This document shows, piece by piece, positions 1 to 44,428 of a stretch of DNA of 44,428 nucleotides. A program made the position numbers and the translations under genes. The notes below the pieces were generated by a model that was not told where the DNA came from, ran no database searches, and worked only from the letters and a program-made list of their open reading frames with translations. How positions within the stretch are numbered: the stretch's first letter is position 1; the number at the start of each line of letters is the position of its first letter. This stretch comes from Nanobdellota archaeon (GTDB lineage Archaea > Nanobdellota > Nanobdellia > Pacearchaeales > GW2011-AR1): contig JAHJSH010000023.1 in the NCBI GenBank assembly GCA_018830525.1, positions 1-44,428 of the forward strand, given 5' to 3'.

Positions 1-137
1 TAACTAAATATTACTAAGAGTAAAGATGAGACTGGTGTAGGCGTTTTATGAGTCGAACCGGTTCGACCGAATTTTTGCTCTTAGACTAACTAAATATTAC
101 TAAGAGTAAAGATGAGACTGGTGTAGGCGTTTTATGA
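1..137. repeat. 51-bp direct repeat pair with central palindrome
   Basis: Bases 1-51 and 87-137 are identical (starting taactaaatattactaagag and ending gcgttttatga). The 35-bp spacer starts with a perfect 16-bp palindrome, gtcgaaccggttcgac, at 52-67. A second inverted pair (ctcttag 78-84, ctaagag 100-106) lies across the spacer and second copy. The second copy runs into the stop codon of the patatin-like gene, so it lies in that gene's 3' region. A terminator, an attachment site or part of a longer array cut by the window edge are all possible. Confidence 0.8.
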
Positions 138-914
138 TTGAGATAATTCGATTATTCTTTTAAGATGTTTTTTTGCAGCTTTCCTTCCCAATTTTATTAC
201 TTTCTCTACACTTTTGAAATCAAAAGAATCTATTCCCTTTGTTTTTATCTGTACGAATAATCGATTCTCTCGTTTATCCTTTCCGACTCCAATTAGTTTA
301 TTTGTCATAATCGCTATTGCTTCAAAAATTATATCTTTAGTGTCTCCGCCCTTTTTGAAGATTATTTTTCTCGGCATGGCATTAACCGCAATTACTTTTT
401 CAGCTTTTTTCAAGGCGTATTCTTCAGGTAATGGATCAATTACTCCCCCATCTACTAGCAACATTTTTCCTATTTTTATTGGTTGGAATATTCCCGGGAT
501 TGAAATACTTGCACTGATATTTTTTAGTAAATATCCTTTTTCTAGATAAACTTCATTCCCCGTTATTAGGTCTGTAGCAATCGCAGTAAATCTGGGATTT
601 AAAGTTTCCATTCTTCTTCCTTTAATTAGAGGTTCAATAAATTTTTCTATTTCTTTTGTATCGGTGTTTCCTTTCCGCATTCGGTTAGATAATAATAATG
701 AAAGGATTCTGTTTTTTGAAAGTTTTAGAATTTTCTTTTTTAGTTCGTCTAATTTTCCTGCAGCATATACTCCCCCCACGAGAGCACCCATACTTGTTCC
801 GACAATATAATCGACTTTAATATTATTTTCTTGTAATACTTCTAAGAATCCTATGTGTGCCAGTCCCCTTACACTCCCCCCAGAGAGGGCAATTGCTAAT
901 CCTCTTTTCCCCAT
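132..914 (-). CDS. patatin-like phospholipase (RssA/YlbK type)
   Basis: This 260-residue protein has the patatin fold signature: an oxyanion-hole loop GGSVRG at residues 12-17, the nucleophile elbow GTSMG at 39-43 (Ser41) and the catalytic Asp in DGG at 155-157, followed by a PLP turn. Together these form the Ser-Asp dyad of patatin lipid acyl hydrolases, which cleave acyl esters of membrane lipids. The length matches the short single-domain bacterial/archaeal RssA family. There is no signal peptide, so a cytosolic or membrane-peripheral role is likely. The ATG at 914 lies about 25 nt downstream of a TATA-like element (gaatttaaaac on the minus strand), which fits a leaderless mRNA. The gene is transcribed away from the SRP RNA. 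Substrate is unknown. Confidence 0.9.
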   Translation of the reverse strand: MGKRGLAIALSGGSVRGLAHIGFLEVLQENNIKVDYIVGTSMGALVGGVYAAGKLDELKKKILKLSKNRILSLLLSNRMRKGNTDTKEIEKFIEPLIKGRRMETLNPRFTAIATDLITGNEVYLEKGYLLKNISASISIPGIFQPIKIGKMLLVDGGVIDPLPEEYALKKAEKVIAVNAMPRKIIFKKGGDTKDIIFEAIAIMTNKLIGVGKDKRENRLFVQIKTKGIDSFDFKSVEKVIKLGRKAAKKHLKRIIELSQS

Positions 915-987
915 GTTTTATTTAGGTTGTTAGATGTTTTAAATTCTCTTATTAGTTAATCTTATAAATCGTGATTTCTCTTAGTTT

Positions 988-1248
988 ATGTAGGCAGGTC
1001 AGCGAGTTAGCCCCTCGCTATTCGCAAATGGGCTTTATGGCGGACTGCAAGGCGAGACGTGAGATGAAGCTGTCAATGTTGTTGATTTGACGTTGAGGTT
1101 TTGTCCTTTTTGATCTTGCCTTTATGAAGTGGGTCAGATCAGGAATGAAGCAGCCCTAAGTTAAGGTTTAGGTGCTTAAAGGGTCGCAGAACTGAGGATA
1201 ACCAATGGCCTCTTTTCGGTGGATTTGAGCTACTTGTCGGCCTACACT
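988..1248 (+). ncRNA. ffs: signal recognition particle RNA (7S/SRP RNA)
   Basis: The SRP RNA scaffolds SRP19 and SRP54 for co-translational targeting of membrane and secreted proteins. The most conserved part, helix 8, is visible at 1131-1157: gggtcagatcagg, a GGAA tetraloop, then gaagcagccct, which forms the SRP54-binding symmetric and asymmetric loops. The 5' end gtaggc (990-995) pairs with gcctac (1240-1245), closing helix 1 as archaeal SRP RNAs do. About 260 nt is slightly short for the archaeal type. A TATA element, cttataaatc (961-970), sits about 25 nt upstream of the proposed start. Ends are good to a few bases. Confidence 0.93.
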
Positions 1249-1318
1249 AATTTTATAAAGTAACATTAGCCAAGTAGGTCTAGGGAAAATGTTTTATTGA
1301 TAAAATTTACCTGAAGGT

Positions 1319-1333
1319 AATTTTATAAAGTAA
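1319..1333 (+). promoter_or_regulatory. TATA promoter of the first pilus operon, duplicated upstream
   Basis: The string aattttataaagtaa occurs at 1249-1263, just after the SRP RNA, and again at 1319-1333. The second copy is about 25 nt upstream of ATG 1351, as expected for a leaderless archaeal mRNA. The first copy has no clear gene behind it: the intervening 55 bases show only a four-codon ATG-TGA. The first copy may be a duplicated promoter or may belong to a short non-coding transcript. Confidence 0.55.
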
Positions 1334-1350
1334 TTAGTTCTATAATTATA

Positions 1351-1947
1351 ATGGTGATGCAGAAGAAGGCGCAGTTTTTTTTGTTAGCTGCGGTGATAAT
1401 TTCAGCAGTTATTATTAGTTTGGGGTTCGTTGCGAACAAGGCGACGACGAATCGAGAGCCGGGGAGTTTTTATGATTTTAGTTATGAGGTTCAGAGGGAA
1501 ACTGGGGCTGTAATTGATTATGAGATTTATACTCTTAGTGAAGGTAATTTAACTGACTTTGTTAATTTGCTTGCGGGAGATATAGGTGATAGAGACCCGG
1601 ATTCTAATTTTATTTTTATCTATGGAAATAATACTGGAATGACTCTCAAGAATTATGGGTCCGATAGTATTTATGATGGGGATAATGAAGTTGAAGGTGG
1701 CGGATCTATCGCGATTAGTTCTATTTGTTTGCCTGGAGGTTCTTGTTTGACGGTGGGAACTGATGCCGATGATTTTGATCCTACCACTGGTGAAGCTTTC
1801 TGGAATGAAACAGAATTGGCAGGGCAAACTAAAATTACAGTTACTATTGGGGCTAATGATTATTCGTTTCCAATCTCCGAGCACAAACAAGTTATTTTTA
1901 TAATACAAAAGGAGACCGAAGATGAGAACTTTATCAGTGTTAAATAA
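1351..1947 (+). CDS. pilin-like secreted protein with class III-type N-terminus
   Basis: A 198-residue protein whose N-terminus is basic (MVMQKK), then AQFFLLAAVIISAVIISLGF as one hydrophobic helix, then an extracellular-looking beta-rich, Asp/Gly/Thr-rich domain with two Cys (ICLPGGSC) that may form a disulfide. This is the layout of minor archaeal pilins or archaellin-like proteins, but I do not recognise a named family in the C-terminal part. It opens a run of pilin genes, overlaps the next by 26 bp and is probably co-transcribed with it. Start: ATG 1351, about 25 nt after a TATA box; ATG 1357 is an alternative. A subunit or accessory pilin of the pilus encoded downstream is the most likely role. 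Confidence 0.75.
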   Translation: MVMQKKAQFFLLAAVIISAVIISLGFVANKATTNREPGSFYDFSYEVQRETGAVIDYEIYTLSEGNLTDFVNLLAGDIGDRDPDSNFIFIYGNNTGMTLKNYGSDSIYDGDNEVEGGGSIAISSICLPGGSCLTVGTDADDFDPTTGEAFWNETELAGQTKITVTIGANDYSFPISEHKQVIFIIQKETEDENFISVK

Positions 1948-2440
1948 AGATAAGAAGGCGGTTAGTATAATCGTCTCGTATGTTCTATTGATTACTATAA
2001 CTCTTAGTCTATCGGTTCTCGTCTATAACTGGTTGAAATTTTATGTACAACCAAATGAGATTCCGGAATGTTCAGACAATGTTAATATTATTATTCAGGA
2101 TTATTTTTGTGTTCCGAGTAGCCAGGATCCGTACACGGGAGTATGGACTCACGGGAATTTACAGATTACTTTAAAGAATAAGGGGTTGTTCAATGTAAGT
2201 GGATTTAATCTGCGGGTTCATGATAGGGAGGATGCGGAGTTTGGATTCTATACTCTCGAGGAGGGTGGTGTAATGATGGTTCCCGGAGGAGATTTTTTTC
2301 AACAATATAATTTTAGTGATCTTGTTGTTGAACCGCTTCATGATTTGAGGACTATAACTATCATAGAGGTTCAGCCGTTTATTGAAGAGGAAGGGAAGGT
2401 TATTTGTAAATCATATGCTATACAGAAAGTCGATTGTTGA
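1922..2440 (+). CDS. archaeal type IV pilin-like protein
   Basis: 172 residues. After NKDKKA comes a long hydrophobic helix (VSIIVSYVLLITITLSLSVL, about residues 13-32) ending in YNWLKFYV, as in the archaeal Pilin_N family (PF07790). The C-terminal 130 residues carry Cys pairs and an LKNKGLFNVSGFNLRV segment typical of the beta-sandwich of archaeal pilins, where an 'N-KG..N' strand recurs. The gene overlaps the upstream pilin-like gene by 26 bp with an SD-like ggagaccgaag before ATG 1922, so translation is probably coupled. A prepilin peptidase of the PibD/FlaK type would process it; none is in the window. Confidence 0.8.
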   Translation: MRTLSVLNKDKKAVSIIVSYVLLITITLSLSVLVYNWLKFYVQPNEIPECSDNVNIIIQDYFCVPSSQDPYTGVWTHGNLQITLKNKGLFNVSGFNLRVHDREDAEFGFYTLEEGGVMMVPGGDFFQQYNFSDLVVEPLHDLRTITIIEVQPFIEEEGKVICKSYAIQKVDC

Positions 2441-2480
2441 TTTTCAGTAAGTTTATAAATTACAGAGGCTGTTTATAATC

Positions 2481-3005
2481 ATGGAAGTGGTGAAATTAAA
2501 GAAGAAAAAAGTGAATAGAGGATTCTCATGTTTTTCTCGTGGGACTCGAAAGAAGGGATTGTCACCAGTTATCGCAACGGTACTTTTAGTTATGTTGGTT
2601 TTGTTTTTGGCGGCGATTGTTTTTCTTTGGGCGCGAGGATTTATTAGTGAACAGATTGAAAAGTTTGGGAGGCCTATCGAGGACCAATGTAAATTAGTTG
2701 ATTTTGATGTTGCGGTAGTTACGGGGGCGGGAAGTCAATATGCATTTGAAGTTGTGAATCATGGGAATATAGATATTTATAATTTGGAAATTAAAAAATC
2801 CAAGGAAGGAAATTCAGAAGTAAGTAAATTTAAGTTCAATATCCCTGCTGGTAAGGCGGCTTTGGGCGATGCCTTTTTGATGATGAAGGATGGTTCTAAG
2901 CCAGAGACTATTACAGTTTATCCGGCATTGATTGGAAACGTCCGAGGGAAAGATTCAAATAAGGTGTTTACCTGTATTGAACTAGGAAAAAAGATCACAA
3001 TTTAA
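2481..3005 (+). CDS. archaeal type IV pilin
   Basis: 174 residues. A long basic leader with RKKG is followed by LSPVIATVLLVMLVLFLAAI and FLWARGFI, a textbook class III signal (cleavage after the Gly, hydrophobic assembly helix) of the PF07790 family. The leader, about 29 residues before the cleavage site, is unusually long. The mature domain has the EVVNHGNIDIYNLEIKKS strand pair seen in archaeal pilins. TATA tttataaattac (2450-2460) lies about 25 nt upstream of ATG 2481, so this gene has its own leaderless promoter. It precedes the probable major pilin. Confidence 0.87.
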   Translation: MEVVKLKKKKVNRGFSCFSRGTRKKGLSPVIATVLLVMLVLFLAAIVFLWARGFISEQIEKFGRPIEDQCKLVDFDVAVVTGAGSQYAFEVVNHGNIDIYNLEIKKSKEGNSEVSKFKFNIPAGKAALGDAFLMMKDGSKPETITVYPALIGNVRGKDSNKVFTCIELGKKITI

Positions 3006-3054
3006 TTTATCCTACGGGAAAATTGAAATGATAGTGAAAGGAGGTTAAAAATAA

Positions 3055-3522
3055 ATGAATAATAAAAAAGGTATTTCAGCGATTGTTGCTACAGTTTTAA
3101 TTATCTTAATCACCGTTGCGGCGGTTACGATTATTTGGGCTGCTATCATTCCTATGATTCAAGACCAAATTGGAGGATCTACTGAATGTTTCGATGCTTC
3201 TGCTGCTTTATCAGTTACTACTGATTATAGTTGTGTAAATGATACTTCAAAAGAGGCTCAAATTCAGGTTCATCGAGGTACGGGAAAGTTTACTCTTAGT
3301 GATATAGAAATTATCCTTGGTGCTGGAGGTAATACTAATTCTACTATGGTTGTAGAGGATTTAATTCAGTCAGTTCCAGATGTTAATGGTGATAGAGTTT
3401 ATACCCTTACTTACATTGGTGATAAGGTCACTGAGGCTGGTGTAGCTGCATGGGTTGAAGCAGGGAATACTGTAAAGGCTTGTGATAAGAGTGGAATGGT
3501 TACAATTCCTGAATGCGCATAA
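3055..3522 (+). CDS. probable major type IV pilin
   Basis: 155 residues: MNNKKG then [20 protein letters not shown], a very clean class III signal peptide with cleavage predicted after Gly6. The mature protein is small, Thr/Ser/Val-rich and acidic, with Cys residues in TECFDAS, YSCVN, ACDKS and PECA that could form disulfides. A strong Shine-Dalgarno (gaaaggaggt, 3038-3047), rare in this mostly leaderless window, precedes ATG 3055, and a highly structured, GC-rich 3' region follows. Both suggest high expression, hence my reading as the main filament subunit. That ranking is inference. Confidence 0.85.
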   Translation: MNNKKGISAIVATVLIILITVAAVTIIWAAIIPMIQDQIGGSTECFDASAALSVTTDYSCVNDTSKEAQIQVHRGTGKFTLSDIEIILGAGGNTNSTMVVEDLIQSVPDVNGDRVYTLTYIGDKVTEAGVAAWVEAGNTVKACDKSGMVTIPECA

Positions 3523-3555
3523 ACATAAATTATTTTTATTTTATTTTTTATTTTT

Positions 3556-3717
3556 GGCTCCTCCGCCCGGGGGCGTATCCCTTTTTGCAGGGTATGGAGC
3601 CTTCTGATTTTTTTGAGAGTTTGTTATAGTGCCCGCCCAGAATTTTATCATGATAAAATTCTTCCCACCCCTTTCTAGGAATTTGTGAAGACGGGAGTTT
3701 TATGGAACGCCGTCTTC
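3556..3717 (+). terminator. structured 3' region of the major pilin gene
   Basis: Three independent foldable blocks lie between the major pilin and the next gene: an outer stem ggctcc (3556-3561)/ggagcc (3596-3601) enclosing a cgccc/gggcg stem; a perfect 24-bp palindrome at 3639-3662 (agaattttatca and its complement); and an 8-bp stem gaagacgg (3687-3694)/ccgtcttc (3710-3717). T-rich tracts precede the first block. The region could terminate transcription, protect an abundant pilin mRNA 3' end, or be a small RNA. The TATA of the next gene (agtatataaagg, from about 3723) follows directly. Confidence 0.6.
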
Positions 3718-3754
3718 GAGAAAAGTATATAAAGGAGATTTCATTTTTAATTTC

Positions 3755-4285
3755 ATGAGGGGGGTTGTAAATAAAAAGGGGCAAGTCTGGGTTGAGACGG
3801 TTATTTATACTTTAATTGGTCTTACTATTATAGGACTCGTTTTGGCGGTTGCTTTGCCGAAAATTAATGAGAAGAAGGATGAAGTTATGATTAATCAGGC
3901 GGTTCAGGCCTTGGGAAGTATTGATGATAAAGTTTATGAAGTTCAAAGAGCAGTAGGAAATCGTAGGACTGTTGATTTAGATATTGGGAAAGGAAGATTG
4001 ATTATTGATATGGATTTGGATACTATCTCGTGGGTAATTGATTCTAAGTTCAAATATAGCGAGCCTGGTATTGAAGTTCCTATGGGGAATCTGAATGTTT
4101 TAACTGAGGAGACCGACCCTTGGACTGTTACTCTGAAGATAAATTATGCGGTTGATATTCGATTTGATGAGTTGTCTGTCGGAACTAAAGAACTTGATTC
4201 TGCTCCGACACCGTATAAACTAATGATTGAAAATATTGGGAAGAATGAATTTGATAATCTTATCATTCAATTGAGTGTTTCTTGA
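3755..4285 (+). CDS. pilin-like protein with Glu5-type assembly helix
   Basis: 176 residues. N-terminus MRGVVNKKGQ then VWVETVIYTLIGLTIIGLVL: a class III signal with a Glu near position 5 of the mature helix (VWVE), the feature that type IV pilin-like proteins use to register subunits. The helix continues into a charged ALPKINEKKDE stretch. The C-terminal part is a mixed alpha/beta domain without a recognised family. Start ATG 3755 is about 25 nt after TATA (agtatataaagg), so it is leaderless. It is likely a minor pilin of the same machine. Confidence 0.78.
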   Translation: MRGVVNKKGQVWVETVIYTLIGLTIIGLVLAVALPKINEKKDEVMINQAVQALGSIDDKVYEVQRAVGNRRTVDLDIGKGRLIIDMDLDTISWVIDSKFKYSEPGIEVPMGNLNVLTEETDPWTVTLKINYAVDIRFDELSVGTKELDSAPTPYKLMIENIGKNEFDNLIIQLSVS

Positions 4286-4349
4286 TTTTTATTTGTTAAT
4301 TATTTTCCCCTTAACAAAGTTTAATAAATGCGGATTCTTTATTTCCGTT

Positions 4350-4547
4350 ATGATACATGAAATTTCTAGGAGAGTGATCTTTAGATTGTGCAATGGCAAA
4401 GCCCTTGCTGATCACCCAGTAGGTGATCTGGTGATCAAAAAATCTAAGGCAGTACCCGGTCTGGGGGGACCGAGATTTTTGCTATCAATCTTTAAATTAT
4501 GCAATGACAAGTCCTTGCGTATCAAAAAATCGGAGGATTTTTGCTAA
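4350..4547 (+). CDS. mini-ORF with RLCNGKALA/KKSEDFC motifs, upstream of the pilus ATPase
   Basis: A 65-codon ORF starting at ATG 4350 (MIHEISRRVIFRLCNGK), exactly where a leaderless start would fall after the TATA-like tttaataaat at about 4320-4329. It contains the motif twice, RLCNGKALADHPVGDLVIKK then FKLCNDKSLRIKKSEDFC, and ends TAA overlapping the next ATG (taATG, 4545-4549). The DNA is also highly palindromic: gatcacc 4410-4416 pairs with ggtgatc 4430-4436, and aaaaatc 4525-4531 with gattttt 4536-4542, leaving the SD-like ggag in the loop. Related copies precede two pilin genes at 10.8 and 11.6 kb. It could be a translated leader peptide, a cis-acting RNA, or a dispersed repeat that happens to be open. 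Confidence 0.5.
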   Translation: MIHEISRRVIFRLCNGKALADHPVGDLVIKKSKAVPGLGGPRFLLSIFKLCNDKSLRIKKSEDFC

Positions 4548-4588
4548 TGGGTGAAATTATTTTAAATAAGGGGTTGAAAAATGACTGA
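4547..4588 (+). CDS. 13-residue leader peptide overlapping the pilus ATPase start
   Basis: ATG 4547 overlaps the stop of the preceding mini-ORF (TAATG) and lies 10 nt downstream of GGAGG (4532-4536). It encodes MGEIILNKGLKND and stops at 4586-4588 inside the sequence ATGACTGA, whose ATG (4581) is the ATPase start. Two successive overlaps of this kind suggest re-initiation coupling from mini-ORF to leader to ATPase. It is too short to judge by coding statistics. Confidence 0.4.
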   Translation: MGEIILNKGLKND

Positions 4589-6122
4589 CGCTATAAATTT
4601 GAATCCTCAAGTCCCCTCGCTTCCGAAGTTTGATGATAAGACTAAGATTGATGTTCGTTACATGGTTATCGCTCCATATGTTTCGATTCACGTTTATTAT
4701 GATGAGAAGTTGGGGGAAGTTATCTATGAGGTTGAGGAGCCGTTGCTTGACGAGGCTACTCAGAAAAATCTTGAGCGGATTGAGGCGGCGATGCGAGAGA
4801 TTGTGAATATTAATTTGTTGAGTGGTGAGAAAACTAAAGAAGGGCTATTAGATTATATTGATAAGACTTCTCGTTTGGTTATTTCTGAACTTGGTCTAGA
4901 GGTTGAAGAAGATAATTTTCATAGGATTTTCTATTACCTCTATAGGGATTTTATTGGGCTGAATCGGATTGAAGCAATGATGCAGGATTATTTTATAGAG
5001 GATATTGAATGTAATGGAATGGGGGATCCAATGTATATTGTTCATCGGGCTTTTAGGAATATTAAGACAAATGTCAAGTATTCTGACATGGAAGAGCTTT
5101 CGAGTTTTGTTGAGAAGCTGGCTCAGAAGACTGGGAGGTATATTTCTTATGCTAGTCCTATTCTTGATGGTAGTTTGCCGGATGGATCAAGAGTCAATGC
5201 TACATATACCAAGGATATTAGTTCTAAGGGACCGACATTTACAATTCGTAAGTTTACTAAAACCCCTTGGACTCCGATACAACTTCTTGGTTTCCATTCC
5301 CTGAGTCCTGAGATGTTGGCTTACTTTTGGATTTGTCTTCAGTATCAATCTAATCTTATGATTGTTGGTGGAACTGCTTCGGGAAAGACGACGATGCTTA
5401 ATGCGCTGGCGTTTTTTATCCCGCAGGAGAATCGAGTCGTTTCGATTGAAGATACTCGTGAATTGAATTTGCCTCGAGAGAATTGGTTGCCTTCAGTTGT
5501 TCGGTCTGGAGTCGGTGGGGCTGGTATGGGGGGTGCAGGGGAGGTTGATATGTTTAGTTTGCTTCGGGGGTCGTTTAGACAGAATCCGGATTATGTAATT
5601 GTTGGTGAAGTGCGAGGTAGGGAAGCTTCGGTTTTGTTTCAGGGAATGGCTTCGGGTCACGCTTCTATTTCTACTATGCATGGTGATTCGGTAGAATCTA
5701 TCATCCGTAGATTGGAAACTCCCCCAATTAATCTTAGTCCTATGTTGGTTAATGGTTTAGATATCATGGCGATTATGACTCATGCAATTGTTGGTGGCCA
5801 TGAGACGAGACGATTAAGAGAAATTGTTGAGGTTGTTAAGGTTGAGCCGGACGGAACTGCTTTGACGAATACACCGCTTACTTGGAATCCTGCTGATGAT
5901 AAATTTTATTCAAAAAAAGATAGTCGGATTTTTGATAAGATTGCGGATAAGTTTGGTTTAAATCGGGAAGAACTTCAGAAAGAATATGAAACTCGAACTA
6001 AGTTACTCTATACCTTTTTCCAGAAGAAGATTCTAGGGTATGAACAAGTTCAGAGAGTCATCAATGATTATTCGAAAAATCCTGAAGGGACTTTGAAAAC
6101 ATATGGGGTGACGAGAGTTTGA
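4581..6122 (+). CDS. type IV pilus assembly / secretion ATPase (TadA/FlaI/GspE family)
   Basis: 513 residues, the usual size for archaeal FlaI/TadA-type motors that power pilin assembly from the cytoplasmic side. Walker A GGTASGKTT is at residues 263-271 (Lys269), Walker B-type DYVIVGE at 337-343, followed by the VRGREA Asp/His-box region and the conserved SGHASISTMHGDS. An N-terminal domain (about 1-230) of the T2SSE type precedes it. It forms hexamers that contact the TadC/FlaJ platform proteins, here encoded at 8553 and 9847. An own SD-like aggggt precedes ATG 4581, which also overlaps a 13-residue leader ORF. The G-rich codon style matches the rest of the pilus locus. Confidence 0.95.
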   Translation: MTDAINLNPQVPSLPKFDDKTKIDVRYMVIAPYVSIHVYYDEKLGEVIYEVEEPLLDEATQKNLERIEAAMREIVNINLLSGEKTKEGLLDYIDKTSRLVISELGLEVEEDNFHRIFYYLYRDFIGLNRIEAMMQDYFIEDIECNGMGDPMYIVHRAFRNIKTNVKYSDMEELSSFVEKLAQKTGRYISYASPILDGSLPDGSRVNATYTKDISSKGPTFTIRKFTKTPWTPIQLLGFHSLSPEMLAYFWICLQYQSNLMIVGGTASGKTTMLNALAFFIPQENRVVSIEDTRELNLPRENWLPSVVRSGVGGAGMGGAGEVDMFSLLRGSFRQNPDYVIVGEVRGREASVLFQGMASGHASISTMHGDSVESIIRRLETPPINLSPMLVNGLDIMAIMTHAIVGGHETRRLREIVEVVKVEPDGTALTNTPLTWNPADDKFYSKKDSRIFDKIADKFGLNREELQKEYETRTKLLYTFFQKKILGYEQVQRVINDYSKNPEGTLKTYGVTRV

Positions 6123-6146
6123 TAACATTAATAAACAAGTTTTTCT
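6122..6146. repeat. 25-bp direct repeat, left copy, flanking the DUF285 adhesin cassette
   Basis: Bases 6122-6146 (ataacattaataaacaag followed by tttttct) are repeated exactly at 8344-8368. The left copy is the TATA promoter of the adhesin gene at 6157, and the right copy is the promoter region of the 55-residue gene at 8393. A related string (cttaataaacaagattttc) occurs at 30788-30806. The pair brackets the adhesin gene, a beta-helix remnant and a herA 5' stub. Confidence 0.85.
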
Positions 6147-6156
6147 ATAGATTATT

Positions 6157-8043
6157 ATGAAAAAGAAGGGGATTTCAGCAGTTGTTGCGACAATATTAAT
6201 TATTCTAATCGTAGTTGTGGGGATTGGGATTGTTTGGAAAGTTATTTTGCCACTTTTTGCGGAGTTGGAGTTTTTGAGTTACTCGGATGTTCGGATGAAT
6301 ATTGTTATGCAGGGTTATACGATTTATGATGAGGACGAGCATTTCGCTTTTGTTCAGATTGGGCGGGGAGCTGACGAGGTTAATGTGACTGGGCTCGAGA
6401 TTGGATTTAATTTTGATGGGACGACGAAAACTTATCAGACGAAAGTGGTTCCTGCTCCGGGCGGAAAACATGTTTACAAATTTAATTTTACGAATGATTC
6501 TGATATGGGGATTCCTCAAGGGGTGGCTCCTGATAAGGTGACTGTTGCGCCGGTTTTTATTTATAATAATAAAATTCGATTAGGGAAGATTTTGGATGAG
6601 AAGCCTTTGCCTTCTGGGAAGATTTATTTGTCTGCGGGAGAATGGTTGAAAGCGAATGAGGAAGCTGCGGAGAATATTGTTGTGATTCACCTTGGTCCGA
6701 GTAATGTGCCTGGAACTCCGGTGAATGATACTGGGGATGAAGATAGATGTATTGTTTCTGGGAAAGAGATTTGTGGAAATGATGTTGATGAAGATTGTGA
6801 AAATGGGGCTGAGGCGTGTGGTCAAGGCTATTTTACTTTCCAAATAGACACTAGCTTAATATCTGGAACTACTTTTTCATTTCAGGCAGATAATGCTGAT
6901 TTGTCTGTTGACTGGGGCGATGGAAGTAATAACATTGCAACTGGAACGGGATTGATTAGTCATACTTATTCTACTAATGGAGTTTATAATGTAAGCCTGA
7001 ATGGAAGCGCAACTAGAATATCTTATTATGAAGGAACAGAAGATGCCTTAATAAATATTTTAACAAAGGTTTCTGACGGGGTTACTGAGATTAATAATGG
7101 CTATCAGATGTTTAGAGATACTTTAAATTTTGGAAAAGATCCTCTAAGTGAGCCTGCTTTTTTTGATGATGTTTCCGGAGGTGTTACTAATATGAGATAT
7201 ATGTTCTCCACCTCTCAATTCAACCAAGACATCTCCAACTGGAACGTAGCTAGTGTTACTAGTATGTACGCTATGTTCTACGACTCTCAATTCAACCAAA
7301 GTATATCTGGCTGGGATGTATCTAGTGTCACTGATATGAGATATATGTTCTCCACCTCTCAATTTAACCAAGACATCTCCAACTGGAACGTAGCTAGTGT
7401 TACTAGTATGTACTCTATGTTCTCCACCTCTCAATTTAACCAAGACATTTCCAACTGGAACGTAGCTAGTGTTACTAGTATGTACTCTATGTTCTACGAC
7501 TCTCAATTCAACCAAAGTATATCTGGCTGGGATGTATCTAGTGTCACTGATATGAGATATATGTTCTCCACCTCTCAATTCAACCAAGACATCTCCAACT
7601 GGAACGTAGCTAGTGTTACTAGTATGTACGCTATGTTCTCCACCTCTCAATTCAACCAGGATATATCCAACTGGGATGTATCTAGTGTTACTAGTATGGG
7701 AGCTATGTTCTATAACTCTCAATTCAACCAGGATATATCCGGCTGGAATGTATCTAGTGTTACTATTATGTACGCTATGTTCTCCACCTCTCAATTCAAC
7801 CAGGATATATCCGGCTGGAATGTATCTAGTGTTACTAGTATGGGGGGTATGTTCTACAACTCTCAATTATCAACTGCTAATTATGATAGTCTGCTTATTG
7901 GGTGGGCTTCACTACCTTCATTGCAAACTAACGTAAACTTCCACGCTGGAAGTTCTAGATATTGTAGTGGAGAGAGTGCTCGTAATACGCTGATTAATAC
8001 TCATGGATGGACTATTACTGATGGTGGGAAGGATTGTATTTGA
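6157..8043 (+). CDS. pilin-anchored adhesin with DUF285 (BspA-like) repeats
   Basis: 628 residues. MKKKG plus ISAVVATILIILIVVVGIGI is a class III signal/assembly helix, followed by a pilin-type beta domain to about residue 165. Next comes a Cys-rich linker with CGNDVDEDC, a PKD-like strand set ([16 protein letters not shown]) and, from about residue 353, nine 24-residue repeats of the form [22 protein letters not shown], the DUF285 family (PF03382) of surface proteins. The C-terminus resembles the usual end of these proteins. The domain order suggests a filament-tip or surface adhesin presented by the pilus. The start is leaderless after TATA at 6124-6134. A paralogue lies at 33488. Repeats use C-ending codons, unlike the pilin part. 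Confidence 0.9.
   Translation: MKKKGISAVVATILIILIVVVGIGIVWKVILPLFAELEFLSYSDVRMNIVMQGYTIYDEDEHFAFVQIGRGADEVNVTGLEIGFNFDGTTKTYQTKVVPAPGGKHVYKFNFTNDSDMGIPQGVAPDKVTVAPVFIYNNKIRLGKILDEKPLPSGKIYLSAGEWLKANEEAAENIVVIHLGPSNVPGTPVNDTGDEDRCIVSGKEICGNDVDEDCENGAEACGQGYFTFQIDTSLISGTTFSFQADNADLSVDWGDGSNNIATGTGLISHTYSTNGVYNVSLNGSATRISYYEGTEDALINILTKVSDGVTEINNGYQMFRDTLNFGKDPLSEPAFFDDVSGGVTNMRYMFSTSQFNQDISNWNVASVTSMYAMFYDSQFNQSISGWDVSSVTDMRYMFSTSQFNQDISNWNVASVTSMYSMFSTSQFNQDISNWNVASVTSMYSMFYDSQFNQSISGWDVSSVTDMRYMFSTSQFNQDISNWNVASVTSMYAMFSTSQFNQDISNWDVSSVTSMGAMFYNSQFNQDISGWNVSSVTIMYAMFSTSQFNQDISGWNVSSVTSMGGMFYNSQLSTANYDSLLIGWASLPSLQTNVNFHAGSSRYCSGESARNTLINTHGWTITDGGKDCI
7213..7860 (+). repeat. nine tandem 72-bp DUF285 repeats
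   Basis: Nine in-frame 72-bp units each begin tctcaattcaaccaag (or a one- to three-base variant). Units alternate between two subtypes (NWNVASVTSMY and [11 protein letters not shown]). Some are almost identical at DNA level, including silent positions, which indicates recent duplication or homogenisation. Repeat number is likely variable between strains and difficult for short-read assembly. Confidence 0.93.
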
Positions 8044-8049
8044 AATTGA

Positions 8050-8256
8050 TGGGGCTCAGAAAACACATTAACAGGCATAAAAGCAAATGAAAACAACCTG
8101 TATGGAATCTCTCTTTCCTCAAGCTCAGGCACTTCCATAACCAACAGCAACTTCTGCGGTAACCTTGTTTCATGTTCCTCCACTCAAACTTCTTTTACAA
8201 ACAATTACTGCTTAGACGAGGGTGGTTGCGGCGGAATTTGTCGGGTCTGCCCTTAG
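8050..8256 (+). pseudogene. C-terminal remnant of a right-handed beta-helix (NosD-like) protein
   Basis: Directly after the adhesin stop, an open frame reads WGSENTLTGIK, then NNLYGISLSSSSGTSITNSN, FCGNLVSC, FTNNYC and ends CGGICRVCP before TAG at 8254-8256. NN-YGI-L-SSS and the Cys-rich ending are typical of the last coils of parallel beta-helix surface proteins. No start codon or upstream part exists in this frame (TGA at 8047-8049). It uses C-ending codons (acc aac agc aac ttc tgc), unlike its neighbours. It looks like the tail of an earlier passenger domain displaced by the DUF285 passenger. Confidence 0.6.
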
Positions 8257-8258
8257 AA

Positions 8259-8328
8259 CAATAATTATAAAGACTCTTTTCTTCTTTTTGTTATGCCATT
8301 TGATGTGATTGTTGGTCTTGGATTATAA
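8259..8328 (+). pseudogene. duplicated herA promoter and first eight codons
   Basis: aataattataaag at 8259-8271 and atgccatttgatgtgattg at 8293-8311 match the promoter and start of herA (13206-13262). The encoded peptide is MPFDVIVG, identical to the HerA N-terminus, then LGL and a stop. The copy is truncated inside the ninth codon. It lies within the block bracketed by the 25-bp direct repeats, so it was probably carried along by, or left by, the recombination that placed the adhesin here. Confidence 0.7.
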
Positions 8329-8392
8329 TTATACTTCTTGCGCATAACATTAATAAACAAGTTTTTCTTTGGATGGTTAAGGTGAACATATA

Positions 8393-8560
8393 ATGGACAT
8401 TGCTTTTGTTGGACAATTGGTTGATTCTATGGAGACAGCAGTTTTGCAGTTGGAACAGGCGGTTACTTCGAATAATATTGATCAAGCGAATAAGTTGAGG
8501 ACATTTATTTTTGATTTACATATGCAAATAGGGGTGGCGATTGGGGGGAGAGATGTTTGA
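8393..8560 (+). CDS. 55-residue helical protein coupled to the TadC gene
   Basis: ATG 8393 follows an SD-like aaggtga (8380-8386) and encodes 55 residues (MDIAFVGQLVDSME... ending AIGGRDV). It is predicted to be mostly helical, acidic/amphipathic, without a membrane segment. Its stop (TGA 8558-8560) overlaps the ATG of the TadC-like gene (ATGTTTGA, 8553-8560), so the two are probably translationally coupled. I do not recognise the family. Position between the promoter and the platform protein suggests an accessory factor of the pilus motor. The right-hand direct repeat (8344-8368) supplies the TATA. Confidence 0.6.
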   Translation: MDIAFVGQLVDSMETAVLQLEQAVTSNNIDQANKLRTFIFDLHMQIGVAIGGRDV

Positions 8561-9845
8561 TTCTTTGAAGAAGAATATTGAGCAAGAGAAAAAGATTATT
8601 TTAGATATGCATTCTATTGCGACAAGTATGGAGGCGGATAAGGCTAATAAGAAATTTTATATTTCGAGTCTTCAGTCTCTTGCGCAACAACTTCAGTTAT
8701 TGAATAAGACGGTTCCAGAGTTATTGAAGGAATGGTCTCCCCTTAAGAAATTTATCGAAGGAGAAAAAAATACTAGTCCTGTGGAAATTAAAAGAGAAGT
8801 TAAGAAAGTTCAAAAGCCTAATGTTGTTAAAATGAGTTATGTTTCTCCTTTGACGAAGGAAAAGCAGTTTGTTACAATTAACAAAGGAGATAGAAAGACA
8901 TTTTTAGAGAAGTTGAAGATGTCTGAAAGTGGTTTGTCTGGGCTAAAGAATATGGAGAAAACGAAAGCTACTGCGATGGCAGTTATTAAGCCTAGCATTT
9001 TTGCGAAGTATTCTAATAGATTTTTTTTGAATTATTCTGAAAAGCTTGCTCCGAACTTTCCTAGTCTTGAAAAAGATTTGAAGAGGTCAAATATGCGATT
9101 TATGTTGAAGACCTATTTGTCTATGGCAATGCTTAGCTCGTTGCTGGCCTTTATTGGAGGTTTTTTGATTTATGGACTGATGGTCGTTATGAATCTTAGT
9201 AATCTCGTCCATATTTGGATTCCTTTTTTTGCGGCGGCGGGGGTGATGTTTGCGTTTTATACTTATCCTGCGAGCGAGGCTAGTTCGGTTAAAAAGAAAA
9301 TTTCTCAGGAACTTCCTTTTGTGACGATTCATATGGCGGCGATTGCCGGTTCGAATATTGAGCCTACTAAAATTTTCAGGATTATTGCAGCCTCAAAAGA
9401 ATATCCCACTATTGGAACTGAGGTTAGAAAAATTGTTTCTCAGATTGAGATTTATGGTTACGACTTAGTTACTTCGTTGAAGAATGTTGCTGCGAGAACT
9501 TCAAGTAAAGAACTTAGTGAATTGTTATCTGGTCTTGCGACGAATATTAGTGGTGGTGGAGAGCTGAAGACTTATTTGGAAAAGAAAGCGGAGAATTTTT
9601 TGATGGACTATAAATTGGAGCGGCAGAAATATGCAGATCTTGCCGGGACTTTTATGGATGTTTATATTTCTATTTTGATTGCGGCACCGCTTGTTTTGAT
9701 GATGATGTTTATTGTTATGAATGTTGCGGGGCTTGGTATGGGGGCTATGAGTATTACTACTCTTCTTTTCTTGAGTGTCGCGGGGATTGCGGTAGCGAAT
9801 ATTGTCTTTTTAGTTGTGTTAAATATTAAACAACCGGTGGTATAA
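8553..9845 (+). CDS. type II/IV secretion system F-domain platform protein (TadC/FlaJ-like)
   Basis: About 430 residues from ATG 8553 (MFDSLKKN); a TTG four codons upstream (8541) is possible but less likely because ATG 8553 overlaps the previous stop. Residues 1-170 are cytoplasmic and coiled-coil-like. Then come two membrane helices (about 185-235), a T2SSF (PF00482) four-helix cytoplasmic bundle with the pattern ELPFVTIHMAAIAGSNIEP, and two C-terminal helices (MMMFIVMNVAGLG and the last 25 residues). Such proteins sit in the inner membrane and translate ATPase motion into pilin insertion. A second, shorter F-domain protein follows 1 nt after the stop, giving a paired-platform architecture. 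Confidence 0.92.
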   Translation: MFDSLKKNIEQEKKIILDMHSIATSMEADKANKKFYISSLQSLAQQLQLLNKTVPELLKEWSPLKKFIEGEKNTSPVEIKREVKKVQKPNVVKMSYVSPLTKEKQFVTINKGDRKTFLEKLKMSESGLSGLKNMEKTKATAMAVIKPSIFAKYSNRFFLNYSEKLAPNFPSLEKDLKRSNMRFMLKTYLSMAMLSSLLAFIGGFLIYGLMVVMNLSNLVHIWIPFFAAAGVMFAFYTYPASEASSVKKKISQELPFVTIHMAAIAGSNIEPTKIFRIIAASKEYPTIGTEVRKIVSQIEIYGYDLVTSLKNVAARTSSKELSELLSGLATNISGGGELKTYLEKKAENFLMDYKLERQKYADLAGTFMDVYISILIAAPLVLMMMFIVMNVAGLGMGAMSITTLLFLSVAGIAVANIVFLVVLNIKQPVV

Positions 9846-9846
9846 A

Positions 9847-10686
9847 ATGAAATTTGAAAAAATGCATTGGATGGGTATTGGGGTCGGATTAGCTATGGCT
9901 GCAGTTTCCTTTTTCATATTCAAGCAAAAAACGATGTTTTATTTTATGCTGGTAATTTCTATGATTATTGGTTCTTTACCTTTCCTTGTAAGTTTTCTTC
10001 TTGGCCAGGGTAGGCAGAGAGAAAAAGAAGAAAAGTTCCTCGCTTTTGCTAGGGATTTGGTTGAAAGTGTTAAATCTGGTACTCCGATTAGTAAAAGTAT
10101 AATCCAATTGAGGACGAGAAATTATGGCGCCCTGACAATACATATTCAGAAGATGGCTAACCAATTAGTCCTTGGTTTTACACTGAATCAAGCTTTAGAA
10201 AATTTTGCAAGAGATGCAAAGAGTAAGGTTATTGCTAGGGCGATTGGACTTATTTCCGAAGCCGAACGGGCGGGTGGAAAAATTGAGTCGATTTTGGAAT
10301 CGGTTTCTAAATCAGTCGATCAGATTGAGAATTTAAGAAAAGAGAGAAAGGCTGCGGTTTCAAATTTGGTTACTCAAGGTTATATGATTTTCATTGTCTT
10401 TATTGTTATCATGCTTGTTTTGGAATTTAAGATTCTTCCATTGGTCGCGGATTTAGGGGGCGATGATACTCAGGGTTTGACCATCCAAGTGGCACCAATG
10501 AGTCCTGATGATTTTGCTATGCCTTTATTCATTATGCTTTTGGTTCAGTCAACTTTCGCAGGACTTGTTATTGGTAAAATTTCTGAGGGAAGTATTAAAG
10601 CAGGTATCAAACATTCATTTATACTTCTTACAATAACCCTATTAGTGACAACTGGGGCGAAAGCTTTATTTGGGGTGGCAGGATAG
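9847..10686 (+). CDS. second T2SSF-domain platform protein (TadC/TadB-like)
   Basis: 279 residues with two N-terminal membrane helices (about 8-25 and 31-53), a cytoplasmic T2SSF bundle (REKEEKFLAFARDLVESVKS ... AERAGGKIESILESVSKSVD) and C-terminal helices. ESVKSGTPISKSI is the usual helix-turn of this family. It begins 1 nt after the preceding platform gene, so the two are co-translated. They probably form a heteromeric membrane platform under the ATPase. The pilus operon proper ends here, and the following pilin genes have their own leader elements. Confidence 0.92.
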   Translation: MKFEKMHWMGIGVGLAMAAVSFFIFKQKTMFYFMLVISMIIGSLPFLVSFLLGQGRQREKEEKFLAFARDLVESVKSGTPISKSIIQLRTRNYGALTIHIQKMANQLVLGFTLNQALENFARDAKSKVIARAIGLISEAERAGGKIESILESVSKSVDQIENLRKERKAAVSNLVTQGYMIFIVFIVIMLVLEFKILPLVADLGGDDTQGLTIQVAPMSPDDFAMPLFIMLLVQSTFAGLVIGKISEGSIKAGIKHSFILLTITLLVTTGAKALFGVAG

Positions 10687-10727
10687 TTCTAAGATAGTTA
10701 TTTAAATGTAAAAATTATTCTATTAGT

Positions 10728-10790
10728 ATGGTGAGTAAAATGGGGGGGAGGGAGTTTTTAGATTGTCTTACGACGCAAGGTCGTGCGTGA
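10728..10790 (+). CDS. 20-residue leader mini-ORF (weak member of the RLCN family)
   Basis: ATG 10728 is about 25 nt after TATA ttatttaaat (10698-10707), a leaderless start. It encodes MVSKMGGREFLDCLTTQGRA and stops at 10788-10790. EFLDCLTTQGRA matches the FRLCNGKALA segment of the other mini-ORFs loosely. The DNA forms a stem acgac/gtcgt (in 10770-10784), and downstream aaaaatc/gattttt (10794-10808) repeats the hairpin of the other copies. Confidence 0.35.
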   Translation: MVSKMGGREFLDCLTTQGRA

Positions 10791-10820
10791 TCAAAAATCA
10801 AGATTTTTGCTAAAAATAAA

Positions 10821-10916
10821 ATGGAGAATAAATACAGGAGATTATGCAATGACGAAGTCCTCGTGGATCACCCAGTAGGTGATCTGGTGATCAAAAAATC
10901 GGAGGATTTTTGCTAA
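10821..10916 (+). CDS. 31-residue mini-ORF coupled to pilin-like gene (TAATG)
   Basis: Encodes MENKYRRLCNDEVLVDHP, then VGDLVIKKSEDFC, and ends TAA at 10914-10916 sharing its last A with ATG 10916 of the next gene. 35 bases (10866-10900) are identical to 4410-4444, and 30 bases (10890-10919) are identical to 4521-4550 in the leader of the ATPase gene. GGAGG (10901-10905) is presented in the loop of the hairpin aaaaatc/gattttt (10894-10911), 10 nt before ATG 10916. The upper stem gatcacc/ggtgatc (10866-10872, 10886-10892) competes with an alternative pairing to the internal ggtgatc. Leader peptide, cis-RNA, or both. Confidence 0.5.
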   Translation: MENKYRRLCNDEVLVDHPVGDLVIKKSEDFC

Positions 10917-11617
10917 TGGTGAAAGGAAAGGGGGGGGCGGCACATTTTGAGATGATAATTTCATTTATCTTCTTTATCGGGTTTGTATTCTTTTTGTTTT
11001 TATTTCTTAAGCCATATGATACAACAGTTTTGTCTGGCTCGGTCGTTTCTGCACTTTATGATACTTTTGAGGAAGAAGTTCATACTAATTTGACGAGTCT
11101 TTTTTTGAAGGCAAACGCAACGGATGTTGTAGAATCGTGTTTTTATGTTCAATTAGTCGATGATATTTTTATTTATACTCTCACAGAAAGTAGAGTAACT
11201 AATCTTGCAGGGGATGTAAGAGATTCTAATTTAGAGGCGGGACAATTGAACATGGAGACGGATGGTACTGTCCATTATAAGGTTGCTATTTCCCCCGAAT
11301 TTGAGGCAGGGGATTTAAGTGGGTGTACTCTTTTGCCCAATTATTATCTGGGAAGTAACTCTGGGAGAAGAGTCATTTCGAATAAGGCGTTAGAAGAAAT
11401 GAAATCGAGGTATGAAATAGATTATGAAAATTTGAAGGTTGATTTGAAGGTTCCCGAGGCTTTTGAATTTTTTATTATTTCAGAAGATATAGGGTTGGAG
11501 ATGAAACATTTTGTTCCAAGTTCTGTTACAAATGTTAATACTTATGATTATGTTTTGGAGGTTGTGAATTCTACCGGGGGGATTGTAAATGCGAGATTTA
11601 CTTTAGGAGTATGGTAA
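10916..11617 (+). CDS. pilin-like membrane-anchored protein
   Basis: From ATG 10916 (MVKGKGGAAHFEM) 233 residues. A basic N-terminus is followed by AHFEMIISFIFFIGFVFFLF, with a Glu near the start of the helix as in pilin-like proteins, and a large extracellular domain with two Cys (ESCFYV and SGCTLL). The first ORF codon upstream would be a TTG at 10910, but GGAGG spacing and the TAATG overlap favour 10916. I know no named family for the C-terminal domain. It probably contributes a minor pilin together with the following gene. Confidence 0.72.
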   Translation: MVKGKGGAAHFEMIISFIFFIGFVFFLFLFLKPYDTTVLSGSVVSALYDTFEEEVHTNLTSLFLKANATDVVESCFYVQLVDDIFIYTLTESRVTNLAGDVRDSNLEAGQLNMETDGTVHYKVAISPEFEAGDLSGCTLLPNYYLGSNSGRRVISNKALEEMKSRYEIDYENLKVDLKVPEAFEFFIISEDIGLEMKHFVPSSVTNVNTYDYVLEVVNSTGGIVNARFTLGVW

Positions 11618-11622
11618 ATAAA

Positions 11623-11703
11623 ATGTCGGAGACAGAAGCTTTTAGATTATGCAATGGCAAGGCCCTTGCGAAATTAAAAACTAAAGTTTTGAATTTATGG
11701 TAA
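11623..11703 (+). CDS. 26-residue mini-ORF coupled to pilin-like gene (TAATG)
   Basis: Begins 5 nt after the previous stop and encodes MSETEAFRLCNGKALAKLKT ending LNLW; TAA 11701-11703 overlaps ATG 11703. FRLCNGKALA is identical to the first motif of the ATPase-leader mini-ORF. At RNA level gcaagg/ccttgc (11656-11668) and aaaact/agtttt (from 11677) form two hairpins in the same positions as in the other copies, though the sequences differ. This is suggestive of conserved structure. Confidence 0.45.
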   Translation: MSETEAFRLCNGKALAKLKTKVLNLW

Positions 11704-12152
11704 TGAATAAAAATAAACGAGGTTGGATTACGGTTTTGGAAGCTACTATCGCAGTTCTTTTAGTTAGTGGGGTATTGATGATTGTTTATGTTCGGCAGGG
11801 GACGGATGAATCTCCGGTTCAAGATTATATATTTAGTTTGCAGAAACAAATTTTGTCAGATATTTCATTCCGGAGCGATTTAAGGACTTATGTATTGGAA
11901 GAAAATGAAATTGCACTTAATGAATTTGTGAATTCCAAAGTTCCCCCTGCGTATGGATATTCTGTTAAGATTTGTAATTTAGATGGTTCAACCGGGTTTT
12001 GTAAGCTTAATGAAACTGAAGTAATAGAAACTCGGGAGAAGGCTCTTTTTATAGAAGAGTTGATTGTTTCTGCAGAGTTAGATCCCACTATTCCTGGAGA
12101 TAGTATTTATGAGCCAAAGAAGGTTAAGCTTTTTATTTGGGAGAATCGGTAA
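11703..12152 (+). CDS. pilin-like protein (GWITVLEA type)
   Basis: 149 residues from ATG 11703 (MNKNKRGWITVLEATIAVLL); ATG 11697 adds two residues but lies before the mini-ORF stop, so 11703 is preferred. The signal has KRG then WITVLEATIAVLLVSGVLMI, with Glu at about position 6 of the mature helix, a classic type IV pilin assembly helix. The remaining 115 residues are a soluble domain with one Cys pair (KICNLDGSTGFCK). It is short like minor pseudopilins. Together with the preceding gene it forms a small unit at the end of the pilus locus. Confidence 0.75.
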   Translation: MNKNKRGWITVLEATIAVLLVSGVLMIVYVRQGTDESPVQDYIFSLQKQILSDISFRSDLRTYVLEENEIALNEFVNSKVPPAYGYSVKICNLDGSTGFCKLNETEVIETREKALFIEELIVSAELDPTIPGDSIYEPKKVKLFIWENR

Positions 12153-12198
12153 ATTTGTGAAAAGTTAAGATTATATAGGGCTTATTCTTGTTTTTTTC

Positions 12199-12606
12199 AT
12201 GACTCATAGGTTTTTGGAGCACACTGCCGATGTAAAATTTCGGGCGGAAGGTTCTACGATTGAGGAGATGTATAGCTCTGCCGCTGATGCTTTAAATGAG
12301 ACGATTCGGGGAGATATTAAGATTCTTGAACAAGAGGAAAAAACGTTTGAGGTCGATGGTCCAGACCAAGAAGTTTTGCTCTATAATTTTCTCGAGGAGT
12401 TTTTGTTCTTGTTAGATGCGAAGGAATTTTTGGTCTCGAGTATTAAAAAGATGAAGGTTGAGGATAAAAAGATTAGTTGTACTGTTTTTGGGGATAGCGC
12501 AGAGAATTATGTTTTTACAAATGATGTTAAGGCGATAACCTACAATGGGATGATTATCGGCGAAGGTCATGGGAAATTTTTCTGTGAAGTTGTTTTGGAT
12601 GTTTAA
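12199..12606 (+). CDS. archease, RtcB activating protein
   Basis: 135 residues matching archease (PF01951): N-terminal RFLEHTADVKF with the metal-binding Asp, a central helix EVLLYNFLEEFLFLLD and the DVKAITYNGM motif near the C-terminus. Archease helps guanylylate RtcB and allows multiple turnover of tRNA splicing/RNA repair. The rtcB gene is in this window at 36186, 24 kb away, not in the same operon. TATA agattatatagg (12168-12179) is about 25 nt upstream of ATG 12199, so it is leaderless. Confidence 0.95.
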   Translation: MTHRFLEHTADVKFRAEGSTIEEMYSSAADALNETIRGDIKILEQEEKTFEVDGPDQEVLLYNFLEEFLFLLDAKEFLVSSIKKMKVEDKKISCTVFGDSAENYVFTNDVKAITYNGMIIGEGHGKFFCEVVLDV

Positions 12607-12750
12607 GAATGCCTAGCCATTCTTAACAACTTTGTTCAATTAGCGATAATTAAAAATCAATTTTTCATTATCGTATTTAATGTGAAATAAAATTTTTTAA
12701 CGGTTCCGTCATGCTTCGCACGACCCTGAACCTAAAATTTTATTTCACAG
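12603..12750. other. three consecutive hairpins downstream of archease
   Basis: The 330-bp gap after archease holds stems taagaatg/cattctta (12604-12625, including the stop codon), cgataat/attatcg around aaaaat/attttt (about 12641-12677), and a 15-bp perfect stem 12682-12696/12734-12748 (gtgaaataaaatttt). The apical region of the last folds further as ggttc/gaacc, gtc/gac and tgc-ttc-gca. The first could be a terminator. The last, a long extended hairpin with nested helices, looks like a structured RNA. No TATA is obvious directly upstream. Confidence 0.5.
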
Positions 12751-12805
12751 ACTTGTGCAACTAGGATGTAGATAATCTTATATATCTTTCCGGGATGTTA
12801 ATCTT

Positions 12806-12886
12806 GTGGTTTACTGTTCTAAATGTGGATATTTGATGTGAAGGAATAGTGCCTTCTATACTATGTGTGGGGAGAAATATAAATAA
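12806..12886 (+). pseudogene. possible zinc-ribbon remnant with in-frame TGA
   Basis: Reading GTG 12806 onward gives VVYCSKCGYLM, a TGA (12839-12841), then RNSAFYTMCGEKYK and TAA. CxxCG followed about 20 residues later by MCGEKY resembles the archaeal zinc-ribbon pattern CxxCG...CxxCG.KY, with the third Cys replaced by Tyr and the frame broken by TGA. It is very short and may be chance. Confidence 0.25.
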
Positions 12887-12935
12887 ATCTTAGTTTTAGG
12901 ATAACTTATATAATCTTGTTATGTTTATTATTTTT

Positions 12936-13178
12936 ATGGAATTGGACTTAAGTGAACTTGACGCAATCGTTTTGGATAATGAGATTGGAGTTGATATTGG
13001 GAGAGGACCTTTTCTTTTGACTCCGGAGAAGTTTATCGATTTGTTGAATAGTGGGGTGGCGCAGAATGCAGATTTGAACAACTTAATTCATAAAAGAAGT
13101 GGGGGTTATTACCATACTGCAAGATACAAGGGGGTTGGTTTTTTGTCTTATGGCCCGCGCGAGATTTATGATGTTTAA
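12936..13178 (+). CDS. hypothetical 80-residue protein
   Basis: Encodes MELDLSELDAIVLDNEIGVD ... GGYYHTARYKGVGFLSYG. Start ATG 12936 is about 25 nt after TATA cttatataatc (12905-12915); the upstream ATG 12921 is too close to that TATA. Acidic N-terminal helix, then a Gly/Tyr-rich C-terminal half. No membrane segment or Cys. No family recognised. It ends 61 nt before herA, which has its own TATA, so an operon is not required. Confidence 0.6.
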   Translation: MELDLSELDAIVLDNEIGVDIGRGPFLLTPEKFIDLLNSGVAQNADLNNLIHKRSGGYYHTARYKGVGFLSYGPREIYDV

Positions 13179-13239
13179 TTTTAAATAGTGTTGATTGGAG
13201 TTAGATAATAATTATAAAGGTCTCTTTCTTTTCTAATGC

Positions 13240-15663
13240 ATGCCATTTGATGTGATTGTTGGGCGGAACGAGAGTGATAAGAAAGCTTTTGGGAAACGGG
13301 GTCTTGCTTATTTGGGGAAGACTTATGTAACTATGGGGAATTATACTTCTCTTTCAAATCCGATTTATATGGATGTTGCGAGGTCGCATGTTGTTTTGAT
13401 TTCGGGAAAACGTGGTTGTCTAACTGGAGATACAATGATATTTACTGACAAGGGGTATAGGGAGATAAAAGAGTTTAATGAGAAAGAAGATAAAGTTTTA
13501 TCCTTTAATAAGCAAACTAAGGAGTTTGAATGGGAGGGCGCAGAGCTTTTAAGTTATCCAATAAAAAATGAGGATTTATTTAAAATAGAATTAGATGATG
13601 GCAGGATAATTAATCTAACAAATGAGCATCCATTACTTTCCTCTTATGGAAAATATCTTTTTTATCGACGGGCTTGTGATTTGAAAGTTAACGATAAAAT
13701 TGTTTTGCCTATAATATTGCCGGAGATTAAAAAAGATGAAGAGAGTCTTAGGATTGCAAGACTATTGGGTTTTATTTTATCAGATGGGACTATCAATATT
13801 AGAAAAGGAAGATTTAAGGATGGTCGGGGGGCGTGGTATAATGGAACAAGGGCAAGAATTAGGATTAATAATGCCTGTGATGAAGTTTTGAATTTGGCAA
13901 AAGAAGATTTTGAAAAAGAATTTAATATTGTTGCCAAAAGATATGAGAGAAATGATTGTAATTGTGAGATTGTTGAAACGAAACACCAAAAAGTTGTGAA
14001 CAAATTTGTTGGGCTGGGAGTTCCTGTTGGTTTGAAGTCTCACAAAATTCGTATTCCTGAAGTTGTGTTTAAAAGTTCTAATAAATTTAAAATGGAATTT
14101 ATTTCTGCTTTATTTGATTGTAATGGTTTTATTTGTAAAAATTCTCATACTATTGACTATTCTAGTAAATCAAGAAAGTTTTTAGAAGATTTGCAGATTT
14201 TATTGACTCATTTTCAGATTGAATCTGTGATAAGAATTAAAAATGCAAAATTAAATGGAAAGGTGTTTGAAAATTATCGATTGTTTATTACCGATAACCA
14301 TTCTATTGAAAATTTTAAAAAAATTGGTTTTCATAGTAAATTTAAACAGGAGAGGTTAGATAAGCATAAATCTAACGGGACTAAGCGAAGAAAAACACAT
14401 TATCCTGCGAAGAATTTGGTTTGTAAAAAAATTAAATCTATTGAAAAGTTAAGTGGTGTTAGAAATGTTTACGATTTATCTGTTGATAAAAATCATTCTT
14501 TTATTGCTAATGGTTTAATTTCTCATAATTCGGGTAAATCTTATACCATTGGTACGATGGCTGAGGCACTTTCGAATTTAGGTGTTGAAGAGTCGGGGAA
14601 TATTGCTCCTTTGATTTTTGATACGATGGGAATTTTTTGGACGATGAAATATAAAAATGAGAAGGATCGGGAGCTTTTGGACGAATGGGGATTAGTGGCG
14701 AAGAATATTCCGCTGAAGGTTTTTGCGCCGTTTGGTTATTATCAGGAATATCGTGATAAAGGGATTGAGGTTGATGCAGAGTTTGCGATTAAAATTAGTG
14801 AGCTTGAGCCTGCGGATTGGGTTACTCTCTTTGAGTTGAAGTTTACAGACCCTATTGCAGTGGTTATAGAGTCTGTCGTTACTGAGTTGAAAGAATCTGA
14901 AAAAAGTTATAGTTTTGAGAAGATTTATGATTTGATTAGTCGTGCCGAGAATGTCTCGCAGGAAGTTAAGAATTCGGCGATGGCATTATTTGATGCGGCG
15001 AAAACTTGGAAAGTTTTTGATGAAGAGAAAGGGACGACGGTTCGGGATTTGATTACTGCTGGCGAGACGACGGTTATCGATTTGTCGATGTATGCTTCGC
15101 TTGGGGCTTTTAATGTTCGGGCTATGATCATTGGTTTGGTTTCTAAGAAAATTTTTAATGAACGAATGTCTTCTAGAAAAGATGAGGAGATTCAGGCGGT
15201 TCAGCATGGTGCTAATTATATGAGATATCAGGTTGTTAGAGATATGCCTTTGGTTTGGATTTTTATTGATGAGGCCCATGAGTTTTTGCCGAGAGAAGGT
15301 CGGACACCGGCGACGGATGCGTTGGTTCAATTGCTTAGAGAAGGTAGGCAGCCTGGGATTTCGATTGTCCTCGCTACGCAACAGCCCGGGAAGATTCATA
15401 CAGATGCAATAACTCAATCAGATATTGTTCTTTCACATAGGGTTACTGCGAAGTTGGATGTTCAAGCATTGAATGATATTACTCAGAGTTATTTGTATGA
15501 AAGTATTTCTGATAAATTGAATGCACTTCCACATTTAACGGGTTCTGCGATTATTCTTGATGATAATTCGGAGAGGATTTATCCGATGAGGGTTCGGCCG
15601 AGATTTACCTGGCATGGTGGTGAAGCTCCGACAGCTATTAAGAAAATGGATGAAGAATTATGA
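13240..15663 (+). CDS. herA: HerA-type DNA-translocating ATPase with intein
   Basis: 807 residues, of which 371 (residues 60-430) are an intein placed inside the Walker A motif: GKRG / intein / SGKSYT. After splicing the host protein is 436 residues, a FtsK-HerA superfamily (DUF87) ATPase with Walker B VWIFIDEAH (Asp677, Glu678 in the precursor), an ATQQPGK sensor region and the C-terminal RPRFTWHGG. HerA works with NurA nuclease in archaeal end resection; no nurA is seen nearby. The start is leaderless (TATA 13208-13216). Flanking HerA codons are G-rich, while the intein is AT-rich. The promoter and first eight codons are duplicated at 8259-8328. Confidence 0.93.
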   Translation: MPFDVIVGRNESDKKAFGKRGLAYLGKTYVTMGNYTSLSNPIYMDVARSHVVLISGKRGCLTGDTMIFTDKGYREIKEFNEKEDKVLSFNKQTKEFEWEGAELLSYPIKNEDLFKIELDDGRIINLTNEHPLLSSYGKYLFYRRACDLKVNDKIVLPIILPEIKKDEESLRIARLLGFILSDGTINIRKGRFKDGRGAWYNGTRARIRINNACDEVLNLAKEDFEKEFNIVAKRYERNDCNCEIVETKHQKVVNKFVGLGVPVGLKSHKIRIPEVVFKSSNKFKMEFISALFDCNGFICKNSHTIDYSSKSRKFLEDLQILLTHFQIESVIRIKNAKLNGKVFENYRLFITDNHSIENFKKIGFHSKFKQERLDKHKSNGTKRRKTHYPAKNLVCKKIKSIEKLSGVRNVYDLSVDKNHSFIANGLISHNSGKSYTIGTMAEALSNLGVEESGNIAPLIFDTMGIFWTMKYKNEKDRELLDEWGLVAKNIPLKVFAPFGYYQEYRDKGIEVDAEFAIKISELEPADWVTLFELKFTDPIAVVIESVVTELKESEKSYSFEKIYDLISRAENVSQEVKNSAMALFDAAKTWKVFDEEKGTTVRDLITAGETTVIDLSMYASLGAFNVRAMIIGLVSKKIFNERMSSRKDEEIQAVQHGANYMRYQVVRDMPLVWIFIDEAHEFLPREGRTPATDALVQLLREGRQPGISIVLATQQPGKIHTDAITQSDIVLSHRVTAKLDVQALNDITQSYLYESISDKLNALPHLTGSAIILDDNSERIYPMRVRPRFTWHGGEAPTAIKKMDEEL
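13417..14529 (+). other. intein with LAGLIDADG homing endonuclease in HerA Walker A
   Basis: The intein begins with Cys60 (CLTGDTMIFTDKGYREIKEF, block A), has block B NLTNEHPLLSS, two LAGLIDADG-like helices (LLGFILSDG and FISALFDCNG) and ends with VYDLSVDKNHSFIANGLISH then Asn430 before Ser431, the +1 nucleophile. All residues needed for standard splicing (Cys1, block B His, terminal His-Asn, +1 Ser) are present. The Asp positions of both endonuclease helices are kept, so it may be active. Inserting at the P-loop, where removal destroys the host, is typical intein site choice. Confidence 0.95.
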
Positions 15664-15728
15664 TTTTTTTAGAAATTAGTTGATAAATTAAAAAGGGAAG
15701 TTATGCTCTTGTTGTTGTATTGGGAGGA

Positions 15729-15845
15729 TTAGGGTTTTGCTATTTTCCAAATATAATTAAAGTAAGATTTCATTTCTTCAGAAAGATCTTTATCTATTAT
15801 TTCTACAAAACTATCGTGTTCTTTTAGAAATAAAAATGTTAAATT
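15729..15845 (-). pseudogene. C-terminal fragment of a regulator-like protein
   Basis: A minus-strand open frame reads NLTFLFLKEHDSFVEIIDKD then LSEEMKSYFNYIWKIAKP and a stop at 15729-15731; a stop lies just upstream (15846-15848). The ending with YF..IWK.AK resembles the C-termini of archaeal winged-helix/TrmB-type regulators. No start or DNA-binding part remains. It marks the edge of the AT-rich accessory region. Confidence 0.4.
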
Positions 15846-15913
15846 TTATTGGCGGAGTTTTATTTTTAGTGGGATTGGTTGGAGCTTTCTTTTATTTTAA
15901 AAAGAAAAAGTAA
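15836..15913 (+). CDS. possible 25-residue single-span membrane peptide
   Basis: ATG 15836 encodes MLNFIGGVLFLVGLVGAFFY followed by FKKKK. That is one hydrophobic helix with a lysine tail, the form of small membrane peptides or of the C-terminal anchor of a larger lost protein. It overlaps the minus-strand fragment by 10 bp. No clear SD or TATA. Coding status uncertain. Confidence 0.3.
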   Translation: MLNFIGGVLFLVGLVGAFFYFKKKK

Positions 15914-15934
15914 TCCTCTATGCTCTCTCTATCT

Positions 15935-16884
15935 TTAGAGGTATCTAACATAAACCTTAAAGAATTTTTCAAAAGTATCTTTTATTTTATTAAGCAAAAA
16001 TCTTTCTAATTTGTCTTTATATCCTTTATCAAATGCTTCTAATGAAGAGAAATATGCAATTCTTGTGGTTTTTTTTATAATTAAGGGGGGATAATTTTGC
16101 TCTAAGAGGATAGTATTTAACAAAATTCTACCAGTTCTTCCATTTCCATCATCAAATGGATGAATACTTTCAAACCTAGCATGAAATTCAGATGCTAATT
16201 TTAAGGGATGAATTTCATTCTTATTAAATTTATACCAGGAGATTAATTTATTCATTTCTTCTTCAACTTTTTCAGGAGGAGTTGTTTTTAAGTTTCCCAT
16301 AACTAAATAATTAGGAAGTTTCTTAAATCCTAGTTGAACTCCTGTATCCTTAACAAGAATAGAATGAATATTTATTATATCTTTAAGATTTATCTTTACT
16401 TTATTTTTGAATAACAATTCATGTGCTTCTCTCGTATTTCTCGTTTCATAAATCTCTCTCAAATCTTTGTTTTTTGGAACAACATTTTCCCCCAAAATAA
16501 GGGTTACATCCTTTAATGTTAAAGAATTACCCTCAATCGCATTAGATTCATAGGTAAAATTTACAGTAAATCGGTCTAATATTTCTTTTATCTGATTTTT
16601 AGTAAAACTTTTAATTATTTTCTGGTATTCTATTCTAACGGACTCTAATTTTTTTATTTGTTCTTCTGTAAGTACGCTGTCTGTCTTGTATGCTTTCAAT
16701 GCATAGCTCTGATATGCTTCAATTTGTTTTTTTAAGAAATAGTCTTTTATTTCTTTATTGTTTTTGTCCTCTTCTTTAGCTATTAATTTAGATATTTTTT
16801 TAATTTTACCATCAGGTAATCTAAATGAATTTTCTGCATAGAGATATTTTTCCCATTAATGATTTTATGTTTAATACTAACCAT
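15935..16884 (-). CDS. Fic family protein, frameshifted near its N-terminus
   Basis: The intact main frame (to 16699) has the Fic motif HPFDDGNGRTGR (catalytic His180 counted from a TTG at 16699) and an N-terminal inhibitory helix SNAIEG (52-57), as in autoinhibited class II Fic AMP-transferases. The frame stays open further upstream (KYLYAENSFRLPDGKIKK ...) and joins ATG 16884 (MVSIKHKIING) only if one A is added to the run ggaaaaat at about 16850-16856. The restored N-terminus matches the first 45 residues of the second Fic protein (28660) and of the MNT protein (29720). Substrate unknown. Either a sequencing error, a real mutation, or frameshifting. Confidence 0.82.
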
Positions 16885-16893
16885 AATTATCTA

Positions 16894-16934
16894 TACCCCT
16901 ACACATATTTGAATCTTTCTATTTTGTAGGGGTA
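16894..16934 (-). promoter_or_regulatory. Fic promoter with 10-bp inverted repeat
   Basis: tacccctaca (16894-16903) and tgtaggggta (16925-16934) are perfect inverted arms separated by 21 bp. The spacer holds, on the minus strand, tagaaagattcaaat, the TATA/BRE position about 25 nt before ATG 16884. The same arrangement, with other arm sequences, precedes the MNT gene (29729-29767). It is probably an operator for autoregulation. Confidence 0.65.
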
Positions 16935-16988
16935 AGGAAAATGTGAGTTGTTTTTATTTCCTGTTGGATGCAATAACATGCGATAATA

Positions 16989-17109
16989 TTTATAAATCAA
17001 AGCAGGCTTAATAAAAGTATAAACAGCAACGATAAAAACAGGGCAAAAATACCCCTGATTATGCCACAATGTCCTTGTCGTCGGCAGGGGCATGACGCCA
17101 TCTTGACCA
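16989..17109. repeat. accessory-region repeat element, copy 1 (possible ncRNA)
   Basis: 16989-17054 aligns without gaps to 28738-28803 (about 59 of 66 bases), and gtcggcaggggcatgac (17080-17096) recurs at 27666-27682. The segment starts with a plus-strand TATA (tttataaatc) and lies directly upstream of the first Fic gene, just as copy 2 lies directly upstream of the second. It ends with ccatcttgacca, whose reverse complement appears next to copy 3. A short non-coding RNA divergent from fic, or a dispersed repeat. Confidence 0.6.
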
Positions 17110-17124
17110 AATCGTGAGAACTTT

Positions 17125-17409
17125 TTAATTTAATATTATACTTTCAGGACTCCAACCTTTAGGAATTTCATATCCTTTATCTAATAACTTTGCTTGAATA
17201 ATTCTGTCCATTACAAATGTTCTTTCATCGTCTCTTAAATGGCAATAAGCAGTTATATAATCTTTATGTAATTGATAAATATCTATTATCCTATACTTAA
17301 CTTCATCAGATGATAAACTATAATATTTAATTTTAATACTTCTTTTTTGCTTAAACGCTTTCTTCAATAACCTTTTAATCTCAGCCGATTCTCTTGCATA
17401 ATTTTCCAT
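17125..17409 (-). CDS. WYL-domain protein
   Basis: 94 residues. IKIKYYSLSSDEVKYRIIDI then YQLHKDYITAYCHLRDDERT and FVMDRI follow the WYL domain (PF13280) pattern: beta strand, Arg before the central strand, then the Tyr-x-x-Ala-Tyr-Cys-x-x-Arg segment and R-F/V-x-x-DRI. WYL domains bind ligands or nucleic acid ends and control many defence and stress loci. Here the domain stands alone, without an HTH. It is 7 nt downstream of the AlbA_2 regulator gene, so the two probably act together, the neighbour providing the DNA-binding HTH. Confidence 0.8.
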   Translation of the reverse strand: MENYARESAEIKRLLKKAFKQKRSIKIKYYSLSSDEVKYRIIDIYQLHKDYITAYCHLRDDERTFVMDRIIQAKLLDKGYEIPKGWSPESIILN

Positions 17410-17416
17410 ATTTTAT

Positions 17417-18778
17417 TTAATCTTTTAGAATTTCCCAACTTCCGCCCTTTGCTCCACCAACTCTTTTTAACAATCCTTTTTCTTTTAATTTAGAAATATT
17501 ATTCCTAATATTTTTTTCATTAATCCCAATAATTTTACTCAATTCACTTTGAGTAACAAACTTATTTTTTTCCATTTCAATGAGAATATTTCTTTGATTT
17601 TTACTTAATCTTTCTAGGTCTTTTTCTAGGTCTTTTTCTAGGTCTTTTTCACCCTCTTTTTTCTCTCCAACTTTCTCCCTTTCAAAAGTAACTGTGAAAA
17701 AACCAGTACTCTCAAAATCAACCTTCAAGCCATATTCCTTCATGGAATTCCTAATTCTTTGAATTCCTGTTCCAGCTTTCTCGACATAAGAAGTTCTTGA
17801 CAAAAGATCAAACAAAAGCTTATTTCTAGATAAACTCATTTTCCCAAGATCTCCTTCCTTTAAGCCCTTAATCAACCCACCAGGACTACTTACCTCAACC
17901 CTATCAATAAAAATATTAATTTGAATATGTCCATTGGAAAAATAATCTCTATGAATAAAAGCGTTCATCAAAGCTTCACGAATTGCATTCTTTGGCAATT
18001 CCAATTTTTCTGTTCTATATCTCTCAATAATATATTTCGTATTTAATTTAGAAATAATAAAATTATAAGCACTTTCGTAATTAGAAATCAAATCTGAATC
18101 AAATTCCTTTTTATCAATTATATTACTTGAAGTTCCTTCAAATAAAACACAAGTAACTTTTCCCTGCAAAAAGAATTTAGAGATATTATCACAGAACATC
18201 AAAACTCCTGCATTGACTAAGTAATCATTTTTCAATAAACCCAGATTTTCCAAAACTGTTTCTCTTTTTTGATTTTCTGTAATACTTGCCAATTTTAGAA
18301 AATCTCTAAATTTATTTTCTTTAAAATCCTTTTCTAAATTAAACTCTTTATTTAGTTTTTCATCAAAAGTAATTAATCCTTCTTCTTGGAAAAATGCTCG
18401 TAACTCATCTCTGCTTAATTTTTGAGAATTTGCCCCAACCCTCAAATAGTACTGTCCAGCATATGAATAAGGTTTATTTTTTCCTTCAGGAATATTAATA
18501 ATTACTAAATTGTCTTCCTTTTCAATTTCTATGTTTAATGTTGGCTCTATTGTTCTGGCGATTGTTTGAAGCTGTGAATTTTGAGAGTTAGTTAAATTAA
18601 ATCCTTTAATCTTTCCATCATCACTAACTCCAAGAATTATTTTCCCTCCGCTTTCATTAGCAAAGGCACACATTTCTCTACCTAAGCTTGGCATATTAAA
18701 ACCCTCTTTAAATTCCAACTTAATTCCTTCTCCTGTGTTTATTAAATCTTTTATTTCGTTTGTCATAGTATTATTCAA
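17417..18778 (-). CDS. AlbA_2/Schlafen-type ATP-binding regulator with C-terminal winged helix
   Basis: 453 residues. Residues about 10-130 form an AlbA_2 (Schlafen AlbA, PF04326) domain: LEFKEGF, EMCAFANESGGKIILGVSDD, YYLRVGANSQKLSRDEL. Then a HATPase_c_4-like region (ELPKNAIREALMNAFIHRDY ... VEVSSPGGL ... RNKLLFDLLSRTSYVEKAGTG) and a C-terminal winged helix (QRNILIEMEKNKFVTQSELS onward). Between them lies a Lys/Glu-rich linker with three near-perfect EKDLEKDLEKDLE units encoded by an 18-bp repeat (about 17620-17650). This is a common accessory-region regulator of uncertain trigger. It is paired with the WYL gene. ATG 18778; MTNEIKDLI two codons later is an alternative. Confidence 0.88.
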   Translation of the reverse strand: MNNTMTNEIKDLINTGEGIKLEFKEGFNMPSLGREMCAFANESGGKIILGVSDDGKIKGFNLTNSQNSQLQTIARTIEPTLNIEIEKEDNLVIINIPEGKNKPYSYAGQYYLRVGANSQKLSRDELRAFFQEEGLITFDEKLNKEFNLEKDFKENKFRDFLKLASITENQKRETVLENLGLLKNDYLVNAGVLMFCDNISKFFLQGKVTCVLFEGTSSNIIDKKEFDSDLISNYESAYNFIISKLNTKYIIERYRTEKLELPKNAIREALMNAFIHRDYFSNGHIQINIFIDRVEVSSPGGLIKGLKEGDLGKMSLSRNKLLFDLLSRTSYVEKAGTGIQRIRNSMKEYGLKVDFESTGFFTVTFEREKVGEKKEGEKDLEKDLEKDLERLSKNQRNILIEMEKNKFVTQSELSKIIGINEKNIRNNISKLKEKGLLKRVGGAKGGSWEILKD

Positions 18779-18934
18779 TATTTTATATTATAAAAAACTA
18801 ACTTATCTTTATTTATATTGTTTTTGCCCCTTATACATAGAGTATATATACATATATACGGAGACTGACTTCTCGCCCATTTTTTGCATTAAAACCCGAC
18901 GACAAAACCCATTTTACATCCTAAAAATCTGATG

Positions 18935-20011
18935 TCATTTTTTGACTAGTTTTTCGATGATTTTGCACACCCCCATTCGAGAAGTGACCTGCCCATATTT
19001 TCTATATTTTTTAGCTAAATTTCTATTAGTTACAATAAAATACCAATTTCGACCATACTTATTATTCAGTAAACTGACTTTCTTCTTTAATTGATCCATC
19101 TTAGCAAGTAAAGTTCCAGTCTCAATTTCAAAAGCATAAATTTTATAATCAACCTCAAAAGTTATATCTGCATCTCTTGTTTCATGAAAATAAACTTTAT
19201 TCACATTAGTTTGCTGATTTAATAGGTCTCCTATCCTACCAACTAAAAATGTATGTGTTGTGGAATGGTTTAATATCTGCTTTACTAGAAAATTTGTATT
19301 CTCTTTGTAAATTGGATCATATTCATTAACTTCTTTGAAATCCTCTTTCTTCAAAATTTCAATCTCCTCTGGCTTTAGTTTATCTGATTCATAAATTAGA
19401 TTCTCATTAGGATCTAATCTTTCTAAAATAATTTTATTTTTATTCTCGTTTTTTAACTCTTCTTGAAATCTCTCACTTCTTAAATCCTGAATCTCTTGAG
19501 TTATTTTTTCTTTTTTAAAATTGTATCTATTAAATTCTTCTTGATGCAAGTTCTTTTCTAAATAATCATTTGCTTCAATTAATTTAGTTTTAATCTTAAC
19601 TTCAAATTTATTTTCTGTTTCTTCTGAAAGATATAAGTTATCTAATTCCCCTATAAATTTTTTTAATTCTTTTGAACCTAAATATTCTAAATTCTTTTCA
19701 AGCCATTGTTCAATCTTATAAGATTCATCTTTTAATTTGTCATTTCTTATTTGAATCTTAATAGTTTCTTTATGATTTTTAATTTTATATCTAATAAATA
19801 GAATAATCAAACCAATAAACACCAAACCTCCTAACAAAAGTTTAAATTCAATTGTCTTCCAAATAGCAATCAAAATTTTAATAAAAGAAGGATTTTTCTC
19901 CCAAAATGAAATTAAGGGATCATAGATTAAGTATTTTAAAAAAAGAATTCCACCTAAAGATAAAATAATTATTTCATTATTGTCCACTTGTGAGTATTTC
20001 AAATCCCCCAT
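18935..20011 (-). CDS. membrane-anchored PD-(D/E)XK-like protein
   Basis: 358 residues: two membrane helices near the N-terminus (about 12-30 and 56-74), a charged coiled-coil stretch (about 80-220) and a C-terminal globular domain. This domain contains RDADITFEV (Asp282) then YAFEIETGT (Glu295, Glu297), strand KYGRNWYFIVTNRNL and YGQVTSRMGV. Asp ... Glu-x-Glu on adjacent strands is the core layout of PD-(D/E)XK nucleases, though the Lys is replaced by Glu. The gene overlaps the recombinase upstream by 35 bp, so the two are one unit. Function unknown; mobile-element maintenance or defence is possible. Confidence 0.65.
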   Translation of the reverse strand: MGDLKYSQVDNNEIIILSLGGILFLKYLIYDPLISFWEKNPSFIKILIAIWKTIEFKLLLGGLVFIGLIILFIRYKIKNHKETIKIQIRNDKLKDESYKIEQWLEKNLEYLGSKELKKFIGELDNLYLSEETENKFEVKIKTKLIEANDYLEKNLHQEEFNRYNFKKEKITQEIQDLRSERFQEELKNENKNKIILERLDPNENLIYESDKLKPEEIEILKKEDFKEVNEYDPIYKENTNFLVKQILNHSTTHTFLVGRIGDLLNQQTNVNKVYFHETRDADITFEVDYKIYAFEIETGTLLAKMDQLKKKVSLLNNKYGRNWYFIVTNRNLAKKYRKYGQVTSRMGVCKIIEKLVKK

Positions 20012-21143
20012 ATAATTTATTTGTCAAAAAACCAATCTGTTTCATCTGAATCTTAATTGCATCCATTTCATCCCTTAACATTTTATTTTCATTTTCAGTA
20101 CTAACTAATCTTTTTTCTATCTCTGTTTTAGTAACATCAATTAACAAATCTTCCTCGGAAATAGTATCCCTCATCCCCAGAAGCTCAGAATAATAATGAA
20201 TCTTATCTGACTTCTTCCATCCAAATCTGAATTTTAATGCTGATTCTGATTTATACCTAGGAAGCCAATAACAACAACTAATATGCCTAAAATCATACAT
20301 TGTTATTTGAGAATATTTCTTACCTGCAAGACTTGGTTTATCTCCAAAAACATTTTTTCCAAGTCTTTTCAAATATCTATTAATAACTTCATGATTTTTT
20401 CTAAATATATAATCTTCTTGCTTTAATTTCTTAGATTCAACATATTCTTTTAATATTTCAGAGCAAAGCATTAGCTTGATTCTTCTTCCAAATGTTTTTG
20501 AAATCTCATCTCTGATATTAAGTTCTTTGTAGTCTTTGTATAAATCACTTACTTTAATATTCATTAATTCAGTAGGACTTCTAATTCCAGAATCAAATAA
20601 AAACCAAATTAAAACTTTATAATCATATTGAGCATTTTCACATAATTGTCTTACTTGTTTTTCATCCAAATAACACCATTCAGGTTTAGTTCCTGAAGTA
20701 TCTAAATAAATAGTAATGTCTTTAATTTCATTATCTTTCTTTTTTTCAACTTTTTCATACCAGTGCCAAAATGCTTTGAAGATTTTTGCATAATCTCTAA
20801 CAGATTTATAGATTCCTTTATTAGCTTTTCTTATCTCGCCTGATCTCATTTTAGTGAAAAATCCTATTAATTGCTCTTCAGAAATATTAGTTATTTTATC
20901 TAAATTATATCTTTTTTCAAAATGTTTAGCTAATAAAACCATTCTATTCTTAAGGCTGTTAAGCCTTGTCGGGCTTCGTGAGCCCTTTTTATTAGTTATT
21001 GATATGTTTATACCTAATTCCATATCATTAAGATATTGTAATATTATTTTAGAATTATAATCAGATATTCCAGAGATGCCTGAGTGATTAATCGATTTCC
21101 ATTTTTCCCATTTTTCTTTGTTATTGTGTGGGTCGAACTTCAT
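19977..21143 (-). CDS. tyrosine recombinase / integrase
   Basis: 388 residues. An N-terminal SAM-like core-binding domain (about 25-135) precedes the catalytic domain: LLFDSGIRSPTELMNI-type box with Arg188 (FLFDSGIRSP), box II YDFRHIS with Arg286-His287, and the C-terminal KSDKIHYYSEL with the candidate nucleophile Tyr317 or Tyr318. A C-terminal coiled-coil (about 335-375) is additional. The usual first His of box II (HxxR) is Tyr283. Such enzymes integrate archaeal mobile elements. No tRNA gene is visible in the window, and the target site is unknown. Overlap with the next gene suggests a conserved pair. Confidence 0.88.
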   Translation of the reverse strand: MKFDPHNNKEKWEKWKSINHSGISGISDYNSKIILQYLNDMELGINISITNKKGSRSPTRLNSLKNRMVLLAKHFEKRYNLDKITNISEEQLIGFFTKMRSGEIRKANKGIYKSVRDYAKIFKAFWHWYEKVEKKKDNEIKDITIYLDTSGTKPEWCYLDEKQVRQLCENAQYDYKVLIWFLFDSGIRSPTELMNIKVSDLYKDYKELNIRDEISKTFGRRIKLMLCSEILKEYVESKKLKQEDYIFRKNHEVINRYLKRLGKNVFGDKPSLAGKKYSQITMYDFRHISCCYWLPRYKSESALKFRFGWKKSDKIHYYSELLGMRDTISEEDLLIDVTKTEIEKRLVSTENENKMLRDEMDAIKIQMKQIGFLTNKLYGGFEILTSGQ

Positions 21144-21233
21144 CTTAGTCAGTGTTGTGTGTGGATGGAAGGTATTTTTAAATCTTGTCGAGAAGGAAAG
21201 GATGCGATGGGAGTGATGGGTGAAGCTACTTTT

Positions 21234-22202
21234 TTATTCAAAAACCATCTTATTACTAGGAAAAACATAATCTTCCCCCATAATTGCTGTTTCTACATTA
21301 TTAATAATCTCACTAAACTTTTCAGTTAATTTAGAAATAATCTCATTATATTCTTTATAACTTTTACACATTATTTCTAATTCTATGTCCCAAGGAGAAA
21401 TTTGTTTTACTAAATGTATTATATTTTCTTGATTCTCACAATAAATAACCAACCCCCTTAAATCATTATTATTTATATTTTTAAAATACAGAAAAGTCTT
21501 ATAAAATTCATATCCTAATTCTTCATAATTAATAGCGATTGTGTATCTTTTAATAATCCCTAATTGTTCCATTTTCTTAATCCTATTCCTTACTATGTCA
21601 ACACTTGTATTATTAGTATAAGCAATAGAAGCAACATTTTCCCTAGAGTTTTTAAATAATAATTTTAAAATCTTAATACTTATCTCATCTAATTCCTTAT
21701 CTTCTGGATTTTCAAACATTGTTTCATATTTTGTAGGAGTTTTATATAAGAAAGTTTTATCATGATAATGAATACTTACTAAACTTGCTGTTTTACTATC
21801 TAATATTAAATCTTTAAACTTACTAAATATCTCATTTTTAAGTTCAAAAAATTCATTATTTGATTTAACAAAAAAAGTTAATCCTGCATTCCAAGAGCCT
21901 TCTGCAATACCTAACCAGAATAATCTCTTATCTTTTTTTACATATTCAATAAAAGCCTTCTTTTTTTCAGGGATATTAGATAAATTAAGATATATTTTGG
22001 TGGTCTGATATCCAAGTTTAGTTGGATCAATCCAAGTGGTAAAACCTAAGATAATCTTATCTTCAATTAATTTTTTTATCCTGTATCTCACAGATTCCTT
22101 ACTTTTTCTCACAAGCTTAGCTAATTTTGTATCTGGGATTCTCGCATTCTTGTCTAATTCAAATAATATTCTTTTGTCAATGTTATCAAGTTTATATGCC
22201 AT
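21234..22202 (-). CDS. double Lrp/AsnC-type transcriptional regulator
   Basis: 322 residues made of two Lrp-like halves. HTH 1 (residues about 5-50, IDKRILFELDKNARIPDTKL and VRYRIKKL) is followed by a RAM-like ligand domain. HTH 2 (about 170-220, LDEISIKILKLLFKNSREN and VRNRIKKMEQLGIIKRYTI) is followed by a second RAM-like domain. Duplicated Lrp proteins are common in DPANN and euryarchaea. It is divergent from the 22317 cluster across a 114-bp spacer, which makes it a candidate regulator of that cluster. Confidence 0.85.
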   Translation of the reverse strand: MAYKLDNIDKRILFELDKNARIPDTKLAKLVRKSKESVRYRIKKLIEDKIILGFTTWIDPTKLGYQTTKIYLNLSNIPEKKKAFIEYVKKDKRLFWLGIAEGSWNAGLTFFVKSNNEFFELKNEIFSKFKDLILDSKTASLVSIHYHDKTFLYKTPTKYETMFENPEDKELDEISIKILKLLFKNSRENVASIAYTNNTSVDIVRNRIKKMEQLGIIKRYTIAINYEELGYEFYKTFLYFKNINNNDLRGLVIYCENQENIIHLVKQISPWDIELEIMCKSYKEYNEIISKLTEKFSEIINNVETAIMGEDYVFPSNKMVFE

Positions 22203-22316
22203 ATTAGTAAATAGTTGGCTTTCTTTATAAATATTTCCATTTATTTACTAAAATAAGACAATAATGTTTAATTATATTGGATATGTAACTATTGTATAGG
22301 AGTTAAATAAAGTAAA

Positions 22317-22577
22317 ATGGAAAACAAAACAAATGATTCAGCAAAGGCAACCAATGTGGCAACAATTTTTGCAGAATGGACCCTAGACCAACTAAGATTG
22401 AAAGATATCAATGGGCTTGAAGAAAAAGCTGTAGGATATTGGAACTCAGATTGCTTAAGATTAGAAGAAGGTCTTGAAAGAGTAAAGCAAACAACTAGTT
22501 ATGATAACGCTACAGAATTAACAAATCTAGCTGTAGGATTAATGAAAATTTATGAGGGAGTTCCATATGGGAAATAA
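22317..22577 (+). CDS. hypothetical 86-residue helical protein
   Basis: Acidic, mostly helical protein (TNVATIFAEWTLDQLRLKD, GLEEKAVGYWNSDCLRLEEG) without membrane segments. ATG 22317 follows an SD-like taggag (22298-22303). It overlaps the start of the receiver-like gene by 11 bp, so translation is coupled. No family recognised. It may be a partner of the receiver-like protein, analogous to a small phosphotransfer or adaptor subunit, but no conserved His motif is visible. Confidence 0.65.
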   Translation: MENKTNDSAKATNVATIFAEWTLDQLRLKDINGLEEKAVGYWNSDCLRLEEGLERVKQTTSYDNATELTNLAVGLMKIYEGVPYGK

Positions 22578-23232
22578 AAAAATATTAGTAGTTGAGGATA
22601 ACCTAGAAGAAGCTAAATTTGCTTTAGAGCAAATTAAAAAATTCAATTTAGAAGGAAGATTAGCTCAAGATTTTGATTCTGCAATACAAGAATTAAACAA
22701 TCATCCAGATTATGTTTTATCAGATTTATTCTTTCCTGCTGGAAGAAATATTAATCAAAGTCATTATATTGAAAGAGTTCTGCCTTTATACGAAAATTAT
22801 CTATCAAAATTTCAAAAAAAGGATAAGGGAGTTTTGTCTCAGGCAATAGAAAATGTTTCTAAAGTATTTCAAACAACACCTGAAAAATATGTTGAAGAAA
22901 TACTTCCGTCACTTAATAATCCTAAAGAAGTGGTTGAAATGTCAAGAGATGCAGTTTATGGAATAGAAAATTATTCAAAATACAAAAGATTAGTAGAGTT
23001 TATTGAAGAAATAAAACAAGGTAAAAACTTACCTTATGGTTATTTTCTAGCAGAGGAAACTAAGGGGATGAATATTCCTACAAGGATAATTACCTCTACA
23101 AACCACCATGACATAACTTTTGAGCCTATCAGAAATATTTTGAAAGCACCTTACTACGATAATTTGATTGAAGGAAATAAAAATTGGCAAGGGGCATTAC
23201 AAAATGTCTTAGCAAATCCCGGGAGTGATTAA
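22567..23232 (+). CDS. response-regulator receiver-like protein with large insertion
   Basis: From ATG 22567 (MGNKKILVVEDN) 221 residues; the ATG at 22552 in the same frame contains the SD (gaggga) and is less likely. Receiver features: ILVVEDN with Glu10/Asp11, and DYVLSDLFFPAG with candidate phospho-Asp53. Then an insertion of about 90 residues (70-160, helical), and the receiver resumes: YGYFLAEETKGMNIPTRIIT with STNHHDITFEPI. The insertion between beta3/alpha3 and beta4 and the lack of an output domain are unusual. No histidine kinase is in the window. Likely a stand-alone receiver working with the two flanking small proteins. Confidence 0.7.
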   Translation: MGNKKILVVEDNLEEAKFALEQIKKFNLEGRLAQDFDSAIQELNNHPDYVLSDLFFPAGRNINQSHYIERVLPLYENYLSKFQKKDKGVLSQAIENVSKVFQTTPEKYVEEILPSLNNPKEVVEMSRDAVYGIENYSKYKRLVEFIEEIKQGKNLPYGYFLAEETKGMNIPTRIITSTNHHDITFEPIRNILKAPYYDNLIEGNKNWQGALQNVLANPGSD

Positions 23233-23233
23233 A

Positions 23234-23746
23234 ATGACAATAAATTTACCAAAATTTTTTGATATACGCGAAGCAACAAGAGATATAGCAGAATTTCATC
23301 TACAAGAAGGATGTATGTTTCAACCAGTAGATGAAGATAAAGTTGCTGATTATTTCAACAAATTCTTAGCAGAAAATCCAAAGGTGAAAGAAATTGAAGG
23401 ACTTGTTGATAGACTTCATGAAAGTGTTAAACTAGGTTCAAGAATTACTGCACTTGATTACAACAAAGACCAAAAAATTGGTTCTTATGTGTTAAATAGA
23501 AACGGTTTTATTGGACCTGCATCATCAGTGGTTGAAGTAGCTACAATAGGAGCAAATACTCTTGAGAGAGGATATGAACAAAATTATATCAGATTTGGAA
23601 ATGCAGGTAATGGAGTAGTTCTAGGAGATTCATATTGTGCTATGAGACTTGATAAAGTATCTGCTGAAAAAAAGGATAACAGTCTAATTTTAAAAGCATT
23701 TTATTCAGAAAAACCACAATTCAACATAGAAAAAATATTAAAATAA
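23234..23746 (+). CDS. hypothetical 170-residue protein
   Basis: From ATG 23234 (MTINLPKFFDIREATRD); a GTG at 23225 is an alternative, and cccgggag (23219-23225) may act as SD. Soluble alpha/beta protein: helical N-terminal half (IAEFHLQEGCMFQPVDEDKV), then a strand-rich half (SYVLNRNGFIGPASSVVEVA, NGVVLGDSYCAM). No family recognised. Co-transcribed with the receiver-like gene, and convergent with the methyltransferase gene with no space between the two stop codons. Confidence 0.65.
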   Translation: MTINLPKFFDIREATRDIAEFHLQEGCMFQPVDEDKVADYFNKFLAENPKVKEIEGLVDRLHESVKLGSRITALDYNKDQKIGSYVLNRNGFIGPASSVVEVATIGANTLERGYEQNYIRFGNAGNGVVLGDSYCAMRLDKVSAEKKDNSLILKAFYSEKPQFNIEKILK

Positions 23747-24529
23747 TTATTTTTTAGCAAGAATTATATCAAAATGTTTTTCTGATTTAAAAGACATTTC
23801 TTTAATACTTGAAAATCCTACTTTTCTAAGCATATTCATTAATTCTTTTTTTGATAAAAGATAAGTTATGTTAGGTAGACCTATTTCTTTTCCTGTTTTA
23901 TCACGCAAAAGCATTGCAGAAGATCTTATATTCAATTTATTTTTAATCTCATTATAAAAAATCAGATCATATTTTTTATCTTTTATCTGTATTTCTACGA
24001 CCTTAGTTTTATGTGGTTTTTCACTATCTTTAAATTTATCAATATACAAAAGTCCTCCATCCTTCAATAAATCATAGAATATTTTTAAGGTTTCTTCATA
24101 TAACTTCAGGCTTTTCTTTGCATCAACTTTTTGAGACTTATTCCAACCACCTGCAGCATAAATAAATGAGTTACCTCTGCAAAAACTAAAATCATAATAA
24201 TTCTTTTTATAATGTTTAGGTATCTGTAACCAAGTTAATTTTTTACATCTTAAGTTTAATTTCTTCTTTTTTGCTTTTCTTGAGAAAACATTTATCTCAT
24301 CTTGCATAGAATCCATACAATCAATTTTATATCCTTTCTTTGTAAGCTCTAATGCAGGAAATCCTGTTCCAACACTAACATCAATAATTTTAGATTTTTT
24401 ACTTATTTTATTTTTCTTAAATAATTTTAGAATTTCATTAACATATTTTTTGGTATCATATAATAAATTATATAGGCAGGCATCCCACAACTCTGCAAAC
24501 CTTGGTTCTTTTTTAAATTTAAGTTTCAT
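23747..24529 (-). CDS. class I SAM-dependent methyltransferase, stand-alone paralogue
   Basis: 260 residues. Motif I KIIDVSVGTGFPALEL (about 48-63), acidic loop IDCMDSM, then FSFCRGNSFIYAAGGWNKS and GGLLYIDKFKDSE. It aligns along its full length with the C-terminal 260 residues of the adjacent fusion protein (LLYDTKKYVNEI / LLYNPEEYVNEI, RGNSFIYAAGGWN / RGNTLIYAEGGWN, MLLRDKTGKEIGLPN / MLLRDKKGKEVGLPN). General similarity to glycine/sarcosine-type small-molecule N-methyltransferases is possible but uncertain. Its ATG overlaps the fusion gene's stop by 4 nt (ATGA), so the two proteins are made together. Confidence 0.85.
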   Translation of the reverse strand: MKLKFKKEPRFAELWDACLYNLLYDTKKYVNEILKLFKKNKISKKSKIIDVSVGTGFPALELTKKGYKIDCMDSMQDEINVFSRKAKKKKLNLRCKKLTWLQIPKHYKKNYYDFSFCRGNSFIYAAGGWNKSQKVDAKKSLKLYEETLKIFYDLLKDGGLLYIDKFKDSEKPHKTKVVEIQIKDKKYDLIFYNEIKNKLNIRSSAMLLRDKTGKEIGLPNITYLLSKKELMNMLRKVGFSSIKEMSFKSEKHFDIILAKK

Positions 24530-27500
24530 TTTTTAGCCAACCAAACAACAAAATGTTTTTCATTTCTTAATTTAATTTTTTTAATAGAACTAAATCCTAC
24601 TTCTTTCAACAAATCTTCCATTTCATCTTCAGTTAAATCATAAGCCATGTTAGGCAATCCAACTTCTTTGCCTTTTTTATCTCTTAGAAGCATTTGAGCA
24701 TATCTTACATTTTTTTCTGGCTTTCTTTCAACAGAAAAAATAATGTCTTTTATTTCTCCAGTAGACTTAATATTTAGTTTAGCAACAACTTTTTTTGTAG
24801 GAACCTCTGAATCCCTATATTTGTCTACATAAAGATATCCCCCTTTCTTCAATAAATCATAATAAATTTGAAGAGTTTTCTTAAGGGTGCTTAAACTTTT
24901 CTTTTTATCAACAAGTTTTTTCTCATTCCAACCCCCCTCTGCATAAATTAATGTATTCCCCCTATTAAATAACATATCAAAAGAATTTTTCTTAAAATGT
25001 TTTGGCAAATCTAACCAGGTTGATTGAACTACTTCGTGCTTGATTCCTTTTTCCTTAAGAACTCCTAAAAATGGTTTAATCATTTCTTTGCTTTTATCTG
25101 CGGTTTTAAGATTATAGCCTTTCTCTAAAAGTTCTGTGCAAAAGAATCCTGGACCAACACAAGTGTCTAGAATTTCTGATTTTTTTGTTATTCCAATATT
25201 CTTAAATAATTCTTCAATTTCATTAACATACTCTTCAGGATTGTATAGTAATTTATATTCAGCCAGTCTCCATAAGTCAGGAAATTCTGGTTCTTCATCA
25301 ACATCTAATTCCTCAATAGTTCCCTTATCAGATAGGTATTTTATCTGAGCCCCTGTAGCAAGGTATCTCGTAGAATCAGGACCCAAGGGGATATTAAAAA
25401 ATCTAAAAGAACCCTCATTTTTTTCTTGAAGCATAAGCTTTGCATATAGCTCAGCCCCCTTTGTAACTGCATCATCGCACATTGCAGGAGTAAGCATCAC
25501 TAAAATTTTATGTTTAGCTTTTGATTTTGGACTAAGAACTCTTTGAGAAGTATAATCAAAAATAACTCCTTTTGCTTTTCCAAATAATTCAGAAATAAAC
25601 TGACAAACTTCAACAATACAGAATTTTCCACCAGTCTTAGAATTAAAAGCATCAAATCTGCAAGTTTTAATTTCTTGATTATCCAATATTTTTATTGATA
25701 ATTCCCAAGCATCTTTATTCAGTGTATAATTAATAATTCCTTCAAAGAATTTTTTATTTTTTTCAACAAATTCCTTAAATCTCTGTCTCAGTTTAGTTTC
25801 TTTTGTAAACTTCTCCTCTTCAAAAGATAAAATATCTGTTTCTTTTAAACCAGCATTAGCCAATAATTCCTTATATTTTTTAGGAATATTTGGTTTTTTA
25901 TATTCTGCTAGCAATCCATTTCTATAATCTTCTGCTGTTTTCTTTGTAGTGTTTGTAGGAGAAAGTCTAAGTTCATTTATTCCAGTAGTGTCGTTGGCAA
26001 TTGTAACTAATTTAGCATCCAAATCCATTTCCTTTAATTCTTTCACAATCTCACAACCAAATTGCCAGGTAAATAAAGGAAAAGTAGTCATTCCAAAACC
26101 ATCCAACAGATTATGAAGTCTATCTGGAACTAGTGGTTTAATACTTGGATAGAACTTATTTTCTTGCATGTCTGGAATCCCTAAAAAATGACCAGCCATA
26201 ACAATAATTTCTGTTTCTTCTGGCTGATAAACTGCAGATTTTATTTTCTGTATTATTTGTTTTTTTGAGTTAGCTAAGAAGATATTTTTATAATAATTCA
26301 TATTTCTAAGGGGTTCTAAATTTTTATTTTTAATTAATCCTCTTTTTTTATCTAAAAACATTTGAAGCTCTTGAATAAATATTTCAATATCCTGTTCAGT
26401 ATTATAAACTCCAAAACTAACTCTAACAGTTTCTGTCCCTAACATGTCAATCAATGGAAAAGCACAATGAGAACCATAACGGATAGCAATTTTTCTTTTA
26501 TCAAGATACTCTCCTATTTCTTTTGTTGAAAACTCATCAATAGAAAAAGAAACAACCCCTGTCCTTTGGTTTATTTTTTCAGAACCATGAATCTTAATTC
26601 CCTGAATTTTTTTTAGTCTTTCAATAATATTAGCAGTTAATTCATGTTCGTGTTTTTGTATCTCATCAAATCCAATAGATCTTATGAAATCTATGGCTTT
26701 TGATAATCCAACGATATTCGAAGTATTTGGAGTTCCGCCTTCTAAAATAATTAATCCCTGCTTAAAATCTATAATTAGGTCTGTATAATCTTCTTCATCA
26801 ACCATCGAAATAGAATTAACTGTTCCCCCTCCCGCCCTTACTGGTTTGAGTAGGGGAAATATTTTCTTTGAAATAAATAAAACTCCCACACCACAAGGAC
26901 CATACATTTTATGACTAGAAAATGCAAAAACATCGCATTTAATTTTTTTAATATCAACAGGAATATGTGCAACTGACTGAGCCCCATCAACAATATAAAT
27001 TATATCTGGATGATTCTCCTTTAGATATTTTCCAATTTCCTCAACAGGATTTATTCCTCCAAGAACATTAGATACATGATTTATTGCAACAATTTTGGTC
27101 TTAGGAGATATTGCTTTTTTCAATTTATCCACATCTACAACATAGTCCTTTAATTTAACCACCTTCAATTTAGCCCCCTTTCTTATTAATTTCTCAAAAG
27201 GCAACATGTTTGAGTGATGCTCAGATATTGGTAGAATTATTTCATCGCCTTTTTCTATAATATGGGCGATGGCATCAACTGCCAAGTTTATAGAATCTGT
27301 AGTATTATTAGTAAATACGATCTCTTTATCAGAAGAATTAATAAAACGAGCGATATTTTCTCGAGCTTCTACAAGCCATTGCTCATTTTTTTCAGCTACA
27401 ATATGAGCTCCCCGATGAGGGTTCCCACGATATTCTAAAACCTGTTCAACTGCCCTTATCACAGAATCTGGAACTTGTGTTGTTGCAGCATTATCTAAAT

Positions 27501-27558
27501 AAACTAAATTATTCTTTCTAAAAAAATCAAACATAGATTTTAATTCAATATTTGCCAT
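24526..27558 (-). CDS. fusion: cysteine desulfurase, unknown domain, SAM methyltransferase
   Basis: 1010 residues in three parts. (1) Residues 1-405 are a complete SufS-type class V cysteine desulfurase: LDNAATTQ, PLP-contacting HH at 114-115, DGAQSVAH (Asp191), Lys217 in SSHKMYGP and the active Cys365 in YGSHCAFP. (2) Residues about 411-735 match nothing I know; they include VYQPEETEIIVMAGHFLGIP, FPLFTWQFGCE and a Cys-bearing KFCIVEVCQF. (3) Residues about 750-1010 are a SAM methyltransferase (ILDTCVGPGFFCTELLEKGY, RGNTLIYAEGGWN). Sulfur mobilisation plus methylation in one chain suggests synthesis of a methylated thio-compound or thio-modified nucleotide/peptide. No partner such as SufU, MnmA or a radical SAM enzyme is adjacent. 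Leader start ATG 27558. Confidence 0.88.
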   Translation of the reverse strand: MANIELKSMFDFFRKNNLVYLDNAATTQVPDSVIRAVEQVLEYRGNPHRGAHIVAEKNEQWLVEARENIARFINSSDKEIVFTNNTTDSINLAVDAIAHIIEKGDEIILPISEHHSNMLPFEKLIRKGAKLKVVKLKDYVVDVDKLKKAISPKTKIVAINHVSNVLGGINPVEEIGKYLKENHPDIIYIVDGAQSVAHIPVDIKKIKCDVFAFSSHKMYGPCGVGVLFISKKIFPLLKPVRAGGGTVNSISMVDEEDYTDLIIDFKQGLIILEGGTPNTSNIVGLSKAIDFIRSIGFDEIQKHEHELTANIIERLKKIQGIKIHGSEKINQRTGVVSFSIDEFSTKEIGEYLDKRKIAIRYGSHCAFPLIDMLGTETVRVSFGVYNTEQDIEIFIQELQMFLDKKRGLIKNKNLEPLRNMNYYKNIFLANSKKQIIQKIKSAVYQPEETEIIVMAGHFLGIPDMQENKFYPSIKPLVPDRLHNLLDGFGMTTFPLFTWQFGCEIVKELKEMDLDAKLVTIANDTTGINELRLSPTNTTKKTAEDYRNGLLAEYKKPNIPKKYKELLANAGLKETDILSFEEEKFTKETKLRQRFKEFVEKNKKFFEGIINYTLNKDAWELSIKILDNQEIKTCRFDAFNSKTGGKFCIVEVCQFISELFGKAKGVIFDYTSQRVLSPKSKAKHKILVMLTPAMCDDAVTKGAELYAKLMLQEKNEGSFRFFNIPLGPDSTRYLATGAQIKYLSDKGTIEELDVDEEPEFPDLWRLAEYKLLYNPEEYVNEIEELFKNIGITKKSEILDTCVGPGFFCTELLEKGYNLKTADKSKEMIKPFLGVLKEKGIKHEVVQSTWLDLPKHFKKNSFDMLFNRGNTLIYAEGGWNEKKLVDKKKSLSTLKKTLQIYYDLLKKGGYLYVDKYRDSEVPTKKVVAKLNIKSTGEIKDIIFSVERKPEKNVRYAQMLLRDKKGKEVGLPNMAYDLTEDEMEDLLKEVGFSSIKKIKLRNEKHFVVWLAKK

Positions 27559-27639
27559 CTTTTAAAATAGAAGAGAACTCGGATATTTAAAAGTTGTCCT
27601 ATATCTTTTTATTTACCTATAGGCTCATTGCAGAACACT

Positions 27640-27690
27640 CTCCATCTGGTCAAGATGGTCGAGACGTCGGCAGGGGCATGACACCTTTCT
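27640..27690. repeat. accessory-region repeat element, partial copy 3
   Basis: ccatctggtcaagatgg forms a hairpin and is followed by gtcggcaggggcatgacacc (27666-27685), one mismatch from 17080-17099. Located between the fusion gene promoter and the 3' end of the second Fic gene. Further right, ttgtctaca occurs twice (about 27711 and 27728), as it does again before the HEPN gene's 3' end (about 28894 and 28906). Confidence 0.55.
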
Positions 27691-27754
27691 GGCATTTAGG
27701 GAGACTACTTTGTCTACAATAAATAATTTGTCTACAAATATGTCTATATTAGAA

Positions 27755-28660
27755 TCAAACCAAATATTTCTCTAAAATATAACTAATAAATCGCTTTTCA
27801 TCTTTTTCTATTTGATGATAATCTAATGCATTATAATAATTTTCCAAATCTTCTACAGGAATATCTATCAAAGGATAACCTTTTTTCCATAAAACCCAAT
27901 TCATTAAAAGTCTTGATAATCTAGAGTTTCCATCAGCAAACATCTGCATAGAAATTAATTTTAAATGAATTAATGAAGCAAGTTCTAGGGGATGTAATTT
28001 TCTGCTATTATCTTTATACCATAGAAAAAAGTTTTTTATTTCTCTGTCTAATTCATCCCATTTTGGAGGAACATAAGGAGTTCCTGCAATTTGAATATTT
28101 CTTTTTAATTCACTTCTAAGTTTTCCCGCTATTTCATTATTAACACCTTTCATAAGAAGGCTATGCAATCTTTTTATAAAGTTTAAATCAAAAGTTCCCT
28201 TATATTTAGTAATCAACATAAACCCTTGTTCATGATTTTCTATTTCTTTTGCAATTCTTAAGTTTTTAAATTCTGCAGGAATAATTCCTTCCTTTAATAT
28301 AAGAAAAGTTTGTCTTAATGTAATATCTATCCCAGAAAGTTTACTACTATCATAAGTATACCTGATCATAAACTCTTCAATTTTCTTCTTTTTTTCGATA
28401 TTACTTAATTTTTTTAATTCCTTAACATAGTTTTCTTTCTTATTTTCTATACCCCCTAATTCTTTTTGAGAAAAATATTTAGTGCCTTTTTTATTAATTT
28501 CTTTTAAAAATTCTTTTTCAATTTTCTCTAATTTCTCTTTTGAAGGAATTACTTTTCCAAGATATTTTGTCTTATGAATTATTTTATCTCCATTACGAAT
28601 ATTATGGACAAGTCTATAGTAATCATTTCCCTTTAATTTAAATTTCTCAGTATAAACCAT
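27755..28660 (-). CDS. Fic-like protein with degenerate active site
   Basis: 301 residues. N-terminal 45 residues (YYRLVHNIRNGDKI and TKYLGK) are the module shared with the MNT, solo and first Fic proteins. A helical linker follows, then a Fic fold with inhibitory-like YDSSKLSGID (103-112) and the Fic loop IHLKLISMQMFADGNSRLSR (231-250). Against HPFxDGNGR the catalytic His is Gln239 and the second Gly of GNG is Ser246, while Asp243, Asn245 and Arg247 remain. AMP transfer is therefore doubtful; an antitoxin-like or nucleotide-binding role is possible. ATG 28660 is about 25 nt after TATA atttaaatag and is leaderless. Confidence 0.85.
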   Translation of the reverse strand: MVYTEKFKLKGNDYYRLVHNIRNGDKIIHKTKYLGKVIPSKEKLEKIEKEFLKEINKKGTKYFSQKELGGIENKKENYVKELKKLSNIEKKKKIEEFMIRYTYDSSKLSGIDITLRQTFLILKEGIIPAEFKNLRIAKEIENHEQGFMLITKYKGTFDLNFIKRLHSLLMKGVNNEIAGKLRSELKRNIQIAGTPYVPPKWDELDREIKNFFLWYKDNSRKLHPLELASLIHLKLISMQMFADGNSRLSRLLMNWVLWKKGYPLIDIPVEDLENYYNALDYHQIEKDEKRFISYILEKYLV

Positions 28661-28666
28661 AAAATA

Positions 28667-28709
28667 GTTATGGGCTACATCTATTTAAATGTTGTGGTTA
28701 TGGGCTACA
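28667..28709 (-). promoter_or_regulatory. Fic-like gene promoter with 13-bp direct repeats
   Basis: gttatgggctaca occurs at 28667-28679 and 28697-28709, one on each side of the minus-strand TATA atttaaat (28683-28690). On the minus strand the copy after the TATA begins TGTAGCCCATA, at the same place as TGTAGTCATA and TGTAGGGGTA in the related promoters, but here the arms are direct rather than inverted. Probable operator. Confidence 0.6.
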
Positions 28710-28737
28710 AATAACCTATCTCCCTATCTCGACAATC

Positions 28738-28856
28738 TTTATAAATCAAAGCAGTCTTACAGAAATAATAAACAGCAACGATAAAAACAGGACAAAAATA
28801 CCCTACAATATAACATTTTACCTACTTACCCAGCAGGGGCATGTATTACATGTAAT
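28738..28856. repeat. accessory-region repeat element, copy 2 (possible ncRNA)
   Basis: 28738-28803 aligns with 16989-17054 without gaps. agcaggggcatg (28832-28843) corresponds to the second conserved block of copy 1. A 12-bp palindrome attacatgtaat lies at 28845-28856. It stands immediately upstream of the degenerate Fic gene, as copy 1 does for the first. Rest of the gap to 28920 is AT-rich with the ttgtctaca pair. Confidence 0.6.
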
Positions 28857-28920
28857 CGGAGCGGGGATTTTATTAATTCTACATAATTAATTTTGTCTAC
28901 AAAATTGTCTACATTTAGAA

Positions 28921-29268
28921 TTAGCTTTCTTTTAACTCGTTTTTTATGTTTAATATATCTTTTTTTAAACCAGGCAAATTTTCTTTAATAACTTTCCATA
29001 CAGTTTTTAAATCAACTCCAAAATAATGATGCATTAATTTATCTCTCATTCCGGCAATCCTAATCCAAGGAATATCTGGATATTTTTTTCTAAATGAATC
29101 TGGGATATTTTTAACAGCTTCCCCAATTATTTCAATTTGCCTTATAACTGCACTTTGCTTTTCTTTATTTTTTAAAAAATAATTCTTAGAAGAATTTTTA
29201 ATAAAAGATTCAATATTTTGAATACTTTCTAAAATATGTTCAATAAAAATTAATGGTTCTTTGCTCAT
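28921..29268 (-). CDS. hepT: HEPN-domain toxin (HepT/DUF86 family)
   Basis: 115 residues of helical HEPN fold. RDKLMHHY (Arg75, His80, Tyr82) is the RX4HXY signature of HepT ribonucleases, with the Tyr that the cognate MntA can AMPylate to silence the toxin. AVIRQIEIIGEAVKNIP is the usual first-helix motif. ATG 29268 overlaps the stop of the MNT gene by 4 nt (ATGA), giving antitoxin-toxin order as in type VII MntA-HepT systems. Confidence 0.9.
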   Translation of the reverse strand: MSKEPLIFIEHILESIQNIESFIKNSSKNYFLKNKEKQSAVIRQIEIIGEAVKNIPDSFRKKYPDIPWIRIAGMRDKLMHHYFGVDLKTVWKVIKENLPGLKKDILNIKNELKES

Positions 29269-29720
29269 ATTATTCTTACCTCTTCATTTAGAATCCTTTC
29301 TCTTAATAAGTGATTGATCCCTCCATATGTAATTAAATCAATTTTCTTTCGAAGTTTTTTCTTTAGTTCTATTTCTAATCCTACTAAATCCAATAAACTA
29401 CCATCAAATTCAATTAAAATATCAACATCACTATCTTTTCTTTGTTCTCCCTTAGCATAACTTCCAAAAATTCCAGCTTTTTTTATATTATTTTTCTTCA
29501 AAATTTCTTTTATTTTTGGTTTAATTTTTTCTAATTTTTTATTGATTTTTAAGGGGCTTAGTTTTTTATCTGCTTGTTTTTCTTTGCTTTTTAGTTCTTC
29601 TTCTTTTAGATTGACTCCTAAATAGATTCTTTCTTTTCTTATTTTACTGCCTTTTCTTAAAGACTTAGCTCTGTAATAATATTTTCTATTATTTTTCTTT
29701 TGCATTTCTGTGTGAACCAT
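29265..29720 (-). CDS. mntA: MNT nucleotidyltransferase antitoxin with extra N-terminal domain
   Basis: 151 residues. Residues about 75-151 are a minimal nucleotidyltransferase: GIFGSYAKGEQRKDSDVDIL with Gly86-Ser87 and Asp98/Asp100 (GSX10DXD), then FDGSLLDLVGLEIELKKKL. MntA enzymes AMPylate the HepT Tyr and neutralise it. Unlike a usual MntA (about 100 residues), residues 1-45 (RKYYYRAKSLRKGSKIRKER and YLG) form a separate basic module found also in the two Fic proteins and in the 49-residue protein. Given the operator-like promoter it may be the DNA-binding part. Leaderless: TATA atttataaat 29740-29749, ATG 29720. Confidence 0.9.
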   Translation of the reverse strand: MVHTEMQKKNNRKYYYRAKSLRKGSKIRKERIYLGVNLKEEELKSKEKQADKKLSPLKINKKLEKIKPKIKEILKKNNIKKAGIFGSYAKGEQRKDSDVDILIEFDGSLLDLVGLEIELKKKLRKKIDLITYGGINHLLRERILNEEVRII

Positions 29721-29728
29721 GTAATATT

Positions 29729-29767
29729 TATGACTACATTATTTATAAATCTTTCTATGTAGTCATA
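29729..29767 (-). promoter_or_regulatory. mntA-hepT promoter flanked by perfect inverted repeat
   Basis: tatgactaca (29729-29738) and tgtagtcata (29758-29767) are perfect 10-bp arms around the minus-strand core tagaaagatttataaat. The TATA sits inside the loop, so a dimer binding both arms would block TBP/TFB. This is the best example of the shared operator plan of this region. Confidence 0.75.
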
Positions 29768-29816
29768 ATAACTAAAGATTATTAGAGGATGGAAATAAAT
29801 TGTAGACAAAATGTTT

Positions 29817-29865
29817 CTATTATTCACTTAATCTTTAGTTTTTATAAACTTTTAGTGAATAATAG
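29817..29865. repeat. 12-bp inverted repeat around a TATA-like core, no gene
   Basis: ctattattcact (29817-29828) and agtgaataatag (29854-29865) are perfect arms enclosing tttttataaac. It has the same plan as the neighbouring operators, but neither strand has a gene starting at the right distance. Probably an orphan promoter-operator left by a lost module, or a regulator of the mntA or 49-residue gene. Confidence 0.55.
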
Positions 29866-29874
29866 CCTTGCGTG

Positions 29875-30024
29875 CTAATTAGCCTTTGATTTAAGCTTTT
29901 TAAGAACTGTTTCAGCTTTACCTAGATAGAGAATAACTTTTTGTCTTACTTTATTCCCTTTTCTAATTGATTCTACAATATAATAATAAATTCTATTGCC
30001 TCGCTTATTTGCTCTGATAAACAT
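29875..30024 (-). CDS. 49-residue solo protein with the shared N-terminal domain
   Basis: Minus-strand ATG 30024 encodes MFIRANKRGNRIYYYIVESI then RKGNKVRQKVILYLGKAE and ends LKKLKSKAN. YYY-x4-SIRKG-K-x6-YLGK is the same pattern as the N-termini of the MNT protein (YYYRAKSLRKGSK ... YLG), the degenerate Fic protein and the restored first Fic protein. It is strongly basic, consistent with nucleic-acid binding. TATA acttatataatg lies about 25 nt upstream, and again TGTAG (tgtagtgttcacta) follows the TATA. Either a stand-alone regulator or the stump of a larger gene; the stop is clean and the next bases are not homologous to the others. Confidence 0.6.
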   Translation of the reverse strand: MFIRANKRGNRIYYYIVESIRKGNKVRQKVILYLGKAETVLKKLKSKAN

Positions 30025-30174
30025 AAAATATAGTGAACACTACATTATATAAGTTTTTCTATGTTATGAGTGGAGCGAGAAAACTCACATATTTTAATAT
30101 GTGGATGAGAGCGATTGGTTGAACAAGTCATCTAGTTGTCTTCGATAAATATATATTCTAAAAAATATTAAAGA

Positions 30175-30270
30175 AAGTAGGGAAGTTGACCCTACTTCTT
30201 TGTAAGATTAGATGTAGTTGTAACTTTCTGAAACTAAATAAACTTTGCGGTCGCGCGAATGCGCTGCCGC
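30175..30270 (+). promoter_or_regulatory. two hairpins upstream of tnpA
   Basis: aagtaggg (30175-30182) pairs with ccctactt (30190-30197), a terminator-like stem. gcggtcgcgc (30247-30256) pairs with gcgctgccgc (30261-30270) with one mismatch, just before ggag (30273) and ATG 30282. IS200 elements are known to repress their own transposase with an upstream terminator and an SD-proximal hairpin; this matches that plan. Confidence 0.6.
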
Positions 30271-30281
30271 GTGGAGAAAAA

Positions 30282-30719
30282 ATGAAACAAAAACTATTGT
30301 TTAGCAAGAGCGCTGAAAAATATGAGCGAGGAAATCACTTTGTCGGTGTGTCGATGTGGGAGTTTGAATGGTGTACAAAATATCGTTACAAGATGGCACG
30401 AAAAGAGGAGAATGAAAGACTTCTCGATGCGTGTATAAGAAGAACAGCGTCGAAAAATGGAATAAAGATAATTGAACTTAATGTTCAACCAGAACATATT
30501 CATTGTATTGTTTTGGTAAAATTCGATATGTCCGTGTCGAAAGTATTCCAATTTCTAAAGGGGGGTTCTTCGTATTTGTTTTTCAAACATCAAGAAAAAG
30601 CAAGGCTTCGTTATCCTCGAGGACATTTTTGGAGTAAGGGAAAGTTTGCATCTTCTGTTGGTTTTGTTCAACTAGATGTTGTGCAAAATTATGTCAGAAA
30701 CCAAGATGAACATCACTAG
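30282..30719 (+). CDS. tnpA: IS200/IS605 family Y1 transposase
   Basis: 145 residues from ATG 30282. FEWCTKYRYK in the first strand, HUH motif in VQPEHIHCIVLV, GRSSY-like KGGSSYLFFK and the catalytic Tyr in VVQNYVRNQ (Tyr near residue 139). Size and motif order match Y1 HuH transposases that move single-stranded DNA between replication forks. The frame is open 32 codons upstream but that part overlaps the control hairpins and is not homologous. Appears intact. Confidence 0.92.
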   Translation: MKQKLLFSKSAEKYERGNHFVGVSMWEFEWCTKYRYKMARKEENERLLDACIRRTASKNGIKIIELNVQPEHIHCIVLVKFDMSVSKVFQFLKGGSSYLFFKHQEKARLRYPRGHFWSKGKFASSVGFVQLDVVQNYVRNQDEHH

Positions 30720-30875
30720 GAAACCACGCTCGCCCTCAGGCGATTCGAGCCGGAGCGAGAACCTTTAGTGTGTGGAGGATATTAAGCTTAATAAACAAGA
30801 TTTTCAAGAGTGTAAGATTATTAATTAGTTCTCGAGTATAATAATTCTTTTAAAGGGGAAATAAGTCTGTTTTTT

Positions 30876-31169
30876 ATGACATTGCATGTTTCTGAAATGC
30901 GAGAGCAAGGGATTCGGGGGAGAGTTTATGATGCTATGATTAGAAATGATTATATTGATTCTAGGGATGTTGATAAATCTTATTTGGATTCGTTGGATGG
31001 TGTTGGTTTGGTGATGGCAATAGAAGACGAATTTGATATTGATATTTCTAATGAAGACACAGATAGGATTATTGGTCCGATGATGGATATTTTGAATACT
31101 GGGAATCGGCCGTCCGTTTTAGTTGATGCGATTGTTCGGTATGTTGCTGACCGAAAGGATGTGGAATGA
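30876..31169 (+). CDS. acyl carrier protein-like protein
   Basis: 97 residues. YLDSLDGVGLVMAIEDEFDI is the acyl carrier protein helix II motif, with Ser39 of DSLD as predicted phosphopantetheine site, followed by the acidic recognition helix and DISNEDTDRI. An N-terminal extension of about 15 residues is present. ATGA overlap (31166-31169) with the downstream MaoC-type gene makes them one unit. Archaea lack type II fatty acid synthase as a rule, so the carrier likely serves a scavenged or unusual acyl pathway. Confidence 0.82.
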   Translation: MTLHVSEMREQGIRGRVYDAMIRNDYIDSRDVDKSYLDSLDGVGLVMAIEDEFDIDISNEDTDRIIGPMMDILNTGNRPSVLVDAIVRYVADRKDVE

Positions 31170-31819
31170 TGGAATTTATTGTTAAGAAGAGCGATTGGAT
31201 AAGATTTGTTGATGTGACTGGAGATGAAAGTTTAATTCATCGGGATGATGCGGCTGCTAAGGCGGCTGGATTGGAGAGGGTTATCGCTCCCGGAATGTGG
31301 TTGGCTTCGCATACTCAAAGAAATTCTGAAATTCAAAAGAGGGAATTTAATTTTAAAAATCCGGTTTATGATGGTGATTTGATTAGAATAGATTGTGATT
31401 CTCTTTACAAGGGTGATGATTTGGTTTGTAAGGGTGATGTTGTTTATGGAAAACCTACTAATGAAAATATTTCCTTGCCGGAAGGAATAATCTATTCCCA
31501 GAGTTTTTATGCTTCTCTTAAAAATATTAAAGATTTTTTAAATTCAGTTAATGTGGGGGGATTTAATCCGAACCCTGAAATGTATCTTATGTCGCTTTCT
31601 GCTCCGACTTTATTGAATTATGCCAAACCTCGAGAGCTTGCAGGAATCCATGCTTATCAGTCGATGGAAATTTGTAAGCCGTTTGATGTTGACCATGTCC
31701 GTGTCCATGTGGAAGAAGAAAAGATTGGGAAGAGAATGTGTAAGTTTAATTTGTATTGGGAATCTAATGGGGAAGTTGTTGCAACTGGAACATCAAAGGT
31801 TCTTCCGATTTCTATTTGA
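31166..31819 (+). CDS. MaoC-like hot-dog hydratase
   Basis: 217 residues. FVDVTGDESLIHRDD (Asp20, His25) with AKAAGLERVIAPGMWLAS is the (R)-specific enoyl hydratase signature of MaoC proteins, which hydrate trans-2-enoyl thioesters. The second half (KPRELAGIHAYQSMEICKPF, ATGTSKVL) is a second hot-dog-like unit. Coupled to the acyl carrier protein by an ATGA overlap, so the substrate is probably acyl-ACP. Followed by convergent trm5. Confidence 0.85.
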   Translation: MMEFIVKKSDWIRFVDVTGDESLIHRDDAAAKAAGLERVIAPGMWLASHTQRNSEIQKREFNFKNPVYDGDLIRIDCDSLYKGDDLVCKGDVVYGKPTNENISLPEGIIYSQSFYASLKNIKDFLNSVNVGGFNPNPEMYLMSLSAPTLLNYAKPRELAGIHAYQSMEICKPFDVDHVRVHVEEEKIGKRMCKFNLYWESNGEVVATGTSKVLPISI

Positions 31820-31857
31820 CTTTGAAGATTTGCTCACTTTAAGAAATTGTTTATACC

Positions 31858-32688
31858 TTAATTTATCAATACCTTAAAGCTCGCTTGCCATCGATAAGCA
31901 TAAGGTCCGATGTCACCTGCTTTTCGGATTGAAATTTTTCCTATTTTTCCTATTGTATCTCTTTTTATTTCTTTTATGACTTCTTCTTTTGTTCCGAATC
32001 CATGATAGAAAATTGTGGTTCCTTTTTTAGAAAGTTTCAGTGCGGTTTTTAGAAATGTTTCTTTTAAATTTGGTCGGGGCATTAGGATGATGTCTTGTTT
32101 TTCTTTTATTTTTGTTGGAAGTTTTTTTGCGTCGCCGTTTACAAGAGTTATGTAATCTTGGAATCGGTTTAGTTTGATGTTTCTCTCCGATTCTTTATTT
32201 GCTTGCTCGTTTAGTTCGTTTGAGATTATCTTTGCTTTCTTTTTTGCTAGTTTTAGTCTTCTCGCTATGACAATTGGATAAGGTGAGATGCCGGCGAACA
32301 TTACTAAGATTTTTGATACCTTCACAGATTTATTTTTATTATTGGTTGGGGCAGGCTCATTAATCTTTACTAATTTATTTATTTCGTCGGCGATAACTTT
32401 TCTTTCATTTGAAAGTCTTGGTGAGAAATAAGATTCGTCTACGTTGAATTTGAAGGTGCATTCGTTTTCCTTGTAGGTCGCTTCTTTTGTTTTTATCCCT
32501 GCGAGGTGTTTTGTCTTCATTGTTCGGAGCTCTCCCGAAAATCCTTCGGTTTTCTCTAGGACAGTTTCAACTCCCTTATGTTGTTTTAGAAATTTTCTTG
32601 CTTTTAATTTTTTAGTTAGCCAAAGGGTTCTTCTTGGGAATTTTAAGAGAGCAATGTTTCCTATTATGTCTTGGGGGATTTTCTTCAT
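31858..32688 (-). CDS. trm5: tRNA (guanine37-N1)-methyltransferase Trm5-like
   Basis: 276 residues. IGNIALLKFP, the substrate-domain VDESYFSPRLSNERKVIADE, SAM site VMFAGISPYPIVIARR, NIKLNRFQDYITLVNGDAKK and the catalytic-loop MPRPNLKETFL are the ordered motifs of Trm5/TYW2 class I methyltransferases. Trm5 makes m1G37 that prevents frameshifting. It is shorter than Trm5 proteins that carry the N-terminal D1 domain, so it is probably D1-less. ATG 32688 shares a bidirectional TATA (32710-32718) with the opposite unit. Confidence 0.9.
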   Translation of the reverse strand: MKKIPQDIIGNIALLKFPRRTLWLTKKLKARKFLKQHKGVETVLEKTEGFSGELRTMKTKHLAGIKTKEATYKENECTFKFNVDESYFSPRLSNERKVIADEINKLVKINEPAPTNNKNKSVKVSKILVMFAGISPYPIVIARRLKLAKKKAKIISNELNEQANKESERNIKLNRFQDYITLVNGDAKKLPTKIKEKQDIILMPRPNLKETFLKTALKLSKKGTTIFYHGFGTKEEVIKEIKRDTIGKIGKISIRKAGDIGPYAYRWQASFKVLIN

Positions 32689-32738
32689 ATAGTTAGTTGT
32701 TTGCGAAATTTTATAAAGCTTGTTGATTCTATTATTGT

Positions 32739-32762
32739 ATGGTTCTCAAAGAGTACCATTGA
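32739..32762 (+). CDS. seven-residue leaderless leader ORF
   Basis: ATG 32739 lies about 25 nt after TATA tttataaag (32710-32718) and encodes MVLKEYH before TGA 32760-32762, 16 nt ahead of ATG 32779. The same bases form atggttctc/gagtaccat (one mismatch), a hairpin over the ORF. Its place at the transcript 5' end suggests translational control of the downstream gene. Confidence 0.35.
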   Translation: MVLKEYH

Positions 32763-32778
32763 TATATAGGAAAAATAG

Positions 32779-33081
32779 ATGGTAAAAAAGAAGGTGAGTA
32801 AGAAAAAGAGTGTGAATATGGATTCACGTAATCCTTGGTTTAGAAAAAGGGCTGGGGCCGAATTAAAAAAAGGATCTTGGGGTTTTATTCCAGTTAATTG
32901 GGAAGGTACTGCCGCGCTTGTGCTTTTAGTTATTGTTAATGTTTTTGCTGCGTTGTATTTTAAACTGTATTTTCTTGAAGGTAAACTCTGGGCTAAATTT
33001 GGAGTGGTATTTTTACTTTCTATGTTGGTGTTTATCTTGATTGCTAAGAGAAAAACACGAGGCGTTAAAGATGACCTATAA
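32779..33081 (+). CDS. small membrane protein upstream of superoxide reductase
   Basis: 100 residues. Very basic N-terminal tail (MVKKKVSKKKS, about 45 residues with WFRKRAGAELKKGSWGF), then two membrane helices (about 46-64 and 72-91) joined by a short loop with LEGKLWAK. No family recognised. The last 11 bp overlap the superoxide reductase gene, so it is translated with it, and an oxidative-stress or membrane role is possible. Confidence 0.7.
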   Translation: MVKKKVSKKKSVNMDSRNPWFRKRAGAELKKGSWGFIPVNWEGTAALVLLVIVNVFAALYFKLYFLEGKLWAKFGVVFLLSMLVFILIAKRKTRGVKDDL

Positions 33082-33463
33082 GGGGCAGATTTGGAAATGT
33101 AATGTTTGTGGGAATATTATCGAAGTTCTTTCCCCAAGGGATGACTCTAGTGAGCCTCATGAAGGTGCAGATGCGTTAGTTTGTTGTGGACAGCCGATGA
33201 ATTTGATGGAAGAAAATTCTGTTGATGCTTCTGTGGAGAAACATGTTCCAGTTATTGATGATAAAAAGGTTAAGGTGGGGAGTGTTCCTCATCCTATGGA
33301 TGATAAGCATTATATCGAATGGATAGAGGCTACTTCTGCCACTGGAGAAATTGTCAAAGTTTTCTTAAGTCCTGGGATGGTTTCGGAGGCTGAATTTAAT
33401 TTTAAACCGACTAGTGCTCGTGGATATTGTAATCTTCATGGATTGTGGAAAAGTAAGTTTTAA
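33071..33463 (+). CDS. dfx: superoxide reductase (desulfoferrodoxin)
   Basis: 130 residues from ATG 33071 (MTYKGQIWKCNVCG); an in-frame ATG at 33041 lies inside the upstream gene. Desulforedoxin-like centre I: Cys10, Cys13, Cys38, Cys39 (CNVCG ... VCCGQPM). Centre II, where superoxide is reduced to peroxide: EKHVP (His58), HPMDDKH (His74, His80) and YCNLHGLWKS (Cys120, His123). All ligands of the 2Fe-SOR type are present, so it is expected to be active in the cytoplasm of an anaerobe. Its last bases are repeated after the next gene (see 33441 repeat). Confidence 0.95.
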   Translation: MTYKGQIWKCNVCGNIIEVLSPRDDSSEPHEGADALVCCGQPMNLMEENSVDASVEKHVPVIDDKKVKVGSVPHPMDDKHYIEWIEATSATGEIVKVFLSPGMVSEAEFNFKPTSARGYCNLHGLWKSKF

Positions 33464-33470
33464 ATAATCT
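33441..33470. repeat. 30-bp near-direct repeat, left copy, flanking the second DUF285 pilin
   Basis: 33441-33470, the last codons of the superoxide reductase gene plus the TATA of the adhesin (gattgtggaaaagtaagttt then taaataatct), recurs at 35150-35179 with three mismatches. The pair brackets the DUF285 pilin gene, the same pattern as at 6122/8344 with unrelated sequence. Confidence 0.7.
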
Positions 33471-33487
33471 TTTTCCATAATCCTTTT

Positions 33488-35095
33488 ATGAAAAAGAGAG
33501 GAATTTCTGCAGTTATTGCGACAGTTTTGATTATTCTCATTGTTGTCGCTGGTGTGGGAATTGTTTGGATGCTTGTCATTCCTATGTTGCAAAACTCTTC
33601 GCTTTCTATTTCTAGAGAGAGGACTCAGGTTTCTATTATAATTTCTAAGGGATATACTGTTTATGATAAGGATAAGGCTTTTGCATTTGTTCAAGTTGAG
33701 AGGGGAGATGATAATGAGAGTATTAGTGAATTAAATTTTATTTTTGAGATTGAGGGGAATAGTGTAATTTACGAAACTATAGATGCCCCTATAAGAAATG
33801 GCCAAAAGGTATATTCTTTTAATTTCAGTAGGGATAGGATAGTTGGGATTCCTTCTTTTGTTTCAGTTGCTCCAGTTTATCTTTCTGGTGGAAGGAAGAT
33901 AGTTGGAGATATTACTTCTAGGGTTGCGATTCCAATTCAATCTGCAACAGTATCATTGATGGATGATATTAATTCTAAGTCTAATAAGGTTATCTCTGGG
34001 GGTTATACACAAGGTTATTTTACTTTTCAAATAAATACTCATTTAATATCTGGGACTACTTTTTCGTTTCAAGCAGATGATGCTGATTTGTCTGTTGATT
34101 GGGGGGATGACGATCTTAGTATTGAAACTGAAACTGGTTTGATAAGCCATACTTATTTATCAGAGGGTGTTTATGATATTAGTTTAAATGGAAGTGCAAC
34201 CAGAATATCTTATTATGAAGGAACGGGAGATGCTTTGGTAGATATTTTGACAAAGGTTTCTGATGGTGTTACTGGGATTAATAGTGGGTATCAGATGTTT
34301 AGTTATACTTCCAATTTTGGTATAACTCCTTTAAGTGAACCTGCATTTTTTGATGATGTTTCCGGGGGGATTACTTATATGGGATCGATGTTCTCCAGCT
34401 CTCAATTCAACCAAGACATCTCCTCTTGGGATGTCTCCAGCGTTACTGATATGGGATCGATGTTCTCCAGCTCTCAATTCAACCAAGACATCTCCTCTTG
34501 GGATGTCTCCAGCGTTACTAATATGAGGGCTATGTTTTCTCGTTCTCAATTCAACCAAGACATCTCCTCTTGGGACGTCTCCAGCGTTACTGATATGGGA
34601 TCGATGTTCTCTTATTCTCAATTCAACCAAGACATCTCCTCTTGGGACGTCTCCAGCGTTACTAGTATAGGTGGTATGTTCTCCAGCTCTCAATTCAACC
34701 AATCTATCTTCAACTGGGACGTCTCCAGCGTTACTGATATGGGATCGATGTTCTCCAGCGCTCAATTCAACCAAGACATCTCCTCTTGGGACGTCTTCAG
34801 CGTTACTGATATGGGGTCGATGTTTTTAGGTTCTCAATTCAACCAAGACATCTCCTCTTGGGACGTCTTCAGCGTTACTGATATGGGATCGATGTTCTCC
34901 AGCTCTCAATTCAACCAAGACATCTCCTCTTGGGACGTCTTCAGCGTTACTGATATGGATTATATGTTCCTCAACTCTCAATTCAACCAAGACCTATCCG
35001 GATGGTGCGTTTCGGAAATTTCTGAACCCTTTTATTTTGATTATAATACTCCTTCTTGGACGTTGCCAAGACCTGGGTGGGGGACTTGTCCATAA
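33488..35095 (+). CDS. second pilin-anchored DUF285 adhesin
   Basis: 535 residues, paralogue of the 6157 protein. Class III signal MKKRG then [20 protein letters not shown], pilin-like beta domain (to about 150), [20 protein letters not shown] with the PKD-like [15 protein letters not shown], then eight 24-residue [20 protein letters not shown] repeats and a ninth divergent one ending GWGTCP. It lacks the Cys-rich linker of the first protein and its repeats are closer to one another than to those of the first. TATA ttttaaataatc (33457-33468) gives a leaderless start at ATG 33488. Probably an alternative tip adhesin of the same pilus. Confidence 0.9.
34400..34975 (+). repeat. eight tandem 72-bp DUF285 repeats
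   Basis: Eight in-frame 72-bp units starting at tctcaattcaaccaagacat, several almost identical over their full length including silent sites (for example the first, second, third and sixth to eighth). Codons are C-ending (ttc aac caa gac atc tcc), unlike the gene's 5' half. Homogenised array, likely variable in copy number. Confidence 0.92.
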
Positions 35096-35196
35096 TAATC
35101 TTTTAATTGACATTTGTGGGTAGGAAATTTATGTTTGTGAATTACAATTGATTGTGGAAAAGTTAGTTTTATATATTCTCTTTCTAGATTTATTCT

Positions 35197-35304
35197 ATGG
35201 ATATGAAGAAGATTAGCGACGTCGAGTGGGAGATTCCTGCTTCTGGCGATATGAAAGTTCCCGATAAACATAAGGTATAAATAGTGTATTCTTCTAAGGA
35301 GATT
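35197..35304 (+). pseudogene. stub of the original rtcB N-terminus
   Basis: ATG 35197, about 25 nt after TATA tttatatattc (35168-35178), encodes MDMKKISDVEWEIPASGDMK then VPDKHKV and TAA (35278-35280); the same frame continues VYSSKEIMK into the endonuclease gene. W.IP.SG.MKVP and VYSSKEIM are the expected first residues of RtcB (compare WEVKRQGEMN and VFASEKLL at the start of the intact rtcB). G-rich codons match the body of rtcB. It is the old 5' end cut off by the endonuclease insertion. Confidence 0.65.
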
Positions 35305-36213
35305 ATGAAATTAGATGAAAATCTTGTGGCAGTTCATGCATATCTGTGTGCAGATGGATACGTTGTAAAAAATCCCGAAACCCAAAAACATAAATATTAT
35401 CGGATGGGACTTAGAAATACTAATTTAATTTTATTGGAAGATTTTCAAAAGAGATTTGAAGGATATTTTATGATTAAACCAAGAATAGTTGTTGGTCAAA
35501 GATGTGAAATTGGCTCAAAAGAGATTTATAAAAAGCTAACTGATAATTTTGGTTCTTTTTACTCTTGGGAATGGAAGATGCCCGAGTTGAATGAAGAGCT
35601 TTCTAAATTATGGCTGAGAGTATTTTTTGATTGTGAAGGTTGGGTAACTTGTCGAAGCCATCAAAATAGGATGATTGGGGCAGATTGTGTTAATGAAGTA
35701 GGTATTGATCAAGTAATGAGGGCATTAAGGATATTGGGGATTACAGCTAAGGTAAAAAAGAGGAACACAAGAAATATTTTTTCGATATTTATATTTGGAA
35801 AAGAAAATTTAATTAAGTTCAAAGAAAAAATAGGATTCTTACACCCTTCAAAGAAAGAAAAATTGGAGACTATTCTAAAGGATTTTGTTATTTATGAGTG
35901 GGATTTTCCTTCTAAAAACGAAGAATTATCTAAATTTACTAGATACTTATTAAAACTAAAATCAAAAATTAAAAAAAGCAATGGAATTTTGAGGATAATT
36001 TCTAATAGGGAAGCAAATCTTTTAAGATTACAAAAAGAATTAAAAAAGTTATTTGACCTTGATTCAAGAGTTAATAAACGAAGGAATGGAATTGGTACCG
36101 TTTATTTTGAGTTGAATATAAATAAAAGAGTTCAAGTAAAGTACTTAATAGATAATAATCTAATAAATGATATAGAGAAAGAAAAATGGATGACTCTTCA
36201 ATTAAAAAAATAA
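35305..36213 (+). CDS. LAGLIDADG homing endonuclease inserted in the rtcB 5' end
   Basis: About 302 residues from ATG 35305, which is about 25 nt after TATA aaggtataaatag (35271-35283); GTG 35284 is an alternative. Two LAGLIDADG helices: VAVHAYLCADGYV (near residue 15) and LWLRVFFDCEGWV (about 110 residues later), both with the metal-binding Asp. No intein splicing blocks and no flanking extein frame on the 3' side, so it is free-standing. AT-rich with A-ending codons, unlike the rtcB body. Its 3' end overlaps rtcB by 28 bp. Confidence 0.85.
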   Translation: MKLDENLVAVHAYLCADGYVVKNPETQKHKYYRMGLRNTNLILLEDFQKRFEGYFMIKPRIVVGQRCEIGSKEIYKKLTDNFGSFYSWEWKMPELNEELSKLWLRVFFDCEGWVTCRSHQNRMIGADCVNEVGIDQVMRALRILGITAKVKKRNTRNIFSIFIFGKENLIKFKEKIGFLHPSKKEKLETILKDFVIYEWDFPSKNEELSKFTRYLLKLKSKIKKSNGILRIISNREANLLRLQKELKKLFDLDSRVNKRRNGIGTVYFELNINKRVQVKYLIDNNLINDIEKEKWMTLQLKK

Positions 36214-37595
36214 CTGAATTCATATGGGAAGTAAAAAGGCAAGGAGAAATGAATGTGGATGTGAGAGTATTTGCTTCTGAAAAATTGCTTAGGGATATAA
36301 AAAAAGGTGAAACATTAAAACAAGCAAGTAATATGGCTAAATTGCCTGGAGTTTTAAATCCAGTAGTTGTGTTGAGTGATGCTCATCAAGGATATGGGGC
36401 ATGTATCGGGGGAGTATCGGCAATGGACTCGAATAAAGGAGTTGTTTCTCCAGGACAAATCGGTTATGATATTAATTGTTCGGTTCGGTTGCTTCGGACG
36501 AATTTGAAAGCTTCGGATTTGGTAGGGAAAGAACAGGAGTTGGCTCATTCACTTTTTAGGAGCGTTCCAAGTGGAGTTGGTCGTGGCGGGAAGCTGAAAT
36601 TAGATAGAAAAGAGCTTGATGAGGTTTTAGTTGGGGGGGCACAATGGGCTGTAGCTAAAGGTTATGGAACTAAAGAAGATTGGTTGCATATTGAAGAACA
36701 AGGAAAACTTGGTGGTGCGAATCCTGAAGATGTTTCGCAGAGAGCCAAAGGTCGAGGGATGCCTCAGTTAGGTTCGCTTGGGGCGGGGAATCATTTTTTA
36801 GATGTATTAATTGTTGATGAAATTTTTGATAAAGAAGTTGCTAAGGTCTTTGGTTTAGAAAAAGGGCAAGTCGTGATGTTGATTCATTGTGGTTCTCGAG
36901 GGTTGGGACATCAAGTTGCTTCGGATTATATTAAATTGATGGATGAGAAATATGGGCATCCGGATTTTGATAGGGAATTGGTGAACGCTCCGATTAAGAG
37001 TGAGCTTGGAAAAAAGTATTTGTCTGCGATGGCGTGTGCCGCGAATTTTGCATTTGCGAATAAACAGTTGATTACTCATTGGATTCGAGAAGATATGAAG
37101 CATTACTTCCCGCATTTTAAAGCAGAAGTTGTTTATGATATTTGTCATAATATCGCGAAGTTTGAAAAGTTTGATGGCAAGGAAATATTAGTTATGAGAA
37201 AGGGGGCGACTCGTTCGTTTGGTCCGGGGCGGAAAGAAATTCCTTCGGATTATCGGAAAGTTGGTCAGCCAGTTTTGATTCCGGGTTCGATGGGGACGCC
37301 GAGTTATGTTTTGGTTGGGACTAAGGAAGCTGAGGAAAAATCTTTTGGTTCAACTGCTCATGGTGCGGGAAGAGTTCGGAGTCGGACTGAGGCTCATCGG
37401 AAAATGAGTTTTGAAGATGCGAAAACAGACATGGCGAAGCGAGGAATCTTTGTGGAGTTTGGTGGGAAGAAGGGGATGGTAGAAGAGTCGCCGTTTTCGT
37501 ATAAGGATATTGATGAGGTCGTTCGGGTTTCGGATGAAGCGGGAATTGGGAAGAAAGTTGTGAGGTTAGTTCCGAAGTTGGTTATCATTGGTTAG
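36186..37595 (+). CDS. rtcB: RNA ligase RtcB
   Basis: 469 residues. RtcB joins 2',3'-cyclic phosphate and 5'-OH RNA ends in tRNA splicing and repair. Motifs in order: DAHQGYGACIGG (metal), GYDINCSVRLLRT with the Mn-binding Cys, GAGNHFLD, HCGSRGLGHQ, GSMGTPSYVL and STAHGAGRVRSR, where His392 is the guanylylated residue. Usual consensus is DINCGVR and HWGxG, so there are small deviations. Codons 1 to about 80 are A-rich like the upstream endonuclease, while the rest is G-rich like the genome backbone. This suggests that the 5' end came with the endonuclease. Archease is at 12199. Confidence 0.95.
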   Translation: MDDSSIKKITEFIWEVKRQGEMNVDVRVFASEKLLRDIKKGETLKQASNMAKLPGVLNPVVVLSDAHQGYGACIGGVSAMDSNKGVVSPGQIGYDINCSVRLLRTNLKASDLVGKEQELAHSLFRSVPSGVGRGGKLKLDRKELDEVLVGGAQWAVAKGYGTKEDWLHIEEQGKLGGANPEDVSQRAKGRGMPQLGSLGAGNHFLDVLIVDEIFDKEVAKVFGLEKGQVVMLIHCGSRGLGHQVASDYIKLMDEKYGHPDFDRELVNAPIKSELGKKYLSAMACAANFAFANKQLITHWIREDMKHYFPHFKAEVVYDICHNIAKFEKFDGKEILVMRKGATRSFGPGRKEIPSDYRKVGQPVLIPGSMGTPSYVLVGTKEAEEKSFGSTAHGAGRVRSRTEAHRKMSFEDAKTDMAKRGIFVEFGGKKGMVEESPFSYKDIDEVVRVSDEAGIGKKVVRLVPKLVIIG

Positions 37596-37609
37596 AATTT
37601 TTAGCTCTT

Positions 37610-37697
37610 TTCTTACCCTGTAAGAAGTTTCTAGTGAATTTGATTATTTTTCTTACCTATTAAGAATTCTTACCACGATAGAAATATTTATATATTA
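37610..37697 (+). promoter_or_regulatory. operator-promoter of the second HEPN-MNT pair
   Basis: Three ttcttacc sites (37610, 37650, 37667). The first forms a perfect inverted repeat ttcttac-cct-gtaagaa (37610-37626), and ttaagaattctta-type symmetry occurs at 37659-37673. TATA atatttatatatt (37684-37696) is about 25 nt before ATG 37719. The repeats upstream of the TATA suggest autoregulation. Confidence 0.55.
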
Positions 37698-37718
37698 AGG
37701 ATTATTTTCTTGTCTAGT

Positions 37719-38066
37719 ATGAATAAAGAAAAAGAAAAAATTTTGATTAGAACGGCCGTGGAGTATTTTGATTCTGGTGAAGAGGAGTCTAAAAAACAAA
37801 GGTATAATTCGGCGCTTGTTTTATATTTTAAAAGTCTGATTGCCTTGACGGATTTATTATTATTAAGAAAAACTGGGAATACGCCGTCTTCTCACACTTC
37901 TCGTTTTAGAATGTGTCAGGAGAGTTTTTCAGATATTTATAATTTAATTGATAAAGATTTTCCATTTTATCAAGATAGTTATTCTCAACTAATTAGTAAA
38001 GAACTTGCGGAGGTAATCAGAGATGATGCACAAACAGTGGCTCAAAAACTTAAAATTAAATTGTAG
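37719..38066 (+). CDS. HEPN-domain protein (toxin-like)
   Basis: 115 residues from ATG 37719 (MNKEKEKILIRTAVEYFDSG); a TTG at 37710 is in frame, but the TATA spacing favours the ATG. RYNSALVLYFKSLIALTDLL is the HEPN helix pattern, followed by SSHTSRFRMCQESF and ELAEVIRDDAQTVAQKLK. It lacks the clear RX4HXY of HepT, so nuclease activity is uncertain. It overlaps the nucleotidyltransferase gene by 44 bp. Order toxin then antitoxin is opposite to the 29 kb pair. Confidence 0.75.
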   Translation: MNKEKEKILIRTAVEYFDSGEEESKKQRYNSALVLYFKSLIALTDLLLLRKTGNTPSSHTSRFRMCQESFSDIYNLIDKDFPFYQDSYSQLISKELAEVIRDDAQTVAQKLKIKL

Positions 38067-38586
38067 TTCTAATGTTTTAGATATTGTTCAATTTGGGTCT
38101 AGTATTTTTGAAAATTCAAATCCGAACGATATAGATATGGCAGTTATTTTTGAAAAAATTCCTATTAAGGAACAATTAAATGAGGCGCAAAAAATTAAGC
38201 AGGTATTACAAAAGAAGACGGGCTTGAAAATTCATATAAATTCTTATGATTTATATTCGCTGTTTGATAAATCTAATTTTGCGCGTGAAGGAATTTTGTT
38301 TTATGGAAAAAGTTTGATTACTAAACAAAATTTTGCACAGAGATTTGGTTTAGTTCCGAAAATTCAAATAAGATATGACTTATCAAATCTTGAAAAAAGG
38401 GATAAGGTAAGGTTTAATTATGCTTTGAGTGGGCGGGGCGGAAATTATGGTCTATTAAAAAAATATGGTGGAAATTTAATTGCTCCAAAGATCATTGAGA
38501 TAGAGCCAGAATATGAAAAGATTTTTGTTGATAGGTTGAAGGAGATAACTGAGAGGATAGAAATTAAAAAGATTTTTGGAGGGTAG
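38023..38586 (+). CDS. nucleotidyltransferase (MNT-like) partner of the HEPN protein
   Basis: 187 residues. VQFGSSIFENSNPNDIDMAV gives Gly25-Ser26 and Asp36/Asp38, the catalytic core of the Pol-beta nucleotidyltransferases. The C-terminal half (RYDLSNLEKRDKVRFNYALS, GRGGNYGLLKKYGG) is a separate segment not found in minimal MntA but partly mirrored in the 41021 protein. ATG 38023 has an SD ggagg (38009-38013) at the right distance. The gene ends exactly where the truncated surface protein frame begins. Confidence 0.85.
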   Translation: MMHKQWLKNLKLNCSSNVLDIVQFGSSIFENSNPNDIDMAVIFEKIPIKEQLNEAQKIKQVLQKKTGLKIHINSYDLYSLFDKSNFAREGILFYGKSLITKQNFAQRFGLVPKIQIRYDLSNLEKRDKVRFNYALSGRGGNYGLLKKYGGNLIAPKIIEIEPEYEKIFVDRLKEITERIEIKKIFGG

Positions 38587-39241
38587 TGATGAATTAGAGG
38601 AGGGGCATATTGAAGCGTTCTTTAAAATTAACGTGGTGAAAAGTTATAATTTGAATATCTCTAAGGATGCGGTGGATGATCCGATGGTTGTTAATATTAC
38701 ATCTATCTCTTGTGGAGAGAATTTTACGAATGGTTCTACGAGCGAGATTGTGGTTGTTGCTTCAGATCTCGACGATACTATCCTTGGAAGTTTATCTGTT
38801 GATGGGCATGTTTATCCGTTCGCGGAGGGGGGAATTAAGATTGATTATACTTGGGACCGGCCAGGGAATGTTCAGGTTGAGTTATTCGCGGTGAATAGTC
38901 GAGGTGATCGAAGGAGAGTGATTACAAGTGTGATGATTGTTGATGATGACCCGACGGTTGCTGCGAATTATGTCGCGGCGTGTATTACTAAGCCTGCAGA
39001 TTTCAGTGATATTATTTCTAATAATGTTCGATTTGATGCGAGCACTTCGAGAGGCCTTCAAAATTCTTCAGGGGCACTTACAAATGTTCCAAAAGAGGGA
39101 TTATATTTCTCTTGGAGATTCAGCGATGGATTGGTTAATCTTAATCATGATGGGGCAACTGAACCAGAGTCTTATTTATTCTATAAAAATTTCATACAGG
39201 CAGGAAATAATTGGGCCGAGTTAGATGTTGAGCTGAAGTAG
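38585..39241 (+). pseudogene. C-terminal fragment of a secreted surface protein
   Basis: Open from within the nucleotidyltransferase gene (only TTG 38576 as start) to a normal stop at 39241. The frame reads SDELEEGHIEAFFKINVVKS, then NLNISKDAVDDP and continues colinear with residues about 440-657 of the intact 42274 protein (NVQVELFAVNSRG, YVAACITKPADFSD, FDASTSRGL, FSWRFSDGLVNLNHDGATEP). Signal peptide and about 440 N-terminal residues are missing, replaced by the HEPN-MNT pair. Backbone-like codons remain. No promoter seen. Confidence 0.75.
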
Positions 39242-39282
39242 TTAGAGATAATTTTATAACCTTTGAAATCTATAGATATTTT

Positions 39283-40371
39283 ATGAAAAAAGAGGTTTTG
39301 TTGTTTTTAGTAGTGGGTCTGTTTATGTTGAATTTTGTTAGTGGTGCGAATATGTTTTATGATGATTTTGAAGATGGTGTTCAGATCCCGGAGTGGATGA
39401 ATTGGGTTGAGGATATTAGTGGAGTTGGAACATGGATTATCAAAGAAATAAGTTCTTCAGGCCTTGGTAATGGGGAATATGCGGCGCGAGCTTTCTTTTG
39501 GTCCGGACAGGTCAGACTTGTTATGAAAAATTCAATCAACCTTGTCGGTAATTTGAACTGTAAAATTTCTTTTTATTCTGCTGCTGTTTGTACAGATAAT
39601 TGTCCAACTCTAACTATGGACTATTATGATGGTTCTAATTGGGGGACAGTTACTTCAATAGACCTTGCAGGGGCAAAGGCCTTGCAGCATAATGAATTTT
39701 CCATAGATGATTCCGATTTAAGTGAAGATGCAAAAATAAGGTTTGTTGTTACTGGAAGTGAGAAAAACGGTTATGTTTATCTTGATGACGTGAGTATTGA
39801 TTGTGCGACTACGGATATGGAAGTTTCTTTAGATTCCCCTTATTGTGGGGAGTATTTTATGAGGGGTAGCACTAGCCAAATTAAAGTTTCTGCTTCAGAT
39901 ATTGATGATGTTATTACTGGAAATGTCTCTATAGATGGGATAAGTATAATGGATTTCTCGAATGGGGGTAATACTACTTCCCATACTTGGGATAAGGCAG
40001 GAAATATTCAGATAGAATTGTATGCGGAGAATGGAGGAGGTTTTGAGAAAAGGAAAATTACGAGTGTCATGGTTGTTGACCCGACTACGCCGGATAAATA
40101 TCTTGCGGCATGTATGGATGAGCCGTCCGAATTTGTAGACATCACTTCTACTAATGTTTATTTTAATGCGGGTAGTACCCGAGGGCTTATTAATGAATCT
40201 GGGACTATCGAGGTAGTGGATAAATCTGATTTGTTATTTTCATGGAAGTTCAGCGATGGTTTGATTAATTTTCATCACGACCCAGATGAATCAGAACTTG
40301 CATGGAAATTTTATAAGAACTTCGCAACTGCGGGAGATAATTGGGCGATTTTAGATGTGGAGTTTAAATAG
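39283..40371 (+). CDS. secreted surface protein with shared C-terminal module
   Basis: 362 residues. Sec signal peptide KKEVLLFLVVGLFMLNFVSG (residues 2-21). Residues 24-165 look like a jelly-roll domain (FYDDFEDG ... NGYVYLDDVSIDC), often carbohydrate-binding. Residues 170-362 are the module shared with 38585 and 42274: two Ig/PKD-like units with ASDIDDVITGNVSIDGISIM, ITSVMVVD, YLAACMDEP and FSWKFSDGLINFHHD. TATA aattttataacc (39248-39259) precedes ATG 39283 by about 25 nt. No anchor is visible, so it is released or bound by partners. Confidence 0.8.
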   Translation: MKKEVLLFLVVGLFMLNFVSGANMFYDDFEDGVQIPEWMNWVEDISGVGTWIIKEISSSGLGNGEYAARAFFWSGQVRLVMKNSINLVGNLNCKISFYSAAVCTDNCPTLTMDYYDGSNWGTVTSIDLAGAKALQHNEFSIDDSDLSEDAKIRFVVTGSEKNGYVYLDDVSIDCATTDMEVSLDSPYCGEYFMRGSTSQIKVSASDIDDVITGNVSIDGISIMDFSNGGNTTSHTWDKAGNIQIELYAENGGGFEKRKITSVMVVDPTTPDKYLAACMDEPSEFVDITSTNVYFNAGSTRGLINESGTIEVVDKSDLLFSWKFSDGLINFHHDPDESELAWKFYKNFATAGDNWAILDVEFK

Positions 40372-40446
40372 TTTGTTTTGTGGGGGTTAAGGATTTTGTG
40401 ATGATGATAGAGATTATGATATTTTGGTGTTGGAGTTTTTGGGTTG

Positions 40447-40494
40447 GTTATGAGGGTTAAGCTGATTGTTGTTATGAGGGTTAAGCTGATTGTT
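40447..40494 (+). repeat. two tandem 24-bp repeats
   Basis: gttatgagggttaagctgat plus tgtt occurs twice in direct succession (40447-40470, 40471-40494) and starts a third time (gttatgaag, 40495). It lies in the 240-bp gap before the third HEPN-MNT pair. No coding meaning is obvious. Confidence 0.8.
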
Positions 40495-40514
40495 GTTATG
40501 AAGGGATGATGCTT

Positions 40515-40592
40515 GGTATAACCTATACCTAATTCTGGATTAAATTATACCGAAAGATTTATAAGGTATAAATTATACCCATTAATGGTATA
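40515..40592 (+). promoter_or_regulatory. multi-site GGTATA operator before the third HEPN-MNT pair
   Basis: ggtata-acc-tatacc (40515-40529) and ggtataa-a-ttatacc (40565-40579) are inverted repeats. A further ttatacc (40545-40551) faces ggtataa across the promoter core gaaagatttataa (40552-40564), and another ggtata lies at 40587-40592. The core is the same BRE/TATA string as at the mntA promoter. Several half-sites around the TATA suggest cooperative autoregulation. Confidence 0.65.
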
Positions 40593-40611
40593 AAATACTC
40601 TGAGGTTAAAT

Positions 40612-41040
40612 ATGACATCAATAGAAGAGCATAAGAAAAAGATTAAGGAACATCTGGAAGAGATTGATGATGCAATTGAAGAAGGGATAGAAAAAAAACC
40701 CATAACGATTGGATTTCACTGCTCTGCATGTGTCTTACAATTTCTTGAGTTATACCTGCAAGTTACAGACAAGATACCTATTGGAAAGATAATAAAACAT
40801 GATTGGTTCAAAAAGCCACACCTAGACCAGAAAAAAGAGCCACTGATTGAGAGAAAACTGTCGGTAGTTTTTCCAAAGAAAGATGAGATTTATTCCCTTA
40901 TCTATGATTTGGAAGGGGAAAGAAACTCTTTAGTTTATGGAAAGCCAATTGAAAAACAGATTAAAAATGTTTTGGATAATTTTTTAAAAATTAAAGAGAT
41001 TTTCCAAGAGATGTTTAAAAATGAAAAATTTGAATTATAA
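40612..41040 (+). CDS. HEPN-like protein of the third toxin-antitoxin pair
   Basis: 142 residues, all helical. GFHCSACVLQFLELYLQVTD and YDLEGERNSLVYGKPIEKQI resemble the HEPN fold. The position of the RX4-6H motif holds ERNSLVY, with Tyr where His is usual, so the RNase centre may be altered. Overlaps the nucleotidyltransferase gene by 20 bp. The ATG is preceded by a multi-site operator. Confidence 0.7.
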   Translation: MTSIEEHKKKIKEHLEEIDDAIEEGIEKKPITIGFHCSACVLQFLELYLQVTDKIPIGKIIKHDWFKKPHLDQKKEPLIERKLSVVFPKKDEIYSLIYDLEGERNSLVYGKPIEKQIKNVLDNFLKIKEIFQEMFKNEKFEL

Positions 41041-41638
41041 AGAATTAATTGCATATGCTTCTGCATTTGTTTCATTTGTAATGCCAAAAGTAGATGTTGA
41101 TGAGATAATTTTATTTGGGAGTGTAGCAAGAAATGAGGCGGATAAGAAAAGTGATGTTGACCTCTTTTTTGATTTAAAAAAAGATGAAGATAAAACAAAA
41201 GAGATATTAAAAAGAGAGCTTGGAAGATTTTACAAATCAAAGATATGCGAAATTTGGGTATTAAAAGGTATAAAAAACGAGATTAATATTGAGGTTGGCA
41301 ATCTTAATGAATGGAAGCTTAAAAGAAGTATAATAAGTGGGGGTGTTGTTTTATATGGGAAATATAAAAAAGTTCCTGAAAAAATGAAAGGATTTGCCCA
41401 GTTTACATTAAAACCAATAAAAGATATAACTAAAAGAAATAGGATAATAAGAAAATTATTCGGAAGGAAAGAGAAAAAATACTTTTCTGAAGGGGCGGTT
41501 GAAAAATTATCTGGAAAACGAATTTCTGCTGTATCATTCATTGTTCCAATTGAAAAAGTAAAAGAGGTATTAAGCACATTTGGCAAGGAAAGGATAGATT
41601 ATTCTTTTTTTGAATTTTGGAGTGATGTTGTGCTATAG
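41021..41638 (+). CDS. nucleotidyltransferase of the third toxin-antitoxin pair
   Basis: 205 residues. ILFGSVARNEADKKSDVDLF gives Gly33-Ser34 and Asp45/Asp47 (GSX10DXD), the MNT catalytic core. The C-terminal extension (about 125-205, PEKMKGFAQFTLKPIKDITK, RIIRKLFGRKEKKYFSEGAV) is colinear in layout with that of the 38023 protein, so both belong to a longer MNT subtype. Co-translated with the HEPN gene by overlap. Confidence 0.85.
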   Translation: MKNLNYKELIAYASAFVSFVMPKVDVDEIILFGSVARNEADKKSDVDLFFDLKKDEDKTKEILKRELGRFYKSKICEIWVLKGIKNEINIEVGNLNEWKLKRSIISGGVVLYGKYKKVPEKMKGFAQFTLKPIKDITKRNRIIRKLFGRKEKKYFSEGAVEKLSGKRISAVSFIVPIEKVKEVLSTFGKERIDYSFFEFWSDVVL

Positions 41639-41658
41639 GCTGAGAGGTTGTACTTCTA

Positions 41659-42033
41659 TTGGCGTCGGAAATAATTTTTAGTTTAAAATTGTATAAAGAA
41701 AGAGATAGGGCAGAAAAATTAATTAGGGATATGAAAGAGGGAACTGAACTAAGACCGATTAGACATTTTTCAAATATGGCGATTATCGGTTATCTGACAA
41801 TAGTGTTCCTCACGAATTGCATAATTCAGTTGACACATTTTTTAACCAAGAACAGCGACGTTAAAAATCTAAAATTACTCAGGAAATATCTGAATTCCTT
41901 GACAGTTACTGTGGTTTATGACAAAAGTTTGTTTAAATTCAAGATTTTAAGCAATGTTTCTCCTGAAATTAGGTCTATTTTGGGGGATTGGGTAGAAAAA
42001 TACGACGATAAGTCCCTAAAATTGCGTTGGTAA
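41659..42033 (+). pseudogene. C-terminal remnant of an IS4/IS1634-type transposase
   Basis: 124 codons open from a TTG with no proper start: [20 protein letters not shown] then [20 protein letters not shown] and IVFLTNCII. This matches the end of DDE transposases of the IS1634/IS4 group, including the YKERDRxEKxxRD(M/L)KEG segment carrying the last catalytic Glu. The N-terminal DDE parts are missing. It lies between the third toxin-antitoxin pair and a tandem 38-bp duplication at its 3' end. Confidence 0.7.
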
Positions 42034-42093
42034 ACCCCAACTGTCGTAAGTCGTTAAAATTGCGTTGGTAAACCCCAACTGTCGTAAGTCGTT
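42018..42093 (+). repeat. tandem 38-bp duplication at the transposase remnant 3' end
   Basis: aaaattgcgttggtaaaccc (38-bp unit ending gtaagtcgtt) is present twice without a gap, 42018-42055 and 42056-42093. The first copy contains the last codons and stop of the transposase remnant. It may include the original insertion sequence end. The following 180 bp to 42273 hold only AT-rich sequence and the TATA of the next gene (aattttataaag, about 42242-42253). Confidence 0.8.
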
Positions 42094-42273
42094 AGGGGGG
42101 GAATTAGTGGTAACTGGCGAAGTTAGGTTATAATATTCGACGAAATATTGTTTTTAATGGAAATGAGCTTAAGGAAAGTTTATCTTTTTTTATTTTGCTA
42201 GTTAGGTTCTAGTTGTTTCCGGACATCGCCTTGTCTTGGATAATTTTATAAAGTTGTTTTTTCTATATGGAGT

Positions 42274-44247
42274 ATGAAAAATGGGGGGTTGTTATTTTTA
42301 GTTGTTGGGATTTTTATGTTGGGGGTTGTGGGTGCTGCTACATATGATGTTGCTTTTGTAAGTTATTGGGAATTTAATGGTGATGTTAATGACAGTGTGG
42401 GTAATAATGACGGTACTATCGTTGGTGGCGCTTCTGTTAGTGGTGGTGTTTTGGTTTTGAATGGTGTGGATAGTTATGTTTCGGTTCCAGATAGTAGTAG
42501 TTTGGATATAGAGTTGGGTGTTACCTTGTCTGCGTGGGTAAAGCCAGTTGATTTAGTCGATGTGCAGGGAATAATTACAAAAAATGGACCTTATTTTTTA
42601 GAGCTAGCTACGGATAGGATTGGACAAGATGGGTTTGTAATTCATAATGTGACTGGTTGGCAGGGAATGTCTGGAACAACTTTGTTAGCTTCGGATGCTT
42701 GGACGCATGTATTATATACGTATGATGGAGGTACTGGGTTGTTGCAATTTTATGTTAATGGGGTTCCGGGAGCTTCAAAAATTATTGGTGGGAATTTACT
42801 TCTTACTAATGCTCCTGTTTTTATTGGTGCGCGTTCGGGTACGCCTTCATCTTTTTTTGAGGGTTCGATTGACGATGCTATGATTTTTAATAGATCACTT
42901 ACTCCAGCGGAAGTAACTGAAATTTATAATCTTGGGACAAAGCATTCTTGTCCGCTACCAGACCAAACAATCATGAAACTTTCTCAACAAAATAACTCTC
43001 ATGGCGCTTTATGGGATGATACTAATTATGATTGGGATATTTGTTATGATGGGCCGGCTCCTGGGATTCCTCATCCAACTTGTACTGCTGAGAATTCCTT
43101 TTTATGGTTGAGCTCGGCAAGTAATGCTCATGCTTCACTTACTGAATCTGTTGATTATCCTATTGGAGTTTGTTATGGAAATTTAGTTTGTCATGCGGTT
43201 CAAGATCCTACGGCTTGTGGTGCTGGGGAAACTGCTATTGTAAGATTATTTGAGGAAACTAATTCTCATCTTTCGGATGTGGAGGATACGGATTATCCTT
43301 GGAAGATTTGTTGTTCGCTTGGTTCTCAGGTTCGTTGGGAAGATATGGATGGTGTTACGATTACCGAATCTAAGGTTGGAAAAATGGTGAGGATGGTTCA
43401 GACGAATACTCTTTCTGGAGATTTTGAGATAAAAGATCAGGATGGTGATACGAGGGGAGATAATGATGATGACATTCGGACGGCTGACGTGGGGGGCGTT
43501 ATTGTTGGGACAGAGCAGAATGGAGACCTCGTCGGTGTTTGGAAAATAACTCAAGCTAATTTTGATTTGGTTAAGGTGGATGGTGATTTAGCTAATGGGG
43601 GTATTGAAGCATACTTTATAGTGAATAGTGAGGAAAGTTTGAATTTGAATATTTCTGAAGGGGGGGTTGATGAGCCTATGAATGTTACATTAGATTCTCC
43701 GCCTTGTGGAGAAGATTTTATTCTGGGTTCTACTACTTATATCAATGTCAGTGCCTCAGATCCGGATGATCTTATTATTGGAAATGTTTCGATAGATGGA
43801 ATAAATGTGATGAACTTTTCGAATGGAGGGGGTAGTATTTTGCATACTTGGGATTGGTCTGGGAATGTTCAGGTGGAGTTATTCGCGGTGAATAGTCGAG
43901 GTTATCGAAGAAGAGTTGTTACAAGTGTCATGATTGTCGATGATAACCCTGAGGTTGATGCGAATTATGTTGCGGCATGTATTACTAAGCCTGCCGATTT
44001 CAGTGATATTGATTCTAATAATGTTCGGTTTGATGCGAGTACTTCTAGAGGTTTGAAATGTACTAATGGAAATAATTGTGGGACTCCGATTGATTATACT
44101 GGTTTATGGTTCTCTTGGAGATTCAGCGATGGATTGGTTAATCTTAATCATGATGGGGCAACTGAACCAGAGTCTTATAAATTCTTCAAGAATTTCATAC
44201 AGGCAGGAAGGAATTGGGCTGAGTTAGATGTTGAGATAGTAGCTTAG
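42274..44247 (+). CDS. secreted LamG-domain surface protein with shared C-terminal module
   Basis: 657 residues. Signal peptide KNGGLLFLVVGIFMLGVVGA (2-21). Residues about 25-220 are a LamG/concanavalin A-like domain (VSYWEFNGDVNDSVGNNDGT, VTLSAWVKP, SIDDAMIFNRSLTPAEVTEI). Next is a Cys-rich region with three related units (TIMKLSQQNNSHGALWDD, SFLWLSSASNAHASLTE, AIVRLFEETNSHLSDVED), a spacer, then the C-terminal module (about 455-657) shared with 38585 and 39283. ATG 42274 is about 25 nt after TATA. No membrane anchor. Probably binds glycans or cell-surface partners. Confidence 0.88.
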   Translation: MKNGGLLFLVVGIFMLGVVGAATYDVAFVSYWEFNGDVNDSVGNNDGTIVGGASVSGGVLVLNGVDSYVSVPDSSSLDIELGVTLSAWVKPVDLVDVQGIITKNGPYFLELATDRIGQDGFVIHNVTGWQGMSGTTLLASDAWTHVLYTYDGGTGLLQFYVNGVPGASKIIGGNLLLTNAPVFIGARSGTPSSFFEGSIDDAMIFNRSLTPAEVTEIYNLGTKHSCPLPDQTIMKLSQQNNSHGALWDDTNYDWDICYDGPAPGIPHPTCTAENSFLWLSSASNAHASLTESVDYPIGVCYGNLVCHAVQDPTACGAGETAIVRLFEETNSHLSDVEDTDYPWKICCSLGSQVRWEDMDGVTITESKVGKMVRMVQTNTLSGDFEIKDQDGDTRGDNDDDIRTADVGGVIVGTEQNGDLVGVWKITQANFDLVKVDGDLANGGIEAYFIVNSEESLNLNISEGGVDEPMNVTLDSPPCGEDFILGSTTYINVSASDPDDLIIGNVSIDGINVMNFSNGGGSILHTWDWSGNVQVELFAVNSRGYRRRVVTSVMIVDDNPEVDANYVAACITKPADFSDIDSNNVRFDASTSRGLKCTNGNNCGTPIDYTGLWFSWRFSDGLVNLNHDGATEPESYKFFKNFIQAGRNWAELDVEIVA

Positions 44248-44428
44248 TCAGAGTTATGGTACTCTGTATAGTTAACGGGTGTTATATCCAATTCAGAAAA
44301 GATTAAAAGTATTGTTTTATTACTTTCCTTATGAGTATTTTTAAAAGTTTGTCGCATCAAGAAATCTCCTTAGTTTAGTGAGGGGATGAATTGTGCTTCT
44401 AGTTGGCAAACTTCGTCGTCAATAAATA
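44248..44428. other. non-coding end of window
   Basis: 181 bp after the last gene without a convincing ORF on either strand. I see no RNA gene; the only feature is weak dyad symmetry around ctccttagtttagtgaggggat (split as ctcctta / tgagggg). It may contain the 3' UTR of the surface protein gene. Confidence 0.5.

Follow-up and report, generated by a model that had tools for sequence, protein, structure and literature searches.

A cysteine desulfurase fused to an undescribed archaeal domain and a methyltransferase in a DPANN-type archaeon

A DPANN-type archaeon encodes, in a single unbroken ORF of 1,010 codons (24526-27558, minus strand), a protein containing an N-terminal SufS-type cysteine desulfurase, a central domain named AGHF in the present analysis and a C-terminal SAM methyltransferase domain (MT1). 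This chain is not explained by any known family, being a desulfurase fusion built on an undescribed archaeal domain. The gene is followed, via an ATGA overlap at 24526-24529, by an ORF of 260 codons encoding a second methyltransferase, MT2. Thus, both the three-part chain and the overlapping methyltransferase paralogue described in the first-pass annotation, which was made from the DNA letters alone, were found as claimed. The locus is tentatively read as encoding a multifunctional biosynthetic enzyme, assisted by the second methyltransferase, that would produce a small methylated metabolite containing sulfur, most probably derived from an amino acid; we consider this reading possible rather than probable. 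The window, meaning the whole stretch of 44,428 nucleotides that was analysed, is contig C22 of a draft genome of 963 kb in 35 contigs, estimated to be 86% complete. The coordinates are collected in Table 1.

Table 1. Positions of the fusion domains, the second methyltransferase and the regulator region in the window
Feature	Position	Strand	Remarks
SufS-type cysteine desulfurase domain	26335..27558	(-)	residues 1-408; H115 region, H216-K217, C365
AGHF domain	25291..26304	(-)	residues 419-756; undescribed archaeal family
SAM methyltransferase domain 1 (MT1)	24529..25290	(-)	residues 757-1010; glycine/sarcosine-MT-like
Second methyltransferase MT2	23747..24529	(-)	49% identical to MT1; ATGA overlap with fusion gene
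Tandem Lrp/AsnC-type regulator	21234..22202	(-)	orthologues divergently paired with standalone AGHF genes
Conserved divergent promoter/operator region (putative)	22203..22316	(.)	inverted repeat TTAGTAAATA...TATTTACTAA
Three small ORFs (86, 226, 173 aa)	22317..23746	(+)	occupy the AGHF gene's place in related loci; no homology to AGHF

The N-terminal domain is matched by the Pfam Aminotran_5 model over residues 19-394 (3e-115), and in alignments with solved SufS structures and with the SufS proteins of relatives, K217 falls on the PLP lysine and C365 on the catalytic cysteine, confirming the complete SufS-like enzyme (Lys217, Cys365) noted at the outset. The fold, the PLP lysine and the catalytic cysteine in an RxGxHC motif are shared with SufS and SufS-SufU fusions, and the active-site His, Asp and Gln are kept, as in group II (SufS/CsdA-type) enzymes. 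However, the best NCBIfam model, SufS (TIGR01979), gives only about 387-390 bits and its cut-off of 475 is not reached, whereas the SufS proteins of four relatives score 543-623 bits. The domain also carries an insertion of 7-8 residues relative to canonical SufS near residues 250-270, ahead of the conserved E(A/G)GT motif, and there is no SufU-like acceptor in the chain. Each inspected SufS gene of the relatives is next to either other suf genes or a gene for a SufU-like acceptor, in most cases within a sufB/D-S-U-C operon; one relative was observed to contain a SufS-SufU fusion. In contrast, the SufS domain of the fusion is encoded outside any suf operon. The domain is divergent and falls outside canonical SufS, pointing to a specialised role. 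No match to SufB/SufD (SUFBD_core) was detected in the fusion's own genome at its 86% completeness, with 14 of 14 control genomes positive, whereas contig C3 carries a separate IscS-IscU pair. The early remark that no dnd or iscU gene is adjacent holds locally, but the genome does have an IscU. Considering the below-cut-off SufS score, the missing suf operon, the negative SufB/D search and the separate IscS-IscU pair, a role other than Fe-S assembly appears likely, and the domain may be a working desulfurase released from that assembly.

Residues ~405-756 gave no family match in Pfam, NCBIfam or PHROGs, and AGHF as a family is absent from Pfam, NCBIfam, PHROGs and PADLOC, in agreement with the initial description of the middle domain as unrecognised. 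Its first relative was a single weak match in genome G055 from a single-sequence search, and the G055 protein led to that of G072. A profile of these three sequences (the fusion domain, G055 and G072) found members in G398, G410, G495, G524, G204 and G229, and marginally in G254. The G254 homologue (L081) was rejected as a secure member, because matches near E 1e-4 are noise, with the unrelated ATPase L085 appearing at 1.2e-4. When a profile was built from seven standalone AGHF proteins, leaving the fusion sequence out, the fusion's domain was found at E=4e-13 and the full chain at 1e-11; the best of 300 shuffled controls was 0.38. Ten aligned AGHF sequences all contain G456, H457, D523 and C647 (fusion numbering); the A455-G456-H457 stretch is conserved, and E587 and R591 are nearly invariant. 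AGHF is a previously undescribed archaeal protein family, present in about ten genomes, all from the host's own phylum, with the named members belonging to Woesearchaeota/Nanoarchaeota. The family is rare: of 371 genomes sampled from the whole phylum, 7 contain it. The middle domain as a single query found no match in viral and genome contigs, an alignment of close members found solely the genomes already known in genome_contigs and none in viral_contigs, and tblastn of the standalone proteins gave no match in plasmid and phage records.

Outside the fusion, AGHF forms a protein of its own, about 234-262 residues long, although contig ends interrupt the gene in G524. These proteins are encoded among housekeeping genes, and no desulfurase or methyltransferase was found to neighbour the standalone genes. 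Since AGHF occurs alone elsewhere, beside its own regulator and away from such enzymes, the domain by itself implies no sulfur pathway. C647 could be structural or another kind of nucleophile. The four closest homologues of the window's Lrp/AsnC-type regulator, 71, 67, 60 and 54.5% identical (G055, G398, G204 and G229), all divergently adjoin an AGHF gene; the fifth-closest (51%, G090) adjoins an unrelated ORF, and no other paralogue exceeds 38% identity. The intergenic DNA beside the regulator aligns with that of these four AsnC-AGHF divergons, the inverted repeat being TTAGTAAATA...TATTTACTAA in the window and a variant of it elsewhere. The regulator is not adjacent to the fusion gene but 2.3 kb away, and the fusion's AGHF lies on the opposite strand from the standalone divergent position. 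Upstream of the fusion, no convincing copy of the operator was detected, just one half-site with two mismatches, at chance frequency. As the orthologous regulators pair with standalone AGHF genes and the corresponding slot in the window is held by unrelated ORFs, which are unlikely to belong to the system, the regulator-AGHF pairing is old and predates the fusion. The effector of the regulator is likely to be a substrate or product of the pathway. The full fusion is a singleton, known from one genome; no second genome containing it was found in collection scans, which are insensitive. The search for the same fusion and conserved neighbours proposed in the first-pass annotation thus yielded the regulator-AGHF pairing, conserved in four genomes, and not a second fusion.

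Methyltransferase models of Pfam and NCBIfam match residues ~772-929 of the fusion and also MT2. MT1 contains a SAM motif around residues 798-806 and an RGN(T/S)LIYA..GWN motif. For METHYLTRANSFERASES, the closest solved relatives are the uncharacterised SAM methyltransferase 1WZN and glycine sarcosine N-methyltransferase. Glycine/sarcosine N-methyltransferases (NF051855; 5GWX, 5H02) can be aligned with them over the SAM domain and a GN(S/T)-type motif, although scores of 36-40 bits are far below the NF051855 cut-off of 350. By sequence, MT1 and MT2 resemble small-molecule enzymes of the glycine/sarcosine type, which argues for a metabolite and against a nucleic acid among the three kinds of product (nucleic acid, peptide or metabolite) considered initially. 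Relatives of these methyltransferases occur singly across the phylum; one adjoins an S-adenosylhomocysteine hydrolase, and another is extended at its N-terminus by what was interpreted as a winged helix. Three relatives (L027, L030 and L031) beside AsnC-type regulators were set aside as support, as these regulators belong to other paralogue groups; that of L030, the sole one compared, is 33% identical.

By analogy, the closest functional precedent for the fusion is the metallopterin-dependent ergothioneine synthase (MES) of Caldithrix abyssi, in which a functional desulfurase is fused to an unrelated sulfur-inserting module, and a persulfide relay hands sulfur to this module for placement on trimethylhistidine (PMC9516567). 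MES is co-encoded with an N-methyltransferase and occurs in anaerobic bacteria and archaea (PMC9516567). Both systems have a desulfurase fused to a second module, which in MES puts sulfur on a small molecule, and a methyltransferase encoded alongside. However, the desulfurase of MES is C-terminal and NifS/IscS-like, whereas that of the fusion is N-terminal and of the SufS type. In place of AGHF, MES has a metallopterin module 718 residues long, and no Pfam match to such an acetylene hydratase-like module was found in the fusion. The methyltransferase of MES is histidine-specific, whereas those of the fusion locus are glycine/sarcosine-like, one of them inside the chain. The combination of an N-methyltransferase with an O2-independent sulfur transferase also recalls the anaerobic EanA/EanB ergothioneine pathway, but no rhodanese domain was detected in the fusion's genome at E<=0.001 and the locus methyltransferases are not PF10017 proteins. 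Contig C3 does encode a distant PF10017 protein, an EgtD/EasF-like methyltransferase, which scores 88 bits against the EgtD cut-off of 290.9. With this distant protein and no detectable rhodanese, the known ergothioneine routes are not established in the genome. The dedicated methylated thio-product pathway that the first-pass annotation suggested is plausible and has a functional precedent in MES.

In the favoured biosynthetic reading, the SufS domain would take sulfur from L-cysteine and hold it as a persulfide on C365, as its family does. The persulfide would pass to the AGHF domain, perhaps to the invariant C647, and AGHF would join the sulfur to a substrate, while MT1 and MT2 would add methyl groups to that molecule, either ahead of the sulfur transfer or following it. 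Comparison with related genomes shows that AGHF is an old standalone enzyme under its own Lrp/AsnC regulator, and that it was fused to the other two in the host lineage. That the active site of SufS and the SAM motifs are intact counts for a biosynthetic enzyme; the singleton fusion, and the fact that standalone AGHF genes have no neighbours for sulfur or methyl chemistry, count against the thio-methyl mechanism. A bolder form, in which AGHF is a new C-S bond-forming class and the chain a self-contained O2-independent synthase that combines the sulfur of cysteine with methyl groups of SAM in a thio-betaine-like metabolite, is speculative and improbable; such a synthase would have converged on the three ergothioneine synthase classes described so far without being related to them.

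According to models, AGHF has an alpha/beta fold, probably a Rossmann-like one. The AlphaFold prediction proposed in the first-pass annotation gave, for the fusion's domain, a weak model (pLDDT 59, pTM 0.66), and for the standalone G072 protein of 240 residues a confident alpha/beta model (pLDDT 90, pTM 0.89) with no significant structural match. Foldseek of the weak model returned ArgRS (E 2e-5), then CysRS, MshC and MetRS, and AlbC lower, all at TM-scores of at most 0.40. For the confident model, the PDB list mixes methyltransferases, TyrRS and class I LysRS, and ArgRS ranks first in a viral structure library at a non-significant E of 0.01. Methyltransferases adjoin cyclodipeptide synthase (CDPS) genes in bacteria; with AlbC in the fold search, such neighbourhoods led us to consider CDPS. 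In our reading, the order and lengths of the secondary-structure elements of AGHF resemble those of CDPS, and the VDTH strand of CDPS has a counterpart reading VDDH. However, membership was rejected: the hhalign probability is 0.2% and there is no Pfam match, the catalytic Ser of CDPS is absent, with a His in that region, and Y178-x3-E182 and Y202 are not conserved. A profile search of PDB sequences with AGHF found nothing, and no KMSKS motif was recognised. A relation to class I synthetases is therefore a lead, not a result. The corresponding alternative, that AGHF is a class I aaRS-like or CDPS-like (HUP) enzyme using an amino acid, ATP or aminoacyl-tRNA, so that the fusion makes a thiolated, methylated amino acid or dipeptide, draws on the synthetase matches and the CDPS-like size and element order; given the quality of the matching model and the empty profile comparisons, we regard it as quite unlikely.

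One alternative is a recent operon collapse that brought three enzymes of different or loosely linked roles into one chain, with the parts still independent: the desulfurase would donate sulfur generally, AGHF would keep its ancestral function and the methyltransferases would act elsewhere. This would fit a singleton fusion whose AGHF domain is standalone everywhere else, away from desulfurases and methyltransferases, and neutral fusions do occur, such as the SufS-SufU protein mentioned above. However, the catalytic motifs are conserved in each of the three domains, MT2 is retained in the same overlapping operon and the divergence of the SufS domain suggests a specialised role. This explanation is rather unlikely, though it carries weight. 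The surroundings (two Fic proteins, a HepT/nucleotidyltransferase pair, an AlbA_2/Schlafen-like protein and an IS200-type transposase) could indicate a defence or mobile island in which sulfur and methyl groups are placed on DNA or tRNA, and DndA/SspA models do match the desulfurase. These matches are generic for desulfurases, as SufS-type models score far higher, and no Dnd/Ssp partner was seen among the scanned neighbours, which include the AsnC regulator and are a part of the window's ORFs. With small-molecule-like methyltransferases, and an AGHF domain that matches no nucleic-acid enzyme and has relatives among housekeeping genes, modification of nucleic acids is very unlikely. Finally, the occurrence of the fusion in a single draft genome raises the question of an assembly or binning chimera, or of the sequencing artefact considered in the first pass. 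The GC content is uniform over the locus at 27-32% and every domain join is in frame, giving no sign of an artefact; the second methyltransferase copy is adjacent, and the regulator 2.3 kb away has orthologues adjoining AGHF in related genomes. A chimera is extremely unlikely. Neither an artefact nor a known family for the middle domain, the two refutations named in the first pass, was borne out.

The metabolism of these tiny archaea is thought to be minimal. If the biosynthetic reading is true, sulfur chemistry would gain a new protein family, and such organisms would turn out to have a dedicated thio-methyl metabolite. Apart from the fusion, AGHF and its Lrp/AsnC regulator form a compact orphan enzyme-regulator pair in Woesearchaeota/Nanoarchaeota, and the fusion is the first hint of the chemistry of AGHF.

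The gene encoding the fusion of a SufS-type desulfurase, an AGHF domain and a SAM methyltransferase sits inside an island-like stretch of the window (15935-30719), whose surrounding features are listed in the table.

Features surrounding the fusion gene in the island-like stretch
Feature	Position in window	Remark
Fic protein, first of two	15935-16699	
AlbA_2/Schlafen-like protein	17417-18778	
Putative tyrosine recombinase	19977-21143	no match in Pfam scan
Fic protein, second of two	27755-28660	
HepT/nucleotidyltransferase pair	28921-29720	
IS200-type transposase	30186-30719	

The product of the small ORF at 22552-23232 has an N-terminus (KKILVVEDN) resembling, in sequence, a response-regulator receiver. 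Pfam detected no receiver domain in this product, its sole match being a sub-threshold, TseH-like one.

Elsewhere in the window, a LAGLIDADG intein splits the HerA-type ATPase gene (13240-15663), to which a HerA-like gene of genome G446 (L030:559-2979) is similar in length and start. At 35284-37595, a LAGLIDADG ORF, possibly a split or mobile intein, overlaps the start of an RtcB gene. The product of 33488-35095, with an N-terminal membrane segment and many near-identical DUF285 (BspA-like) repeats, is probably surface-exposed.

The same genome encodes a distant EgtD/EasF-type (PF10017) methyltransferase (G000:C3, L148:7152-8111), scoring above the Pfam cut-off and far under the EgtD equivalog cut-off. 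In a suf operon of a relative, G039, a SufU-like domain is fused to SufS (L141:1483-3126).

One methyltransferase relative, in genome G355 (L026:8738-10438), carries an N-terminal extension that, judged by sequence, resembles a winged helix, possibly coupling DNA binding to methylation. Other AsnC-type regulators were found divergent to methyltransferase relatives in G351, G446 and G431 (loci L027, L030 and L031), and the enzymes adjoining AsnC paralogues include radical SAM-like genes (L068, L069). Single adjacent enzymes seem to be paired with many AsnC paralogues in these archaea.
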